Assembly: GCA_031292455.1 (NCBI GenBank)
Contig: JARLHC010000155.1
Coordinates: forward strand, 1-64,000
Reading direction: 5' to 3'
DNA length: 64,000 nucleotides
DNA from: Ignavibacteriaceae bacterium
Lineage (GTDB): Bacteria > Bacteroidota > Ignavibacteria > Ignavibacteriales > Ignavibacteriaceae
Shown: piece by piece, positions 1 to 64,000 of the stretch
How positions within the stretch are numbered: the stretch's first letter is position 1
Layout: each line of letters opens with the position of its first letter
Program-made: the position numbers and the translations under genes
Notes under the pieces: generated by a model
What the model saw: only the letters and a program-made list of their open reading frames with translations
What the model was told of the DNA's origin: nothing
Databases searched by the model: none

Positions 1-878
1 TGTTCTTCCATCCAGGCAGACATATCATTTATAACTTGTTTGATTTGTGGTATCCCATATTTCAGCAAGCAGGATAGCATCTGAGTAACTTTAGAGCCTG
101 CCATAATCATCTTTAAGGCGTCTTCGGCAGTGTAGATTCCGCTAGTTGCAGCAAGATCAGCCATTACCTGGCCATAAAGAATGGCGGTCCATCTTAACGG
201 GAGTCTTAAATCCATAGGAGTACTAAGCAAAACATTCGGTACTACCTCAAGTTTTTCAAGATCGATATCCGGCTGATAGAAGCGATTGAAAAGCACGAGT
301 CCTTTAGCTCCAGCCTGATCAAGTTTTATTGCTAGTTCAGAAACAGAAGTGAAAAAAGGATGAAGCTTAACAGCAACCGGGATTTTAACATTATTAATGA
401 CTGATTTAACTATTTCGATGTAAGAGTTTTCGATGGTATTGCTGCTTTTGGAATGATTAGCCGAAAGGATATAGATATTCAACTCAAGGGCATCGGCACC
501 TGCCTGTTCAATTTTCTTTGCATAATCAATCCAGCCGCCAATCTTTTTTCCATTGAGGCTTGCAATGATGGGAATATTAACTGACTCTTTTGCTTTTCTT
601 ATATGATTGAGATATTCTTCTCCTCCCGTTTTGATATCGTAGGGAATGGGGAAAAAGGATTGAGCCTCCGGAAAGGAATTTGTATTATCAAGAGTGTAAT
701 GATCAAGTTCCAATGCGTCATATTCAATTTCTTCTTCAAAAAGGGAATAAAGAACTACAGCACCGGAGCCCGCATCTTCCATAGCTTTTATGTTATCTAT
801 ATTGGTTGATAACGGACCAGCCGATGGGACTATTGGACTATTAAGTTTAAGCCCCAAATAAGTTGTTGATAGATTCAT
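1..878 (-). CDS. Dihydroorotate dehydrogenase-like protein (3' end outside the window)
   Basis: Translating the minus strand from the ATG at 878 gives an open frame to the window edge, about 292 residues, so the C-terminus is missing. It is a TIM-barrel FMN protein of the class 1 dihydroorotate dehydrogenase type: an N-terminal segment reading YLGLKLNSPIVPSAGPL, a lysine-containing strand VAVKLHPFF, and a GAKGLVLFNRF stretch. It lies 15 nt downstream of PFOR on the same strand, so the two are probably one operon. Family members beside PFOR are usually annotated only as DHOD-like, and pyrimidine synthesis is not proven. An accessory flavin redox role is an inference from context. Confidence 0.85.
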   Translation of the reverse strand, partial: MNLSTTYLGLKLNSPIVPSAGPLSTNIDNIKAMEDAGSGAVVLYSLFEEEIEYDALELDHYTLDNTNSFPEAQSFFPIPYDIKTGGEEYLNHIRKAKESVNIPIIASLNGKKIGGWIDYAKKIEQAGADALELNIYILSANHSKSSNTIENSYIEIVKSVINNVKIPVAVKLHPFFTSVSELAIKLDQAGAKGLVLFNRFYQPDIDLEKLEVVPNVLLSTPMDLRLPLRWTAILYGQVMADLAATSGIYTAEDALKMIMAGSKVTQMLSCLLKYGIPQIKQVINDMSAWMEE

Positions 879-893
879 ATTATTTCCTTTTAA

Positions 894-3800
894 TTATTTT
901 TCAGTTCCAGGTAAAGCTGCCATCTGCTCATAGGCCTTCCATTTAGTTTCAGTATCACTCTGAGCTTCCAGCAGAAGTTTTGCTGCTATGTCAGGGTGAG
1001 ATTTAGCAAGCATTTTATACCTGGTTTCAAGATAAGCATAATCCTTAAAGGGTATTTTTAATCCTTTGGATTCAAGTTTGAATGGGTTTTTACCTTCTTT
1101 TGCCAGATCGGGATTATATCTGAATAATGGCCAGTGGCCGGAATCAACTGCTGCTTTTTGATTCTTCATACCAGTGCTCATATCGATGCCATGAGCGATA
1201 CAATGGCTGTATGCAATTATCAGGGATGGGCCGTTATAAGCTTCAGCTTCAATAAATGCCTTTAAGGTCTGAAGGTCATTAGCACCCATTGCAACTTTAG
1301 CTACGTAAATATTTCCGTAGGTCATAGCAATTAAGCCAAGGTCTTTCTTAGGCATAGTTTTACCAGCAGCAGCGAACTTAGCTACAGCACCTCTTGGTGT
1401 TGATTTGGAGGCCTGGCCTCCTGTATTAGAATAAACCTCAGTATCAAGGACAAGAACGTTAACATTTTTGCCGGAAGCAAGCACATGGTCCAAACCGCCG
1501 TAGCCGATATCATAAGCCCAGCCGTCGCCGCCCATAATCCAGACAGATTTCTTAACCAAGTAATCTGCAAGGCTCATGAGGTGTATCAGATCGGAGGACT
1601 TATCAGTGGCAAGAGGGTTATTCATAAAGAGGCGTAATTTATCTTTAAGGATTTTAATTCTTTCTCTTTGTTCATAAATGCCTACTTCATCTTTCTGGTC
1701 GGCATTTAATATTTCATTTACTAAAACTTCTCCAATCTCATTGGCAAATTTCTTTAAAAGATTCTGAGCCTGGAGGTTATGTGCATCAATAGATAATCTG
1801 AATCCAAACCCAAACTCTGCATTATCTTCGAATAGAGAATTAGACCAAGCGGGGCCTCTACCATCTTTATTTTTTGTCCATGGTGTAGTAGGGAGGTTAC
1901 CTCCATAGATAGAAGAGCATCCTGTGGCGTTAGCAATAATTGCTCTATCGCCGAAAAGCTGACTTACAAGTTTAACATAAGGAGTTTCACCGCATCCTGA
2001 GCAAGCGCCAGAGAACTCAAAGAGAGGAGTAAGGAATTGTGAATCTTTAATAGCCGAAATATTCAGTTTTGTCCTGTCATAGTCAGGCAGATTTAAGAAA
2101 TAATCCCAGTTAGCTCTTTCGGCTTCTCTTATAGGAAGCTGAGGATTCATATTGATAGCTTTGAACTTAGTTTCTTTTTTATTCTTAACGGGGCAAACAT
2201 CGACGCAGAGTCCGCATCCGGTACAGTCTTCAACAGCAACCTGCAAAGCATAGGCCATTCCTTCGCCTAAATCTTTTCCTTTGAACTTGGTTGATTTAAA
2301 GGTAGCAGGTGCAGTGCTAAGTAATTTTTCATCGAATACTTTTGCGCGGATAGAGGCATGCGGGCAGACGATAACGCACTTATTGCACTGTATGCATATT
2401 TCATCATCCCACACAGGAACGTCAAGGGCTATATTTCTTTTTTCCCACATTGCAGTTCCTGTAGGGTAGGTGCCGTCAACAGGCATTTTACTAACAGGGA
2501 TTGAATCTCCATGACCTGCGATGATCTGAGCAGTAACATCATGAACGAATTTGGGGGCTTTAGCAGACACAGTATCTGCAAGCTTTATTTTACTTGTTAC
2601 TTTAGCCGGAATAGTAATCTCAAATAAATTTTCAAGTGTTTTATCTACAGCATCGAAATTCATCTGGACAATCTTTTCGCCTTTGGAGCCATAAGTTTTT
2701 TTGATTGAATTTTTAATCATTGCAATAGCTTCATCTCTGGGGAAGATCTTAGAGATTGCGAAGAAGCATGTCTGCATTATAGTGTTAATCCTTACACCCA
2801 TACCGGTTTCCTCGCCAACCTTATAGGCATCAATGATGAAAAACTTCATTTTCTTATCGATAAGATCTTTCTGAGCTTTTTCCGGTAAATGGTCCCATAC
2901 TTTTTCTTTTGGAACGAGGGTATTAAGCAGGAAAGTAGCGCCTTGAGCAGCGTCATCGAGTAAATCCATCTTATCGAGGAATTCCTGTTGATGGCATGCA
3001 ATGAAGTTAGCTTTATTGATTAGATAAGTAGATTTAATTTCTTTAGGACCGAATCTAAGATGGGATACTGTAGTAGAGCCCGATTTCTTTGAATCGTATA
3101 CGAAATAACCCTGAGCGAAATATTTAGTACCTTCGCCGATAATCTTAATTGAGTTTTTATTAGCACCGACAGTACCGTCAGCTCCTAGTCCATAGAATTT
3201 GCCTCTGAATATTTCATCCGGTTCTACAGAAAAGGCAGAATCATAATCAAGGCTGGTATTAGTGACATCGTCAACGATACCGATAGTAAAGTGATTTTTA
3301 GGTTTGGTTTTCTTCATTTCATCGTAAACCCCTTTAACCATTGCGGGGGTAAATTCTTTTGAAGAAAGGCCGTATCTGCCACCAGTAATCTTGGGATAAG
3401 CAAATTTCAGTTCGCCATTTATATGTTTTTCCGATATTGCATTTACAATATCCAGATATAAAGGTTCGCCTGAAGCCCCCGGTTCTTTTGTTCTGTCGAG
3501 TACTGTGATTACTTTAGTTGATGCAGGGAGAGCATTAATGAAGTGGTCTATAGAGAATGGGCGGTAGAGGTGTACTTTTAGAATGCCGACTTTTTCTCCT
3601 TTAGAGGTTAGGTACTCGACTGTTTCTTCAACTGCTTCGGCGCCAGATCCCATCATTACAATAACTCTTTCTGCATCGGTAGCGCCATAATAATCGAATA
3701 AATGATACTGGCGTCCGGTCAGTTTTGCAAATTTATCCATCTCCTGCTGAACGATTCCCGGGCAGTCTAAATAATATTGATTTACTGTTTCTCTTCCCTG

Positions 3801-4478
3801 GAAATAGACATCAGGATTTTGAGCAGTTCCTCTCATTACAGGGTCTTCAGGGGATAATGCCCTGTTTCTGTGTGCAAGGACCATATCATCTGTAATCATT
3901 GACTTGATATCACTATCCAAGAGTTGTTCAATTTTCATTACTTCATGGGAAGTCCTGAACCCGTCGAAGAAATGAAGGAAGGGTATTCTTGATTTTAGAG
4001 TAGCTGCTTGAGCGATGAGTGCGAAATCCATAACTTCTTGTACAGAGTTAGATGATAATAATGCAAAGCCCGTAGAGCGTGTAGACATTACATCGCTATG
4101 ATCGCCAAAAATCGATAATGCCTGGGCAGCTATTGATCTTGCTGACACATGGAATACTGTTGATGTTAATTCTCCGGCAATTTTAAACATATTGGGAATC
4201 ATTAATAACAAGCCCTGTGACGCCGTAAATGTTGTGGTTAATGATCCGGTCTGTAATGCACCATGAACACTTCCCGATGCGCCGCCTTCGCTCTGAAGTT
4301 CACTAACGCTAGGGGTTTCATTCCAGATATTCTTTTTATTTTCTGCAGCCCAGGCATCACACCATTCTCCCATATTGGATGAGGGGGTAATAGGATAAAT
4401 AGCAATTACTTCATTTGTCCTGAATGCCACATAAGCTGCTGCTTCGTTACCGTCGATCGTTACTTTCTTTCTGTCCAT
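894..4478 (-). CDS. nifJ: Pyruvate:ferredoxin (flavodoxin) oxidoreductase
   Basis: A single-chain 1194-residue PFOR, the usual length of the homodimeric enzyme. It interconverts pyruvate plus CoA with acetyl-CoA, CO2 and reduced ferredoxin in the cytoplasm. The N-terminal domain has the substrate/TPP motif YPITPSS. A 2[4Fe-4S] insert at about residues 680-760 has CIQCNKCVIVCP and CTGCGLCVDVCP. The C-terminal TPP domain has CSGCGETPY, the metal-binding GGDGWAYDIGYGG and TEVYSNTGGQ. The ATG start is preceded by no strong Shine-Dalgarno sequence. It is followed by the DHOD-like gene. Several small ferredoxins elsewhere in the window are possible electron partners, but that is inference. Confidence 0.97.
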   Translation of the reverse strand: MDRKKVTIDGNEAAAYVAFRTNEVIAIYPITPSSNMGEWCDAWAAENKKNIWNETPSVSELQSEGGASGSVHGALQTGSLTTTFTASQGLLLMIPNMFKIAGELTSTVFHVSARSIAAQALSIFGDHSDVMSTRSTGFALLSSNSVQEVMDFALIAQAATLKSRIPFLHFFDGFRTSHEVMKIEQLLDSDIKSMITDDMVLAHRNRALSPEDPVMRGTAQNPDVYFQGRETVNQYYLDCPGIVQQEMDKFAKLTGRQYHLFDYYGATDAERVIVMMGSGAEAVEETVEYLTSKGEKVGILKVHLYRPFSIDHFINALPASTKVITVLDRTKEPGASGEPLYLDIVNAISEKHINGELKFAYPKITGGRYGLSSKEFTPAMVKGVYDEMKKTKPKNHFTIGIVDDVTNTSLDYDSAFSVEPDEIFRGKFYGLGADGTVGANKNSIKIIGEGTKYFAQGYFVYDSKKSGSTTVSHLRFGPKEIKSTYLINKANFIACHQQEFLDKMDLLDDAAQGATFLLNTLVPKEKVWDHLPEKAQKDLIDKKMKFFIIDAYKVGEETGMGVRINTIMQTCFFAISKIFPRDEAIAMIKNSIKKTYGSKGEKIVQMNFDAVDKTLENLFEITIPAKVTSKIKLADTVSAKAPKFVHDVTAQIIAGHGDSIPVSKMPVDGTYPTGTAMWEKRNIALDVPVWDDEICIQCNKCVIVCPHASIRAKVFDEKLLSTAPATFKSTKFKGKDLGEGMAYALQVAVEDCTGCGLCVDVCPVKNKKETKFKAINMNPQLPIREAERANWDYFLNLPDYDRTKLNISAIKDSQFLTPLFEFSGACSGCGETPYVKLVSQLFGDRAIIANATGCSSIYGGNLPTTPWTKNKDGRGPAWSNSLFEDNAEFGFGFRLSIDAHNLQAQNLLKKFANEIGEVLVNEILNADQKDEVGIYEQRERIKILKDKLRLFMNNPLATDKSSDLIHLMSLADYLVKKSVWIMGGDGWAYDIGYGGLDHVLASGKNVNVLVLDTEVYSNTGGQASKSTPRGAVAKFAAAGKTMPKKDLGLIAMTYGNIYVAKVAMGANDLQTLKAFIEAEAYNGPSLIIAYSHCIAHGIDMSTGMKNQKAAVDSGHWPLFRYNPDLAKEGKNPFKLESKGLKIPFKDYAYLETRYKMLAKSHPDIAAKLLLEAQSDTETKWKAYEQMAALPGTEK

Positions 4479-4723
4479 TATTCTACCATTATTATATGAA
4501 ATTATAAATCAATTTAGATTCCATATTTAGCCAAATATTATACCACGATAACAGGGGACAAAAGCCTCTTTTTGAGCGAGTTTATTAGAATTTATTATCA
4601 TTTATGGAAATTTGTAAAGAGAACCTTTTCTGATTTCTTAATTATAAGAATCCGGATTATTTTATTTATTCCCATTTTTCTGGATGGTTTATTTTCATAA
4701 TTTAGGGCATACAAGAAAGAATA

Positions 4724-6574
4724 ATGCGAATACCTGAAAATAAAATAGAAGAGATCAGATCTGCGGTTAATATTGTGGATATTATAGCTGAATTTGTGAA
4801 TCTGAGAAAAAGGGGCCAGAATTTCCTAGGATTATGCCCATTTCACAATGAAAAGACCCCTTCATTTACAGTAAGTGAAGAAAAGCAAATATTTCACTGT
4901 TTTGGCTGCCATGCCGGTGGAAATGTCTTCAAATTCCTAATGGATTATGAAAAGATATCATTTGTTGAAGCAGTTAAGAGTGTTGCCGAAAGGTTAGGTA
5001 TCCAGATTGAATATGAAAATCAGGCAGGCACTGAGAAGCAGAGTGAACAGGAAATGCTCTATGATGTGAATGAAATAGCCATGAAATATTTTTCTGATAT
5101 TCTTCTTACAAAAGAAGAAGGAGAAACAGGCAGGAAATATTTCCAACAGAGAAAGATTAAAAATCAAACTATAAGGGAGTTTAACCTTGGTTATGCTCCC
5201 TATAAAAGAGATGCTTTTGTTGAATATGCAAAGAACCGTATTGATCTTGAAAAGGCCATGCAACTTGGTTTAATTGGAAGAGGAAAGGAAGGAAATTTAT
5301 TTGATAAATTTTCAGGCAGAATTATTTTCCCGATAGATTCCCCGAATGGAAGAGTAGTAGGTTTCGGTGGTAGAATTCTTGAGAAAAATGAATATGCTGC
5401 CAAGTACCTCAATTCACCCGAATCAATTATTTATACAAAAGGAAAATTACTTTATGGACTTTCTCATGCCAAAGATGAAATCAGAAGATTAAATAAAGTA
5501 ATTATGGTTGAGGGATATATGGATCTTATTTCCCTTTACCAGAACGGGATTAAAAACGTAGTTGCTGTTTCGGGTACTGCTTTAACTGAAGATCAGGTAG
5601 TACTCCTTTCCCGTTATAGCAAGAATGTAGTTCTGTTATTTGATGCCGACATAGCTGGTGTAAAAGCATCCATGAGAAGTATTGAGATTTTATTAAAGAA
5701 AGATTTTGAGATAAGAATTGTTTCTCTGCCAAAAGGTGAAGACCCTGATTCTTATGTCAACCAGTTCGGGAAAGAAAAGTTTGATGAATTAGTTAAACAG
5801 GCAGTAAGTTTTCATGAATATCAAACTGCTTTATATGAAGCAGAAGGTTATTTTACTGATAGCGCCAGGTCTGCCGAGGCGATAAGGAATTTAGTTAAAT
5901 CTTTATCCTTAATTTCTGATGAACTTAAAAGAAATTTTTATATAAAATCCATTTCAAAGAGATTCGGGATCAGGGAAAATCTGCTGGAATCAGAGCTTGA
6001 TAAGCTACTTGTTAAGGATGTTAAGCAAGAGACTCCGGCAAAAGACAGTTTCCGGTCTAATAAAGTATTTCCCAATAAAGAAATAAAAATTACGCAGGAA
6101 ATTCAATTCCTTGAAAGAGATATCATTTTACTTTTCCTGACCGGGAGTCCTGACATAATAAAATTTGTATTCAGCCATATAAATCCCGAAGAGTTTTTAA
6201 TTGAATTAAACAGGAAAATTGCCGAATTGATTTACGAAGAATTTAATAAAAAAGGTTCATTTGAAGTAGCTGCAGTTATTGATACAATTGAAGATGAAGA
6301 AGTTAAAGATTATTTACAACTGCTTTCTATAGATCAGTATTCATTAAGCAGCAGTTGGGAAAAATTATATCCTAAACAGGATAATTCTTCGGTTTTATCC
6401 AAAGTATGTATGGATACTATGAAGAAATTCAAATCCTTGCAGATGGACAACCAGATAAAAGATATTTTATCGCAGGTACAAAATGTATCTTCCGAAGAGG
6501 AAGGGCGCGAATTACTTCATATCCTGGATCAGTATCAAGCAGATAAAAAAAGACTAAACGAGGAGTTTAATTAA
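4724..6574 (+). CDS. dnaG: DNA primase DnaG
   Basis: Synthesises RNA primers for replication. At 616 residues it is of normal size. The N-terminal CHC2 zinc ribbon has C38, H41, C59 and C62 (CPFHNEKTPSF, HCFGC). It is followed by the primase core, with the TOPRIM acidic motifs visible as VIMVEGYMD and LLFDADIAG, and a divergent C-terminal helicase-interaction region rich in acidic residues. It begins a plus-strand run that continues with a ferredoxin 31 nt downstream. Start chosen at the ATG giving the canonical RIPENKIEEIR opening. Upstream ribosome-binding sequence is weak (AAGAAAG). Confidence 0.96.
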   Translation: MRIPENKIEEIRSAVNIVDIIAEFVNLRKRGQNFLGLCPFHNEKTPSFTVSEEKQIFHCFGCHAGGNVFKFLMDYEKISFVEAVKSVAERLGIQIEYENQAGTEKQSEQEMLYDVNEIAMKYFSDILLTKEEGETGRKYFQQRKIKNQTIREFNLGYAPYKRDAFVEYAKNRIDLEKAMQLGLIGRGKEGNLFDKFSGRIIFPIDSPNGRVVGFGGRILEKNEYAAKYLNSPESIIYTKGKLLYGLSHAKDEIRRLNKVIMVEGYMDLISLYQNGIKNVVAVSGTALTEDQVVLLSRYSKNVVLLFDADIAGVKASMRSIEILLKKDFEIRIVSLPKGEDPDSYVNQFGKEKFDELVKQAVSFHEYQTALYEAEGYFTDSARSAEAIRNLVKSLSLISDELKRNFYIKSISKRFGIRENLLESELDKLLVKDVKQETPAKDSFRSNKVFPNKEIKITQEIQFLERDIILLFLTGSPDIIKFVFSHINPEEFLIELNRKIAELIYEEFNKKGSFEVAAVIDTIEDEEVKDYLQLLSIDQYSLSSSWEKLYPKQDNSSVLSKVCMDTMKKFKSLQMDNQIKDILSQVQNVSSEEEGRELLHILDQYQADKKRLNEEFN

Positions 6575-6605
6575 GCTCTTTTAACCCAATTGATTTCTAT
6601 AAGTT

Positions 6606-6824
6606 ATGTACCGACAAGCTAAAACAGGAAAACTTTTAATAGAAATATTGCCCGGTAAATGTGATTTCTGCGGATGTTGTGTGGGAGTATGCCCTGAAGA
6701 TGCAATCGAACTAAAGGAAGCAGAAATTTCTATAATAGATTCTCTTTGTACTAACTGTTCAAAATGTGTATGGAGCTGTCCTATCGAAGTGATAAAGTTT
6801 AATAAAGAAGGCGTGTTAGCATAG
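6606..6824 (+). CDS. 2[4Fe-4S] ferredoxin, probable partner of the flavoprotein downstream
   Basis: A 72-residue bacterial-type ferredoxin with two complete motifs: C19-x2-C22-x2-C25-x3-C29-P and C48-x2-C51-x2-C54-x3-C58-P. Both clusters should therefore be [4Fe-4S]. It has no signal peptide and is expected to be cytoplasmic. Only 22 nt separate it from the geranylgeranyl-reductase-family gene on the same strand. Some archaeal geranylgeranyl reductases take electrons from a ferredoxin encoded nearby, so a donor role is a reasonable inference. Confidence 0.92.
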   Translation: MYRQAKTGKLLIEILPGKCDFCGCCVGVCPEDAIELKEAEISIIDSLCTNCSKCVWSCPIEVIKFNKEGVLA

Positions 6825-6846
6825 TGATTTATAAAATTGTTTTAAT

Positions 6847-8010
6847 ATGACAGATATTTTCGATATAATAGTTGTCGGAGCAGGACCTGCCGGATCAATG
6901 GCTGCCAGATTTGCTGCAGAGCAAGGTGTTTCTGTCCTGATGCTTGAAAAGGACAGGGATGTTGGTTATCCTGTCAGATGCGGAGAAGCTATAAGTAAAA
7001 AAGGAGTTGAGGAGTTTATCCCTTTGGATGAAAAATGGATCTCTTCAAAAATCAGTAAATTCTCATTGAATTCTCCTGATGGAACTGAAGTAGTGATTGA
7101 GTTTAATGATTCAGGATTTATCCTGGAAAGAAGGATATTCGATTATGAATTAGCGAAAACTGCTGCTAATGCCGGAGCTCTTATTCTTACCCGTGCTTAT
7201 GTAAACGGACTTCTTTTTGATGACAATAGAGTTTCCGGTGTAAAATATGAATTCCGTGGAGAACAGAAAGAGGCAAGAGCTAAAATAGTAATAGGTGCAG
7301 ATGGTGTTGAATCAAGAATCGGCCGTTGGGCAGGGATAGAAACTTTTACTGATTTTCGTGATATGGAATGCTGTGTACAGGTTACTGCTTCAAATATTAA
7401 AATAGATCCCGGCACACTATATTTTTATTTCGGAAAAAATGTTGCTCCCGGCGGTTATTTCTGGGTTTTCCCCAAAGCGGGTTGTTCTGCAAATATTGGT
7501 TTGGGTATAAGTGGTTATGAAGGGAAAAAAAAATCAGCACTTTCCTATTTGAATGATTTTATGGAAAAGAATTATCCTGAAGTTCCTGTATTAACCTCTA
7601 TAGCCGGTGGCGTTCCAAGCATCCCTACATTAAAAAAAATATCCGCCCCGGGGATTCTATTGGCCGGTGATGCTGGTCGTCAGGTCAATCCTTTAAGCGG
7701 TGGTGGTATCGCAAGTGGTATGATCGGTGGCAGTATTGCCGGTAGAATTGCCGGCGAATCTATTAAGTTGAATAAACCTGATCATATTTTGACATATGAT
7801 AATGAATGGTATGAAAGGATTGGAAAACGGCATGAGATTTATAATAGGTTAAAAAATGGTGTTTATAACTTTGACGATGAAAGATTTAATAAAATCGCTA
7901 AATCTTTTTCAAATGTGTCAGCAGATAAACGTTCATTAGGAAAATTATTTGCTATTGCACTTGTTAACCATCCCTTGTTATTGATCGATATTATGAAAGT
8001 TTTTATCTAA
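6847..8010 (+). CDS. Geranylgeranyl reductase family FAD-dependent oxidoreductase
   Basis: A 387-residue flavoprotein of the p-hydroxybenzoate-hydroxylase fold. Visible motifs are the N-terminal dinucleotide fold GAGPAGSMAA, the CGEAIS segment, the FAD-contact GDAGRQVNPLSGGG, and YFWVFP followed by eight residues and GLG. That last one matches the YxWxFPx7-8GxG motif of isoprenoid-saturating reductases and is the strongest evidence. Likely substrates are polyprenyl chains such as menaquinone side chains or prenyl diphosphates. The specific substrate cannot be read from sequence. Coupled with the ferredoxin upstream. Confidence 0.88.
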   Translation: MTDIFDIIVVGAGPAGSMAARFAAEQGVSVLMLEKDRDVGYPVRCGEAISKKGVEEFIPLDEKWISSKISKFSLNSPDGTEVVIEFNDSGFILERRIFDYELAKTAANAGALILTRAYVNGLLFDDNRVSGVKYEFRGEQKEARAKIVIGADGVESRIGRWAGIETFTDFRDMECCVQVTASNIKIDPGTLYFYFGKNVAPGGYFWVFPKAGCSANIGLGISGYEGKKKSALSYLNDFMEKNYPEVPVLTSIAGGVPSIPTLKKISAPGILLAGDAGRQVNPLSGGGIASGMIGGSIAGRIAGESIKLNKPDHILTYDNEWYERIGKRHEIYNRLKNGVYNFDDERFNKIAKSFSNVSADKRSLGKLFAIALVNHPLLLIDIMKVFI

Positions 8011-8072
8011 ATCTGTTTCTTTTTTATTATGTTATATATATATATTAAATTAAATCATTTCTAATCTTAGGT

Positions 8073-9581
8073 ATGATAAAAGATACAAATAAAGGCGCAT
8101 TAAATAATTTGGAAGCGGATTTTTTGTCGTCTTTTATTAAAAAAACTGATTCCCTCTCTATCTGGAAAGCCTCAGTTAAGGATATAAATATAAAAGAGTT
8201 TTCTGAAAATATTCTGAAAATAACAGGCTATTCTTCAAAAGATATTTTAAATATCTCTGACGGGTTTTATGCTCTTATCCATCCCGATGATCTCTTAAAA
8301 ATAAAAAAATCATATAAAAGGTTTATAAACAATCCGGGAGAAGAGGAATTATCTGTTATTTACAGGATAATTAATAAGGATCAGAATATTGTTTGGATCA
8401 AAGAAGAGATAAGAGGACAAAAAGATATAACCGGGAAAATAGAATCATATATAGGGGTGATACAGAATATCAGTGAGTTTAAAAAAGCTGAATCAACATT
8501 GCTGACGGATAATGAAAAACTGCTTCAGCTTAATAAATCCAAGGATAAGTTCCTTTCCATTCTTTCTCATGACCTTCGTGCTCCTTTTACAAGCATTCTC
8601 GGCTTCACAGAAATCCTGATGAATGAACCTGACCTTACAATAAATGAAAAAAATGAATATCTGAATTATATTCATGAATCTGCTCAGAACCAGCTTCAAT
8701 TAATTAATTACCTGCTTGACTGGACAAGACTGCAGACAGGGCGCATGAAAATTGAACCCGAACGAATACATGCCCAGACTTTAGTATTTAATTGCATTGC
8801 CTCTCTTACAGGTAATGCAATCAGAAAAAATATTGATATTAAAGCGAGTCTGCCGGATAATTTATTTATACAGGCCGATGAAAGGTTAATTACCCAGGTT
8901 GTTACGAATTTGTTAAGTAATGCGATTAAATATTCACGTGAGAATAAACATATCGAAATAAGCGCTGAAATTTTTAATGATGAAAAAGTTGAATTCATAG
9001 TTAAAGACCAGGGAATTGGGATTCTTGATATTTATAAAGAAAAGTTGTTTAGAGTCGATAAAAAGTTTTCAACCGAGGGCACTAAGGGAGAAAAAGGAAC
9101 AGGACTTGGCCTCAGCCTAGTAAAAGAAATAGTTGAGAAACATAATGGTGACATCTGGTTTTATACAGAAGTAGATGCAGGAAGTGAATTTCATTTTACT
9201 CTTCCTTCATCACAGAATTCTATTCTTCTTGTTGAGGATAATCCGGAAGATAAATTATTTTTAGAGAAAATAATTTCAGAGAATTTCCCGGAATTTAAAT
9301 TGATTGTTACTGATAATGGATATGAAGCTATAACCATTATGACTAGTAAAATCCCTTCCTTAATAGTTACTAAACACGACATTCCTTTCATGGATGGGAT
9401 ACAATTACTGAAATCAATAAGAAAAGGGGAGAAAGGATATAAGGTTCCTGTTATAGCTATAATCCCAGATGTCCCTGAAGAAACAATAAAATTATATCAT
9501 GAATATGGTATAAATGCTCTTCTGCAAAAACCTATCGACATAAAAAAGTTTAAGGAAAATTTATATTCTGCCTTAAATTAG
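8073..9581 (+). CDS. PAS-domain hybrid histidine kinase with degenerate C-terminal receiver
   Basis: The order is a PAS fold with PAC tail (about residues 35-138), HisKA with phospho-acceptor H166 in LSHDLRAPF, and HATPase_c with N-box NLLSNAIKYS, VKDQGIGI and GTGLGLSL. A receiver-like domain from about residue 382 opens with LLVEDNPED. There are no membrane segments, so it is a soluble sensor. In the receiver, the position four residues before the PxMDG proline, where the phosphorylated Asp normally sits, is K434 (sequence TKHDIPFMDG). The conserved lysine near the end is present in LLQKPID. It is a stand-alone gene with no separate response regulator next to it. Confidence 0.9.
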   Translation: MIKDTNKGALNNLEADFLSSFIKKTDSLSIWKASVKDINIKEFSENILKITGYSSKDILNISDGFYALIHPDDLLKIKKSYKRFINNPGEEELSVIYRIINKDQNIVWIKEEIRGQKDITGKIESYIGVIQNISEFKKAESTLLTDNEKLLQLNKSKDKFLSILSHDLRAPFTSILGFTEILMNEPDLTINEKNEYLNYIHESAQNQLQLINYLLDWTRLQTGRMKIEPERIHAQTLVFNCIASLTGNAIRKNIDIKASLPDNLFIQADERLITQVVTNLLSNAIKYSRENKHIEISAEIFNDEKVEFIVKDQGIGILDIYKEKLFRVDKKFSTEGTKGEKGTGLGLSLVKEIVEKHNGDIWFYTEVDAGSEFHFTLPSSQNSILLVEDNPEDKLFLEKIISENFPEFKLIVTDNGYEAITIMTSKIPSLIVTKHDIPFMDGIQLLKSIRKGEKGYKVPVIAIIPDVPEETIKLYHEYGINALLQKPIDIKKFKENLYSALN

Positions 9582-9633
9582 GTTTGATCTTTTATTTTAT
9601 ATTTAATATTAAGATTATTTTTAGGAGTTGATA

Positions 9634-10965
9634 TTGAAAATATCTGTTATAGGCACAGGATACGTTGGACTTGTTTCCGGGACTTGCTTTGCTGAAACCG
9701 GAAATGAGGTTATTTGCGTGGATAATGATTCAGTCAAAGTTGCCAAAATGAAAGATGGGATAGTCCCAATTTATGAACCAGGACTAGAAATTCTTTTTGA
9801 AAGGAATATTAAATACGGACGGCTTTCCTTTACTACTGATCTTTACTATGCTATTAATAACTCGGAGATATTATTTTTATGCCTTCCAACTCCCCAGGGC
9901 GGTGATGGAAGTGCAGATTTGAAATATGTAATCGGGGTAGCTGAAGATCTAGGAAAGTTTTTCTTTGCTAACTCTGGAATAGGATTTAAAATTCTTGTTA
10001 ATAAAAGTACTGTCCCTATAGGTACTTCTGATAAGGTCAGGGCAGCTGTTAAGAAATTTGCTCCTGATTTTGAATTTGATGTGGCTTCAAATCCGGAGTT
10101 TCTTCGAGAAGGGATGGCAGTGGAAGATTTTATGAAACCAGAACGAGTAGTTGTCGGCACATCAAATGACAAAACTAAGACTATTATTGAAGAGCTTTAT
10201 GAACCATTCGTCCGATCTGGCAATCCTATCTATTTTATGGATGAAAAATCAGCGGAGATGACTAAATATGCTGCAAATTCATTCCTGGCCACTAAAATTA
10301 CCTTTATGAATGAAATTGCTAATCTGTGCGAAATAACCGGTGCCGATGTTGATAAAGTTAGAATTGGTGTTGGGTCTGATTCAAGGATAGGTAAAAGATT
10401 TCTATTCCCGGGAATAGGATATGGTGGGTCCTGCTTTCCTAAAGATGTGATGGCATTAATAAATATGTCTAATGAAAATAATTACGATTTTAAGATACTT
10501 AAATCAGTTGTTGAAGTTAATGAGATTCAAAGAACAAGATTTTTTGAAAAGATAAAACTTCATTATAACGGCAAAATCAAAGGGAAACATTTTGCTATGT
10601 GGGGGCTTGCATTTAAACCAAATACTGATGATGTAAGAGAAGCTCCGTCATTAAAAATTATTGACCTATTGTTGAAGGCCGGAGCTTCAGTAACTGTTTA
10701 TGACCCTGAAGCTATGGATAATATCAGTCTAATTTTTGATGGTAAAATTAAGTTTGCAAAAGGAACTTATAATGCTCTCGACAATGCAGATGCTCTTATT
10801 ATTGTTACTGAATGGAATGAATTCAGAAAACCTGATTTCAGCAGGATAAAAGCTTTGTTAAAAAAACCAGTTATTTTCGATGGCAGGAATTTATATGATA
10901 TTGAAAAAATGCAGGAACTTAAATTTTGTTATTATTCAATCGGTCGAAATATAATCAAAGGTTAA
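9634..10965 (+). CDS. ugd: UDP-glucose 6-dehydrogenase
   Basis: Oxidises UDP-glucose to UDP-glucuronate with two NAD+ for surface polysaccharide synthesis. At 443 residues it shows the Rossmann motif GTGYVGLV at the N-terminus, the catalytic cysteine segment GYGGSCFPKD, and the C-terminal UDP-binding half with GLAFKPNTDD. The frame is open from a TTG at 9628, but that codon abuts the AGGAG at 9623-9627. The TTG at 9634 has proper spacing and gives the canonical MKISVIGTGYVGL start, so it is preferred. A NusG paralogue follows 12 nt downstream. Confidence 0.95.
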   Translation: MKISVIGTGYVGLVSGTCFAETGNEVICVDNDSVKVAKMKDGIVPIYEPGLEILFERNIKYGRLSFTTDLYYAINNSEILFLCLPTPQGGDGSADLKYVIGVAEDLGKFFFANSGIGFKILVNKSTVPIGTSDKVRAAVKKFAPDFEFDVASNPEFLREGMAVEDFMKPERVVVGTSNDKTKTIIEELYEPFVRSGNPIYFMDEKSAEMTKYAANSFLATKITFMNEIANLCEITGADVDKVRIGVGSDSRIGKRFLFPGIGYGGSCFPKDVMALINMSNENNYDFKILKSVVEVNEIQRTRFFEKIKLHYNGKIKGKHFAMWGLAFKPNTDDVREAPSLKIIDLLLKAGASVTVYDPEAMDNISLIFDGKIKFAKGTYNALDNADALIIVTEWNEFRKPDFSRIKALLKKPVIFDGRNLYDIEKMQELKFCYYSIGRNIIKG

Positions 10966-10977
10966 TTTTTACTTGCT

Positions 10978-11514
10978 ATGTCAGATGAAAATAAAAAAAT
11001 AGAAGATCCTTTTCAAAAGTATTGGTTTGCGCTTTATACCAGGTCCCGAAGTGAATTTAAAGCTGCAGAACAGCTGCTAGCTTTAGATGTTCAGTTTTAC
11101 CTTCCGACCGTCATTAAATGGAAAAAATGGAGCGATAGAAGGAAAAAAATACAGGAACCAATTCTTAAAGGATATATCTTTATTTTTGCAAACGAAAAGG
11201 AGAGAAAATTGTCACTTGAACAAGCGGCTATTGTAAGATGCGTATTTGATCACGGGCGTCCTGCCAAAATACCCGAGTGGCAGTTAGATAATCTTAAAAA
11301 AATGCTTTCAAATGAATCCGAATTTCTGATTCAGGACGGATTGGTTCCGGGAGTTAAAGTCAAAATTAAAGAAGGACCGTTTAAAGGTATAATCGGCGTG
11401 GTTCATGAAAGTGATAATGGAAAAACAATTGCGGTCTCAATTGACCTTCTTAGACGTTCTGTGATCGCTCATCTCCCCAAAGAAAGTATTTTTGAAGTTG
11501 TAAAAGAAATATAA
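10978..11514 (+). CDS. Specialised NusG-family antiterminator (UpxY/RfaH-like)
   Basis: A 178-residue protein with an N-terminal NGN domain (WFALYTRSRSEFKAAEQL, then IKEPILKGY-type core seen as IQEPILKGYIFIF) and a C-terminal KOW domain (VPGVKVKIKEGPFKGIIGVV). Housekeeping NusG is normally next to secE and rplK, which are absent here, so this is a paralogue of the RfaH/UpxY/LoaP class. Those proteins promote read-through of long polysaccharide or biosynthetic operons. It sits right after ugd, consistent with a polysaccharide role, but no long operon follows inside the window. Confidence 0.88.
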   Translation: MSDENKKIEDPFQKYWFALYTRSRSEFKAAEQLLALDVQFYLPTVIKWKKWSDRRKKIQEPILKGYIFIFANEKERKLSLEQAAIVRCVFDHGRPAKIPEWQLDNLKKMLSNESEFLIQDGLVPGVKVKIKEGPFKGIIGVVHESDNGKTIAVSIDLLRRSVIAHLPKESIFEVVKEI

Positions 11515-11540
11515 TTCACTTCTATTAAAGGAATGGGTTT

Positions 11541-12497
11541 ATGCTTAATCAAACCGATCTTAATTTGTTAAAAAAAGGAGACTTTTTAAATCACTTCCTC
11601 TTATTGAAAAAGAGTGAAATAAAACTTACTAAATCCGGAAAGCAATATCTTTATTTGGAACTTGCAGATAGAACTCTGTCATTAAGCTCTAATCTATGGG
11701 AAAATTTTTCAGAGATTTATTCAAACATCAAACCCGGTGATGTTGTTAAAGTTACCGGATCAATGGATGAATATCTTGGAACTCCTCAAATTAAAATAAC
11801 GACATTAACTTCTTTGGACCCGGGTGAAAATATTTCTCCTACCGACTTTCTTGCTAAATCGAAGAGAAATATTGTTGAGATGAAAAAGGAATTATTGGCC
11901 AGAATTCAATTGATTAAAAACTCAAAATTAAAAACTCTCATGGACCAATTCTTTTATGATAAAGAACTGGAGAAATTCGTTTCCGCTCCGGCAGGGAAAT
12001 ATTGGCATCATCCCTACCTGCATGGACTACTGGAACATTCCCTTGAACTTATCCGGATATGCGATCTTATGTGTGATATTCATCCCGAAATAAACAGGGA
12101 CCTCGTTATTTGCGGTGCCTTGATGCATGATTATGGTAAAACAGAAGAGCTTAGTTTTGATTCCTCATTTGATTATACTACCAGGGGCAAGTTGATCGGT
12201 CATATAGTAATTTCAGCTATGATGATAAATGAAGGATGTAAAAAAATCCCTGATTTCCCTGATGAACTCAGGGATTGTCTGCTCCATGTTGTATTGAGTC
12301 ATCAGGGGAAACTTGAGTTTGCCTCTCCTGTTATTCCCAAAACTCTTGAAGCTATTACATTATATCAGGCAGATGAGTTGAGTGCGAAGGTTAATGCTTA
12401 TAAAACAGCTCTTGGTGATCTAAAGGAAAAAGGGAAGTGGACTAAATATTTACCACTTGCTTCTACTGATCTTTTTAATCATGGTATCCTGGAATAA
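11541..12497 (+). CDS. YhaM-type 3'-5' exoribonuclease (OB-fold plus HD domain)
   Basis: 318 residues, close to the roughly 315 of Bacillus YhaM. An N-terminal OB-fold nucleic-acid domain covers about residues 15-95 and a metal-dependent HD domain follows, with HHPYLHGLLEHS, the LMHDYGKTEEL metal motif and HVVLSHQGKLEF. The ATG is preceded by AAAGGA with 8-nt spacing. Members degrade RNA and single-stranded DNA in the cytoplasm. Assignment to the family is firm; the physiological substrate is not shown here. Confidence 0.88.
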   Translation: MLNQTDLNLLKKGDFLNHFLLLKKSEIKLTKSGKQYLYLELADRTLSLSSNLWENFSEIYSNIKPGDVVKVTGSMDEYLGTPQIKITTLTSLDPGENISPTDFLAKSKRNIVEMKKELLARIQLIKNSKLKTLMDQFFYDKELEKFVSAPAGKYWHHPYLHGLLEHSLELIRICDLMCDIHPEINRDLVICGALMHDYGKTEELSFDSSFDYTTRGKLIGHIVISAMMINEGCKKIPDFPDELRDCLLHVVLSHQGKLEFASPVIPKTLEAITLYQADELSAKVNAYKTALGDLKEKGKWTKYLPLASTDLFNHGILE

Positions 12498-12527
12498 GAG
12501 GTAAAATAAAAATATTTTTATTACCAT

Positions 12528-13256
12528 ATGTTGGAACTTAATAATTCGGATATAGAAAAGATTAAATCATCTTCCCATATAGTCTTTTTTACAGGTGCAG
12601 GTATGTCTGCTGAAAGTGGGATAGCCACTTTTAGGGGAAAAGACGGCATATGGACTAAATTCAAACCTGAAGAGTTAGCAAACTTTAATGCATTTATTCA
12701 AAACCCCCATATGGTATGGGAATGGTATAGTTACCGACGCAATATAGTTAGGAATGCAATCCCGAATCCGGGACATATAGCAATAGCAGATTTTCAAAAT
12801 TATTTTCCTAAAGTAACTGTAATAACTCAAAATATTGATAATCTTCATAAAAGAGCAGGGAGTAGAGAAGTTTTTGAGCTACATGGGAATATTGAAAGAA
12901 ATTATTGTATAAAGTGTAAAACCTTTTACAATAATATTGGTGATAGTATGGAATTGCCAAAATGTAAATGTGGCGGATTAATTAGGCCAGATGTAGTGTG
13001 GTTTGGCGAATATCTTCCGGAAGATCAGTTTAATCGATCAGAAATTGCTACATCAGAGTGTGATATCTTCTTCGTAGTTGGTACCTCTGCGGTTGTATAT
13101 CCGGCTGCATCTCTTATTTATACGGCAAAGCACACGGGGGCATTTATTATTGAAATAAATATCGAAGAGACCGAAATCAGCTCATTTGCCAATAAATGTT
13201 TTATAGGACAAGCTGGTAAGATCCTTCCTCAAATTCTTGAAAAAGTGAAGGATTAA
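12528..13256 (+). CDS. cobB: NAD-dependent sirtuin deacylase (SIRT5/CobB class)
   Basis: 242 residues with every sirtuin hallmark: GAGMSAESGIATFRG for NAD binding, TQNIDNLH, the catalytic histidine H119 in FELHGN, and a zinc ribbon with C127, C130, C146 and C148. Residues Y67 and R70 in WYSYRR match the Tyr/Arg pair that lets class III sirtuins bind succinyl- or malonyl-lysine, so desuccinylation as well as deacetylation is likely. It ends the plus-strand run and converges on the MarR gene with a 15-nt gap. Confidence 0.93.
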   Translation: MLELNNSDIEKIKSSSHIVFFTGAGMSAESGIATFRGKDGIWTKFKPEELANFNAFIQNPHMVWEWYSYRRNIVRNAIPNPGHIAIADFQNYFPKVTVITQNIDNLHKRAGSREVFELHGNIERNYCIKCKTFYNNIGDSMELPKCKCGGLIRPDVVWFGEYLPEDQFNRSEIATSECDIFFVVGTSAVVYPAASLIYTAKHTGAFIIEINIEETEISSFANKCFIGQAGKILPQILEKVKD

Positions 13257-13271
13257 CCAGCTTTTCATTAG

Positions 13272-13733
13272 TTATTTTTTAGAAGCACCCGAAGGTAATC
13301 CAATAACTTTGCAGAGGCGCTGCAATTCAACCTGATCACTCTTCGAAAGTTTTTGCATCTCTTCGATAACTGCTTTTAAGTATCCGGGAAAAACTTTCTG
13401 AAATAAACTTTTTCCTTGTTTGGTCAGATGGATAGTAAAATATCTTCTATCCTGTTCTCTTCTTTCTCTCTCAACCAATTTCCTTTTCTCAAGATTATCG
13501 ATTACAAGGGTTATATTACCCCCTGTTTTCAACAGCTTATTTCCAAGATCTTTTTGGAACAAAGGCCCAATGTGATATAAGGCATCAAGGATGGCGTATT
13601 GGCTTTCGGTTAGATTTGATTTGACCAGAGATGCATTTACTCTGGAAATTGTCGATTCAGCTGCTCTTACTAACTTTATAAAAGCGTTAAGAGCGGTCAT
13701 CTCTTTTTCGGTTCCTTTATAACGGGTTCCCAT
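13272..13733 (-). CDS. MarR-family transcriptional regulator
   Basis: A 153-residue winged-helix repressor. The recognition helix region reads LGNKLLKTGGNITLVIDNLEKR, and the wing has the family signature REQDRRYFTIHLT. Helices at each end should form the dimer interface. It is divergent from the rpiB-tal-pgi operon with a 249-nt AT-rich spacer that contains a perfect palindrome close to its own start, suggesting autoregulation. Ligand unknown. Confidence 0.9.
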   Translation of the reverse strand: MGTRYKGTEKEMTALNAFIKLVRAAESTISRVNASLVKSNLTESQYAILDALYHIGPLFQKDLGNKLLKTGGNITLVIDNLEKRKLVERERREQDRRYFTIHLTKQGKSLFQKVFPGYLKAVIEEMQKLSKSDQVELQRLCKVIGLPSGASKK

Positions 13734-13782
13734 ATTTGTTATTCTGCTTTTGTTTATAGAAGGTTAATTAATAAATAATTTA

Positions 13783-13795
13783 ATAAGTCACTTAT
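13783..13795. promoter_or_regulatory. Palindrome, candidate MarR operator
   Basis: ATAAGT-C-ACTTAT is a perfect 6-bp inverted repeat with a single central base, about 50 bp upstream of the marR start in the divergent spacer. The related halves TTAATAAGT (13780-13788) and ACTTATTAA (13887-13895) bracket the spacer. MarR proteins bind short AT-rich palindromes near their own genes, but the spacer is AT-rich enough for chance. Confidence 0.35.
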
Positions 13796-13982
13796 AAAGT
13801 TCTAAAATATAATCAATAAATTTGTTAACCGAATCACTTTTTATCCTTTTTTTTATTTATTAATAAAATTTAATATTCAATAAATAACTTATTAATTACA
13901 CAGGGGGGATAATTTAGTGAAATTTTTGACTAAATCTCAAGTAAAAATTTATTAATTTTATAGTTTAAATATTGAGGAAAAT

Positions 13983-14432
13983 TTGAAAATATCAATTGCT
14001 TGTGATCATGGCGGGTATGAATTAAAACTCTTTATTATCAAATGGTTAAAAGAGAATAACCATAGCATTATAGATCTTGGCAATGAAGTATATAATATTA
14101 ATGATGATTATCCAGATTTTTCCGAAAAGATAGCACGCCATGTTGTTTCCGGAAATTCTGATAAAGGTATAGTGATTTGCGGCAGCGGAGTTGGTGCTTG
14201 TATTGCTGCAAATAAAATCAAAGGAGCCAGGGCTTCAGTGTGTCATGATACTTATTCTGCCAGGCAGGGGGTCGAACATGATAATATGAATATCCTATGC
14301 CTTGGCGCACGGATAATAGGTGTGGAATTGGCGAAAGAATTGGTTGTGGCTTTTCTAAACGCAACATTTATCAATGAATTTAGGTATAATAAAAGATTAG
14401 AAAAAATAAATATATTGGAAAATAAAAAATAG
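13983..14432 (+). CDS. rpiB: Ribose-5-phosphate isomerase B
   Basis: Interconverts ribose 5-phosphate and ribulose 5-phosphate. 149 residues, the normal RpiB size, with ACDHGGYELK at the N-terminus, the phosphate loop CGSGVGACIAANK, the active-site region CHDTYSARQG and CLGARIIG. The start is a TTG giving MKISIACDHGG. First gene of a pentose-phosphate operon, with transaldolase starting 8 nt after its stop. Confidence 0.95.
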   Translation: MKISIACDHGGYELKLFIIKWLKENNHSIIDLGNEVYNINDDYPDFSEKIARHVVSGNSDKGIVICGSGVGACIAANKIKGARASVCHDTYSARQGVEHDNMNILCLGARIIGVELAKELVVAFLNATFINEFRYNKRLEKINILENKK

Positions 14433-14440
14433 GAGTATTT

Positions 14441-15547
14441 GTGAATAACCGTTTTAAAGAATTAGAGCAAATCGGACAGAGTGTTTGGCTTGATAATATC
14501 AGCAGAGATATACTTAATAACAAAGAATTACAGAAACTAATCGAAGAAGTTGGACTTAAGGGAGTTACAAGTAATCCGACCATTTTTCAAAAAGCTATTG
14601 GCAGCGGATCCGCTTATGATGCTCAAATTGAACGATTGATGTCAATGAACAATTCATTATCTACCGATGGCCTCTTTGAGGATTTAGCAGTAAAGGATAT
14701 TCAGGATGCGGCAGATGTTTTATTACCAGTGCACAAAAAATCTGATGGAATTGATGGATTTGTTAGTATAGAAGTATCCCCGTTTCTGGCTTATAACACA
14801 GAAGGGACAATAATTGAAGCAAGACGTTTAAATAAAATGGTTAATCGTCCCAATGTTATGATTAAAATACCGGCCACTCAGGAAGGCATTCCAGCTATAA
14901 AACAAATGATATCTGAAGGTGTATGTATAAATGTTACACTTATATTTTCACAACGGATATATGAACAAGTTGTTGAAGCATATATTTCGGGACTGGAAGA
15001 ACGGAGTAAAAAGAACCTGCCGTTAAAAAATACCCTGTCGGTTGCCAGTTTCTTCATTAGTCGTATTGATACTGCTGTCGATAGGGCGTTAGATAAAATT
15101 GGTAATAATCAATTAAAAGGTAAAACCGCCATAGCCAATGCTAAATTGGTTTATGAAAAGAGTAAGGAAATTTTCACCACCGATAGATTTAAAAAATTAC
15201 AGAGCAAAGGTGCAAGAATACAAAGACTTTTGTGGGCCAGTACAAGTACTAAGAATCCATCATATCCAGAGACAATTTATATCGATGAATTGGTTGGTAA
15301 GGATACTATTAACACCATGCCACCGGCAACTATTGAAGCATTTAAAACAAAGGGAAAAGTTTATAATGCCATCGAAGATAAAGTTGATCAAGCAAGAACG
15401 CAGATGCAATCCCTGAAAGAAATCAATATAGACTTCTCAGAAATTACTAACAAACTCACGATTGATGGTGTAGAATCCTTTGCCCAGTCCTTCCGTGATT
15501 TGTTATCAACTATTGCAAACAAAAAAATGGTTGAAAATGCAAAGTAA
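14441..15547 (+). CDS. tal: Transaldolase
   Basis: Transfers dihydroxyacetone units between sugar phosphates via a Schiff-base lysine. 368 residues of the TalB/long-transaldolase type: GVTSNPTIFQKAI near the N-terminus, the barrel strand IEVSPFLAYNTEGTI, and the lysine strand NVMIKIPATQEGIPA. Its GTG start has AGGAG five bases upstream. Its stop lies inside the next gene, overlapping pgi by 11 nt. In many bacteria these two enzymes are one fused protein; here they sit in different frames just after an A7 run at 15521-15527. Confidence 0.93.
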   Translation: MNNRFKELEQIGQSVWLDNISRDILNNKELQKLIEEVGLKGVTSNPTIFQKAIGSGSAYDAQIERLMSMNNSLSTDGLFEDLAVKDIQDAADVLLPVHKKSDGIDGFVSIEVSPFLAYNTEGTIIEARRLNKMVNRPNVMIKIPATQEGIPAIKQMISEGVCINVTLIFSQRIYEQVVEAYISGLEERSKKNLPLKNTLSVASFFISRIDTAVDRALDKIGNNQLKGKTAIANAKLVYEKSKEIFTTDRFKKLQSKGARIQRLLWASTSTKNPSYPETIYIDELVGKDTINTMPPATIEAFKTKGKVYNAIEDKVDQARTQMQSLKEINIDFSEITNKLTIDGVESFAQSFRDLLSTIANKKMVENAK

Positions 15548-17225
15548 GGGGGAGGAGATATTTGCTTCTGAGGAGATCCTTTTAGCTGTTGAAACCCGTT
15601 TACAGTCCTGGAAAAAATTAAATATCAGCACTAGATTATGGAAAAAGGATCCGACTCTCTGGAAACAAAAACCCGAGGAGAACATTGAATTATCCAATCG
15701 GTTAGGCTGGCTGGATCTCCCGTACTCAATGAAGGATCACATTAATGATTTATTTAGTTTTGCTGATGAGATCAAAGGAGGATATGATCATATTGTCCTG
15801 CTAGGCATGGGGGGAAGCAGTCTTGCACCTGAAGTCTTTTATAAAACTTTTAGGAACAGTAATGGATTCCCAGATCTTACTGTTTTGGACAGCACTCACC
15901 CCATTTCTGTTAGAAAAATACTTGATTATTTTAATCTTGGAAGAACTCTGTTTATCGTTTCAAGTAAGTCAGGTGGTACTACTGAAACGATGTCATTCTT
16001 CTATACATTTTATAATGCTGTATCAAAATCAGATAAGGATCCTGGTAAACATTTTGTTGCTATTACCGATAATGGGTCAGGTTTGCATCGCCTTGCCAGT
16101 GAGAAGGGATTCAGAAAAACATTTATTACTTCAGAAGAAGTTGGTGGCAGATATTCTGCATTAACTTATTTTGGTCTCGTTCCTGCTTCTTTAATAGGAA
16201 TTGATATTAAACCTCTTCTGGAAAGAGCTTTCATTATGGAAAAAGAATGTGGTAAAAATGCCGATCCTTTTTTAAGTGAAGGTTTCAGGTTGGGTGCACT
16301 GCTGGGGGAATTTAATTTAATGAACAAAGATAAAGTTACATTCTTTGTCTCTCCTAGAATATCATCGTTTCCATCATGGATTGAGCAACTGATTGCTGAG
16401 AGTACTGGTAAAGAAGGGAAGGGAATTGTTCCGATTGCTTTTGAACAAGCCGGGAATATTGATGTCTACAATGACGATAGGATCTTTGTTTACCTCAGAT
16501 TAAAAGAAGATGATAACTCTCAGAATGACATTATTATTGAAAAATTAAAGGATGCTTCATTCCCGGTAGTAATTATTCATCTAGATGATCTCTATGATCT
16601 GGGAAAAGAAATTTACAGGTGGGAAATAGCCACCGCAATGGCGGGGTCAGTCATGCAAATAAATCCTTTTGATCAGCCTAATGTTCAGTTGGCTAAAACT
16701 TTAGCAAATGAAAGTATGGAGGAGTATAAAAAGTCAGGCAAACTTCCTTCAGAAAGGCCTAAAATAATTCAGAATAATATTTCTTTAGTGGGGAATTTCT
16801 CATCATCTGATCTAAGAAATACCTTCCTCGAATTCGTTTCCCAAGCGGCGATAGGGAATTATATTGCAATAATGGCATTTATGCCTTATTCTGATGCTGT
16901 TGAAGCTTCAATTGATAAACTTAAGGTTGCTTTAAGAGATAGATTTCATGTACCTGTTACATCTGGTTACGGACCTCGATTTTTACATTCAACGGGGCAG
17001 CTTCATAAAGGCGATGGTAATAGAGGACTGTTTCTGCAGTTTACATCCGATCCTATAAATGATCTTGATGTATTCGGGAAAGGATATTCTTTTGGTACTC
17101 TGATTGCGGCTCAGGCTCAGGGTGATTTAAAAGCACTTAGAAATAACGGCAGAAAAGTTATAAGTATTCATTTATCCGGTGATCTCAAAGAACAAATTGA
17201 TTATTTTTCTTCCTTACTAATTTAG
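15537..17225 (+). CDS. pgi: Glucose-6-phosphate isomerase (split from, or fused to, transaldolase)
   Basis: Interconverts glucose 6-phosphate and fructose 6-phosphate. Two SIS domains are visible, with LLGMGGSSLAPEVF and SSKSGGTTET in the first. The C-terminal half has GYGPRFLHSTGQLHKGD, typical of the isomerase part of bifunctional Tal-Pgi proteins. The frame is open from 15480, but the first methionine compatible with a separate gene is at 15537 (562 residues), inside the end of tal. No Shine-Dalgarno sequence precedes it, so expression may depend on coupling to tal or on frameshifting. Confidence 0.87.
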   Translation: MQSKGEEIFASEEILLAVETRLQSWKKLNISTRLWKKDPTLWKQKPEENIELSNRLGWLDLPYSMKDHINDLFSFADEIKGGYDHIVLLGMGGSSLAPEVFYKTFRNSNGFPDLTVLDSTHPISVRKILDYFNLGRTLFIVSSKSGGTTETMSFFYTFYNAVSKSDKDPGKHFVAITDNGSGLHRLASEKGFRKTFITSEEVGGRYSALTYFGLVPASLIGIDIKPLLERAFIMEKECGKNADPFLSEGFRLGALLGEFNLMNKDKVTFFVSPRISSFPSWIEQLIAESTGKEGKGIVPIAFEQAGNIDVYNDDRIFVYLRLKEDDNSQNDIIIEKLKDASFPVVIIHLDDLYDLGKEIYRWEIATAMAGSVMQINPFDQPNVQLAKTLANESMEEYKKSGKLPSERPKIIQNNISLVGNFSSSDLRNTFLEFVSQAAIGNYIAIMAFMPYSDAVEASIDKLKVALRDRFHVPVTSGYGPRFLHSTGQLHKGDGNRGLFLQFTSDPINDLDVFGKGYSFGTLIAAQAQGDLKALRNNGRKVISIHLSGDLKEQIDYFSSLLI

Positions 17226-17282
17226 TTTTACCTCACCTTATAAAAAAAGGAGGAGTGTCCAAACTTTTTAAAAATAGAAGTT

Positions 17283-18230
17283 ATGAAAATAAGCAGGAAA
17301 ACTTTTTTATCTCGCAGTCTTAAATTGACTATCGGATCGTTATTATTTCTCCCATTATTAAAATTTGGAGAAACAGCAGCCAAGAATAAAATTAAAATAG
17401 AAAACTCTCCTGATACTTCGCAATGGAATAAAAAGGATTTGAATATAGCCTGGATTGGGCATTCTACTATTTTAATGAATTTATTCGGTACCATTATTAT
17501 TACTGACCCCGTTCTATTTGAGAAAATAGGTGTCAATTTTCTTGGCTTTACGATTGGTCAAAGCAGATATTCTGAACCTGCTCTTGAAATAAATAAATTT
17601 CCACGGCCCGATTTAATCTTACTATCCCATGCTCATTTTGACCATATGGATTATAGTACTTTATCCCATTTTACTAATAAGTATCCAGGACAGATAGATT
17701 GTATTACTGCATATAATACTTCCGATGTTATTGCTGATTTGAATTGGAAGTCATTAAAAGAAATGGATTGGGGTGAAGAATATTCTCTTAAAGATCTGAA
17801 ATTAAGGGCAATAGAAGTTAAACATTTCGGCTGGCGTTATCCGTTCGAAAGAGACCGCTCCAGAGGGTATTTTAAAAATGGCAGAAGTTATAATGCATAT
17901 TTAATAGAGAAAAACGGGAAGAAGGTGGTATTCGGTGGGGATACTGCAATGACCGGCGAGTTTATTTCATACGATGGAGTTGACGTTGCCATTATGCCTA
18001 TCGGAGCGTATAACCCCTGGAGAAAAAATCACTGCAACCCCGAAGAAGCTCTTAAGATGGCATCTGATGAATTAAAAGCAAAATTTTTTATTCCAATACA
18101 TTGTTGTACATTTAAACAGGGATTGGAGCCTGTCGATGAACCCCTGAAATGGCTTAAAAATTCAGTCAAAAGCTATAATATAAAATTGGGATTGCAGAAA
18201 ATAGGTGAAACATTTACATTAACGGCTTAA
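17283..18230 (+). CDS. MBL-fold metallo-hydrolase with N-terminal signal (NAPE-PLD/UlaG-like)
   Basis: 315 residues. The N-terminus has a basic start and a hydrophobic stretch (about residues 12-25), most likely an export signal, though the usual twin-arginine motif is not clear. The metallo-beta-lactamase fold is shown by HSTILMN, the metal motif HAHFDHMD, and the later FGGDTAMTG and PIHCCTF. The NAPE-hydrolysing phospholipase D branch is the closest resemblance, by motif layout. The substrate is unknown. It is flanked by pgi upstream and a convergent glycosyltransferase. Confidence 0.85.
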   Translation: MKISRKTFLSRSLKLTIGSLLFLPLLKFGETAAKNKIKIENSPDTSQWNKKDLNIAWIGHSTILMNLFGTIIITDPVLFEKIGVNFLGFTIGQSRYSEPALEINKFPRPDLILLSHAHFDHMDYSTLSHFTNKYPGQIDCITAYNTSDVIADLNWKSLKEMDWGEEYSLKDLKLRAIEVKHFGWRYPFERDRSRGYFKNGRSYNAYLIEKNGKKVVFGGDTAMTGEFISYDGVDVAIMPIGAYNPWRKNHCNPEEALKMASDELKAKFFIPIHCCTFKQGLEPVDEPLKWLKNSVKSYNIKLGLQKIGETFTLTA

Positions 18231-18240
18231 ATAATGTCAA

Positions 18241-19506
18241 CTAGTTATTAATCTCACCATGAATTATCCCACTGAGTTTTTCAGCTATTACTTTCCGATC
18301 GAATTGTCTTACTAAATCAAGGTTTGTCTTAAAGCTATCCGAGAGATCAAAAAAACTGCTACCGTTTTCATGATAATTAAAAATCATGCCCGCATTAGTC
18401 AATTTAAGAATTTCTCTAACTTCTTTATTATCATCTCCAAAAGCAATTATTGGTCGGCCGGTTCTGAGGTATTCGAAAAGTTTTCCCGGTACATGTCTCG
18501 GTTCACTTGCACAAACCAAGAGATATTTCGCGTTTACTAATTCAGTAAGTAACTCTTTGTAAGATAAAAAACCTGCATATTTGGTATATTCTTCTAATCC
18601 CGCTTGTTTGATTTCATTTCTTATTGCCGGAGCAACTGATCCAATAAATTTTATTTTAAGTTTCTTACCAGATATGATTTTCTCTTTAATCAGTTTCCAA
18701 AAATCAACAGGATTTTGATAATCGAAGATATTTCCCGCATGTAGAATTGTATCATAATTAGCACTCTCAGTACATTTAATATTTTTAAATGATTCCTCAT
18801 CATATCCCCAATACAATACAAAAGATTTTTCGTTTAGGAAGTTATACTTCTTTACATAATCATCTCTCATGGTTTGAGTTACAAAAATTGAGGAGGTGGA
18901 ATTCTTAAGTATCTTCTTTTCAAAATAATTATCCAGTGCAAGGGTTGCTTTATTTCTCTTAAATTCTCTATAATATATAATATCTACCCAGGGATCAATA
19001 AATATAGGGTAAAATGGAATATGGAATAATTTACTTAGTTTGTTTCCTATAAGATGTGTAGAGTGTGGCGGACCTATGGATATCACAGCATCTATTGCAT
19101 TTTCCCTAATAATCATCCTTCCCCGCTTTACGGCACTGAAATACCATCCCACTCTTGCATCAGGGACAAACAAATTCATCCTTATCCAAATCGAAATCCG
19201 GTGTGAAAGACTTTTATTGGTTTTGGAAATGGTCTCTGAGTCTATAATATGTTCTTCCTTACCCCTTCCGGTGAACATTTTGTACATTTTGAATGGTTCA
19301 ATTGATCGGGATTTGTATACTTTAAGTGAGGGATTTATTTCTTTAAAAAGGCTTTCATCCTTCCTTGTGTAAGAATCTTCCTGAACAGTTAATACAATTG
19401 GCTCACATCCAAATTCAGGGAGATACTTAATTATTTTTAACGGCCAGTGTAGACTTGCCTTTCCCGAAGGGGGCCAGAAATAGGTTAAAACTAAAACTTT
19501 TTTCAT
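18241..19506 (-). CDS. GT4-type glycosyltransferase
   Basis: 421 residues with the two-domain GT-B layout. The N-terminal acceptor domain opens LVLTYFWPPSGKASLHWPLK, with SIGPPHSTHLIGNKL later. The C-terminal donor domain has ILHAGNIFDYQNP, KFIGSV and the E-x7-E-like region VCASEPRHVPGKLFEYLRTGRPI. A role in glycan or surface polysaccharide assembly is likely. Donor and acceptor cannot be named. No sugar-biosynthesis cluster surrounds it. Confidence 0.87.
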   Translation of the reverse strand: MKKVLVLTYFWPPSGKASLHWPLKIIKYLPEFGCEPIVLTVQEDSYTRKDESLFKEINPSLKVYKSRSIEPFKMYKMFTGRGKEEHIIDSETISKTNKSLSHRISIWIRMNLFVPDARVGWYFSAVKRGRMIIRENAIDAVISIGPPHSTHLIGNKLSKLFHIPFYPIFIDPWVDIIYYREFKRNKATLALDNYFEKKILKNSTSSIFVTQTMRDDYVKKYNFLNEKSFVLYWGYDEESFKNIKCTESANYDTILHAGNIFDYQNPVDFWKLIKEKIISGKKLKIKFIGSVAPAIRNEIKQAGLEEYTKYAGFLSYKELLTELVNAKYLLVCASEPRHVPGKLFEYLRTGRPIIAFGDDNKEVREILKLTNAGMIFNYHENGSSFFDLSDSFKTNLDLVRQFDRKVIAEKLSGIIHGEINN

Positions 19507-19541
19507 CTATGATAAATTTACGAAAAAAGCAGGTGTTTTTG

Positions 19542-20078
19542 TCAGGACTTCTTGAGCAGTTTATTTATAACGTCTGTATAATCTGACATTGGAACAAGTC
19601 CAATATGTTTATCAACAATATCCCCATTTCTATCAATAATAAAAGAAGTTGGAATTCCTTCAACTCCCCCATATTGTTGTGTTACTTCAAGTGTACCATA
19701 TACAATTGGATAATTAATCCCTATTTTCTGTGCAAATGGTATTACCTCTCCCTTGGTTTCAGTATCCAGGGATACACCTATTATCACTACATCATTTGCA
19801 TATTGTTTTTGTATTTCAATCAAATCAGGTATACCTCTTCTGCAGGGGCCACACCAGGTAGCCCAGAAATCAACAATTACAACTTTCCCCTTATAATCAG
19901 ATAATTTTATATCCTTCCCGTCTGTGGAAGGTAATGTGAATTCAGGCGCCTTATTATTATCACTTGTGGTATTTGCCGTTTCCTTGCCTGTGATTGGCTT
20001 ATTTTCATTACCATTATTTTTTGAGCATCCTATAAGCGTACTAACTAATAATAGTGAGATAAATAATTTATACATCAT
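19542..20078 (-). CDS. TlpA/ResA-like thioredoxin-fold lipoprotein
   Basis: About 178 residues. A short hydrophobic signal ends in the lipobox LIGC (C18), followed by an Asn/Lys-rich linker. The AhpC/TSA-redoxin domain follows, with ATWCGPCRRGIPDL as the CxxC active site and GIPTSFIID holding the cis-proline loop. It should be a membrane-anchored thiol-disulfide reductant outside the cytoplasm. Two adjacent ATGs are possible; the second (20075) sits at better spacing from AGGAG. Confidence 0.92.
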   Translation of the reverse strand: MMYKLFISLLLVSTLIGCSKNNGNENKPITGKETANTTSDNNKAPEFTLPSTDGKDIKLSDYKGKVVIVDFWATWCGPCRRGIPDLIEIQKQYANDVVIIGVSLDTETKGEVIPFAQKIGINYPIVYGTLEVTQQYGGVEGIPTSFIIDRNGDIVDKHIGLVPMSDYTDVINKLLKKS

Positions 20079-20093
20079 ATTCTCCTTAATGCA

Positions 20094-20354
20094 TCATTTA
20101 TGAGTTTCAAATTCAAGCTCACTGCTTACCTTCTTACTTGGCTGCTCCTGAGTTGATGGATTATAAGTAGGTGGATATGGTCCTTTATCGGGAACCTGAA
20201 CTGTATTGTTCATTATAAAGAAAAATAAAAGAACAATTAGAAAGATGACTGTCCATATAGTGTTTTTATATCTTGGATCTATCAAAGGCTTTCTAACGGG
20301 TGCTTTTTTCCCTATCTGTCTTTCCTTTATATTACTATTCTTTTTTTGTGCCAT
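20094..20354 (-). CDS. Small single-pass membrane protein
   Basis: 86 residues from the ATG at 20354. A longer frame starts at a TTG (20426), but its extra 24 residues look untranslated. There is a basic N-terminus, one membrane helix (TIWTVIFLIVLLFFFIMNN) at about residues 34-52 and a Pro-rich hydrophilic tail. The shape recalls the N-terminal anchor of FtsH-type proteases, with nothing else attached. Function unknown. It lies between the redoxin and GH13 genes on the same strand with short gaps. Confidence 0.6.
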   Translation of the reverse strand: MAQKKNSNIKERQIGKKAPVRKPLIDPRYKNTIWTVIFLIVLLFFFIMNNTVQVPDKGPYPPTYNPSTQEQPSKKVSSELEFETHK

Positions 20355-20434
20355 ATAAATAAGATGATTAAAATTTAATTTGGATTCATTAAAAATAAGA
20401 AAATTGTCAGGAATTCCTAATGTCAAAACAAAAG

Positions 20435-21913
20435 CTATACAATCTCTTGAAATATAAAAATATGACTGGCAAATCCTTTTAATTCAATAAATATTCCCAC
20501 ATTATTTAGCTCTGATACCGAACGGTCGAATACCTTCCCATTTAACTGGTCGTATAATACTATAAACTCTTTTTCCGACTTAATATCAAGCTTTATCCTG
20601 CACTGACTTGTCAATTCAGAATAGTTGATTATTACTAATGCCCTTGAATCCTTGTAAGACCATTGCCAGGAAAATAAGTTCTGGAATGATAAATTTCCGT
20701 TTCCTGCTGTGATAGGTTCCAGAATTTCCCACTTCCCATAAACAAAAATATCTTCCTTTGTGATATTTAATAATTTATCATAATACCGATAAACTGTATT
20801 TGATACTTTTTCATCTGGTTCTCTTCCAAGCTGAACGGGAAGTTTAATCTTTTTTCCCTCAAACTGACCGTCATAATAAAACTTCATTCCTTGTATTGTA
20901 CTCATAACTGTAGCGGCAGCTAATGACCTGTATTTTCCGAATTTTGCAACTGCTCTGGTTTCATCATGGTTCTCAATAAATCTTACAGATTTTATTTGAA
21001 AATCCAAATCTGCCTTTAAATGATCTTTTACCCCCTGAATATAATTTGTAGCAAGCCGGTCCGTTAACCTTTTATCATATGTGTAATCAAATCCAAGCTG
21101 CTGAAGGTCCCATTCCAGATCCCAATATGCTTCTGCAATAAAAAGGAAATTGCCGCTTTTCTGCTTAACAGTTCTTATTGCCATATCCCAAAATTCATCC
21201 TTGGGCTTTGTATATTCCGGCTTATTCAGAACACCAACCCATGTATTAAAAAAAACATTATTCAAGGGGAGCATGGCCATATCGCATCTTACTCCATCAC
21301 ATACATCTGTCAACTTTAACAGAATACTGCATAAAAAATCCCTTGCTTTACTATTAAAGAAATTAACCTGTACTGTATCCTGCCATGCCGGAAATAGTGG
21401 ATCCCTCCCATGTGCGTAATAATTGTCAGGATTATATTGATCTTTAAAAAAAGTATATTGATCCCTTTCATAATACTCTTCATCAACCGGAAGAAATATG
21501 CCGGGATTAGCTTTTAATACTGTGGATTCAACACTGAAATGGTTAGGCACAAAATCAAGGAGAAGTTTAATCCCTATATCGTTAAGCCTCTTCTTTAATT
21601 CAAGCAGATCTTCCCACGTTCCTAATTCAGGATTTACTTCATATTCATCAATTGAATAAGGAGAACCAATAACATCTTCTCTTTTCCAGTCCTTTAATGC
21701 TTTATTATATGTGCTTACTAAATCCGGCGTAAGGCAATATTTATCTATTGCACCGGGACATGTCTTCCAGATTCCCATTAACCAAACAATATTTATCCCC
21801 TTCTGCGATAGTTCTAAGAAAAACTTAGTTGGAAGATCTGATAATTTCTTATTTAATTTTTTTAGCCAGACCCTGGTATTAATTTCATAAAGCTTTGGAT
21901 TAATAAACACCAT
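20435..21913 (-). CDS. GH13 alpha-amylase family enzyme
   Basis: 492 residues with the (beta/alpha)8 barrel motifs of family 13: LLDFVPNHFS (region I), the nucleophile Asp in GVRCDMAM (region II), the acid/base Glu in FIAEAYW (region III) and FIENHDETRA (region IV), then an all-beta C-terminal domain. No signal peptide, so it is probably cytoplasmic and acts on internal alpha-glucans or maltodextrins. The exact specificity is unclear. Confidence 0.88.
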   Translation of the reverse strand: MVFINPKLYEINTRVWLKKLNKKLSDLPTKFFLELSQKGINIVWLMGIWKTCPGAIDKYCLTPDLVSTYNKALKDWKREDVIGSPYSIDEYEVNPELGTWEDLLELKKRLNDIGIKLLLDFVPNHFSVESTVLKANPGIFLPVDEEYYERDQYTFFKDQYNPDNYYAHGRDPLFPAWQDTVQVNFFNSKARDFLCSILLKLTDVCDGVRCDMAMLPLNNVFFNTWVGVLNKPEYTKPKDEFWDMAIRTVKQKSGNFLFIAEAYWDLEWDLQQLGFDYTYDKRLTDRLATNYIQGVKDHLKADLDFQIKSVRFIENHDETRAVAKFGKYRSLAAATVMSTIQGMKFYYDGQFEGKKIKLPVQLGREPDEKVSNTVYRYYDKLLNITKEDIFVYGKWEILEPITAGNGNLSFQNLFSWQWSYKDSRALVIINYSELTSQCRIKLDIKSEKEFIVLYDQLNGKVFDRSVSELNNVGIFIELKGFASHIFIFQEIV

Positions 21914-22225
21914 CCTTATAATTATTGTATGTCAAAATATTAAAAAATTACCACATAAATTATGATATCATTAACTTATGATATTATTATTTATAAGATA
22001 TTTGGCTAAAAGCTGTTAAGGTCAGAAATTATTCCTCTGCCACTTATATTTTGAAAATATGAACAACATGAATATATTTCTAATAGATATTGAAAGATTA
22101 GTGTGTTTACTCTTTTATGCCCGTTTTGAGCATAAAAGATAATTTATAAAACCTAAAAATACACAATGGTGACCGGTTTCTCTGATTTTTTTAACATGTG
22201 ATTATGAACTAATTAAGGTAGAAGG
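21914..22225. other. Intergenic spacer with one hairpin
   Basis: Divergent spacer between the GH13 gene and the motor-like pair. AT-rich, presumably holding both promoters. The only clear structure is a perfect 10-bp inverted repeat, TCTTTTATGC (22111-22120) and GCATAAAAGA (22130-22139), with a 9-nt loop and no T-run. No RNA gene or ORF seen. Confidence 0.6.
22111..22139. promoter_or_regulatory. 10-bp inverted repeat upstream of the motor-like pair
   Basis: Perfect stem TCTTTTATGC / GCATAAAAGA around CCGTTTTGA, 87 bp before the start of the next plus-strand gene. It could be an operator or a 5'-UTR hairpin. There is no T-tract on either side, so an intrinsic terminator is unlikely. Confidence 0.35.
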
Positions 22226-23203
22226 ATGATAACAACAGAAATGAACACCGATAAGAGTGTAAGCAGCAATACACCGGATTCGGAAACCAATATTTTGGAT
22301 GAGAAAGTCGACGCTTATAAGAAAGAGGCTGTTCAGCAGATTAAATTTTCCGTTATATTAAAACCCGCATTTATCTCTTTCATCGCTCTCATTATTTCTT
22401 TCTTTCTGGATCTCGCTAATGTACCTATACTCGGTAATATCTCCGCAAAAATGGCTAAAAGCCTTTTCCCTACATGGCAGGCAAATACTGAAGCCCTGGT
22501 ACCGTACAGCTTTTGGTGGATTCCTGTTGTTGTATATGTCCTTTTCATTTCTCTTTCCTTAAGCGTGTTCATAAAACTGAAGAAAGAAATAATCAGAATA
22601 CCATCTACCGATACTGTAGATAAGGTGGTTTCTTCCTATACAACAATTGTAGATAGCATATCAATGTCTCTCCCCCTTATCGGCGCAGCTATCCTACTTA
22701 TAAGCGTTAAACTGGGCGATGAGGTCTTCCTCGGCCTGTCCGTTCCTTTTGAAGTAAAGGCCTTAATCGTTCTCGCTATCGGTAAATTGTTTGAACCTGT
22801 TTTGGATCAACTGGGACTGGAATTCCAGAATGTTGCCGATAATGTTAAAAACATGAAAGAACGTTATTACTCTCAGTTGCAGATCAGAAATTCCAAAAGT
22901 ATAGTTAAACAACTGAGCTTGCAAACTAATAACCAAAACCCGGTACCCGGAATTGTATCCGGTGATCTCGACCAGTACAGGTTAATTCTTACTCAGACTT
23001 CTCAGTTAAGCGAAGCAATATTAAAAAACTTCAACTCTATATCTGAAGTGCTTGATAAGATTAATAACATGCAGGGATTATCGGTTGAGAAAATACAACA
23101 AATGAAAACTATGGCTGATTCAATTTCTATTGCCGCCAGTAATCTCAATGATGAACGTACCCTGACCGGATTAAAATATCTGGAATCTATAGTTAAAAAA
23201 TAG
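22226..23203 (+). CDS. Four-helix membrane protein with cytoplasmic coiled coil, GldL/MotA-like motor subunit candidate
   Basis: 325 residues. Four predicted membrane helices lie at about 43-66, 96-117, 146-163 and 170-192, followed by a long hydrophilic helical tail (about 195-325). The third and fourth helices (LPLIGAAILLISVKLGDE, then ALIVLAIGKLFEPV) resemble the two helices of GldL, the T9SS/gliding motor subunit, including a helix-borne glutamate (E176) and an FEP-type exit (E190). GldL itself has only two helices, so this is an extended form or a related stator. Ten bases separate it from the next gene. I did not recognise a named family with certainty. Confidence 0.55.
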   Translation: MITTEMNTDKSVSSNTPDSETNILDEKVDAYKKEAVQQIKFSVILKPAFISFIALIISFFLDLANVPILGNISAKMAKSLFPTWQANTEALVPYSFWWIPVVVYVLFISLSLSVFIKLKKEIIRIPSTDTVDKVVSSYTTIVDSISMSLPLIGAAILLISVKLGDEVFLGLSVPFEVKALIVLAIGKLFEPVLDQLGLEFQNVADNVKNMKERYYSQLQIRNSKSIVKQLSLQTNNQNPVPGIVSGDLDQYRLILTQTSQLSEAILKNFNSISEVLDKINNMQGLSVEKIQQMKTMADSISIAASNLNDERTLTGLKYLESIVKK

Positions 23204-23212
23204 AGAGCTATT

Positions 23213-24175
23213 ATGATTAGGAAAAATCGCGACACTAAGTTTATCATTTATCAGGTCCTTTACATTTTTGTTATTACTGTCCTTGCTCTCAAAGGCGCAA
23301 ATCTCGATCTGAGCCGTGTAGTTAAAAAGGATTCAGTTGTTAGTAAAAGTGTCAGGGATTCCCTCGTTGCGTTTATTGATACTCTTTATAAAAAAGGGGT
23401 TAATTTCAATATTAAAGTAGATGAAAATGCTTCCGTTGAAAATGTTGAACTGAAGGAAAAACTTGCTCATATGAATGAAAGGGTTGCCGTATTAACAAAA
23501 GCAATCAGAGAAACACCTCCGGAAGTGCCTCCTGCTCCCCCTGCTAAAGAGGAACCTAAGGAACAAACAAAAATTCTTCAGTCCCCTCTGGCTATAAGCC
23601 AAACCTTTATTCAGAATACCTGGAACAAGGCCAAAAATACAGGCAATGTACCAACTTATATCTATGATTCAAGAAACATGTCAAACCCTATCGCTGTTGT
23701 CTCGCCTGGACAGGAAAAGGTATTCGACTTAACTGACCAAAAAGAAATTATTGTAAAATTCGGAAGTCAGGAACAGAGGATAACCGTTAACCCCAGAAGA
23801 CCGACTGAAATTAAGATCACCAGGGCAACTACTAAAATGGATGCTTCCGATATCTATGTCTCCGAACTCCAAAGAATTACCGGCTTTACTGTCACTGTTA
23901 TAGATGAACGCCCCGATCAGTTAAAAATATCTTATTCAGGTCCAATTTCCGTCAGCGGACCAGCTAAAGATGCAAAAGGTAATATGGTTTACCAGGTTTC
24001 CCTTAATATTGCTTCAAGCGAACAGAAATTTAATGAATGGGCTGATAGGAACAGTGGCCTTCGTACCTCTGATGGTAAATATAAAGCCAATTTTTTCTTT
24101 ACTTCTGTAGATCAGAGGACTAAGAGCAAAGTACAGGTTGGTGATGCCTTCTATTTCACTGATTATTCAAAATAA
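23213..24175 (+). CDS. Single-anchor periplasmic protein, GldM-like motor partner candidate
   Basis: 320 residues with a short basic cytoplasmic start, one helix at about 10-27 (reading YIFVITVLALKG), a coiled-coil stretch, a Pro-rich linker (about 102-118) and a beta-rich C-terminal domain. The helix aligns without gaps to the N-terminal helix of GldM as I remember it (YLVFIAMMALNM, same residue numbers), placing K9 where GldM has R9. It is shorter than GldM (about 515). Neighbouring gldK and gldN genes are absent. Function is inferred from topology and pairing only. Confidence 0.5.
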   Translation: MIRKNRDTKFIIYQVLYIFVITVLALKGANLDLSRVVKKDSVVSKSVRDSLVAFIDTLYKKGVNFNIKVDENASVENVELKEKLAHMNERVAVLTKAIRETPPEVPPAPPAKEEPKEQTKILQSPLAISQTFIQNTWNKAKNTGNVPTYIYDSRNMSNPIAVVSPGQEKVFDLTDQKEIIVKFGSQEQRITVNPRRPTEIKITRATTKMDASDIYVSELQRITGFTVTVIDERPDQLKISYSGPISVSGPAKDAKGNMVYQVSLNIASSEQKFNEWADRNSGLRTSDGKYKANFFFTSVDQRTKSKVQVGDAFYFTDYSK

Positions 24176-24188
24176 ATATTTGACCCTT

Positions 24189-24929
24189 TCAGATTATTAA
24201 AGAAGCAGCATCCTTATCTATTAGAAATTCCAGACTTCCGCTTGTCGGATTGATTCTGCCTGCAGGATATTTATCCTTCTCCCCCCTTAATATCTCATGC
24301 ACTATTTCCGCCTTATCCTTACCTGCTATAACAAATGTTACATTTTCTGCATTATTAATTATTGCTTCGGTAAGCGTTATCCTGATTTGACCCGTTTCCG
24401 GAAACCTCGATATAGCAGTAATCCCCTCGTATTCTTCCATAAATTGAGTCCCGGGAAATATTGATGCAGTGTGCCCGTCTTTCCCCATTCCAAGCAGTAT
24501 CCAGTCAAATTCAGGTAAACTACTATGCTTCTTGCTTACATTGTTAACTATCTCATTACCATAACGCTTAACCTCTAACTGCGGAACAATCTCCCCTTTA
24601 ATCCTGTGAATGTTTTCTTCAGGTATTGGTATTTTATTTATAAGAACCTCTTTTATAGCACGGTAATTACTCCCCTGATCCGTTGGTGGTACCATCCTCT
24701 CATCTACCCAGAAAAAATGGATCCTCTTCCAGATAATATCCTGTAAAAATTCCCGTGCAGATAATCTGCTTAAATATAAACCCGGAGTTACTCCTCCCGA
24801 TAGAGCAATAAATATGTTTTCCTTTTCTCCTAAAAGCTTTCCGACCCGCTCTTTAAAAAGAATTGCAAATTGATCGGCCAGTTCTTCAGTGTTTGAATAA
24901 ATATTATAATTCACAATATAATCCGTCAT
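24189..24929 (-). CDS. pgl: 6-phosphogluconolactonase
   Basis: Hydrolyses 6-phosphogluconolactone in the oxidative pentose phosphate pathway. 246 residues with ALSGGVTPG, FWVDERMVPPTDQGSNY and LLGMGKDGHTASIFPG, all diagnostic of the DevB/Pgl family. Its start overlaps the end of zwf by 26 nt, so the two are translationally coupled. Convergent with the motor-like pair (13-nt gap). Confidence 0.95.
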   Translation of the reverse strand: MTDYIVNYNIYSNTEELADQFAILFKERVGKLLGEKENIFIALSGGVTPGLYLSRLSAREFLQDIIWKRIHFFWVDERMVPPTDQGSNYRAIKEVLINKIPIPEENIHRIKGEIVPQLEVKRYGNEIVNNVSKKHSSLPEFDWILLGMGKDGHTASIFPGTQFMEEYEGITAISRFPETGQIRITLTEAIINNAENVTFVIAGKDKAEIVHEILRGEKDKYPAGRINPTSGSLEFLIDKDAASLII

Positions 24930-26436
24930 CTGTTAAATTCTTACACGGGTATCTCCATTCAGATTTGGAATTCTCAAACAAGTCAAAGGATTCCATCGGG
25001 CCCCATGTGCCTGCAGGATATCCATAAATCTTTATTTCCTTATTCTCTTTCCACTGATTAAGTATCGGGTCCACAAACCGCCAGCATTCCTCCACTGCAT
25101 CGCCTCTCGCGTAAAGTGTAGAATCAGCAAGCATGCAGTCCAGCAATAACCTTCCATATGCAGGCGGTAACTCAACTTCCGATATATCAGAATAATGGAA
25201 GTCCATGTTTACATTCTGAATCTTATATCCCGCACCGGGTTGCTTCAATCCTATTTTCAATAATATCCCTTCATCCGGCTGTATCCTGATAATTAACTGG
25301 TTAACAGTCTGTTCAGCATTATCAGTGGAAAACAGGTGATGAGGTGTTTTCTTAAAATGAATTACAACCTCTGTTACTCTTGTAGGCAACCGTTTGCCTG
25401 CTCGTATATAAAATGGTACTCCTCCCCATCTCCAGTTATCAATAAAGAATTTAATTGCAGCAAATGTTTCTATCCTCGAGTCAGGTGCCACTCCCTTTTC
25501 TTCCCTGTATCCTGGTATTTTTTCTCCCCTTATTAATGATTCAGTATATTGTCCCCTCACTGCATATTTCTCAACTTCTTCTTCCTTAATATGCCTCAGT
25601 GACTGGAATACCTTTAAGGTTTCATTTCTTACTGCATTCGCTCTGAATGAAGACGGCGGTTCCATCGCAATAAATCCTACTATCTGCAGCATATGGTTTT
25701 GTATCATATCTCTTAGAGCGCCAGAACCTTCATAATATCCCCCGCGCCCCTCTACTCCTATAAATTCCGAAGAAGTTATTTCTATATGATCTATAAAGTT
25801 CCTGTTCCACATCGGCTCGAATATACCATTTGCAAATCTAAGTACAAGTACATTCTGCACCGTCTCCTTGCCTAAGTAATGGTCAATCCTGTAAATCTGG
25901 TTCTCATTAAATATATCATGCAGATGCCCGTTAAGCTTTCTGGCTGATTCATAATCAAATCCAAATGGTTTCTCAATAATTATTTTCTTGCTTCCGTGCT
26001 CATCAGGTGTGTCCTGCAGATTATAAACTCCTAAATTGGAAACAATAGTTTCATAAAGCTGCGGAGGGGTAGCAAGGTAATAAATAAAATTACCGTGAGT
26101 TACTTTTAATGCATTAAGTTCATCTAATTTTTCTTTAAGAAGCATGTAATCCCTTACTTCTTCTGTATTTATCGGCAGATAATATGCATTTGCTGCAAAG
26201 TTTTTCAATAAATCCTTATCTATTTCTTTTGATTCAGAATACTTTATCACTGCCTCAATTATGTTTTGTCTGAACTGGTCATCAGTAAATTTCGTCCGGC
26301 TTACCCCAAGGATTGCAAAATCATCGCATAATAATTCCTGCTTATATAATTCGAAGAGTGAAGGGATTAACTTCTTCTTAGTTAAATCCCCTGAAGCGCC
26401 AAAGATCACCATTATACTGTTATGTGGCCTGTTCAT
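24904..26436 (-). CDS. zwf: Glucose-6-phosphate 1-dehydrogenase
   Basis: First enzyme of the oxidative pentose phosphate pathway. 510 residues, the standard length, with the nucleotide-binding GASGDLTKKKL at the N-terminus and the catalytic RIDHYLGKE motif. GGAAAG precedes the ATG. Followed by overlapping pgl. With rpiB, tal and pgi 10 kb away it forms a nearly complete pathway split over two operons. Confidence 0.97.
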   Translation of the reverse strand: MNRPHNSIMVIFGASGDLTKKKLIPSLFELYKQELLCDDFAILGVSRTKFTDDQFRQNIIEAVIKYSESKEIDKDLLKNFAANAYYLPINTEEVRDYMLLKEKLDELNALKVTHGNFIYYLATPPQLYETIVSNLGVYNLQDTPDEHGSKKIIIEKPFGFDYESARKLNGHLHDIFNENQIYRIDHYLGKETVQNVLVLRFANGIFEPMWNRNFIDHIEITSSEFIGVEGRGGYYEGSGALRDMIQNHMLQIVGFIAMEPPSSFRANAVRNETLKVFQSLRHIKEEEVEKYAVRGQYTESLIRGEKIPGYREEKGVAPDSRIETFAAIKFFIDNWRWGGVPFYIRAGKRLPTRVTEVVIHFKKTPHHLFSTDNAEQTVNQLIIRIQPDEGILLKIGLKQPGAGYKIQNVNMDFHYSDISEVELPPAYGRLLLDCMLADSTLYARGDAVEECWRFVDPILNQWKENKEIKIYGYPAGTWGPMESFDLFENSKSEWRYPCKNLTDDGLYCEL

Positions 26437-26596
26437 TTTACTTTCCGTTAAGATTTCAATTAAATATCATATATTACATAAAAATATACAAATTCAATTT
26501 AATAAGTGTACCTCTTTAAAGTAACCTTATTATATATCAACATTTATTATCCTTAATAATTTTTCGATAAATTTGTTAATCATAATTCTCTATTAA

Positions 26597-27394
26597 ATGA
26601 AACAGAACATTATCCTCTGGCTTGGTACAATCATTATCACATTCCTTGCTGGTTATATGCACAATGTAACCGGTCCGGATTACCCCGTGTCAGGAACTAT
26701 CGGTATCCATGGACAAAAGGTTACATTCAAATTCGATAAGATATACAGCGGAAATGACAGTTATAATGTCATTATTAAATCGGATGTCAAGGATGTTAAA
26801 GCATTTCTGCTATGGAAAGATATTCCTCCTTATCACCTTTCTCCCGGCCTGCTGAAACAGTTACCATCAGTCTGGCATAGGGCAGTAATGTCGGATTCCG
26901 GGTCATTCATTAAAGGCCGGATTCCTAAGCATAATCCGGAAACCTTTGCCGCTTACCGCACTGAGTTAAATTACAATGGAAAACAGTATTTCCTTCCTGA
27001 AGATAAACCTGTTACAATTAAATTTTTGGGATATGTCAACTCTTCGGTAATGAATATATTCTATTTCGTTCTCTTCGGCGGACTTATACTTGCTGTCAGA
27101 ACAGGACTTGAATCTTTCAATAACAACCGCCGCATAGGTATGTATACAATTTTTACTTGCATATTCTTTTTCTTATACGCTGTCTGCCTTGTCCCCTTGA
27201 AAAGTTCATACGAACTGAATGCACTTAACCATTTTGTTCCCCCGATCCATTCCCTTATTACATTTCAATCCCTATCCCTCCTTCTTCTTTGGATAATTGG
27301 ATTATCCCTTATCTTTAATTTTAAGGGGAATAAAATAATCCCGTTGGTTCTCTCCTCACTAACCGTAATTTTATATATTTTTATCCATTTATAG
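26597..27394 (+). CDS. Membrane protein of unknown function, extracytoplasmic domain plus four C-terminal helices
   Basis: 265 residues. An N-terminal hydrophobic anchor (about 4-22) is followed by an extracytoplasmic soluble domain to about residue 150. Four membrane helices follow, the last ending at the C-terminus in YIFIHL. No catalytic motif or family recognised. Starts 160 bp upstream-divergent from zwf. No strong ribosome-binding site. Confidence 0.65.
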   Translation: MKQNIILWLGTIIITFLAGYMHNVTGPDYPVSGTIGIHGQKVTFKFDKIYSGNDSYNVIIKSDVKDVKAFLLWKDIPPYHLSPGLLKQLPSVWHRAVMSDSGSFIKGRIPKHNPETFAAYRTELNYNGKQYFLPEDKPVTIKFLGYVNSSVMNIFYFVLFGGLILAVRTGLESFNNNRRIGMYTIFTCIFFFLYAVCLVPLKSSYELNALNHFVPPIHSLITFQSLSLLLLWIIGLSLIFNFKGNKIIPLVLSSLTVILYIFIHL

Positions 27395-27865
27395 TCGAAA
27401 CAATCCATAACTTTAAGCATTTCGACCATGCGGTCGACCCCCTAATTTAGTTTCAAAACGAGACATTTACTTAAAAACTACCCCCGTATCCTGAACGAGA
27501 GATGATTGGGAGATGAACGGCTTGGTAACGACTCAGATATACATGTCTCAAAATGTATCATACACATCATTTTTGACCCGGTTTGCCTCTGAATCAGGCT
27601 ACTCTAAATAATCTTGGATTCAGTGTAGTTGAGGGATTTACAGAAAGTCTTCGTTGGATAATGTTTAATGGTGATTAAATTCTCGGGGAAAAAACACCGG
27701 CAGAATAATAAGATGAATTTCTCATTCTATAAATGAAGTAAAAAAGAAAATAAATAAGTGCTGTTTTGCACTGCTTTAACAGCACTTATATAAATCAGAT
27801 AATTAACGATTTACTTAAAACTATTTGTAACTTCATCCCAAATTTTAAGTAAATTTTCCTTTATT
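27395..27865. other. Gene-free spacer, 471 bp
   Basis: Holds the terminator at 27754-27789 for the minus-strand ferredoxin and a short inverted repeat TCGACC-ATGC-GGTCGA (27422-27437). Locally it is less AT-rich than the flanks, and no ORF with coding character was seen. It may be a decayed gene or a scar of an old insertion, but no transposase remnant is recognisable. Confidence 0.5.
27754..27789 (-). terminator. Intrinsic terminator for the 66-aa ferredoxin gene
   Basis: Perfect 12-bp stem ATAAGTGCTGTT / AACAGCACTTAT with a 12-nt loop. Read on the minus strand it is followed by a T-rich tract (complement of the A-rich run just left of 27754). It sits about 76 nt past the stop of the minus-strand ferredoxin. 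Confidence 0.75.
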
Positions 27866-28066
27866 TTATCCTATGTATACCCTTGTCTGATAAAATGCCA
27901 TAACAGGGCATACATCCTTACAATACCCACAAAGAGTACACCATGTGGGTTCTACATGGAAAACGCCATCATTTCCATAATATATCGCCTGTGTGGGACA
28001 GCTTGGATAACATGCTCCGCAAGTTATACATAAATCCCCATATATTGCCATTGTATCTTTCCACAT
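27866..28066 (-). CDS. Small 2[4Fe-4S] ferredoxin-like protein (first of a trio)
   Basis: 66 residues with two complete motifs, C13-x2-C16-x2-C19-x3-C23-P and C43-x2-C46-x2-C49-x3-C53-P, each followed by a small hydrophobic run. GGAGG lies four bases before the ATG, which fixes the start. It has its own terminator. It shares the layout CxxCGxCxxxCPxxAI[YF] and an aromatic C-terminal tail with the 81-aa and 78-aa proteins nearby, so the three are probably paralogues. Electron carrier is the default reading. Confidence 0.88.
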   Translation of the reverse strand: MWKDTMAIYGDLCITCGACYPSCPTQAIYYGNDGVFHVEPTWCTLCGYCKDVCPVMAFYQTRVYIG

Positions 28067-28746
28067 AATACCTCCGTATTTTGATTTATAAATTAGACCA
28101 ATTAGTTAACAACTCAACATAAATTAATTGAATGTAATTGAAAAGAAAAAAAATGTAATCTGATATCAACATGATAAGATAAAATGTAATCTGATATCAA
28201 CGTGACAAGAGAAGAAGATGTTTGTCCCGCCCCAAATTGACCACCAAAATTTAATAACAGATAACTACCATCTTCACATTAAGTAAAATATTTTATAACC
28301 GGGAAGAAAGGAAATTTAGGTGATTACTATTGCGCAAAAAATCCATTCATATCTTATGTATAATTTTGCATCCCACATCTGGATTATAAGCAGGTTGCTG
28401 CCAGTTTACATTATTTATATTGCCGTACAAGTTTAAATAAATTATATTCGGGGGTGATTCGCGTCAGAGGAATATTTATATATTTTATAGAGTGATAATA
28501 TCCCTCAAACAATAGTAACTCTACAATTTCAAGTATATTATCAGAAATGGTTAGTCAGTGCAACATAACAGGAGAGGCTATCTGTAAGTTTCCAAATAAC
28601 CTTCTTCATTATAGAAAATAAACCGATGGTATTAAGTTTATAAGAGTTAATTAAATGTTTAATATGCCCCACAATAACATTCACTATCTCTGTAATAAAT
28701 TAATAATAAATACATTAACGAATTCCAAATTTAAGGAGTAAAAATT
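28067..28746. other. Divergent 680-bp spacer between two ferredoxin-like genes
   Basis: Contains a 31-bp tandem duplication (28151-28212) and otherwise AT-rich sequence with no convincing ORF or RNA gene. Long for this compact genome, so it probably holds promoters for both divergent genes and possibly decayed sequence around 28220-28450. Confidence 0.55.
28151..28212. repeat. Two tandem copies of a 31-bp unit carrying a TGATATCA palindrome
   Basis: Copies at 28151-28181 and 28182-28212 differ at three positions. Each contains the 8-bp palindrome TGATATCA. They lie 85-146 bp upstream of the 66-aa ferredoxin start, a position suited to a paired operator or an activator site. The period of about three helical turns would place both palindromes on the same DNA face. 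Confidence 0.7.
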
Positions 28747-28992
28747 ATGCCTAATTCAAAATCAAGTATACTTGACTCCCAAACCGACGGTATGGTTTGG
28801 AGAGCATACATTAGTCAGGAAGATTGTATCTCGTGTGGTGCTTGTGTATCCCATTGTCCGAATGGTGCAATTTACCTATGGAATGATAAATATAGTGTTG
28901 ATACAGGCACGTGTCATTTTGTTCAAAGCTGTTTCTCTTCATGCCCTGCAGATGCTATATATCCGATTCAGGTTCCCTGGAATAGCATATAA
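28747..28992 (+). CDS. Ferredoxin-like protein with an incomplete second cluster motif (second of the trio)
   Basis: 81 residues. AAGGAG precedes the ATG. The first motif is complete (C27-x2-C30-x2-C33-x3-C37-P). The second has only three cysteines, C56-x5-C62-x3-C66-P, so one expected ligand is missing and the two clusters cannot both be ordinary [4Fe-4S]. A 26-residue hydrophilic N-terminal extension precedes the first cysteine. The ABC exporter follows after 95 nt on the same strand. No signal peptide. Confidence 0.85.
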   Translation: MPNSKSSILDSQTDGMVWRAYISQEDCISCGACVSHCPNGAIYLWNDKYSVDTGTCHFVQSCFSSCPADAIYPIQVPWNSI

Positions 28993-29102
28993 TTATTAAA
29001 ATTAAATTCTGATATCGAATATTGATTAGTTAAAGTGGGGCAATTTTATTTACTAATCTAAAAAGAGTATATTTTCAGTAAAGTAATTTGAAATACTATA
29101 AT

Positions 29103-30818
29103 ATGCCTGACTCTGCACGTAAAAAAAATATTAAATTCTATAAGCAACTTCTTACCTTTTTCAAATATCTGAAACCGTATTGGTTAGAAATAGGTATTTC
29201 ATATTTAATGTCCTTTCTCTCCAATGGCGTCAATCTGATTATTCCTCTCGTTATGATGGCCCTTATCGATTCATTAAAAAAAGGAATGAGTATAAATGTA
29301 TTACTGCTTCTGATCCTTTTCTATATAACAATATCCTTATTCTCTATAATTATCCAGTACCTGGAGCAATTGTTAAATCAATATTGTTCCGGTTTCATAA
29401 TCCTTAATATAAAGAATGATCTGTATAAGCATGTACTGGATTTACCGATGTGGTATTTCACTAAAGAAACACCGGCCCAGCTCTTAAATAAAATAAATAA
29501 CGATACCGGCGCTTTTGCAATCTTCATAAATGGTACTCTGAAAAAATATATTATTAACGTTTTTAATGTCGTTGCTATATTATATATAGCCCGGAATATA
29601 GGAACGGAATACCTTTTAATTGTTGTCATATCTACAATACTTTTCTATATAGTTACTCTGAGGTTCTCCAAATACCAGAGAAATATAGAAAAAACAAATT
29701 CTCAAACCAGAGGGAATATATTTAATATACTCCTGGAAGCGATAGGCAGCATTGACATTGTAAAAGCTTATTTAACCGAAGATTTTGAGAGAAATAAATT
29801 TTACAATGCTTCAATTGGACAAATAAATATTGGATTGAATTCCCTGCGTATCCGTTTCAAAAGAATGGCTATTAACCAGGTGGTTGATTTGTTCCTTTTT
29901 GCATTTATCTATGGCTATGGAGGATACCAGGTCATCATTGGCAAAATTACGATAGGGGGTCTAATAGCTATAAATCAGTATACCCAGCAATTAAGATCCG
30001 GTTTAAGTTCATTCGGTTCACAATATGAAGGATTAGCTGCAGCTCTTGGCCAGTTGGAACGGGTTATAGATATTTTTAATATAGTCCCCGAAACCAGGTT
30101 AAATGCTGATGGTAAATACAAACCTGTATCCTGTAAAGGTAATGTTGTTTTTGATAATGTATCGTTTAGTTATGAAAAAGATGAAATTATTTTGGAAAAA
30201 GCTTCTTTTGAAATCAACCCGGGCGAAAAAGTACTATTTGTAGGAAATTCGGGAATCGGGAAAACAACTGTTATTAAATTACTCCTAAGATATTATAAAC
30301 CGGATTCCGGTACTATTTATGTCGATAAATATGATATCAGTACATTGGATATCAGCGCATATAGGGGAGAATTTGGAGTTGTTTTACAGGAAATGAAATT
30401 GTTTTCAGGTACAATAAGAGACAATATTATTTATGGATGTAATGATATTTCCGAGGAAAAGATAATCAATGCTACTAAAATGGCACAGATACATGAATTT
30501 ATAGATTCACTCCCGGATAAATATGAGACAAAGGTAAATGCTAATTTTGCTGAACTTAGCGGTGGTCAGAAGCAGAGAATGTTCCTTGCCAGAGCTATTC
30601 TGAAGAATCCTACTATTTTAATCTTTGATGAGGCTTTCAATTCCTTGGATAGTAAGACAGATATTGCCATAAAGGAATCTTTAAATACTGTCTTTGCAGA
30701 TACTACCTGCATTATTATCGCGCATGACAAGAATTCATATAATTATGTGGATAAAATTTATTTAATAGAGAACAAATTAGTTACACCCCTTAATAATTTG
30801 GAATTAATAAAACTATGA
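29103..30818 (+). CDS. ABC exporter (fused membrane and ATPase domains)
   Basis: About 571 residues from the ATG at 29103 (open from a TTG at 29088). Six membrane helices occupy roughly the first 310 residues. The ATPase follows, with Walker A GNSGIGKTT, signature LSGGQKQRM, Walker B ILIFDEAFNSLDS and the H-loop IIAHD. Type IV/MsbA-like half transporter with no N-terminal C39 peptidase domain. A 60-aa membrane protein overlaps its stop. Its substrate is unknown; the closest same-strand candidate is the ferredoxin-like product upstream. Confidence 0.92.
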   Translation: MPDSARKKNIKFYKQLLTFFKYLKPYWLEIGISYLMSFLSNGVNLIIPLVMMALIDSLKKGMSINVLLLLILFYITISLFSIIIQYLEQLLNQYCSGFIILNIKNDLYKHVLDLPMWYFTKETPAQLLNKINNDTGAFAIFINGTLKKYIINVFNVVAILYIARNIGTEYLLIVVISTILFYIVTLRFSKYQRNIEKTNSQTRGNIFNILLEAIGSIDIVKAYLTEDFERNKFYNASIGQINIGLNSLRIRFKRMAINQVVDLFLFAFIYGYGGYQVIIGKITIGGLIAINQYTQQLRSGLSSFGSQYEGLAAALGQLERVIDIFNIVPETRLNADGKYKPVSCKGNVVFDNVSFSYEKDEIILEKASFEINPGEKVLFVGNSGIGKTTVIKLLLRYYKPDSGTIYVDKYDISTLDISAYRGEFGVVLQEMKLFSGTIRDNIIYGCNDISEEKIINATKMAQIHEFIDSLPDKYETKVNANFAELSGGQKQRMFLARAILKNPTILIFDEAFNSLDSKTDIAIKESLNTVFADTTCIIIAHDKNSYNYVDKIYLIENKLVTPLNNLELIKL

Positions 30819-30997
30819 TCAATGAAGATAAGTTAAAAACTTATAATAATATATTACTAAGTAACCGGAAATTATTAATAGTATTTATCGTTATATTATT
30901 ATTAGCCATGGGCGCCGTCTTATATGTATTATTATTTGTAATTAAATTTAATAACAATGAAATATTGTATAATTATATTTTCAAACATAAAAAATAA
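30815..30997 (+). CDS. 60-aa single-helix membrane protein coupled to the ABC exporter
   Basis: The ATG overlaps the exporter stop in an ATGA junction, a strong sign of translational coupling. One long helix at about residues 20-44, with a polar N-terminus and a basic Asn-rich tail. Could be an accessory subunit of the exporter or the cytoplasmic anchor of an adaptor. No family recognised. Confidence 0.65.
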   Translation: MINEDKLKTYNNILLSNRKLLIVFIVILLLAMGAVLYVLLFVIKFNNNEILYNYIFKHKK

Positions 30998-31047
30998 ATT
31001 GTACCCGCCGTTGTCATCCATCTGATTGCTCATGTCACTCCCTTAAC

Positions 31048-33507
31048 TTAGAAATCATCAGGTAGTTCAGTATCATTTTGCTCTTTTTCCAGTGCATCGG
31101 CAGCTTTAATCTGGAAATAGTAGGCTAATTCAAGAGATATTATTCTTGTTGTTTGTTTAATATTGTTTATCATATTAAAGCCTGTTCCAAATCTGCTGGA
31201 ATTATTGTTTTTAGTGTTAAATAAATCTACTGCTCTCAGGGTCAAGGATAACTGTTTGTCTAACAGTAACAATTTTGCCGCTGCATTAGCATAGAATGAT
31301 GCCTTTGATTTCTGCTGAGCATCACTGGAAGGGGACATATAGTTTAATTCCATCTGAAATTTGAAATTGTTAAAAGATAACCTGGAACGTATGTTACTAT
31401 TCCAGGATTTGGATTCAGAACTGACCCCGGGGCTCTTATATTTGCTGATATCCCCTGAAATACTTGGTTCAATTTCAAACCATTCTGCTAATTTATCCCG
31501 GAAGTAAACTCCTGCACCATATGTATTAATGCTGGATAAATTTTCATATGAGGTTTCTAAAACCTGCGGGCTGATGACCGATGTTACAGTCTCAATTGCA
31601 TTTCCCTCATTCTGATAATAAATATTAGTACTTCCCCAAAAATCTCCTTTAGCCATGTTATAACTCATCGATAATATATACCGGCTGAATGGTTTTAATT
31701 CAGGGTTTCCAGCAACAATATTGGTGGAGTCAGAATAATCGACGTAAGGGCTTAATTGCTTATTGAAGGGGTATTGAGTTAAGCGCCAATAATTAATCCC
31801 TATGTTCTGACCATCGGCTACCTCTTTTGTCAGACTTATTTTGGGATCAAGATTAGTAAACTTGTTCTGGTAAGAATTGCCGGCGATTTTATTCTCAGTG
31901 GAGGTATACTTATGGTTCGTTTTTAAACCGAGCTCATATCTAATATCATAAAGAGAACCGCTAAGACCGAATGAGATATTCTGATTTAAGTCGTTGTATT
32001 CCTGTGTTACTTTTCTTTTTATATCCTCATTATATATCAACAGGGCTGGATCAAGATAATAGTAATCATCATCCATGGATAATTTTGTATAATTTCCATT
32101 ATAACCTATAAATAGATTTATTAACTCATTAACCTGCTTCTTGTAATTAGCTCCCCAGCTAACATTATTATTTGAATTTCCCGATGTGTTGTGTGCATTA
32201 ATAGATGACCCGTTATTTAATGATTCTAAAGAAGATGTCCGGTTTTCAATTATATCATTTTCAAGGTTCATATGATTATTGGAAAATAGAAAAGCAGCAC
32301 CTAGGCTATTACCTTTTCCTTTAAATAGCTTATTATAGCTAATCCCTTCAGTAAAAAATTTATGAAGTGTTTTTGTATTACTTATGTCCTGGTAACCATC
32401 AATTTGTAAATCGCTATTATTTGTATAAATGTTGGAATTATTTTGCTGATTTTGAATATACCCGTCCCTGTACATCGTGTTAGTAGATAAAAGGTCAGAT
32501 TTATCAAAATTGAATGAAATATTAAAATTCGCCGCATTACCATTAGATTGATTGACAGATTTCCCTGATTGATTCAGATAACTAATTGAATCTGCTAAAA
32601 CCACCTGCCGTGTTTGGTTGTTATCAGAGTTATTCTTAGAATAATAATTGTTATAGTTGCTCCTGAAACTGACATCACTTAGATTATATCCGCTCCCAAG
32701 TGTTCCCTCATACAAATTATTTGTGTTTAGTTTTGTACTGACATTACCATTGTATTTAGTGGTTTTGATCTTTTTAGTAATAATATTTATAACGCCCCCT
32801 CCCGTATTTTCACCATACTCAATTGAAGGATTTACAATAAGTTCAAACTTGTCAATATCAAATACCGAAAGAAGCTTCAGATCATCATTACTCATAATTC
32901 CGGAGAATTTTGCCGGGTTCCCATCTATGTAAATTACCGTTCCTGACTTTCCTAAAAGACTTATAGTTCCCGTTTCAATATCAATATCTACCATAGGCGT
33001 ATTTTCCAATAGATCCAATGCATTATTTCCCCAATCTTTATCAGGATTTATAATAATCTTATTCTTATCATCTTTGTCATATACAATTCTATTTTTGTCT
33101 CCTAATATTTGTATCTCATTAAACGTAATACCCTTAGGCATAAGTAAAACTGTATCTAATCTGATTTCCGGCACTCTGGCATTGAGGCTCATATTTTTTC
33201 TTGTACGTGATTTATATCCAATTATTGATATCCTGCCATTATATAAACCGAAAGGGATATCTGATAACTTAAACTTTCCTGCTTTATCGGATACAGTTCC
33301 ATATGCAACTGATGTGTCTCTGGCAGAGGTGAGGATAAAATTAGCCATTTCAATCGGCATCTTTGTCTGGGCATCTAATAATATACCACTTATCGCCCCT
33401 TTTGAATTATTATTTTGTCGTTGTTGTGGATTGATAGGTATTATAAAAACTAAAATTAAACCAAAAATCAATAATTTAATTACTAATCGAACCTTTATTA
33501 TAGTCAT
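31048..33507 (-). CDS. Outer-membrane beta-barrel protein of the TonB-dependent-receptor type
   Basis: 819 residues. A signal segment is followed by a carboxypeptidase-regulatory-like beta-sandwich (about 35-120), then a plug-like domain (about 140-245, with GGGVINIITKKIK at its end), then a large Asn/Ser/Tyr-rich barrel. This is the layout of the OMP_b-brl_3 group, which resembles SusC/TonB receptors but often lacks a clear TonB box. It lies between the ABC exporter and the third ferredoxin-like gene. Ligand unknown. Confidence 0.87.
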   Translation of the reverse strand: MTIIKVRLVIKLLIFGLILVFIIPINPQQRQNNNSKGAISGILLDAQTKMPIEMANFILTSARDTSVAYGTVSDKAGKFKLSDIPFGLYNGRISIIGYKSRTRKNMSLNARVPEIRLDTVLLMPKGITFNEIQILGDKNRIVYDKDDKNKIIINPDKDWGNNALDLLENTPMVDIDIETGTISLLGKSGTVIYIDGNPAKFSGIMSNDDLKLLSVFDIDKFELIVNPSIEYGENTGGGVINIITKKIKTTKYNGNVSTKLNTNNLYEGTLGSGYNLSDVSFRSNYNNYYSKNNSDNNQTRQVVLADSISYLNQSGKSVNQSNGNAANFNISFNFDKSDLLSTNTMYRDGYIQNQQNNSNIYTNNSDLQIDGYQDISNTKTLHKFFTEGISYNKLFKGKGNSLGAAFLFSNNHMNLENDIIENRTSSLESLNNGSSINAHNTSGNSNNNVSWGANYKKQVNELINLFIGYNGNYTKLSMDDDYYYLDPALLIYNEDIKRKVTQEYNDLNQNISFGLSGSLYDIRYELGLKTNHKYTSTENKIAGNSYQNKFTNLDPKISLTKEVADGQNIGINYWRLTQYPFNKQLSPYVDYSDSTNIVAGNPELKPFSRYILSMSYNMAKGDFWGSTNIYYQNEGNAIETVTSVISPQVLETSYENLSSINTYGAGVYFRDKLAEWFEIEPSISGDISKYKSPGVSSESKSWNSNIRSRLSFNNFKFQMELNYMSPSSDAQQKSKASFYANAAAKLLLLDKQLSLTLRAVDLFNTKNNNSSRFGTGFNMINNIKQTTRIISLELAYYFQIKAADALEKEQNDTELPDDF

Positions 33508-33597
33508 TACTTACAATTATCCCTGAGGCAGACTATTATTAATAATATTTCTCCACTTGTCAAATCATTATATAATTGTTATTAACGTGTTACGATC

Positions 33598-33834
33598 TTA
33601 ATAAGGAACCCACTCAAAACTGGAAACCGGACAAACCTGCATGCATATTGCCGGATCACCGCATGCAGCATCTGTAAGGCAAAGATCATGGTCTACCTGA
33701 GGATGGTCGTTCATCTTACCGGGAAAGATAGCATAGCCGGGGCATACTTCAAGGCAAGTGCCACAACTGACACAATCATCTGTTATATGGGCTACTCGCA
33801 ATTCCTTAACCTGTTTTTGATTTGAGTCAATCAT
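33598..33834 (-). CDS. Ferredoxin-like protein with stretched second cluster motif (third of the trio)
   Basis: 78 residues. The first motif is standard (C21-x2-C24-x2-C27-x3-C31-P). The second is expanded to C52-x5-C58-x5-C64-x3-C68-P, keeping four cysteines. The C-terminus FEWVPY is aromatic, like the other two members. It lies upstream of the beta-barrel gene on the same strand (90-nt gap), so the two may be co-transcribed. No export signal. Confidence 0.85.
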   Translation of the reverse strand: MIDSNQKQVKELRVAHITDDCVSCGTCLEVCPGYAIFPGKMNDHPQVDHDLCLTDAACGDPAICMQVCPVSSFEWVPY

Positions 33835-33963
33835 AATTACTCCTAAAGGTTATATTGATAATAATAATGATTTAAGTTTGAATTGAATAATGTATGACAA
33901 AGTGGAGAAATCAAATTTATTAGTTATGCAGTAATGATCGGTAAAGTCAGGCATATCTTTGGA

Positions 33964-34269
33964 TTATGGGGTAACTTTCATTTTATCAATCATTTTATTG
34001 ACAAGCTCTCTGTCTTCACCGGTCAATTCATGGCAGGATAAACAGATATCATTATCAAGGACTGGTTCATTTAATAAGAATGGAAGGTTTGTATTTGTAA
34101 TTTTGCATATTGTTATAAGCAAACTTGTTGAAGGTGAGGCTTTATTATTTTCAAGCTGAGAATAATATTCTCTGCTTATTCCTAAGATTGATGCGACTTC
34201 CTTTTGATATAATTTATTTCTATTTCTATATAACTTAAGAATATTCCCGACGTTCAATTCTTCATTCAT
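33964..34269 (-). CDS. XRE-family helix-turn-helix regulator with a cysteine cluster
   Basis: 101 residues. The HTH spans about residues 10-65 (YQKEVASILGISREYYSQLE). The short C-terminal part contains C76-x2-C79-H80, and C55 lies in the HTH domain. Those cysteines could bind an Fe-S cluster, haem or zinc, or act as a thiol switch. It is upstream of the third ferredoxin-like gene and divergent from the second barrel operon, so it may control either. Confidence 0.85.
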   Translation of the reverse strand: MNEELNVGNILKLYRNRNKLYQKEVASILGISREYYSQLENNKASPSTSLLITICKITNTNLPFLLNEPVLDNDICLSCHELTGEDRELVNKMIDKMKVTP

Positions 34270-34467
34270 TATATTATTCTCCTAATAGAATAAAATGTAA
34301 AAATTATAGAAGAAAATGAGAAAGAGGATAAGTTCAACCTATATATATAATACTACACAAAAAATAAAGAAAAGTACTATTGCTTAGAATTAAATGGCCG
34401 CATGGTTTTTTCAACATTATCGTCTCAATACATAGAACTAAAATATTTACTCATAACTAAGTCCCTT

Positions 34468-37242
34468 ATGAAATACCTGATATTGTTATTTTTTATGCTC
34501 GTTCAGACAGTTTATTCTCAGAACGTTCATATTACCGGTAAAATAGTTGATTCTAAAAGCAATGCTTTTCTGCCTTCCGCTAATATTATTTTATATCATC
34601 TGCCCGATTCAACAGTAAAAGGAACAACCTCTGATAGTAAAGGCCTCTTTTATCTAAATAATGTTAAACCAGGCAGGTATTTATTAAGCGTAAAATTCAT
34701 TGGATATCAGACGTTTAATAAGGATTTAACTGTTTCTAATAAGTCAATCAATATCGGCAATATTAAATTAATTCCGGAGGAAATGGAACTAGAAGAAGTG
34801 CTGGTAATTGATAAAGTACCTGTGGCTGTTCAAAGTGGCGATACCACAGTCTTTAATGCTGATGCTTTTAAGGTGAATAAGGATGCCGTTGCTCAGGATC
34901 TTCTGCTTAAAATTCCCGGGGTTCAGGTTGAGAATGGAAAGGTTAAAGCCCAGGGAGAAGAAGTTAAGAAAGTCTATGTGGATGGAAAAACATTCTTTGG
35001 CGACGATCCGGATATGGCTTTGAAAAACATTCCCGCCGATATAATTCAGAAAGTGCAGGTCTTTGATCAGCAAAGCGATCAGTCACAGTTCTCCGGATTT
35101 AACGATGGTACAACTACCAAAGCCATAAATCTAATAACGCGATTAAATATTTCAAAAGGAGCTTTCGGTAAACTTCAGGCCGGTTATGGTTCTGAACAAA
35201 GATATAACGCCGGCGGTGATGTTAACCTGTTCAATGAAAATCAAAGGATCAGCGTCATAGGGCAGTCTAATAATACTAATGAACAGAATTTTTCCAGTAT
35301 GGATATGCTGGGTGTTATGGGTGGTCAGCAGCCGGGAGGAGGATCAGGCCCAATGGGCGGGGAGATGGGTAAACCGGCTTCGGGGAGCAATTCTTCAAAT
35401 CTTGTTAATTCCGGGAATGGAAATACTGTCGTTAAAGCCCTGGGCTTTAATTATAACAATAGCTTTAATAATGATATGGAGATTGACGGGAGTTATTTTT
35501 ATAATAAAACAGATAATAACCTGATAGGACTTCTTAATAGGAACTATTTCCTTTCATCTCTTAACGGACAAAATTATTATGAGAATAACCTGTCTCAATC
35601 GGGAAATACTAACCATAGAGTAAATCTTAGATTCGATTATAATTTAGATTCCCTTAATGAAATAAGATTCATTCCCGACTTATCCATTCAGAAAAATATT
35701 TCTAATACTTCAATGGATGCATCTACTTTTAACTCGGGAAATATGGTTAATTCCACTAAAACTTTAACTGCAACGGATTTAAATGGATTAAGTAATTCTT
35801 CACTTCTTATGTACAGGCATAAATTTAATAATTCAGGAAGATCTGTCTCTTTGGGCATAAATACCTCGTACACCAGATCTCAGGGAAACGAACAGCAGTT
35901 ATCCGAAAACGCTTATTATAATTCAATCGTCAGAATAGATTCGATTAATCAATTAACAAATATCAATAATAATAGTCTTACCGTAGGTGCAAATTTAACT
36001 TATACCGAACCTATAAATTCATACCACTCTTTAATGATAAATGCAGGACATTCGGTAACACACGAGAGTAATGATAAAAAAACATTTGGATATAGTTCTT
36101 TGGAAACTGCTTATTCATTAATGGATAGTTCTCTTAGCAATGAATATGATAAAGATTATATTACCAATTCTCTTGGAGTAGGTTACAGGTATCAGCGTAA
36201 TAAGATATCTTTTAATGCTAACCTTAATTATAACCTGGCCTCTTTAACCAGTGAACAGGTTTACCCTGAGAAATATCAGATAGACAGGAAATTTAATTCT
36301 CTCCTTCCATCAATTATTTTTAGGTATAATATATCCCGGAACAAGAACCTTAACTTCTTCTATAGGACATCAAATACCGCTCCATCAGTTACTCAATTGC
36401 AGAATATTCTGGATAATTCTAATCCGTTGCAGTTATCCGTTGGGAATCCTGATCTGAAACAGGAATACGACCACTTTGCGGCTATGAGATACTCTTCTAT
36501 AAATTTTTCAAATATGCATACTTTCTTTATCATGATCAGCGGTTCTTATAAAAATAATTACCTGGGATCAAATACAATTATTGCCGGAAGGGATACAACT
36601 TTATTTAACGGAATATTTCTCAATAAGGGGAGCCAGTTGTCAACTCCGCAGAATGTTAACGGGTATATCAGTGCCCAGACTTTTATGACCTACGGGCTTC
36701 CGGTAGATTTGATCAGTTCAAATATAAATTTGAATCTCTCCGGTAACTATACCCGCACCCCCGGCATATTGAATAATATAAGCAATTATTCAAATTCATT
36801 CAGCTATGGATTGGGAGCAGTTATCAGCAGCAATATCAGCTCGGATATCGATTTTCTTATTTCAAGTACAACTAAAGATAATATCGTGAAGAATAGTAAA
36901 TCAACGGAGAATAATGAACAGTATTTAAGTCAGCTTACCAGCTTAAAATTAACCTGGCTCCTGTTTAATGAGTTCAACGTGCAGGGAGAATTGACTCATA
37001 AATACGATGGGGGACTGACCAGTGGATACTCTCCTAATACATATTTACTGAATCTTAGTTTCGGTGCAAAGTTCTTTTCCGATAATCGCGCTGAATTAAA
37101 GATAACAGCTTATGACATGTTGAATCAGAATACTAATGTGTCACGGCTGTCAACCGATAACTATTCACAGGAGTATAGCACTAATGTTATCGGAAGGTAC
37201 TATTTACTTTCATTCGTTTATAATCTTAGGTTATTTTCTTAA
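34468..37242 (+). CDS. Outer-membrane beta-barrel protein of the TonB-dependent-receptor type
   Basis: 924 residues from the ATG at 34468, which begins a clean signal peptide ending VYSQ. The frame is open 22 codons further upstream. A carboxypeptidase-regulatory-like domain (about 26-105) precedes a plug domain (KAQGEEVKKVYVDGKTFFGDDP) and a long barrel. A Met/Gly/Pro-rich loop lies at about residues 275-305 and resembles the tail of the next gene's product. Different from the 31-kb barrel in loops and plug. First gene of a two-gene operon closed by a terminator. Confidence 0.87.
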   Translation: MKYLILLFFMLVQTVYSQNVHITGKIVDSKSNAFLPSANIILYHLPDSTVKGTTSDSKGLFYLNNVKPGRYLLSVKFIGYQTFNKDLTVSNKSINIGNIKLIPEEMELEEVLVIDKVPVAVQSGDTTVFNADAFKVNKDAVAQDLLLKIPGVQVENGKVKAQGEEVKKVYVDGKTFFGDDPDMALKNIPADIIQKVQVFDQQSDQSQFSGFNDGTTTKAINLITRLNISKGAFGKLQAGYGSEQRYNAGGDVNLFNENQRISVIGQSNNTNEQNFSSMDMLGVMGGQQPGGGSGPMGGEMGKPASGSNSSNLVNSGNGNTVVKALGFNYNNSFNNDMEIDGSYFYNKTDNNLIGLLNRNYFLSSLNGQNYYENNLSQSGNTNHRVNLRFDYNLDSLNEIRFIPDLSIQKNISNTSMDASTFNSGNMVNSTKTLTATDLNGLSNSSLLMYRHKFNNSGRSVSLGINTSYTRSQGNEQQLSENAYYNSIVRIDSINQLTNINNNSLTVGANLTYTEPINSYHSLMINAGHSVTHESNDKKTFGYSSLETAYSLMDSSLSNEYDKDYITNSLGVGYRYQRNKISFNANLNYNLASLTSEQVYPEKYQIDRKFNSLLPSIIFRYNISRNKNLNFFYRTSNTAPSVTQLQNILDNSNPLQLSVGNPDLKQEYDHFAAMRYSSINFSNMHTFFIMISGSYKNNYLGSNTIIAGRDTTLFNGIFLNKGSQLSTPQNVNGYISAQTFMTYGLPVDLISSNINLNLSGNYTRTPGILNNISNYSNSFSYGLGAVISSNISSDIDFLISSTTKDNIVKNSKSTENNEQYLSQLTSLKLTWLLFNEFNVQGELTHKYDGGLTSGYSPNTYLLNLSFGAKFFSDNRAELKITAYDMLNQNTNVSRLSTDNYSQEYSTNVIGRYYLLSFVYNLRLFS

Positions 37243-37262
37243 TAATATTCAAGGAGAATAAT

Positions 37263-38153
37263 ATGCGTAAACACGGGTATCTTAAATTGTTGTTTCTGCT
37301 TACAGGATTTCTATTTACCGCCTGTTCAGGTTCACAGCTTGTAACATCACAACAAAACACAGGCGAAATAAAAATAGATGGAAACTCTTCTGAATGGAAA
37401 CAGCTTACAAATATGAAAGGTGAAAATATATCGTTCGGATTTAGTAATGATGCGGATAATTTATATCTGATTATGATTACTAATGACAGGAATAAGATAA
37501 TGAAGATATTACTCGGAGGTCTGAAGGTATGGATCGATCCGGGAAATTCAGATGATAAAATTGGAATAAAATATCCCGATAGCCCTGAGCCGGCAGATAT
37601 GATGGAGCAAATGAAAAATCAAAGAATGCAGGATCAGCCCGGTATGGATAATAAAAACTTCGGGGATAAGCCAGAGAATAACGAATTGGATCCTGCTATG
37701 AAAATATTCCTTTCCCAGCAGAAAGATCTATATGTGATAAATGATGATGATAAAGTGCTGAAGTCATTCCCTATAAATGGCAGTTCGTATCAAGCCAGCT
37801 TTAAAGTAGATAGAAGCAGTTTATGTTATGAACTGAAGATCCCCTTTGGCCATAAACCGCTGTTAAATTATGTTCCTAAAAATAATTCTGTTGATAAAAT
37901 ATCAGTTAGTTTTATATCAGGTGAGCTTAAATTACCGAATGATCCAATGCAAAGACCGGATGGAATGGGGGGGAATGGTATGCCTCCATCGGGAGGACCT
38001 TCGATGGGAGGTGGACCGGGTGGTGGAGGTCCTCCATCTGGGGGTGGACCTGGCGGTGGTGGTCCTGGAGGAGGAGGCCCCGGTGGTCCCAACCAATCTA
38101 AACAATCAAATGTGCCGATTGATTATTCTTTTGAAGTTATTATGAACAAATAA
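37263..38153 (+). CDS. Lipoprotein with Met-rich middle and Gly/Pro-rich C-terminal region
   Basis: 296 residues. A signal ends at FTAC (C21, a slightly irregular lipobox). The start of the mature part (IKIDGNSSEW) looks like a CBM9/DOMON-type beta-sandwich. Residues 110-130 are rich in Met and Gln. Residues 225-285 are almost entirely Gly, Pro, Met and Ser in GG and GGP repeats. AAGGAG precedes the ATG. It follows the barrel gene by 20 nt, and a shared Met/Gly-rich composition suggests that they work together at the surface. Confidence 0.75.
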   Translation: MRKHGYLKLLFLLTGFLFTACSGSQLVTSQQNTGEIKIDGNSSEWKQLTNMKGENISFGFSNDADNLYLIMITNDRNKIMKILLGGLKVWIDPGNSDDKIGIKYPDSPEPADMMEQMKNQRMQDQPGMDNKNFGDKPENNELDPAMKIFLSQQKDLYVINDDDKVLKSFPINGSSYQASFKVDRSSLCYELKIPFGHKPLLNYVPKNNSVDKISVSFISGELKLPNDPMQRPDGMGGNGMPPSGGPSMGGGPGGGGPPSGGGPGGGGPGGGGPGGPNQSKQSNVPIDYSFEVIMNK

Positions 38154-38177
38154 AATATTTGGCTCTATCTCTCCTAT

Positions 38178-38208
38178 AACCTCGCATTAGGTTGATTAAT
38201 GTGAGGTT
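38178..38208 (+). terminator. Intrinsic terminator after the barrel-lipoprotein operon
   Basis: Twelve-pair stem AACCTCGCATTA / TAATGTGAGGTT with one G-T pair and a 7-nt loop, followed by a T-run. It separates the barrel-lipoprotein genes from the sigma factor operon. Confidence 0.78.
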
Positions 38209-38299
38209 TTTTATTTAACATACAGTTTCCTATTGAAATGACGCATGTTTCTGTAAAAATAAACGTCCAATTTATTATAAGAATCAATATTTTAGGTGT

Positions 38300-38878
38300 A
38301 TGCAGGAAGCTGAATTAATCAACAGACTAAAACAAAAAGATGAGGATGCCTTTAGGATAATTTTTAATGATAATCAGAAAAAAATACTAAATGTCTGTTA
38401 CCGGTTGGTAAATGATGAAGATGCGGCTCAGGATTTGACGCAAGAGGTCTTTATTAAAGTTTGGTCTTCAATTAACCAATTCAGAAATGAGTCTAAATTA
38501 TCAACATGGATATACAGAATTGCGGTTACCGGATCATTGGATTATTTGCGTGCACAGAAAAGGAAAAAGAGATTGGCAGTTTTTAATTATTTCTCCGGAG
38601 GAGGAGAAAAACAATTTGAAATAAAAGCTCCAAATGATCAGGACCCACAGATGCTTATGGAAAACGCAGAAAGGTTTGAAGTATTGAATGATGCATTAAA
38701 TAAACTGCCTGAAAATCAGAGAGTTTCTTTTTTGTTAAGTAAGGATGATGAAATGAGTGCTAAGGAAATAGCCATGATTTTAAGTACTACTGTTTCTTCG
38801 GTTGAATCGTTGATTCACCGCGCTAAGAAAAATCTGGAAAGAATTTTATATAACTATTATAAAAAACAAATTGTATGA
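38300..38878 (+). CDS. ECF-type RNA polymerase sigma factor
   Basis: 192 residues with region 2 (DEDAAQDLTQEVFIKVWSS, TWIYRIA) and region 4 (LPENQRVSFLLSKDDEMSAKEIA), and no extra domain. Directs transcription of a small regulon. Its stop overlaps the start of the next gene in an ATGA, the normal arrangement of a sigma factor with its anti-sigma factor. Confidence 0.93.
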   Translation: MQEAELINRLKQKDEDAFRIIFNDNQKKILNVCYRLVNDEDAAQDLTQEVFIKVWSSINQFRNESKLSTWIYRIAVTGSLDYLRAQKRKKRLAVFNYFSGGGEKQFEIKAPNDQDPQMLMENAERFEVLNDALNKLPENQRVSFLLSKDDEMSAKEIAMILSTTVSSVESLIHRAKKNLERILYNYYKKQIV

Positions 38879-39219
38879 AGAATGATCAAAAAATATCGGA
38901 CGATGTAAAGAAAACAATCTCTTTGCTCGATAACATCAAAAAAATTGAGCCGAATCCGTTTCTGTATACAAGAATAAAAGAAGGAATAGATTCCGCTAAC
39001 AATAAAAAATCTGTTTTATCAATTGATTTTGCCTTTACTCTCTTTAAACAGATTGTTTTTGCGGTATTGTTTCTTCTTAACATTTATTCCGTTATATCAT
39101 ATCTGAGTAATGGAAAGATGATTGGGCAATATCGTATGCAATATATTAAAAATGTTGTTTCCGAATATTCGATAAAAACTGAAAGCGATTATTTAACAAA
39201 TTATGTAAGTAAGGATTAG
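38875..39219 (+). CDS. Probable anti-sigma factor, single-pass membrane protein
   Basis: 114 residues: a cytoplasmic N-terminal half of about 50 residues, one helix at about 55-75 (IVFAVLFLLNIYSVISYL) and a short outer tail. No zinc-binding motif. Identified mainly by position: a 4-nt overlap with the ECF sigma factor and a 2-nt gap to the Spy-like gene. Confidence 0.68.
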   Translation: MKNDQKISDDVKKTISLLDNIKKIEPNPFLYTRIKEGIDSANNKKSVLSIDFAFTLFKQIVFAVLFLLNIYSVISYLSNGKMIGQYRMQYIKNVVSEYSIKTESDYLTNYVSKD

Positions 39220-39221
39220 AA

Positions 39222-39743
39222 ATGGACTGGCTTACTAAACAAAAAACTTATGTCCTGGTTATTATTTTATTAGTAGTAGTGAATATTACAACATTGATTT
39301 TATTGTGGACCGGCTTCCCCGGACCTCCTCCAATGGATAAAAATGGACATCCCGATACTAATAATTTTCTTAAGAATGAATTAGGATTGGATCAGCAGCA
39401 GCAGGAGAAATTTAATTTGCTTCGTCAGACTCTTTTTGATTCTATGGACTCTTTAAATAAGCAGTTATGGGCTAAAAAATTAGAAATTCAGGAACAGGCA
39501 TTTAAAGTAAATCCAGATACTCAGAAAGTAAACCGGCTTTTACAGGAGATAGCGGGGTATCAGATTCAAAACGAAAAGTTGATGTTCTATCATTTTACGG
39601 GGTTAAGGAATATCCTTTCAGCAGAGCAATTAGTTAAATTTAATAAAATATTAAACGGGCCTAATAAAAACGCACCCAGGCCGGGTGGTAAGCATAATCA
39701 TAATTCCCCTCCTCCCGGAGAGATCCCTCCACCCAGGCGTTAG
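39222..39743 (+). CDS. Membrane-anchored Spy/CpxP-like sensor protein
   Basis: 173 residues. An N-terminal helix (about 10-29) anchors an extracytoplasmic all-helical domain with two LTxxQ-like motifs (LGLDQQQQEKF and LSAEQLVKF). The tail is His/Pro-rich (GKHNHNSPPP). The family includes CpxP, Spy and metal sensors such as CnrX. Together with the sigma and anti-sigma genes it resembles CnrYXH-type signalling. AAGGA precedes the start. Confidence 0.8.
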   Translation: MDWLTKQKTYVLVIILLVVVNITTLILLWTGFPGPPPMDKNGHPDTNNFLKNELGLDQQQQEKFNLLRQTLFDSMDSLNKQLWAKKLEIQEQAFKVNPDTQKVNRLLQEIAGYQIQNEKLMFYHFTGLRNILSAEQLVKFNKILNGPNKNAPRPGGKHNHNSPPPGEIPPPRR

Positions 39744-40023
39744 TTCTGGAATAAAATATATTGATTGGATAATTTCGCAGGAATTGCATTTAGGGTATTT
39801 ATGTCATTATAGAATAATTGTGTCTGTAATTTATAATTACTAATTTTATAATATAGTAAATTCAATATCTCAGGACGTTAATTGAACAGTAAATCAGTTC
39901 TTTATATGATCCTAAATTTTATTTCCTTCTGTACTATTCCATTTTATATTTCTAAGTATAACCTCAGCCTATCAGTATGAATACTACCGGGTATCGAAAT
40001 AAAAATATTTTGTGAGGGTCAAT

Positions 40024-41460
40024 ATGAATAGAATACTTTTCTTTGTTTCACTTTTCACCGGACTTGTCTGTGCCCAATCTTTTCAAATTAAGCAAATAAC
40101 AAATCTTGATGCTGACTGCCGGAACTTTGCTAAAAGCGGGCCCGCAACATACGATCCGAGATATTTTGTTTTCGAAGCACATACAGGCAGTTCCAGCAAT
40201 ATTTACCTGGGACGGTATTATCCCTTGGCCGATTCATTCGCTGTTATAACGAATGTAACAAATGATAACTTCATAAATATTAATCCCAAATTAGTAATTT
40301 CCGGTTTACTTGACTCTCTATTTATTATTTATCAGACAAATAAAAATGGGAATTGGGATATTGCCTATAAGGTTTATGTTTATGACCAGCTTAGCACAGA
40401 TCATTATATCGCCAATACATCAATGGATGAAATAAATCCTATTGTATCGTTGATTGATCCCGGGTACTCTGCCGGTGAAAACCAATATATTTCGTACGAG
40501 AAAGGAAATTCAGTATACACAAAAAATATTAACTTATTACCCACTGCCGAATCAGAAGTTTTTCATGGAGATGACAGCACAAAGTATGATCAGGTATCCC
40601 TTGAAGGTCCTTTTATTTCTAAAATGTTTGTGACAGCAAGGAAAATTGTTAACGGGAAAGCATATATAGTCTATAAGCAGGGTGATGCTGATGTTTGGGG
40701 AAATGAACATATAATGGTGGCCGCCGGTAATTGCCACAATCCTGCTATACAATTAATAAATAATTTGCCATGTCTTACATTTACAAATGATATTGAGGGG
40801 AAAAGCAATATCTATATTATCGAAAGATTTTATCAGCCGGTTGATACAATAAAGCTAATAGAAAATCCTCTGACCGACTATGATGAGTTGATAACGCAGC
40901 CACCTGCAGCCTTACAAAAATATAATAATCTGAATATCGGGAATCCTTATACTTACAAAGTTATTAAGAATGATTCGTTATTTATACGGGTAAGTAAGTT
41001 CGATTCGCAAAATTTATTGGCAGATACTTTAATTCCCACTAAAGTAGCAAACAGTTCTCTCTATCTGGGTGGTATGGGTATTAATAATGGTGAGATTTGT
41101 TATACGTTTTGGGAAGACAGTTTAGACGGGAGGATACAAATATTTGCTAAGAAAGAAATTGGACTGATAGTTAACGTCAGGGATGATTATTCCCACCTAA
41201 GTTTTGTGCTCTCCCAGAACTACCCCAATCCATTTAATCCAAGCACAGTAATTTCATATTCATTGCCAAAAGCTTCTAATATAAAGCTCATTGTATATAA
41301 TACGATAGGACAAACAGTAAAAGTCCTTGAGATTGGATTTAAGAATGCAGGTAATTATTCGGTTAACTTTAATGCATCCAATCTTCCCAGCGGAATATAT
41401 TTCTACCAATTGGATGCAGGGCAGTATTCCCAGGTTAAAAAGATGTTGTTTCTGAAATAA
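40024..41460 (+). CDS. Secreted protein with T9SS type A sorting domain
   Basis: 478 residues from the ATG at 40024, preceded by GAGG. A GTG four codons upstream is less likely. The signal peptide ends CAQ. The body looks like a WD40/TolB-type beta-propeller (repeated short YxxxxxGxWDI-like strands). The last 80 or so residues are a T9SS sorting domain (NYPNPFNPSTVISY, SGIYFYQL) that should direct export across the outer membrane. Function of the body unknown. Confidence 0.83.
   Translation: MNRILFFVSLFTGLVCAQSFQIKQITNLDADCRNFAKSGPATYDPRYFVFEAHTGSSSNIYLGRYYPLADSFAVITNVTNDNFININPKLVISGLLDSLFIIYQTNKNGNWDIAYKVYVYDQLSTDHYIANTSMDEINPIVSLIDPGYSAGENQYISYEKGNSVYTKNINLLPTAESEVFHGDDSTKYDQVSLEGPFISKMFVTARKIVNGKAYIVYKQGDADVWGNEHIMVAAGNCHNPAIQLINNLPCLTFTNDIEGKSNIYIIERFYQPVDTIKLIENPLTDYDELITQPPAALQKYNNLNIGNPYTYKVIKNDSLFIRVSKFDSQNLLADTLIPTKVANSSLYLGGMGINNGEICYTFWEDSLDGRIQIFAKKEIGLIVNVRDDYSHLSFVLSQNYPNPFNPSTVISYSLPKASNIKLIVYNTIGQTVKVLEIGFKNAGNYSVNFNASNLPSGIYFYQLDAGQYSQVKKMLFLK
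41245..41460 (+). repeat. Sorting-domain DNA repeat, copy 1
   Basis: The 3' end of this cargo gene is nearly identical in DNA to 44651-44866 (offset 3406), with only scattered differences over about 215 bp. That is far more similar than the rest of either gene. Confidence 0.85.
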
Positions 41461-41604
41461 TGTTGGCATAGAACCAGTATAGGTAATTCAGAGGAAGGGA
41501 TCTGCAAGGGATAGTACGTACCAGTTATTGAGCTAATGGGTATAAAACACCGAACGGTATGATATTCGTATGGGATATGAAACTTATCAGAGAGAGTAGT
41601 AAGG

Positions 41605-41637
41605 AAATGCGCTCGAAATGCGCTCGAGATGCGCTCA
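41605..41637. repeat. Three tandem copies of an 11-bp unit
   Basis: AAATGCGCTCG at 41605-41615 and 41616-41626, then AGATGCGCTCA at 41627-41637. About 46 bp upstream of the 232-aa gene. GC-rich relative to the surroundings. Confidence 0.7.
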
Positions 41638-41683
41638 AATAAGTAGGGGAAAGATAATTTTTCTGTAAATAAGCGGAGTAATT

Positions 41684-42382
41684 ATGGGCAGGATAAAAAA
41701 GAAAAGGGGTAAAACATCTATCAGCGGACTTGCCGGAAATATTGAGATTTACAATGTAAAGGGGGAAACTTTTTTCAAGGCTCATGCTAAAAAGCATAAA
41801 AAGAGCAGATCAAAAGAAGCAGTTGCCGGAAGGAGTAATTTTGCATCGGTGGTAAAATTTGCCAGGGAAATAATCAAAGTACCGGAACTCAAGGAAGTAT
41901 GGAGTCATTCATCATTAGAGGGGAGGAATGAATTTCAAAAGTTAATCAGATATAACATGCCTTTGGCTTTCGAGGGGGATTTAACTATTAAAAACTTTTG
42001 TACACCTAAAGGGGTTAAACTATATATTCCGGATTTATCCCTGGAAGAGGAAACTTTAAGTTTTGCATTTGATGTATATGGGGTAATAAAACCTCCCTTA
42101 AAAATCCATTTGCTTTATTACATGTACAACTGTAAATGGAAAGACAGTTTTGATTTTTTAGTTACGTCTAATTGTATCAATATAAGCCAGGAAAATTCAG
42201 GCAAGTTTAGGAAGAATGGTGAATCGAAGTATGTGATAAAGCAAAAATTAGAAACTAGTGTAACGGAAACTCTGTCATATTTTAAGGATGTAATTGTATT
42301 TGTAGCGGTAACGGGGACTCCTACAATTGCAAAAAGGAAAGGCTGGACCAACACTGTGGGTTTTGATATTCCACAGATATGA
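41684..42382 (+). CDS. Hypothetical basic protein, possible DUF6266-like
   Basis: 232 residues with a very Lys-rich N-terminal quarter. The pattern SGLAGNIEIYNVKGETFF followed by basic residues and FASVVKFAREI resembles the small Bacteroidota family annotated DUF6266, as I recall it. That match is unverified. The rest is probably beta-rich. No signal peptide and no catalytic motif. Lies between the two T9SS cargo genes. Confidence 0.6.
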   Translation: MGRIKKKRGKTSISGLAGNIEIYNVKGETFFKAHAKKHKKSRSKEAVAGRSNFASVVKFAREIIKVPELKEVWSHSSLEGRNEFQKLIRYNMPLAFEGDLTIKNFCTPKGVKLYIPDLSLEEETLSFAFDVYGVIKPPLKIHLLYYMYNCKWKDSFDFLVTSNCINISQENSGKFRKNGESKYVIKQKLETSVTETLSYFKDVIVFVAVTGTPTIAKRKGWTNTVGFDIPQI

Positions 42383-42562
42383 TAAATTATTATTAACAGT
42401 TAGAGAGAGACTTTTAGCATAAATATTGGGATTCTCTCGATCATATGAAATAACATGTATATTATGTAAATTAATATAATAAAAGCGACACTCTTAAAAT
42501 ATTATAGAGGGTATTACACTAAGGTAAATGAAAAATATTTATATTTATAGAAGGAACTCTAC

Positions 42563-44866
42563 ATGAAATTTTTTTTACTTCTTATATTATTACAATTTTT
42601 ACTTCTTTATAATATTGATGTACTAGCACAATGGGTGCAAACCAATGGACCATATGGTGGACAAGTTCGTTGTTTATTCGCAAGTGGAGATAATATTTAT
42701 GGAGTTATTGGGGTAACTGTTTTCCATTCAACGAACAATGGGATAAATTGGAGTCGTGTAAATAGCATACCGCATTTGACAGTTTCGACTATTGCTATTA
42801 GTGGGAATATTGTTATTGCCGGAACTGATTTTAATTCTGATTATTCCTCTGGAGTTTTTCTAACAACCGACAATGGAACAAACTGGAAACAAGTACTTAA
42901 TTCGGGTGGAGTTACAACTCTTTGTGTAAGCGATAGTATCATAATTGCAGGAACATCTAACTCAGGTATATACCTTTCAAGTGATTATGGTACAAATTGG
43001 ACTTCTGTAAATAATGGTCTTTCTACCCAAAGGATAAATTCTCTTGCTATTAGCGGAAGAAATATTTTTACAGCCACAAATGATGGTGTATTTATCTCTA
43101 CAAATTTTGGTGCATTATGGACTAAGGTTAATGATGGGCTTACTACTGATTTCATCTATTCATTTGCCGTAAGTGGAAACAATATTTATGCGGGTACAGC
43201 TCAAGGTGTATTCCTTTCGACAAATAATGGAACATTATGGATACCGGTAAGTGATGGCCTTACATCCAGTAGCATCATGACATTAGCAATTAGTGGAAAC
43301 AATATATTTGCGGGTAATGATGACGGCGTTTTTTTTACAACTAATAATGGAACAGCTTGGACACAAATAAATAATGGGCTCACTTACTACCATATTACTG
43401 ATCTTGTGATTAGCGGAAATAATATTATTGCAGGAACTTCTAATGACGGTATATACCTTTCAACGAATAACGGATCCAACTGGACGCAAAATAATAATGG
43501 TCTGAATAGCTCTCAAATTTATTCGCTTGCTCTTGCCGGAACTAATATCTTTGCAGGGACTGGGAGTGGAGTTTATCTCTCAACAAACAGTGGAGCAAAC
43601 TGGATTCCAGCAAATAATGGTCAGATTAATTTTACTTTTTCTCTATTAAGAAAAGCCGATACAATTTTTGCAGGGACATATGAAAATGGAATTTATCTTT
43701 CAACTAACAATGGAGCAACCTGGACGCAAACAAATATTGGGCTTACTGGACGTCTAGTTAATTGTTTTGCAGTAATGGGAGCCAATGTTTTTGCGGGTAC
43801 TGATGCAGGTGTATATCTTTCAACGAATAACGGGACAAATTGGACGCAAGTAAATAATGGATTAACTGATATTTCGGTCAGTTCTATAGCTATTGTTGGA
43901 ACAAATATTTTTGCAGGCACTAGTGGAGGTGTGTATCTTTCGACAAATAATGGAACAAGTTGGACGCAAGTAAATAATGGGTTAACTGATACTTTTGTAA
44001 ACAGTCTAACTACCAGTGGTACTAATATTTTTGCAGGTACATTAGAGGGGGTATTTCTTACAACCAATAATGGGACAAACTGGATTCTTGCTAATAATGG
44101 AATACCTATTAGAAATTTTGAGGTTCTTGCTACCGTTGGAAATAATATTTTCGCAAGTTCATATGTCTATTTATATCTTTCGACAAATGATGGAACAAGC
44201 TGGACACAGGTCAATAATGGTTTTCTATATATTACTGATATCGTTAGTAACGGAGTTGATATGTTTGTAGGAACTTATGAAGGTGTTTGGAAACGACCCC
44301 TTTCAGAAATTCTACCTGTTGAGTTTACTACTTTTACGACAAGCACTAATAATGGCATCGTGAGCTTAAATTGGAATACTGCAACTGAAACAAACAACAG
44401 AGGTTTCGAAATTCAGAGAAAATCTTCCACAAATGATTTTATATCTGTCGCTTTTATTAAGGGAAAGGGAACAAGTACCAATTCAAACAATTATTATTGG
44501 GCTGAAAGAGTGCAACCCGGGAAATATTCATACAGATTGAAACAAGTTGATTTTAATGGTAAATGTGAATATTCAAAAGAGGTTGAAGTTACAGTTAATC
44601 CCCATGATTTTAGTCTAGGGCAGAATTACCCTAATCCTTTCAATCCGAACACAGTAATATCCTATTCATTGCCAAAAGCTTCTAACATAAAGCTTATTGT
44701 ATATAATACAATAGGACAAGACGTAAAAGTTCTTGAGGATGGATTTAAGAATGCAGGTAATTATAACATTAACTTTAATGCATCCAATCTTCCCAGCGGA
44801 ATATATTTCTACCAATTGGATACAGGGCAGTATTCCCAGGTTAAAAAGATGATTTTACTTAAATAA
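42563..44866 (+). CDS. Large secreted repeat protein with degenerate Asp-box motifs and a T9SS sorting domain
   Basis: 767 residues. The signal peptide ends VLAQ. Residues 25 to about 585 are about 13 repeats of roughly 43 residues, each with a strand, a SGNNIFAGT-like turn and STNNGTNW. This is the BNR/Asp-box motif SxDxGxxW with Asp mostly replaced by Asn (true Asp in TTDNGTNW and SSDYGTNW). It is probably a beta-propeller or a pair of propellers. A linker beta-domain (about 590-680) and a T9SS sorting domain (about 690-767) follow. Similar proteins are surface-exposed; no catalytic function is indicated. Confidence 0.85.
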   Translation: MKFFLLLILLQFLLLYNIDVLAQWVQTNGPYGGQVRCLFASGDNIYGVIGVTVFHSTNNGINWSRVNSIPHLTVSTIAISGNIVIAGTDFNSDYSSGVFLTTDNGTNWKQVLNSGGVTTLCVSDSIIIAGTSNSGIYLSSDYGTNWTSVNNGLSTQRINSLAISGRNIFTATNDGVFISTNFGALWTKVNDGLTTDFIYSFAVSGNNIYAGTAQGVFLSTNNGTLWIPVSDGLTSSSIMTLAISGNNIFAGNDDGVFFTTNNGTAWTQINNGLTYYHITDLVISGNNIIAGTSNDGIYLSTNNGSNWTQNNNGLNSSQIYSLALAGTNIFAGTGSGVYLSTNSGANWIPANNGQINFTFSLLRKADTIFAGTYENGIYLSTNNGATWTQTNIGLTGRLVNCFAVMGANVFAGTDAGVYLSTNNGTNWTQVNNGLTDISVSSIAIVGTNIFAGTSGGVYLSTNNGTSWTQVNNGLTDTFVNSLTTSGTNIFAGTLEGVFLTTNNGTNWILANNGIPIRNFEVLATVGNNIFASSYVYLYLSTNDGTSWTQVNNGFLYITDIVSNGVDMFVGTYEGVWKRPLSEILPVEFTTFTTSTNNGIVSLNWNTATETNNRGFEIQRKSSTNDFISVAFIKGKGTSTNSNNYYWAERVQPGKYSYRLKQVDFNGKCEYSKEVEVTVNPHDFSLGQNYPNPFNPNTVISYSLPKASNIKLIVYNTIGQDVKVLEDGFKNAGNYNINFNASNLPSGIYFYQLDTGQYSQVKKMILLK
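44651..44866 (+). repeat. Sorting-domain DNA repeat, copy 2
   Basis: Partner of 41245-41460. See that entry. Confidence 0.85.
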
Positions 44867-44878
44867 GTGTAATAAAAT

Positions 44879-45643
44879 TTAGTTAAGGATTTTAATTACT
44901 TCCTCATGTAGTTTTGAAGAACCGGCGGCAATGATGCTTTTGCCAGTAACAGGGTCATTGCCATGGTAATCGGTTATCGTTCCACCAGCGCCACGTATTA
45001 CAGGAATAAGTGCCATTGAATCCCAGATCGACATATCGGGATCAATCATTATATCGGCAAATCCGGTTGCCACCAGATAATACCCATAACAATCCCCCCA
45101 ATTCCTGTATAGCTTAACTTTTTGAATCAAAGTATTGAAATTATCAATGTCCTGGTATTTCTCAATGTTGAGGTGATCGGTAGTAAGGAGTACCGAATCA
45201 GATAGTTTGCTATTGTTTCTTACCTTAACCGCTGTGCCATTAAGCAGGGCTGTTTTATTGTCACCAATTAGGAATTCATTTAGTACCGGCTGGTTTATTA
45301 CTCCCAGTATTGGTTTACCTTTTTTTGTAAGTGCAATCAGAGTTCCGAATGTAAGAGCTCCGCAGATAAAACTTTTAGTGCCGTCAATCGGATCAAGTAT
45401 CCATTGATATTCCGCATTATCATTATAATTGCCGAACTCCTCACCGATAATTCCATGATCGGGAAAGTTCTTCATGATCGCACTTCGCATCAATTCTTCT
45501 GCTTTCTTATCTGCAATAGTGACAGGGGACTGGTCAGACTTAGAATAAACTGAGATATTTGTTCTGAAATAGCCCTTTATTATTTTACCAGAGATTTTGG
45601 CAAGCTTTTGCGCAAACAGTTTATATTCTTTCAGCTCATCCAT
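44879..45643 (-). CDS. Inositol monophosphatase family protein, likely histidinol-phosphatase
   Basis: 254 residues with the metal-binding motifs GEEFG, WILDPIDGTKSF and WDSMALIPVIRGAGG of the lithium-sensitive phosphatase superfamily. The sequence around SFICGALTFGTLIAL resembles the HisN histidinol-phosphatase group more than SuhB, but substrates in this family are hard to assign. No his genes lie nearby. Confidence 0.85.
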   Translation of the reverse strand: MDELKEYKLFAQKLAKISGKIIKGYFRTNISVYSKSDQSPVTIADKKAEELMRSAIMKNFPDHGIIGEEFGNYNDNAEYQWILDPIDGTKSFICGALTFGTLIALTKKGKPILGVINQPVLNEFLIGDNKTALLNGTAVKVRNNSKLSDSVLLTTDHLNIEKYQDIDNFNTLIQKVKLYRNWGDCYGYYLVATGFADIMIDPDMSIWDSMALIPVIRGAGGTITDYHGNDPVTGKSIIAAGSSKLHEEVIKILN

Positions 45644-45726
45644 AGAAATCCTAATATTTATTATCTTTATTATTAAAGAAAAAATAAGAATATAAATTTA
45701 ATATAAGAAAATATTAAGGAGGATTT

Positions 45727-46698
45727 ATGCAGTGTAAACATCTTGGAAGAACCGGACTGAAAGTAAGCAGTGTATGTTTAGGCACGATGAATTTTGGCCC
45801 ATATACTACTGAAGAAGATAGTTATAAAATAATGGACAGAGCTCTTGAACTTGGGATAAATTTCTTTGATACAGCAAATGTTTACGGCTGGGATAAAGGC
45901 AAGGGGGTGACGGAAAGCATAATAGGCAGATGGCTTGCACAGGGTGACGGCAGAAGAGAAAAGATAGTGCTTGCATCCAAAGTTTATGGTGAAATGGGGG
46001 AAGGTGTTAATGATTCTAAATTATCAGCTTATCATATTAAAAAAGCATGCGAAGGGAGCCTGAAAAGACTTCAGACCGATCATATTGATCTATACCAGAT
46101 GCATCATATTGACAGGCATGCACCCTGGGAGGAAATCTGGCAGGCCATGGAACAACTTGTCCAGGAAGGCAAAGTGATTTATGTAGGGAGCAGTAATTTT
46201 GCCGGATGGAATATTGTTGAAGCCAACTATAAAGCTAAAGAGAAACATTTACTTGGATTGGTTTCTGAACAGAGTATCTATAGTCTTAGAAACAGACATA
46301 TCGAACTTGAAGTGATTCCTGCCTGTAATGCAATGGGAATGGGGTTAATTCCATGGAGCCCATTGGGGGGAGGAATATTGTGCGGTGTTCTTGAGGGGCA
46401 GAAAGAGGGGAGAAGGACAAGGGAACCTTTGCAGAAATCAATTGCTAAACTTCGTCCGCAGCTTGAAGCTTATGAAAAGTTATGTAAAGAATCAGGATAT
46501 GCACCTGCCGATGTAGCACTTGCCTGGGTACTGAATAATCCTGTGGTTACTGCTCCTATTATTGGTCCACGTAAATTAGAGCAGCTTGAAGCTAATGTAA
46601 ATGCTTCAACTATTAAGCTATCCGAAGAAATGTTAAATAAATTAAATGAAATCTGGCCGGGTCCCGGTAACCAGGCACCCGAAGCTTATGCCTGGTAA
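45727..46698 (+). CDS. Aldo/keto reductase
   Basis: 323 residues with the AKR signatures GLKVSSVCLGTMNFG, FFDTANVYGWDKG (catalytic Asp/Tyr), the Lys in VLASKVYG, and IDLYQMHHIDRHAPWEE. The NADPH-binding end APIIGPRKLEQLEAN is present. Strong ribosome-binding site AAGGAGG. Most like the YajO/general stress 69 group. Substrate unknown. Confidence 0.92.
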   Translation: MQCKHLGRTGLKVSSVCLGTMNFGPYTTEEDSYKIMDRALELGINFFDTANVYGWDKGKGVTESIIGRWLAQGDGRREKIVLASKVYGEMGEGVNDSKLSAYHIKKACEGSLKRLQTDHIDLYQMHHIDRHAPWEEIWQAMEQLVQEGKVIYVGSSNFAGWNIVEANYKAKEKHLLGLVSEQSIYSLRNRHIELEVIPACNAMGMGLIPWSPLGGGILCGVLEGQKEGRRTREPLQKSIAKLRPQLEAYEKLCKESGYAPADVALAWVLNNPVVTAPIIGPRKLEQLEANVNASTIKLSEEMLNKLNEIWPGPGNQAPEAYAW

Positions 46699-46750
46699 AA
46701 TAGTTATATGACAGAGCTGAAATATTTGTTATCATCTTTAAAGGAGTACC

Positions 46751-48223
46751 ATGAAACATTCAGGATTTATTTCTTTATTCATTTTATTGGCTGCTATGCT
46801 TGTTAATGCACAGTCCGTTACTTTCGATAAATTTTTTATCGATAAGACAATGAGAATTGATTATTACCATATTGGTGATTCAAAATCTGAATTTATTACA
46901 TTGGATAAGATATATCAGTACGGGACCTGGGGAGGGAGTCTGACTAACCTTGTAGATAATTTTAATAACGGCAAATATTATTTCAAAATCTACGATGCCG
47001 CAACAAAAACTTTAATATATTCAAAGGGATTTGACAGTTATTTCGGCGAATATAAAACAAGCGATGATGGATTAAACGGGATTAAGAAAACATATCATGA
47101 ATCAGCTATTATCCCTAACCCAAAGGAGAAAATTATCTTTGCAGTTGAAACAAGAGAAAAAGACAATTCCTTAAAGGAATTCTACAGAACCGAAATTGAA
47201 CCCTCTGATATGTACATTATAAAAGATCCGGTTAAAGATAAAACTGTTAAAGTAGTTGAAAGTTTAAAAAGCGGTGATCCTCATGTTAAAGTTGATGTTG
47301 TAATATTAGGGGAAGGTTATACAGCAAGTGAAGAAAAGAAATTTAATAATGACCTGGCAAGGTTTACCAAAACGTTTTTTAATCAGGAACCGTATAAGAG
47401 CAATAAGGATAAATTTAATGTATATGGTGTTTTTAAGGCATCCGAAGAAAGCGGTGCAGATGAGCCTGACCATAACTCATTCAAAAAAACTATTCTTAAT
47501 ACAACATTTTGTTCACTTGGATCGGAAAGATATCTGCTGACTGAAGACAATAAAACAATGCGCGATCTTGCATCAAATGTTCCTTATGATGCGATCTATA
47601 TTATGGTTAATCATAAAAGATACGGCGGCGGCGGAATTTATAATCTCTATTGCACTTACACATCCGATAATCAATGGCATGAATACCTGTTCCTTCATGA
47701 ATTCGGACATTCATTCGCCGGTTTGGCAGATGAGTATTACACATCGGATGTTTCCTATAATGATTTTTATCCCAAAGGTGTAGAACCTGTTGAACCAAAC
47801 ATTACCGCCCTTCTTGATAAAACCAATATTAAATGGAAACAATATTTGACACATGGGGTTGAAATTCCCACACCCTGGGAAAAAGCTCTTTTTGATTCAA
47901 CTGATCTGGCGTGGCAGAAAATAAGGAGAGAACAGAATAATAAAATAGCAGAGCTGAAAAGAAACAAGGCACCAGAATCAGAAGTAAATAAACTTCAGAA
48001 TGAATATGATGCCAAGGACAGAGAACATCAGAAATGGATTGACCAGTATTTTCAAAAAAGCAAATTCCATAATATGGCAGGGGCATTTGAAGGAGCAGGT
48101 TATGCTTCAAAGGATCTGTACAGACCAATGCTCGACTGTATAATGTTCAGCAAAGGCAAAAAACCATTCTGTAAAGTTTGTGAGGAAGCGATTAAAAGAG
48201 TTATTAACTATTATTCTGAATAG
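46751..48223 (+). CDS. Secreted M64-family (IgA peptidase-like) metallopeptidase
   Basis: 490 residues with a signal peptide ending VNAQ, an N-terminal beta-domain (about 20-165) and a peptidase domain with the zinc motif HEFGHSFAGLADEYY. The surrounding FNVYGVFKASEESGADEP is typical of peptidase M64. No T9SS sorting domain, so it is probably periplasmic or surface-associated. AAAGGAG lies before the ATG. Confidence 0.88.
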   Translation: MKHSGFISLFILLAAMLVNAQSVTFDKFFIDKTMRIDYYHIGDSKSEFITLDKIYQYGTWGGSLTNLVDNFNNGKYYFKIYDAATKTLIYSKGFDSYFGEYKTSDDGLNGIKKTYHESAIIPNPKEKIIFAVETREKDNSLKEFYRTEIEPSDMYIIKDPVKDKTVKVVESLKSGDPHVKVDVVILGEGYTASEEKKFNNDLARFTKTFFNQEPYKSNKDKFNVYGVFKASEESGADEPDHNSFKKTILNTTFCSLGSERYLLTEDNKTMRDLASNVPYDAIYIMVNHKRYGGGGIYNLYCTYTSDNQWHEYLFLHEFGHSFAGLADEYYTSDVSYNDFYPKGVEPVEPNITALLDKTNIKWKQYLTHGVEIPTPWEKALFDSTDLAWQKIRREQNNKIAELKRNKAPESEVNKLQNEYDAKDREHQKWIDQYFQKSKFHNMAGAFEGAGYASKDLYRPMLDCIMFSKGKKPFCKVCEEAIKRVINYYSE

Positions 48224-48242
48224 CTAATGTAAATATGGCCTG

Positions 48243-48264
48243 GGTAACCATATTTATGGTTACC
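48243..48264. terminator. Hairpin between convergent genes
   Basis: GGTAACCATA / TATGGTTACC inverted repeat between the M64 gene and the convergent PBP gene, reaching the PBP stop codon. No T-run, so a terminator function is only plausible. Confidence 0.35.
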
Positions 48265-50206
48265 AGCCATAATGGATATCAAATCTTTTTGCATTAACCG
48301 AGTGAAGAGAACATTCGGGAGGGAGTTTACTGGTATTGACCGGGAAAATACTCTTATGGATACATTTTTCTACTGCAAGTTCACCGCTATCCAGGCATAA
48401 TTCAATATCTTTAATTTCCGGAGGGCGGGAATATGAATTCGAGCTAAAACCGACAGCATTTCTTGAAATTGAAGACATCATCCTTCCCCATATCGGGCCG
48501 CAAGCAGACCCTCCGAACTGAAATCCTCCGCTTAGTTTTCTTCGCGGGTCATCATATCCTATCCAAATTGCAGTGGTTAGAGACTTATTGTAACCAACAA
48601 ACCATGCATCAGTTGAATTCTGGGTTGTGCCAGTCTTTCCGGCACCAAATCCCCTATAAAATTTTCTAACTGAAACTGCTGTGCCTCCGTCAATTACTTT
48701 TTCCAGTGCCTGTGTCATTAAATAAGCTGTAGAAGAATCGAGTACAGTATTTGTCTGCTCGTTTCCATTATAATAAACTCTGCCATTCTTGTCTTCGATT
48801 TTAATTATTGAATATGGCTTTGCATAAAGGCCTTCAGAAGCGAACACTGAATATGAAGCTGCCATTTCAAGGGGTGATACTTCTCCGGTTCCCAGAGCGA
48901 TTGATGGGTACGGGGGAATTTGTGATTGAATTCCAAGTTTTCTGGCAAATGCAACTACAGAATCGGGGACAGTCAGATGAGTAATAGCATAAGCTGCACA
49001 AAGATTGATAGAATGCTGAATGGCAGTTTCCATTGTTAAATATTTACCGGTATAGGTATTCTCAGAATTGGAAGGGCGCCATTCATTATATTTTCCCGAA
49101 TCCACTACAATAGGTGCGTCGAGCAGGGGAGCAGCTAAAGTTGTTCCATTCTGAAGAAGAGTTCCGTAAAGAAAAGGTTTAAATGATGAACCAGGTTGTC
49201 TCTTAATCTGATCCGCTCTGTTAAGTCCTCTGAAATCTGCCGTAGGATTTCCACCTATCATTGCTCTTATTTTACCTGTTCCATTTTCTACACTTATCAA
49301 ACCAAGCTGAGATTCCTTCATTGATGCCGGGAAGTTATTCCATTGAGCTTTAACCGAATTCTCTGCTGCTTTCTGTATTTCATAGTTTAGTGTAGTAGTT
49401 ATTTTAAGTTCATCGACATTAAGAGATTTGCCGTAGGGCTTTAAAATATCCAAGGCTTCTTTTCTAACATGTTCAATAAAATATTTCCCAATATGGTCAT
49501 TCATTCTAAGATTTAAAGGGCTCTTTCTTATAGAATTAAATTCCTTATCAGAAATTCTTCCTGTTTCAACAAGATTGTGAAGTACTTCATTGCGCCTTGA
49601 TAACATTTTATCAGGATGCTTAACAGGATCGTATGCCCCGGGGCCCTGGAGAAGTCCAACTATAGCAGCACTTTCAGTAATTGATAATTTATCAGGAGTT
49701 TTTCCATAATATTCCTGGGCGGCCGCCCAAATGCCGTAAACCCCATGCCCGAAATATACTGTGTTTAAATACATCAGCAATATCTGATCTTTTGTGAATT
49801 TGCTTTCAAGTAATTTGGCAATTTCTATTTCTTTTACTTTCCGTGAAATAGTCTTTTCTGATGAAAGGAAGAGGTTCCTGGCAAGCTGCATAGTTATTGT
49901 ACTTCCGCCCTGTGTTGAACCGGTTATGGTTTTGAATATTCCCCTTACCAAACCTTTATATGATACGCCATTATGATTGTAGAAGTCTCTATCCTCAGTT
50001 GCAAATAAAGACCAGAGGACATACTTTGAGACATTTCCGGTACTTCTTAAATCGACCCTGCTCTTTTCACCTATATAACCGACAATTTTACCATCTGAAG
50101 AAATTACCTGAGAAGCAAAGTCAATCTTGATAGGAGGCAAATCTTGGGCTAAAACGCTAAGGGTTAGAAGCAGAAAGGAACAAACAACAAAATAAAACAG
50201 TTTCAT
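48260..50206 (-). CDS. Class A penicillin-binding protein (bifunctional transglycosylase/transpeptidase)
   Basis: 648 residues. GT51 domain (about 60-240) with catalytic Glu in ATEDRDFYNHNG and QGGSTITMQLARNLFL, then a transpeptidase domain with SSFKPF (SxxK), HSINLC (SxN) and KTGTTQ (KTG), then a short Cys-containing tail. The first 21 residues end in LSVLAQ and look like a cleavable signal peptide rather than the usual retained anchor, which is odd for this class. Polymerises and crosslinks peptidoglycan. Confidence 0.92.
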   Translation of the reverse strand: MKLFYFVVCSFLLLTLSVLAQDLPPIKIDFASQVISSDGKIVGYIGEKSRVDLRSTGNVSKYVLWSLFATEDRDFYNHNGVSYKGLVRGIFKTITGSTQGGSTITMQLARNLFLSSEKTISRKVKEIEIAKLLESKFTKDQILLMYLNTVYFGHGVYGIWAAAQEYYGKTPDKLSITESAAIVGLLQGPGAYDPVKHPDKMLSRRNEVLHNLVETGRISDKEFNSIRKSPLNLRMNDHIGKYFIEHVRKEALDILKPYGKSLNVDELKITTTLNYEIQKAAENSVKAQWNNFPASMKESQLGLISVENGTGKIRAMIGGNPTADFRGLNRADQIKRQPGSSFKPFLYGTLLQNGTTLAAPLLDAPIVVDSGKYNEWRPSNSENTYTGKYLTMETAIQHSINLCAAYAITHLTVPDSVVAFARKLGIQSQIPPYPSIALGTGEVSPLEMAASYSVFASEGLYAKPYSIIKIEDKNGRVYYNGNEQTNTVLDSSTAYLMTQALEKVIDGGTAVSVRKFYRGFGAGKTGTTQNSTDAWFVGYNKSLTTAIWIGYDDPRRKLSGGFQFGGSACGPIWGRMMSSISRNAVGFSSNSYSRPPEIKDIELCLDSGELAVEKCIHKSIFPVNTSKLPPECSLHSVNAKRFDIHYGW

Positions 50207-50293
50207 CTTTCTAAATATACTTCAAAATTTTCCTTACCAGAATTAAATTTAATTAATATAAGCAGAAAACAGGTGAGACTGAAGGGGAAATAA

Positions 50294-51124
50294 TTACGCT
50301 GTGTTTTTAAGAAGTCTGTTACGCATTGCATTCACGACCTCCAGGCTTGAAAAATATTTCCCGAAATTCTTTTCATCATCTCTTTTGCCGCCGTGGAAAT
50401 CAGAACCTCCGGATTCGAGGAGGAAATATTCATTAACAATTCCCTTATAGAATTTAATATGTTGTGGAGAGTGAGACGGGTGGAATACTTCGATGCCATC
50501 AACGCCTGCTTCAATAAGTTCTTTCAGAATATCATCAGGCATATTGCCGGGATGGGCAATAAAAGAGAGTCCTCCAGCATCGCTTATTATCTTAAAAGCA
50601 CTTTGAGGGGAAAGATGTACTTTCTTTTCATAAGCAGGGCAACCATTTCCAATATACTTATTGAAAGCTTCGAAATAGGAATTTACAAATCCTTTTTCAA
50701 GCATAGCATGGGCGATATGGGGGCGGCCGATTGCAAGTGTATCTGCTTTTTTCATTACATCATCTGCAGATAAAGAAATCCCAATCGACCGGAGTTTATC
50801 CAGAATTCTTAAAGCTCTTTTCTTCCTCTCTTCTCTGAAAAAAGAGAGGTAGCGTTCAACCTCTTCGTTACCAGGTTCGATGAAGTAAGCAAGTATATGG
50901 ACTTCTTTATCCCTGATATCAGAACTTATTTCAACTCCGGAGATAACCTCTATTCCAAATTCCTTTCCTGCTTCCGATGCTTCTTTAACAGCAGAAAGGT
51001 TATCATGGTCTGTAATGCTGATAATATCCAGAGATTTTTCTTTTGCTTTTAATACTATTTCTTTAGGAGAGTAAAAACCGTCCGAATGATTTGTATGTAT
51101 ATGTAAGTCCGCTTTCCCATTCAT
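50294..51124 (-). CDS. PHP-domain phosphoesterase (nucleoside phosphatase/TrpH-like)
   Basis: 276 residues with the metal-binding DLHIHTNHSDG, ISITDHDN, FIAHPGN and SGGSDFHG motifs of the polymerase-and-histidinol-phosphatase superfamily, similar to TrpH (RNase AM) in order and length. It starts 3 nt after the Crp/Fnr gene, so the two are co-transcribed. Confidence 0.88.
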   Translation of the reverse strand: MNGKADLHIHTNHSDGFYSPKEIVLKAKEKSLDIISITDHDNLSAVKEASEAGKEFGIEVISGVEISSDIRDKEVHILAYFIEPGNEEVERYLSFFREERKKRALRILDKLRSIGISLSADDVMKKADTLAIGRPHIAHAMLEKGFVNSYFEAFNKYIGNGCPAYEKKVHLSPQSAFKIISDAGGLSFIAHPGNMPDDILKELIEAGVDGIEVFHPSHSPQHIKFYKGIVNEYFLLESGGSDFHGGKRDDEKNFGKYFSSLEVVNAMRNRLLKNTA

Positions 51125-51127
51125 ATT

Positions 51128-51811
51128 TTAGGTAAACAATTCTTTAAATGCTTCATAATTAAGTATTCTTAGTTTAGAGCCTTTGAGATCAATAAGTCCT
51201 TTTTTAACAAGCGAATGAAAAGTTCTTGAAATAGTTTCTCTTGATGTACCTGCCATATTAGCAAGATCATGCTGCAAAGGAAGTTTTTCTATTTCAACTG
51301 CTCCATTTTTTATTTTGCCGATATCATCTGCAAGCTGGAGTATAACAGAAGCGACCTTTCCTTCGGCATCTTTTAATGAAAGGGACTTTATCTTTAAATC
51401 CGCAGCTCTCAGACGTTGAGTAAGTTCATTTAAAAGGGCAATTGATATTTCCGGGTGATCCTGTAGCAAAGCAATAAAATCATTTCTCTGAATAATATAA
51501 ATTTCAGAATCTTCCATTGCTGTTACATTGGCAGAACGGGCAAATCCATCAAGTATCGCCATTTCCCCGAAAAAGTCGCTGTCATTTAATATGCTGAGAA
51601 TTACTTCTCTTCCATCCTCACTAACCCTTGAAATTTTAACTTTCCCTTCGACAATTACGAAAAGAGCCGATCCGGTTTCATGTTCAAACATGACCACTGA
51701 ATCTTTCTTAAACGATTTACGGACACCAATTTTAGATATCTGTTCAATTGTAGCGTCGTTCAGATCGGAGAAAATAGGCACATATTTCAAAAAATCGTTA
51801 CTTCCGCTCAT
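51128..51811 (-). CDS. Crp/Fnr-family transcriptional regulator
   Basis: 227 residues with a cyclic-nucleotide-binding beta-barrel (FFGEMAILDGFARSANVTA), a dimerisation helix and a winged helix (HDLANMAGTSRETISRTFHSL). The barrel has GEMA followed by RSA, so cyclic-nucleotide binding remains possible. No N-terminal Fe-S cysteines, so it is not a classical FNR. Confidence 0.92.
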   Translation of the reverse strand: MSGSNDFLKYVPIFSDLNDATIEQISKIGVRKSFKKDSVVMFEHETGSALFVIVEGKVKISRVSEDGREVILSILNDSDFFGEMAILDGFARSANVTAMEDSEIYIIQRNDFIALLQDHPEISIALLNELTQRLRAADLKIKSLSLKDAEGKVASVILQLADDIGKIKNGAVEIEKLPLQHDLANMAGTSRETISRTFHSLVKKGLIDLKGSKLRILNYEAFKELFT

Positions 51812-52019
51812 TTTGCATATTCCATTCTATTTTAATTATTAATAATAACAAATTATTGTTGATAGATAAAATGAACAACCCAGGTTTTTAGAATCTTATG
51901 AAAACCGGGTTTAAGGAGAAGGGTTTAAGAATAAGTTAAATATACATTGCTTTTTTAGGGCTTTGTAGATATTTTTATCTTCTTAATTTATTTATTTATA
52001 TACCGGAGAGAAATAATAT

Positions 52020-54107
52020 ATGGCTATGATGGCCAAGATGCGAAGCTTAGCTCCTGCTTTTATCTTATCAGTTGGCGCTTTATTTGTCCTTTTTATGGTA
52101 CTCTCAGATTCCAAGTTGATGGAAATTTTTGGGGCCCATAGCAACACAGTCGGTTCAGTTAATGGGAAAGACATTACTTATCCGGATTTTGTTAAAGCTG
52201 TTGATCAACAGAAGGAAAGTCAGAAGAAACAAACGGGTCAGGATATTGATGAAGAAAACATGGATCAGTTTCGTGACCAGGTTTGGGATGCTGTTGTGAA
52301 TCAGACGCTTATTGAGGATCAAATTAAAAAATTTGGAATTACGGTTTCTGATGATGAAGTAAGAGATATCATTCTCGGAGATAATCCTCCTCAAATTCTA
52401 AAACAAAGTTTCATCGATTCGACCGGAAGATTTAACCGGCAGGCATATGATAATGCGATTATGGATCCCCGGAATAAAGCCCCATTGATTCAAGCCGAAG
52501 AATATATTAAACAGTCACGTTTAAGCGAGAAACTACAAAGCATGCTTCTTGCGACAATAAATGTTGGTGAAAATGAGATTAGGAAAAGATTTATAGATCA
52601 GAATATTTTTATTAATGCCCAATATGCATTAGTTGATATTAACCAATTTCCAGATGCTGATTTTAAAGTTACAGATGAAGATCTTAAAAATTATTACGAC
52701 AATAATTTAGATAAATACAATATAGATGCCCAAAGGAAATTAAAGTATGTTAATTTTCCGTTTATTGCTTCTTCAGAGGATTCATCTATAATACAAAGGA
52801 ATCTTGAAACAATTCTTAGTAAGATGAAGAAGTATGATACATTGACTTTGAAAAGTGCTGTAGAAATGTACTCTTCCTATCCTTATTCAAAAGATACGAT
52901 GAATATATCCACACTTCCTTCAAATGTTACAGATTTGATGATGAACGCTCAGGCAGGTTCTATCCTTGGCCCCATAGCTTCAAATGAAGGCCTGGCAGTT
53001 TACAAATTAGATAATGTGGTACCGGGAAAAGACCAATTCGTAAAAGCTTCCCATATTCTTATAAACCAGGGAGACGATGCGGCTAAATTAGCCACAGCAC
53101 AAAAAGTATATGCGCAGCTTAAATCCGGGGCTAACTTCGAACAGCTTGCCAGGGAATATTCGGGGGATAAATCAAATTCAGACAAGGGGGGCGCTTTAGG
53201 TTGGTTTGGAAAAGGAGCTATGGTACCTGAGTTTGAGAAAGCCTGTTTTGATGGGAAACCAGGTGAAATTATTCCACCAGTTAAAACCGCATTTGGGTAT
53301 CATATTATTAAAATTTCAGGTAAATCAGACAGCAGATTCGTAGTTGAAAAGATAATTGCACCTGTAAAACCTTCTGCAGCGACAAAAGATACTAAGCTCG
53401 CGTCGGCTCAGGATTTCTCCTATATTGCAGATAAAAATGGATTTGAAAAAGAAGCAGGCCTAATGAATTATAAAGTTCTTGAAGCTGCTCCATTCAATAA
53501 AGACGCATTTTCAATCCAGGGTATCGGACAGAATAAAAGATTGATTGACTGGTCATTTGATAACAGTAAGGGGAAAGTAAGTGATCCTTTCAAATTGCCA
53601 ACCGGATATTTTGTAGTTATGATTTCAGATGTTATTTCTGCTGGCGCACGTCCATTTGATGAAGTTAAGAACGTAATCAAAGCTGAAGTTATAAAAACAA
53701 AGAAATATCAAAAAGCTAAGGAAATAATAGAAAGTGTTTCAGGTAAACTAAATGGAAACCTGAATATAGCACCCTCGCTTAATAATAAAGTTTCTTTAGA
53801 TACAACGGGTAATTTTACTATAGGCGGCGGCATACCCAAAATTGGTCGTGATTTGGCATTTGCGGACAATGCGTATGCACTTGATCTTAATAAAATTTCG
53901 AAACCTGTAAAAGGACAAAGAGGATATTACCTTATCAAATTGATAAGTAAATCCTCATTTGATAATAATGTATATATGGCTCAAAGGAACCAGTTAAGGG
54001 ATGCCATTTATCAGGAGAAAAAAGGGATGTTCTTTAATCAATGGCTTACTAAAATAAAGAAAGATGCGAAAATTGTTGACAACAGGTATAAGGTTTTCGG
54101 TCAATAA
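52020..54107 (+). CDS. PpiD/SurA-like membrane-anchored peptidyl-prolyl isomerase
   Basis: 695 residues. An N-terminal helix (about 12-30) anchors a SurA-type chaperone domain (about 45-190) and a parvulin domain (about 338-440: VKASHILI, FEQLAREYSGD, GGALGWFGKGAMVPEFE, FGYHIIKI). A second divergent repeat follows. This fits PpiD, which assists folding of exported proteins at the inner membrane, and is expected in a cell that exports many barrel and T9SS proteins. A terminator follows. Confidence 0.9.
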   Translation: MAMMAKMRSLAPAFILSVGALFVLFMVLSDSKLMEIFGAHSNTVGSVNGKDITYPDFVKAVDQQKESQKKQTGQDIDEENMDQFRDQVWDAVVNQTLIEDQIKKFGITVSDDEVRDIILGDNPPQILKQSFIDSTGRFNRQAYDNAIMDPRNKAPLIQAEEYIKQSRLSEKLQSMLLATINVGENEIRKRFIDQNIFINAQYALVDINQFPDADFKVTDEDLKNYYDNNLDKYNIDAQRKLKYVNFPFIASSEDSSIIQRNLETILSKMKKYDTLTLKSAVEMYSSYPYSKDTMNISTLPSNVTDLMMNAQAGSILGPIASNEGLAVYKLDNVVPGKDQFVKASHILINQGDDAAKLATAQKVYAQLKSGANFEQLAREYSGDKSNSDKGGALGWFGKGAMVPEFEKACFDGKPGEIIPPVKTAFGYHIIKISGKSDSRFVVEKIIAPVKPSAATKDTKLASAQDFSYIADKNGFEKEAGLMNYKVLEAAPFNKDAFSIQGIGQNKRLIDWSFDNSKGKVSDPFKLPTGYFVVMISDVISAGARPFDEVKNVIKAEVIKTKKYQKAKEIIESVSGKLNGNLNIAPSLNNKVSLDTTGNFTIGGGIPKIGRDLAFADNAYALDLNKISKPVKGQRGYYLIKLISKSSFDNNVYMAQRNQLRDAIYQEKKGMFFNQWLTKIKKDAKIVDNRYKVFGQ

Positions 54108-54133
54108 GACAGTAAAAGATTGAACTTAAAAAT

Positions 54134-54159
54134 ACCCCCTTGATTCTGATTAAGGGGGT
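54134..54159 (+). terminator. Intrinsic terminator after the PpiD-like gene
   Basis: Eight-bp stem ACCCCCTT / AAGGGGGT with a 10-nt loop, followed by TTTGTTTTTT. 26 nt past the stop codon. Confidence 0.85.
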
Positions 54160-54209
54160 TTTGTTTTTTAAAGGAATTTTCTCCAACTTAGTAAAAACCT
54201 TAATGTTTA

Positions 54210-54914
54210 ATGAAAACTTTTATAGTATTATTGATGATTTCTATTCCGGCAAGGGGACAATATAATGATAAGCTATGGAGTTTTTCTTTAAATACAGTTT
54301 ATACAACGACTGCAAAAATATATCTTAATCCGAATTCTGCGGATCCAGTTATTAGAAATAATTCCTTTCCTCTTGAGGGAATTGTAAGTTTTCAGGCTGA
54401 AATAATGTATAAACTTGAAGAAGATATTTTGCTCGGGCTAAGCACAGAGTATATGAGATCCACTTCATCCGGATACAACCTGACTGCTTTCTCAGAACGT
54501 GGGACTATCGCAGTTCTTCTGCAAGATGGATTCCAGTTAATACCTATTGAATTTTCAGCTTACTATATTCTTCCTTTTTCAACAGAAAGATTTAATTTTC
54601 TTATGGGAGGCGGGGTAGGCTATTATATAGGGGAGCATATCAGAAAATTCGGTGATGCGAAGGTTAGTAATATTGCCAGGCCGACCGCCTATGGTATACA
54701 TGTGATACTCACGATGGATTATTTAATCCAGGAGAGTATTTCTGTCAGGGGTGAATTAAAATTCAGGGACCCTCAATTTAATGTAACAAGCAAATATGAT
54801 AATACTGATGTTAACTATAATGGATCTTTAATTCATCTTGGAGCGCAGTCGTTCAGTTCAAAAATCAATGTTGATGGAATTTCTTTTATTTTAGGAATCA
54901 CTTTTCATTTTTAA
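54210..54914 (+). CDS. Outer-membrane beta-barrel protein, small
   Basis: 234 residues with a signal peptide ending PARGQ, alternating hydrophobic/polar strands throughout, glycine-rich turns (LMGGGVGYYIGEH) and a C-terminal phenylalanine (ITFHF), the usual end of outer-membrane barrels. Function unknown. 46 nt upstream of aroK. Confidence 0.78.
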   Translation: MKTFIVLLMISIPARGQYNDKLWSFSLNTVYTTTAKIYLNPNSADPVIRNNSFPLEGIVSFQAEIMYKLEEDILLGLSTEYMRSTSSGYNLTAFSERGTIAVLLQDGFQLIPIEFSAYYILPFSTERFNFLMGGGVGYYIGEHIRKFGDAKVSNIARPTAYGIHVILTMDYLIQESISVRGELKFRDPQFNVTSKYDNTDVNYNGSLIHLGAQSFSSKINVDGISFILGITFHF

Positions 54915-54960
54915 AACTCTTTAATTTCCCCTTAGATTCTCTTATTTTCACAGATAGATT

Positions 54961-55521
54961 ATGGATAAAAAAGTTGTTTATTTAACCGGGTTTATGGGCT
55001 CCGGAAAAAGTACCATAGGACCTATTCTTGCAAATACCCTGGGCTGGGATTTCTATGACCTTGATAAAATTATTGAGAATAAAACAGGAATATCGATTAA
55101 GGATATTTTTGAAACTTTTGGTGAAGATCATTTTAGAAACCTGGAAAGGGAGTCTCTTTCTAATATATCTAATCAAAATCAAATAATAGTTTCGCTGGGC
55201 GGCGGGACAATTGCTAATAATCAAAACATTGAGCTACTAAAAAGAACAGGTATTATTGTATATCTTAAACTTTCCTCAACTTCGGTTTATAAAAGATTAG
55301 AAAATAAAAGGGACCGTCCTGTTCTATTTTCTGATCTGGGTGACGAATTTACAAAAGAAGATCTTTTAAAAAGAATAGAAGAATTATTAGAAAAAAGGAG
55401 GATGTTTTATGAACAAGCAGATTTTATTATTGATACGGATAATGTTTCGGTAGGGAAAACAATAGATAATATTGCTAAAATTATCCAAAACGAGTTGGAA
55501 AAGAAAAATGAAAAAAATTAA
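54961..55521 (+). CDS. aroK: Shikimate kinase
   Basis: Phosphorylates shikimate in aromatic amino acid synthesis. 186 residues with Walker A TGFMGSGKSTIG, the shikimate-binding DLDKIIE and FRNLERESL, VSLGGG, and the LID arginines in KRDRPVL. Overlaps aroB by 14 nt. Confidence 0.95.
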   Translation: MDKKVVYLTGFMGSGKSTIGPILANTLGWDFYDLDKIIENKTGISIKDIFETFGEDHFRNLERESLSNISNQNQIIVSLGGGTIANNQNIELLKRTGIIVYLKLSSTSVYKRLENKRDRPVLFSDLGDEFTKEDLLKRIEELLEKRRMFYEQADFIIDTDNVSVGKTIDNIAKIIQNELEKKNEKN

Positions 55522-56593
55522 AGTACTTAGAGGAAAAGACAGATACGATATTTATATAGAGGCCGGATCATTTGATCTGCTTAATGATCTTATTGATAAG
55601 AAGGAATTAAATACGAATATACTTTTTGTTGTTGATGAAAATGTTATGAAATCTCATTTTGAAAAGATCAAATCTGTAGCTGCAAAATGTAAAAAGAAAT
55701 ATAATCTTTATGTTATGCCGTCCGGCGAATCTAATAAATCAACTGAGAAATATTATAGTATCCTTTCTTTCCTTGCCGAAAATAACTATGGCAGGGATTC
55801 TCTTATAGCTGCAATAGGGGGTGGTGTAACAGGAGATATTGCCGGTTTTGCAGCCTCTACATATATGCGAGGAATCCAACTTGTTCAAATACCTACTACT
55901 CTGCTTGCTTCGGTAGATTCCTCAATTGGAGGGAAGACGGGAATTAATTTTTTGAATAGGAAAAATATAATAGGGACCTTTTACCAGCCTGATTTTGTTC
56001 TTTCTGATTCTACTTTTCTTAGTACTCTTCCTGCAGATGAATTTATTTCAGGAACCGGGGAAATTATAAAATATGCCTTCTTATCGGATAGAGCTTTTTA
56101 TAATAAAGTAATTGGTTCCTACGATTCTATAATTTCCCTTGATAACAAGGAATTAGATAAGATTATAACAGTTTGTGTTAAAATTAAAGCGGAGGTTGTT
56201 ACAGAAGATGAACGAGAGGCCGGGATTCGGAAAATATTAAATCTTGGACATACTTTTGCACATGCCTACGAAAGTTATTTCAATTTCGGGATAAAGCATG
56301 GAACTGCAGTAGCGGCGGGAATCATTTCATCTTTATTTTTATCTTACCGAAAGGGGATAATTAATCAAACCTCCCTGGATTATTTTCTTAAACTCCCGTC
56401 AAGAATAGAGTATCCACTGCCGGATAAACCTGATATGGACAAAATTATAAATATGATGTTATCCGATAAAAAGAATAAGGAAGGTGGTATCAGGTTTGTT
56501 CTTATTAAAGATATCGGGGAGATTCTGATTGATGTAGAAGCAAGAAAGGAAGAAATCATTTATGCTATTCAGAATACTTTTAAATTGCGTTAA
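55508..56593 (+). CDS. aroB: 3-dehydroquinate synthase
   Basis: Converts DAHP to 3-dehydroquinate with NAD+ and a divalent metal. 361 residues from the ATG at 55508, which opens KKIKVLRGKDRYDIYI. The frame is open 12 codons further upstream inside aroK, but this start is better. Motifs GGGVTGDIAGFAAS, TTLLASVDSSIGGKTG and NLGHTFAHAYE hold NAD- and metal-binding residues. Translationally coupled to aroK. Confidence 0.95.
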   Translation: MKKIKVLRGKDRYDIYIEAGSFDLLNDLIDKKELNTNILFVVDENVMKSHFEKIKSVAAKCKKKYNLYVMPSGESNKSTEKYYSILSFLAENNYGRDSLIAAIGGGVTGDIAGFAASTYMRGIQLVQIPTTLLASVDSSIGGKTGINFLNRKNIIGTFYQPDFVLSDSTFLSTLPADEFISGTGEIIKYAFLSDRAFYNKVIGSYDSIISLDNKELDKIITVCVKIKAEVVTEDEREAGIRKILNLGHTFAHAYESYFNFGIKHGTAVAAGIISSLFLSYRKGIINQTSLDYFLKLPSRIEYPLPDKPDMDKIINMMLSDKKNKEGGIRFVLIKDIGEILIDVEARKEEIIYAIQNTFKLR

Positions 56594-56619
56594 TACAGGG
56601 GCAGCCATTTAAAGGAGGA

Positions 56620-56651
56620 ACTGCCGAATTTTTTAATAAAAATCCGGCAGT
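56620..56651 (+). terminator. Hairpin after aroB
   Basis: Outer stem ACTGCCG / CGGCAGT, extended inward by an A/T stem around TAAT, followed by a weak T-run (CTATTTTG). Probable terminator of aroK-aroB. Confidence 0.6.
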
Positions 56652-56872
56652 CTATTTTGAGGGTGTTTTAATTAAAAACTATTCTATTCAGATTATACTC
56701 CACAAGTACGGTGCCAGAAACAACTATTCCATTTTTTATTAAAATTAGCTTGTGGAATGATTTATCTGGTAATTTTTACTTGCGGATAAGATTATCCCAC
56801 CTAATAATTACCGATCCAATAGTTTAAAAACTACCCAATTCTTTTTGAGTTACAATTATTTTGAATAAAAAA

Positions 56873-56897
56873 AAGGCTGAACCCAGGGTTCAGCCTT
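56873..56897 (-). terminator. Intrinsic terminator of the frr operon
   Basis: AAGGCTGAAC / GTTCAGCCTT stem with a short loop. On the minus strand it is followed by a run of T (complement of the A-tract at 56866-56874). 26 nt past the frr stop. Confidence 0.88.
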
Positions 56898-56922
56898 AAT
56901 AAGTTTGGAACATGGATAAATA

Positions 56923-57477
56923 CTAAACTTCCATTATTTCTATTTCTTTATGTTTAAGAATTTCATCTACTGTTTTTATATGTTCATCTGTGAATTTCTG
57001 GATTCTGGACTCACCTTCTTTAAGCTGGTCTTCAGAAATTTTCTTTTCCTTTTCTTCTCTTTTAAGATGATCGTTTGAGTCTCTTCTGATATTTCGAATA
57101 GCAATCTTTGTTTCTTCGCCAAATTTTTTAATTACCTTTACAAAATCTCTTCTTCTTTCCTCAGTTAATGGAGGAACAGGTATTTTAAGATTAGTTCCAT
57201 CGCTCATAGGGTTAAATCCAATATTAGCTTCCAGGATAGCTTTTTCAATATGAGAAATGATTGACTTATCCCAAGGTGTGATAGCAAGGGTATGGACATC
57301 GAGGACAGAGACATTACCAACCTGAGCTAATGGTGTCAGGGTGCCATAATAATCGACCTTAATTCCATCCAGGAGAGCTGTAGTTGCCTTTCCGGTCCGA
57401 ACCTTGGCCAGTTCATGCCTCAATGCATCCAAAGACTTATTCATCCTTGTGCTTGCATCTTTAATAATTTGTTCCAT
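56923..57477 (-). CDS. frr: Ribosome recycling factor
   Basis: 184 residues with the three-helix bundle and beta domain of RRF: LRTGKA-like VRTGKATTALLDGI, VDYYGTLTPLAQVGNV, PLTEERRRDFVK and NIRRDSND. Splits the post-termination ribosome together with EF-G. Last gene of the translation block, 61 nt after pyrH. Confidence 0.97.
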   Translation of the reverse strand: MEQIIKDASTRMNKSLDALRHELAKVRTGKATTALLDGIKVDYYGTLTPLAQVGNVSVLDVHTLAITPWDKSIISHIEKAILEANIGFNPMSDGTNLKIPVPPLTEERRRDFVKVIKKFGEETKIAIRNIRRDSNDHLKREEKEKKISEDQLKEGESRIQKFTDEHIKTVDEILKHKEIEIMEV

Positions 57478-57538
57478 AAAAACCTCAAACAGTGAAACTA
57501 AAAGTAAATACTTAATAATTAAATTTCAAAATCAGAAT

Positions 57539-58252
57539 TTATTTAATAACGGTACCGATATTTTCGCCATAAACAAGCTTTAACAAATTATCAGGTTCAT
57601 TCATATTAAAAACAACCATTGGCAGTTTATTTTCCTGGCATAAGCTGACAGCGGTCAAATCCATAACGCGCAAATTTTTCTTCAATACATCCAGATAGGA
57701 GATTGATTCAAATCTGGAAGCATCAGGATTCTTTTCCGGATCGGAATCAAATACACCGTCAACTCTTGTTCCCTTAACGATAACATTAGCTTCAATCTCG
57801 ACAGCTCTTAAAGAGGCGGCTGTATCAGTACTGAAATATGGATGTCCGGTTCCCGCACCGAAAATTACAACCCGACCTTTTTCAAAGTGTCTCATAGCCC
57901 TTCTTCTGATATAGGGTTCGGCAACTTCATTCATTTGAATGGAACTCATCAGGCGGGAATCAGTACCTGTATGTTCAACCGCATTTTGTAACGCCAACGA
58001 GTTAATCATAGTAGCGAGCATTCCCATCTGGTCTCCGGTAACACGGTCTATCCCTTGCTCTTCCGCATTCAGTCCTCTGTATATATTTCCTCCGCCGATT
58101 ACAATTCCCAACTCCACGCCTGCATCATGAACTTTTTTAATTTCTTCAGCATAGAAATCCAGCACCTTCGGATCAATTCCATACTTAACACTTCCAAGAA
58201 GGGATTCCCCACTGAGTTTCAGGAGGACTCTTTTATAGCGTATTTTACTCAT
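57539..58252 (-). CDS. pyrH: Uridylate kinase
   Basis: 237 residues of the bacterial hexameric UMP kinase: [38 protein letters not shown] and [13 protein letters not shown]. Makes UDP from UMP. Located between tsf and frr, its usual place. Confidence 0.97.
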
Positions 58253-58315
58253 TTTAATCCTGTAATTATTGACATTATCATCCTAGCACAGTTCCACATT
58301 ATAAATATAAAAAAA

Positions 58316-58340
58316 AAGGTCTTAAAACATTTAAGACCTT
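58316..58340 (-). terminator. Terminator between tsf and pyrH
   Basis: Perfect 10-bp stem AAGGTCTTAA / TTAAGACCTT with a 5-nt loop. The flanking A-run (from about 58308) is a T-tract on the minus strand. It should end rpsB-tsf transcripts, at least partly, before pyrH. Confidence 0.85.
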
Positions 58341-58356
58341 TTCAATTTAGTAATAA

Positions 58357-59214
58357 CTATTTTTTTTCATCCCCCAGATGGAATCTGCGGAACAGGACAA
58401 TTTTTGCATTGCTTCCATATTTGGAGTTAAACTCCTTAAGCAAATCATTAACTGTTTTGGTGTTATCTTTAATAAATGCCTGTTCGACCAGACAATTTTC
58501 CTGATAAAACTTATTAAGTTTACCTGTGGCAATTTTTTCCAATATAGCTTCAGGTTTCCCTTCCTTCCGGGCAATCTCTTTATAAATATCGATTTCTTTT
58601 TCAATCAAATCCTTGGGTACTTCATCTTGGTATACGCAGAGAGGTTTCATAGCAGCTACCTGCATAGCGATATCTTTTCCTATCTCGGCCAATTCATCCA
58701 GTCCAACAGTTGTACCTTCAAACTTAACAAGTACTCCTAATTTAGAACCTAAATGGACATATCCGACAACAACACCTTCTGAAACTTTTTCGATTGCAAA
58801 GCGGGATATTTCGATCTTTTCACCGACTTTTCCCATTACATCATTTACCAAGTTTTTCAACGAAAGGTTATTAGCAAGGAGTTCGTCTTTATTTCCCGGT
58901 AGTTGTGAAAAAACAGTCTGTGCAACAGAATCGGCAAGTTTAATAAAATCATCACTTTTAGCTACGAAATCAGTTTCACAATTGATTTCAGCAATGACAC
59001 CCATTTTCCTATCTTCAGATATTTTTATTACGACTAAACCTTCATTAGCTGATTTCTCAGCGCGTTTGGCTGCCACAGCAGCACCTTTTTTTCTAAGAAT
59101 ATCGATGGCTTTTTCAAAGTTACCCTCAGCTTCAGTAAGGGCTTTCTTGCAATCCATCATACCTGCGCCGGTTTTCTGTCTTAATTCATTTACTTGTGAA
59201 GCAGTAATCTGCAT
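58357..59214 (-). CDS. tsf: Translation elongation factor Ts
   Basis: 285 residues with the N-terminal UBA-like module (VNELRQKTGAGMMDCKKALTE) and the EF-Tu-contact region (ETDFVAKSDDF). Nucleotide exchange factor for EF-Tu. Two nt separate it from rpsB, and AAGGAA precedes the ATG. Confidence 0.97.
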   Translation of the reverse strand: MQITASQVNELRQKTGAGMMDCKKALTEAEGNFEKAIDILRKKGAAVAAKRAEKSANEGLVVIKISEDRKMGVIAEINCETDFVAKSDDFIKLADSVAQTVFSQLPGNKDELLANNLSLKNLVNDVMGKVGEKIEISRFAIEKVSEGVVVGYVHLGSKLGVLVKFEGTTVGLDELAEIGKDIAMQVAAMKPLCVYQDEVPKDLIEKEIDIYKEIARKEGKPEAILEKIATGKLNKFYQENCLVEQAFIKDNTKTVNDLLKEFNSKYGSNAKIVLFRRFHLGDEKK

Positions 59215-59216
59215 AT

Positions 59217-60005
59217 TTAATTCCTTTTGTTATTTGGAGAAGCAGGGGTTTCAGTATTTTCAGCTTCTCTTTCTTTTGTAACTCTTTCATCTTCTGCAGC
59301 TTCTTCAGCTTTCATTTCTTTTGCTTTTGAGCTTCCCTCTATTACTGAATCAGCCATAGTTTTAACAATCATTTCAATTGTTTTTACAGCATCATCATTT
59401 GCGGGAACGAGATAATCCACCTGGTCCGGATCACAGTTTGTATCAACAATAGCAAACACAGGAATATTCAATCTCTGAGCTTCCTTAATTGCAATAGATT
59501 CTTTTTTAATATCGACAACAAACATTGCTCCCGGGATTCTTGACATAGTTTCAATGCCTTCAAGGACTTTTTTGAGCTTATCTTTTTCTCTAGTCAGGAA
59601 GAGTCGTTCTTTTTTAGTGATCTTCTCAAAGGTTCCGTCTATTTCTTGTTTTTCAATATTGTTCAGACGTTTAATGCTTTTTCTGATAGTAGAGAAATTA
59701 GTAAGCATTCCTCCCAACCATCTTTCACTAACCCAGTTAGATTCGCATCTTCTGGCTTCCTGTTCAATAACGTTCTTAGCTTGTTTTTTAGTACCTACAA
59801 AAAGGACCTTTTTGCCTTCAGATGCCATTTTAGAAAGATTATCGGCAGCATCAACAAGGAGAGTCTGGGTTTTTTTAAGATCAATTATATGGATCCCGTT
59901 TTTTTCCATAAAGATATATGGTTTCATTTTAGGATTCCAACGGCGGGTCAAATGACCGAAGTGAGCGCCAGCTTCAATAAGCTGGGTTATATCAGGTTTT
60001 TTCAT
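59217..60005 (-). CDS. rpsB: 30S ribosomal protein S2
   Basis: 262 residues with [39 protein letters not shown] and VDTNCDP. The C-terminal extension is Glu/Ala-rich. CAGGAG precedes the ATG. Confidence 0.98.
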
Positions 60006-60114
60006 ATTTTACTCCTGTTTAACTTCTATCTCCTTCAACTTTACCTACAATCCAAAATTAGGACACAGGCGGTAAATCAGGAGATATGAATTATAGTTTA
60101 TTAAGTTGATTAAA

Positions 60115-60501
60115 TTATCTTTTAGAGAACTGAAATCTTTTTCTTGCTTTAGGCTGACCGTACTTCTTACGTTCGACCATTCTAGGATCTCTTGTTAAGA
60201 ACCCTTCAATTTTAAGAGCGGGTCTATAATCAGGATTTATAGAAATTAATGCTCTTGCAATACCTAAGCGGACAGCTTGAGCCTGTCCAGTAATACCGCC
60301 GCCATTAACTTTTACGAGAACGTCATACTGGCCTAAAGTATTTGTTACTTTAAACGGATTATTAATATCTTCTCTGCTAAGCAGTTGTGGGAAAACTCTT
60401 TCAATTTCCTTATCATTAACAGTAATTTTGCCATTACCGTTTCTCAAAATAACTCTTGCTACTGAGGTCTTTCTTCTTCCTATAAAAATCTGATCTGCCA
60501 T
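60115..60501 (-). CDS. rpsI: 30S ribosomal protein S9
   Basis: 128 residues ending in RKRFQFSKR, the conserved tail that reaches the decoding centre, with [10 protein letters not shown] at the start. Its ATG shares a base with the rplM stop (TAATG), so it is translationally coupled. Confidence 0.98.
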
Positions 60502-60950
60502 TATTTCTCCGATAAACTAATTAATTCTGGTTTCTGAGCTGCATGTGGATGAGTGCTTCCGGCATAGACTTTTAATTTCTTTTTTAGTTGTCTGCCTAAT
60601 CTTGTTTTAGGGAGCATTCCATAAACTGCATTTTCTACAATAAATTCAGGTTTTGAAGACTTTACGACAGTGATGTTTTTAGTCTTAAGTCCGCCCGGAT
60701 ATCCTGAATGATGGACGTAATTTTTATAAATTTCTCTTTTTCCAGTAAGCTTAACCAGTTCAGCATTTATAACAACTACAAAATCGCCAGTATCTGCATT
60801 AGGGGTAAACTCAGGTTTATTTTTCCCTCGTATCATATTTGCAATCTGTGTTGCTAATCTGCCCAGGACCTGATCCTTTGCATCTACTACATACCATTTT
60901 TGATCAGCTTCTTCAGTACTGACAAAATGTGTCATTTTTTCTTGTTTCAC
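60501..60950 (-). CDS. rplM: 50S ribosomal protein L13
   Basis: 149 residues with [16 protein letters not shown] and the SGYPGGLK motif. The GTG at 60950 is 8 nt from GGAGG and is preferred over the ATG five codons further in (60935), whose spacing would be too long. Confidence 0.97.
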
Positions 60951-61054
60951 GCTATTTTCCTCCGAGCCTTATCATTTGCTAATAAAGACCAGAAATTTAA
61001 GTTTAAAGTGGTAAAATGTCAAGAAATTTTGGCATTTATTCTCTCCAATATAAT

Positions 61055-61837
61055 CTAAAAAAAGGACTTCCCGAAATTAAATGATTTAATCATTGCAAAA
61101 AATATTGGTTGAAAGGCCATAAAAGTATCCTTTCCGTTCATAATCAGTTTTATACTAAAATCCTGATCAGTATCTGTTCTGATATAAAAAATCTGTGATA
61201 CCTGTCCTTCCAATTCTTCAGGGTCATTATAGTAAGCCATTGAGTTTCTTAGTTTCGTATTGAATTTATACCTGGACGGATTAAAAAGATATTTTTCTTT
61301 AACCTCAAGGAATATATATGGCGGGGGATTAAAAATTCCATTATTAACCCAGAAAGTGACTCCATCAAGCTTATTATCTTTATCCTGGTCAATAAATGTC
61401 CAGCCTAAAGGATATTTAATTTTAACATTAAGAGTTTTTTCAGAGTAGACTTGTATCAAACCCGAGGTATCGTTTCCTGATCCTGCAAAATTGTAATAGC
61501 CAGAGGGAGATAAAGTATCAATATAGGGACTATTCAATGTTACGGCCTTTGGAGAGCTATCAAGTTCTTTTTCAGAACCATTAGAAATTGCCGTTTTCTT
61601 CAGAATTGTTTTCTCAGGTTCAGGTTTAACCGGTTCACTTTTAAATATTTCTTCAGCTTTCGAAACTAAGTTTCCTCCCTGTGAGAGTTGAACTTCTACA
61701 TTTTTTCCCAGGTAGGCATTCTCTCCTTTATTCAGATATAAAAAACATATTATAAAAAGAGTAATGTGGAAAAACAGCGATACAGAATAGCTGAAAAAGC
61801 CATAATCCCTAATATTTAATTTTAAGTTTTGATCCAT
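61055..61837 (-). CDS. Membrane-anchored protein with TonB-like N-terminus and PsbP-like domain
   Basis: 260 residues from the ATG at 61837. A TTG 14 codons upstream (61879) is possible but weaker. One helix at about residues 15-34 is followed by a Lys/Pro/Glu-rich linker with a TonB-like look. The C-terminal domain ([11 protein letters not shown] ending in [10 protein letters not shown]) matches the PsbP-like fold pattern. Function unknown. Upstream neighbour of the ribosomal block but oriented with it. Confidence 0.65.
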
Positions 61838-61931
61838 TCTTACTATTATTTTTCTAATTCTCTTTGAAGCCCTATTCAAAATTAGTAATTTTCAAATCTA
61901 TAATTTCGCAAATTATCAAAGGTCAATAAAA

Positions 61932-62969
61932 ATGAAGTATTTAGTAACTGGAGGAGCTGGATTCCTCGGGATAAATATAGTCCGATATTTACACTTACGC
62001 GGACATGAAATAGTTTCTCTTGATCTTGCGGATTTTGATTATCCGGATATGTCAGATAAAGTAAAAATAATAAAAGGGGACATAAGGGACCCAAAAGCAG
62101 TGGCTGATGCAATGACAGGAGCAGACATAGTAATTCATACTGCAGCCGCTCTTCCTTTATATAAGCCTGAAGAAATTTTCTCTACAGATATAGCAGGAAC
62201 AAAGTTATTACTCGAAGCTGCTGAACGGAATAAAGTTAAGAGGTTTATTCACATATCATCTACTGCGGTGTACGGGATCCCGGATCATCATCCGTTACTT
62301 GAAAATGATAAACTGGATGGTGTAGGACCATATGGTAAGGCCAAAATAGAGGCAGAAGAAGAATGCCTGAAATTCAGAAACAAAGGAATGTGCGTTCCGA
62401 TTCTTCGCCCGAAATCATTTATAGGACCCGAACGATTGGGAGTATTTGCGTTATTTTATGACTGGGCAAAAGATGGTCATGGATTTCCAATGATAGGTAA
62501 TGGAAAAAACAAGTATCAGCTTTTAGATGTTGAAGATCTTTGTGATTCGATATATCTTTGTGCCACTCTTGATGAAAAGAAAGTTAATGATACATTTAAT
62601 ATCGGTGCAAAAGAGTTTACAACTATGAAGGAGGATTACCAGGCTGTTCTTGATTATGCAAAACATGGCAAGAAGATAATAGGTCTTCCTGAAAAGCCGA
62701 TTATATTAACACTTAAAATACTTGAAGCATTAAAGCTTTCCCCTTTATATAAATGGGTTTATGAAACAGCTTCAAAAGATTCTTTTGTTTCAATAGAGAA
62801 GGCAGAAAAGGTACTTGGTTATAAGCCAAAATATTCGAATAAAGATGCTTTGGTGCGAAATTACAAATGGTACCTTGAGCACCTGAATGATTTTGAAAAT
62901 AAAAGCGGCGTTTCTCACCGTGTACCCTGGAAACAAGGGATTCTTAAACTGGCTAAAATATTTTTCTAA
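61932..62969 (+). CDS. NAD-dependent epimerase/dehydratase (extended SDR)
   Basis: 345 residues with the Rossmann [12 protein letters not shown], the catalytic YGKAK (YxxxK) and the Ser in HISSTAVYG. Extended short-chain dehydrogenase, sugar-nucleotide or 3-beta-hydroxysteroid type. The C-terminal half is unlike GalE. Substrate not assigned. Confidence 0.88.
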
Positions 62970-63038
62970 TCCAGCCGGTTAAAAGTTTATAAATTTTGAA
63001 TTAGTTTATTTATTTGACAGAAATTGAAGGAGGTAATA

Positions 63039-64000
63039 ATGGCAAAGAAGAAAGATTATCTAAAGGATACGATAAAGCATATAGATATTAAACAGCATAA
63101 TGTAGTTTCTCTTGTAGAATCAATGGAATACATGGCATTTTCAGCCAGGGAAATAAACCGTGCGGCCAGAATTTATGATATGATGCTTAAGGATAAGGAA
63201 TGCGGCATTATTTTGACATTAGCCGGGAGTTTATTCAGTGCAGGATTAAAGAAAGTTGTATACGATTTGATTATGAATAATATGGTTGATGTTATAGTAT
63301 CAACCGGTGCTATAATGATAGACCAGGACTTTTTTGAGGCGCTTGGTTTCAAGCATTACCTGGGTACTCCATTCAGTAATGATAGTGAACTTCGCGATCT
63401 AGCCATCGACAGAATTTATGATACCTTTATAGATGAAGATGAATTAAGAATATGCGATGAGACCTGCAAAAAGATCTGTGATTCATTGGAACCCCGCCCA
63501 TATTCCTCAAGGGAATATATTTGGGAAATGGGGAGATATCTTGAAAATAATGGAGGTCCGAAAGTAGAAGATTCTGTTATATATGCAGCCTATCTAAAGA
63601 ATGTGCCAATTTTTGTTCCAGCATTCTCTGATTGTTCGGCAGGATTTGGGTTCATAGTCCACCAGACAGAAAACCCAGTCAAGCATGTATCAATCGATTC
63701 GGCAAAGGATTTTCTTGAACTGACCAAAGTTAAAATTAATTGTAAGGAAACAGGTATTTTCATGATAGGGGGGGGAGTTCCTAAAAACTTTACGCAGGAT
63801 ATAGTTGTAGCGGCAGATATACTTGAAGGGAAGGCCGACATGCATAAGTATGCGATACAGATAACTGTTGCAGATCAAAGAGACGGAGCTTTATCCGGGT
63901 CAACCTTAAAAGAAGCGAGCTCATGGGGAAAGGTAGAAACAACTTTCGAGCAAATGGTATATTGTGAGGCCACTATTGGAATGCCTTTAGTTACCGGTTA
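63039..64000 (+). CDS. Deoxyhypusine synthase family protein (3' end outside the window)
   Basis: About 320 residues are visible from the ATG at 63039, which follows GAAGGAGG. Hallmarks are NAD-binding GSLFSAGLK and VSTGA, GGGVPKNF, and the catalytic lysine in EASSWGK. Bacteria have no eIF5A, so members in bacteria probably act in polyamine metabolism, such as homospermidine synthesis. That is family knowledge, not shown here. The end is cut off by the window. Confidence 0.92.
   Translation, partial: MAKKKDYLKDTIKHIDIKQHNVVSLVESMEYMAFSAREINRAARIYDMMLKDKECGIILTLAGSLFSAGLKKVVYDLIMNNMVDVIVSTGAIMIDQDFFEALGFKHYLGTPFSNDSELRDLAIDRIYDTFIDEDELRICDETCKKICDSLEPRPYSSREYIWEMGRYLENNGGPKVEDSVIYAAYLKNVPIFVPAFSDCSAGFGFIVHQTENPVKHVSIDSAKDFLELTKVKINCKETGIFMIGGGVPKNFTQDIVVAADILEGKADMHKYAIQITVADQRDGALSGSTLKEASSWGKVETTFEQMVYCEATIGMPLVTG

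Follow-up and report, generated by a model that had tools for sequence, protein, structure and literature searches.

The three small ferredoxin-like proteins encoded in the window, the 64,000-nucleotide stretch of Ignavibacteriaceae DNA that was analysed, are probably members of a ten-strong family expanded in this genome, a family whose sequences suggest small, leaderless and cytosolic proteins. In the 3.36 Mb genome the ten fast-diverging ORFs lie in two loci, the window locus (locus 1) and contig C137 (locus 2, L039), each beside the gene of an outer-membrane barrel of the TonB-dependent-receptor type, akin to iron-uptake receptors. The best reading, to which we give about an even chance, is that cytosolic dicluster ferredoxins have expanded specifically in this lineage, under shared regulation and in association with a TonB receptor, joined at one of the loci by an exporter. 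The parts are of familiar kinds; their combination was found nowhere else among the genomes searched.

The ferredoxin-like proteins and their two loci

The components listed for the window in the earlier note, three ferredoxin-like ORFs (66, 81 and 78 aa), an exporter, a 60-aa ORF, a barrel and an XRE gene, were all found where it had placed them:

27866..28066, minus strand: w66, 66-aa dicluster ferredoxin-like protein, CITCGACYPSCPTQAIY, both Cys motifs canonical
28747..28992, plus strand: w81, 81-aa ferredoxin-like protein, CISCGACVSHCPNGAIY, cluster-II motif one Cys short
29088..30818, plus strand: MsbA/ABCB-type ABC exporter half-transporter, ABC_membrane and ABC_tran domains
30815..30997, plus strand: 60-aa single-TM protein, 4-nt overlap with the exporter's stop
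31048..33507, minus strand: TonB-dependent-receptor-type outer-membrane barrel, OMP_b-brl_3 with N-terminal CarboxypepD_reg, plug and barrel (Pfam, profile, model)
33598..33834, minus strand: w78, 78-aa ferredoxin-like protein, CVSCGTCLEVCPGYAIF, directly upstream of the barrel gene
33964..34269, minus strand: 101-aa XRE regulator with C-terminal CxxC (CLSC), upstream of w78

The pattern CxxCGxCxxxCPxxAI[YF] fits w66, w81 and w78, each of which closes with a short aromatic tail after a second block of Cys. All three scored well above the cut-off with Pfam models of the Fer4 type, indicating that the Cys pattern did not arise by chance. The claim that the trio share one layout held for these elements but not for the spacing within the second block, which is canonical in w66 (C-x2-C-x2-C-x3-CP), reads C-x5-C-x3-CP in w81, where one ligand is missing, and C-x5-C-x5-C-x3-CP in w78. 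For w81 a [4Fe-4S] cluster plus a [3Fe-4S] or incomplete cluster is predicted. The AlphaFold model of w78, of low confidence (pLDDT 58), arranges strands and helices in ferredoxin-like order, and a fold search with it gave no significant match; the ferredoxin assignment therefore rests on sequence.

A single-sequence search with w81 revealed a relative on contig C137 of the window's own genome (E 5.7e-9), and ranked two of the other nine family members above the genome's C70 ferredoxins. Locus 2 comprises the following features:

L039:3541-3768, 4144-4377, 7144-7356, 7653-7844, 8038-8265, 8411-8638 and 8758-8982, all on one strand: seven small ferredoxin-like ORFs
L039:4576-7023: locus-2 barrel, 815 aa, with a peptide gene directly upstream on the same strand

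Scored with a profile of the family, the ten proteins reached 65-92 bits and the genome's other ferredoxins 38 or less. This profile was built from the ten themselves; the w81 search constitutes independent evidence.

Motif I, C-x2-C-x2-C-x3-C(P), is present in the three window proteins and in most of those of locus 2, the deviations being a C-x5-C at the end in L039:7653-7844 and CQ for CP in L039:8758-8982. Canonical spacing of motif II (C-x2-C-x2-C-x3-CP or C-x2-C-x8-C-x3-CP) was found in w66 and L039:7653 only; w81, w78 and six locus-2 proteins depart from it. By Cys spacing, the putative second cluster site is thus unusual in eight of the ten family members. Only 10-13 residues precede the first Cys in seven family members, as in ordinary ferredoxins, which leaves no room for a leader. 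We infer that the ten proteins remain in the cytosol and bind clusters.

The closest known proteins are the 2[4Fe-4S] dicluster ferredoxins (YfhL / Allochromatium, Chlorobium and Clostridium types), which are alike in the two Cys motifs, size, acidic charge, lack of a leader, Pfam Fer4 membership and profile matches to solved structures such as 3eun and 1fdn. The differences are that motif II opens with two Cys 3-5 residues apart (C-x3/4/5-C) in seven family members, with a variable loop before C-x3-CP, that w81 is one motif-II Cys short, and that the proteins are multi-copy under a common box. The 7Fe / [3Fe-4S] ferredoxins likewise do without the middle Cys of motif II; w81 differs from them in its spacing, C-x5-C-x3-CP, and its cluster type is only inferred.

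In the tree, w81 and its closest relative, L039:4144-4377, were sisters (support 83/90). This pairing, together with a 15-nt leader element common to the two genes, indicates that the loci are linked by descent. A single origin for all ten is not shown by the tree, in which they are not resolved as one clade: w66, w78 and L039:7653 group loosely with ordinary ferredoxins, and the 66-, 78- and 81-aa proteins have long branches. Pairwise identity is near 40% for most family pairs. For the closest pair, L039:3541 and 8038, dN was 0.25 and dS 0.38; for L039:8411 and 8758 the values were 0.32 and 1.07. In most other pairs dS was >1 or not computable.

Shared promoter layout

A comparison of upstream regions brought out repeated words. 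A 22-bp box, GTTGNTNNNAGWTTACATTWTT, opens a promoter layout common to seven transcription units of the two loci; a gap of exactly 4 nt separates it from a -35 hexamer, and a -10 hexamer follows 17-18 nt further on. In all seven the best -35 hexamer begins 4 nt past the box and is followed, 17-18 nt on, by TATATT or a near form. The elements in the window are:

28149..28170, minus strand: proximal promoter box of w66, GTTGATATCAGATTACATTTTT
28180..28201, minus strand: distal promoter box of w66, one mismatch
28394..28415, plus strand: promoter box upstream of the w81 gene, GTTGCTGCCAGTTTACATTATT
28420..28448, plus strand: TTGCCG-17-TATATT, a promoter of the sigma-70 type 4 nt beyond the box, arranged in the same way at locus 2
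28666..28680, plus strand: 15-nt leader element GCCCCACAATAACAT, among the fetched loci common only to L039:4144-4377

The w66 boxes stand in tandem with a start-to-start spacing of 31 bp, and the w66 promoter is weaker. The w78/barrel unit has no box.

At one mismatch or less, the 3.36 Mb contain nine copies of the box. The window locus has three and C137 five; the ninth lies at the broken end of contig C71, which stops 7 nt past the box, and a search for the contig continuing C71 did not find it. With up to two mismatches allowed genome-wide, the reversed-pattern control matched nowhere in forward and twice in reverse orientation. The number of boxes on C137 exceeded that in all 200 shuffles. 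Taken alone, the three matches in the window at up to three mismatches were unremarkable (7 of 100 shuffles), so the strength of the box lies in its genome-wide count and exact spacing. Among 160 genomes of the order, three lone one-mismatch matches were found outside the window genome, approximately the rate of the reversed control, and IMG/VR contained none. An Rfam search gave nothing.

The layout suggests that the genes of both loci are activated together. The idea that the ferredoxin-like proteins form a system with the barrel gained partial support from the second locus, where seven related proteins surround a barrel of 40% identity, and from a promoter box nearly confined to the two loci.

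Receptor, exporter and distribution in other genomes

The barrels of the window and of locus 2 share 40% identity over 795 residues. By profile the window barrel matched Cir, BtuB and FepA-type receptors, its plug region matching Cir, BtuB and PfeA, and the best PDB folds for its model (pLDDT 79) were the TonB-dependent receptors Cir, ChuA, PhuR and FecA. Both features expected of such a receptor, a plug domain and a large beta-barrel, were found; by profile and modelled fold, the barrel is a TonB-dependent receptor. It resembles OMP_b-brl_3 receptors with an N-terminal carboxypeptidase-regulatory-like domain in domain order, plug, barrel and fold (Cir, ChuA, PhuR, FecA). It differs from those in the other genomes read, beside which no mini-ferredoxins lie. 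The subfamily occurs in 86 of 160 genomes of the order. In the loci read, no mini-ferredoxins were seen beside the closest barrels of other genomes, nor beside the barrels of G071, G097, G159 and G160, and a third barrel of the subfamily in the window genome itself (C142) had no mini-ferredoxin genes beside it, which indicates that the barrel works without the peptides in general.

The exporter starts at TTG 29088 or possibly at ATG 29103. Only ABC_membrane and ABC_tran scored above the cut-off, and in contrast to bacteriocin exporters of the C39 type it has no N-terminal peptidase C39 domain. The w81 gene and the exporter probably share one transcript. Redox-controlled export, one of the readings offered in the earlier note, is speculative. 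With few candidates scored per genome, no exporter homologue was found in the order (160 genomes, E<=1e-100) or in the phylum (396 genomes, E<=1e-80). The 60-aa protein matched no family above the cut-off.

The XRE protein is a candidate activator of the box. Three genomes of the same family encode distant homologues that keep the C-terminal CxxC, and no mini-ferredoxin genes were present near them in the 3-kb loci read. PADLOC gave only generic partial matches (ABC-ATPase, HTH, Fe-S). The proposed recurrence of the peptides beside exporter, barrel and XRE gene was borne out at locus 2 for the barrel but not for the other two, since C137 (20 kb, read end to end) carries neither.

A survey with the peptide profile, in which the top candidates per genome were scored, extended over the class (391 genomes) and the phylum (396 genomes); the small matches read were ordinary ferredoxins only, and the second motif of the small ferredoxins read from other genomes was uniformly C-x2-C-x8-C-x3-C. 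A DNA pattern describing the C-x4-C variant, run against 85k species, revealed no small C-x4-C protein in the loci read among the matches listed; these were chance matches and longer Fe-S proteins. Plasmid searches gave just two weak ferredoxin matches, and distant exporters at about 30% identity. At the thresholds used, ordinary ferredoxins were the only relatives of peptides, box or exporter to appear among several hundred related genomes. Within the limits of this sampling, the family expansion looks specific to the lineage of the window genome.

A parallel in known biology is FusABCD / pectocin M, where a TonB-dependent receptor is linked with a ferredoxin domain and transport genes (PMC5095587, PMC7593965, PMC11452297). 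Fus imports plant ferredoxin (PMC5095587, PMC7593965), whereas the proteins described here are of bacterial type and come from the genome that also encodes the receptor. By reading of the gene lists, neither a FusC-like M16 protease nor a TonB-like FusB was among the listed neighbours. A link in the same cell between bacterial-type ferredoxins and a TonB-dependent receptor would bear on the import of plant ferredoxin by Fus.

Possible function and competing explanations

In the mechanism we propose, an activator, possibly the XRE protein through its CxxC motif, would sense a metal or the redox state and switch the set on. The receptor would import a ligand, perhaps with iron or another metal. 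Different ferredoxins would carry electrons, or hold Fe-S clusters, for the use of this ligand, and the exporter at locus 1 would remove a small molecule.

Another explanation, which we consider rather unlikely but the most serious competitor, is that dicluster ferredoxins underwent an ordinary lineage-specific duplication and lie only by chance next to a common barrel of the Bacteroidota type and an exporter unrelated to them. None of the three kinds of protein is rare (ferredoxins, TonB-type barrels, MsbA-type exporters), the barrel subfamily is widely distributed with no peptides beside it, and a promoter would travel with a duplicated gene. However, box and promoter geometry are exact while the proteins are down to about 40% identity, a sign of selection acting on regulation. 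Moreover, peptide genes accompany a receptor gene at both loci, and each time one of them lies directly upstream of it.

The small proteins might instead be metallophore- or bacteriocin-like mini-proteins, rich in Cys or carrying Fe-S, that leave the cell by way of the ABC exporter, with the TonB-dependent barrel as cognate receptor. Arrays of diverging paralogues, the fairly high dN/dS of one recent pair (0.25/0.38), the altered cluster-II sites and the interleaving of exporter and receptor genes with peptide genes would fit such export. There is also precedent in the ferredoxin-importing TonB-dependent receptor FusA, known for plant ferredoxin (PMC5095587, PMC7593965), through which pectocin M1 enters by its ferredoxin domain (PMC11452297). 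Most members, however, have no leader peptide or room for one, the exporter lacks a C39 peptidase, locus 2 has no exporter at all, and other barrels of the subfamily have no such peptides beside them. Besides, 4Fe-4S proteins are usually unstable under oxic conditions. We therefore judge export unlikely. More doubtful still is that diversified Fe-S mini-ferredoxins are secreted through a dedicated ABC exporter and that they, or their metal, are taken up again by the bacterium's own TonB-dependent receptors, all under one switch; if true, the proteins would act as a shuttle for iron or electrons, or as a weapon built on ferredoxin.

The suggestion that the peptides are modified or exported is disfavoured by the shortness of the stretch ahead of the first Cys (10-13 residues in seven family members) and by the lack of any visible maturase, which the earlier note had remarked on for the window and which extends to locus 2. 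Short, Cys-rich, multi-copy ORFs near an exporter would suit precursors of RiPPs (ribosomally made, modified natural products), but the complete ferredoxin motifs and Pfam Fer4 matches do not. With N-terminal leader and nearby maturase both missing, the RiPP reading is largely refuted and very improbable.

Small ferredoxins are, as a rule, house-keeping carriers and well conserved. The ten described here have diverged and have nonetheless kept a receptor partner and a regulatory element of exact spacing, and the sampled relatives have neither peptides nor box. The co-regulated expansion that we favour would be a defined regulon, in which the signal, the receptor cargo and the effects of cluster II are open to test. 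The altered cluster-II sites may change the cluster type or the redox potential.

Barrels of the subfamily at other sites

Barrels of the subfamily to which the barrel of the window belongs also lie at other sites, among them:
G000:C142:16350-18785 (L129:8348-10783), third barrel, on another contig of the same genome
G071:C84 (L130:7034-12110), two barrels in tandem, in another genome

The C142 barrel is accompanied by a sigma-factor-like ORF and a TonB-C-terminal-like ORF, and its neighbouring genes include no mini-ferredoxins. One barrel of the C84 tandem pair shares 41% identity with the barrel of the window; mini-ferredoxin neighbours of the pair were likewise absent from locus L130.

Genes around the two mini-ferredoxin loci

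Locus 1 is adjoined by a gene cluster (window 34402-39743), which is likely a metal- or envelope-stress operon:
34402-37242, second OMP_b-brl_3 receptor, beside locus 1
38300-38878, ECF-type sigma factor
39222-39743, Metal_resist/LTXXQ protein
within 34402-39743, lipoprotein-like ORF (296 aa)
within 34402-39743, small putative anti-sigma ORF

A gene for a C_GCAxxG_C_C redox-active protein (L039:10562-10999) lies close to locus 2. BNR/sortilin-like repeat proteins are encoded in the vicinity of both loci (window 42563-44866, L039:2131-3183), the one in the window having a type IX secretion tail.

Repeat and promoter elements

The ninth copy of the 22-bp promoter box is located at G000:C71:15509-15530 (L307); the contig ends 7 nt beyond it, and the target of this box is absent from the assembly. 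The 78-aa gene is bracketed by an imperfect inverted repeat (40 nt, 70%), of which one arm is immediately 5′ of the barrel gene and the other upstream of the 78-aa gene (window 33538-33577 and 33881-33920).
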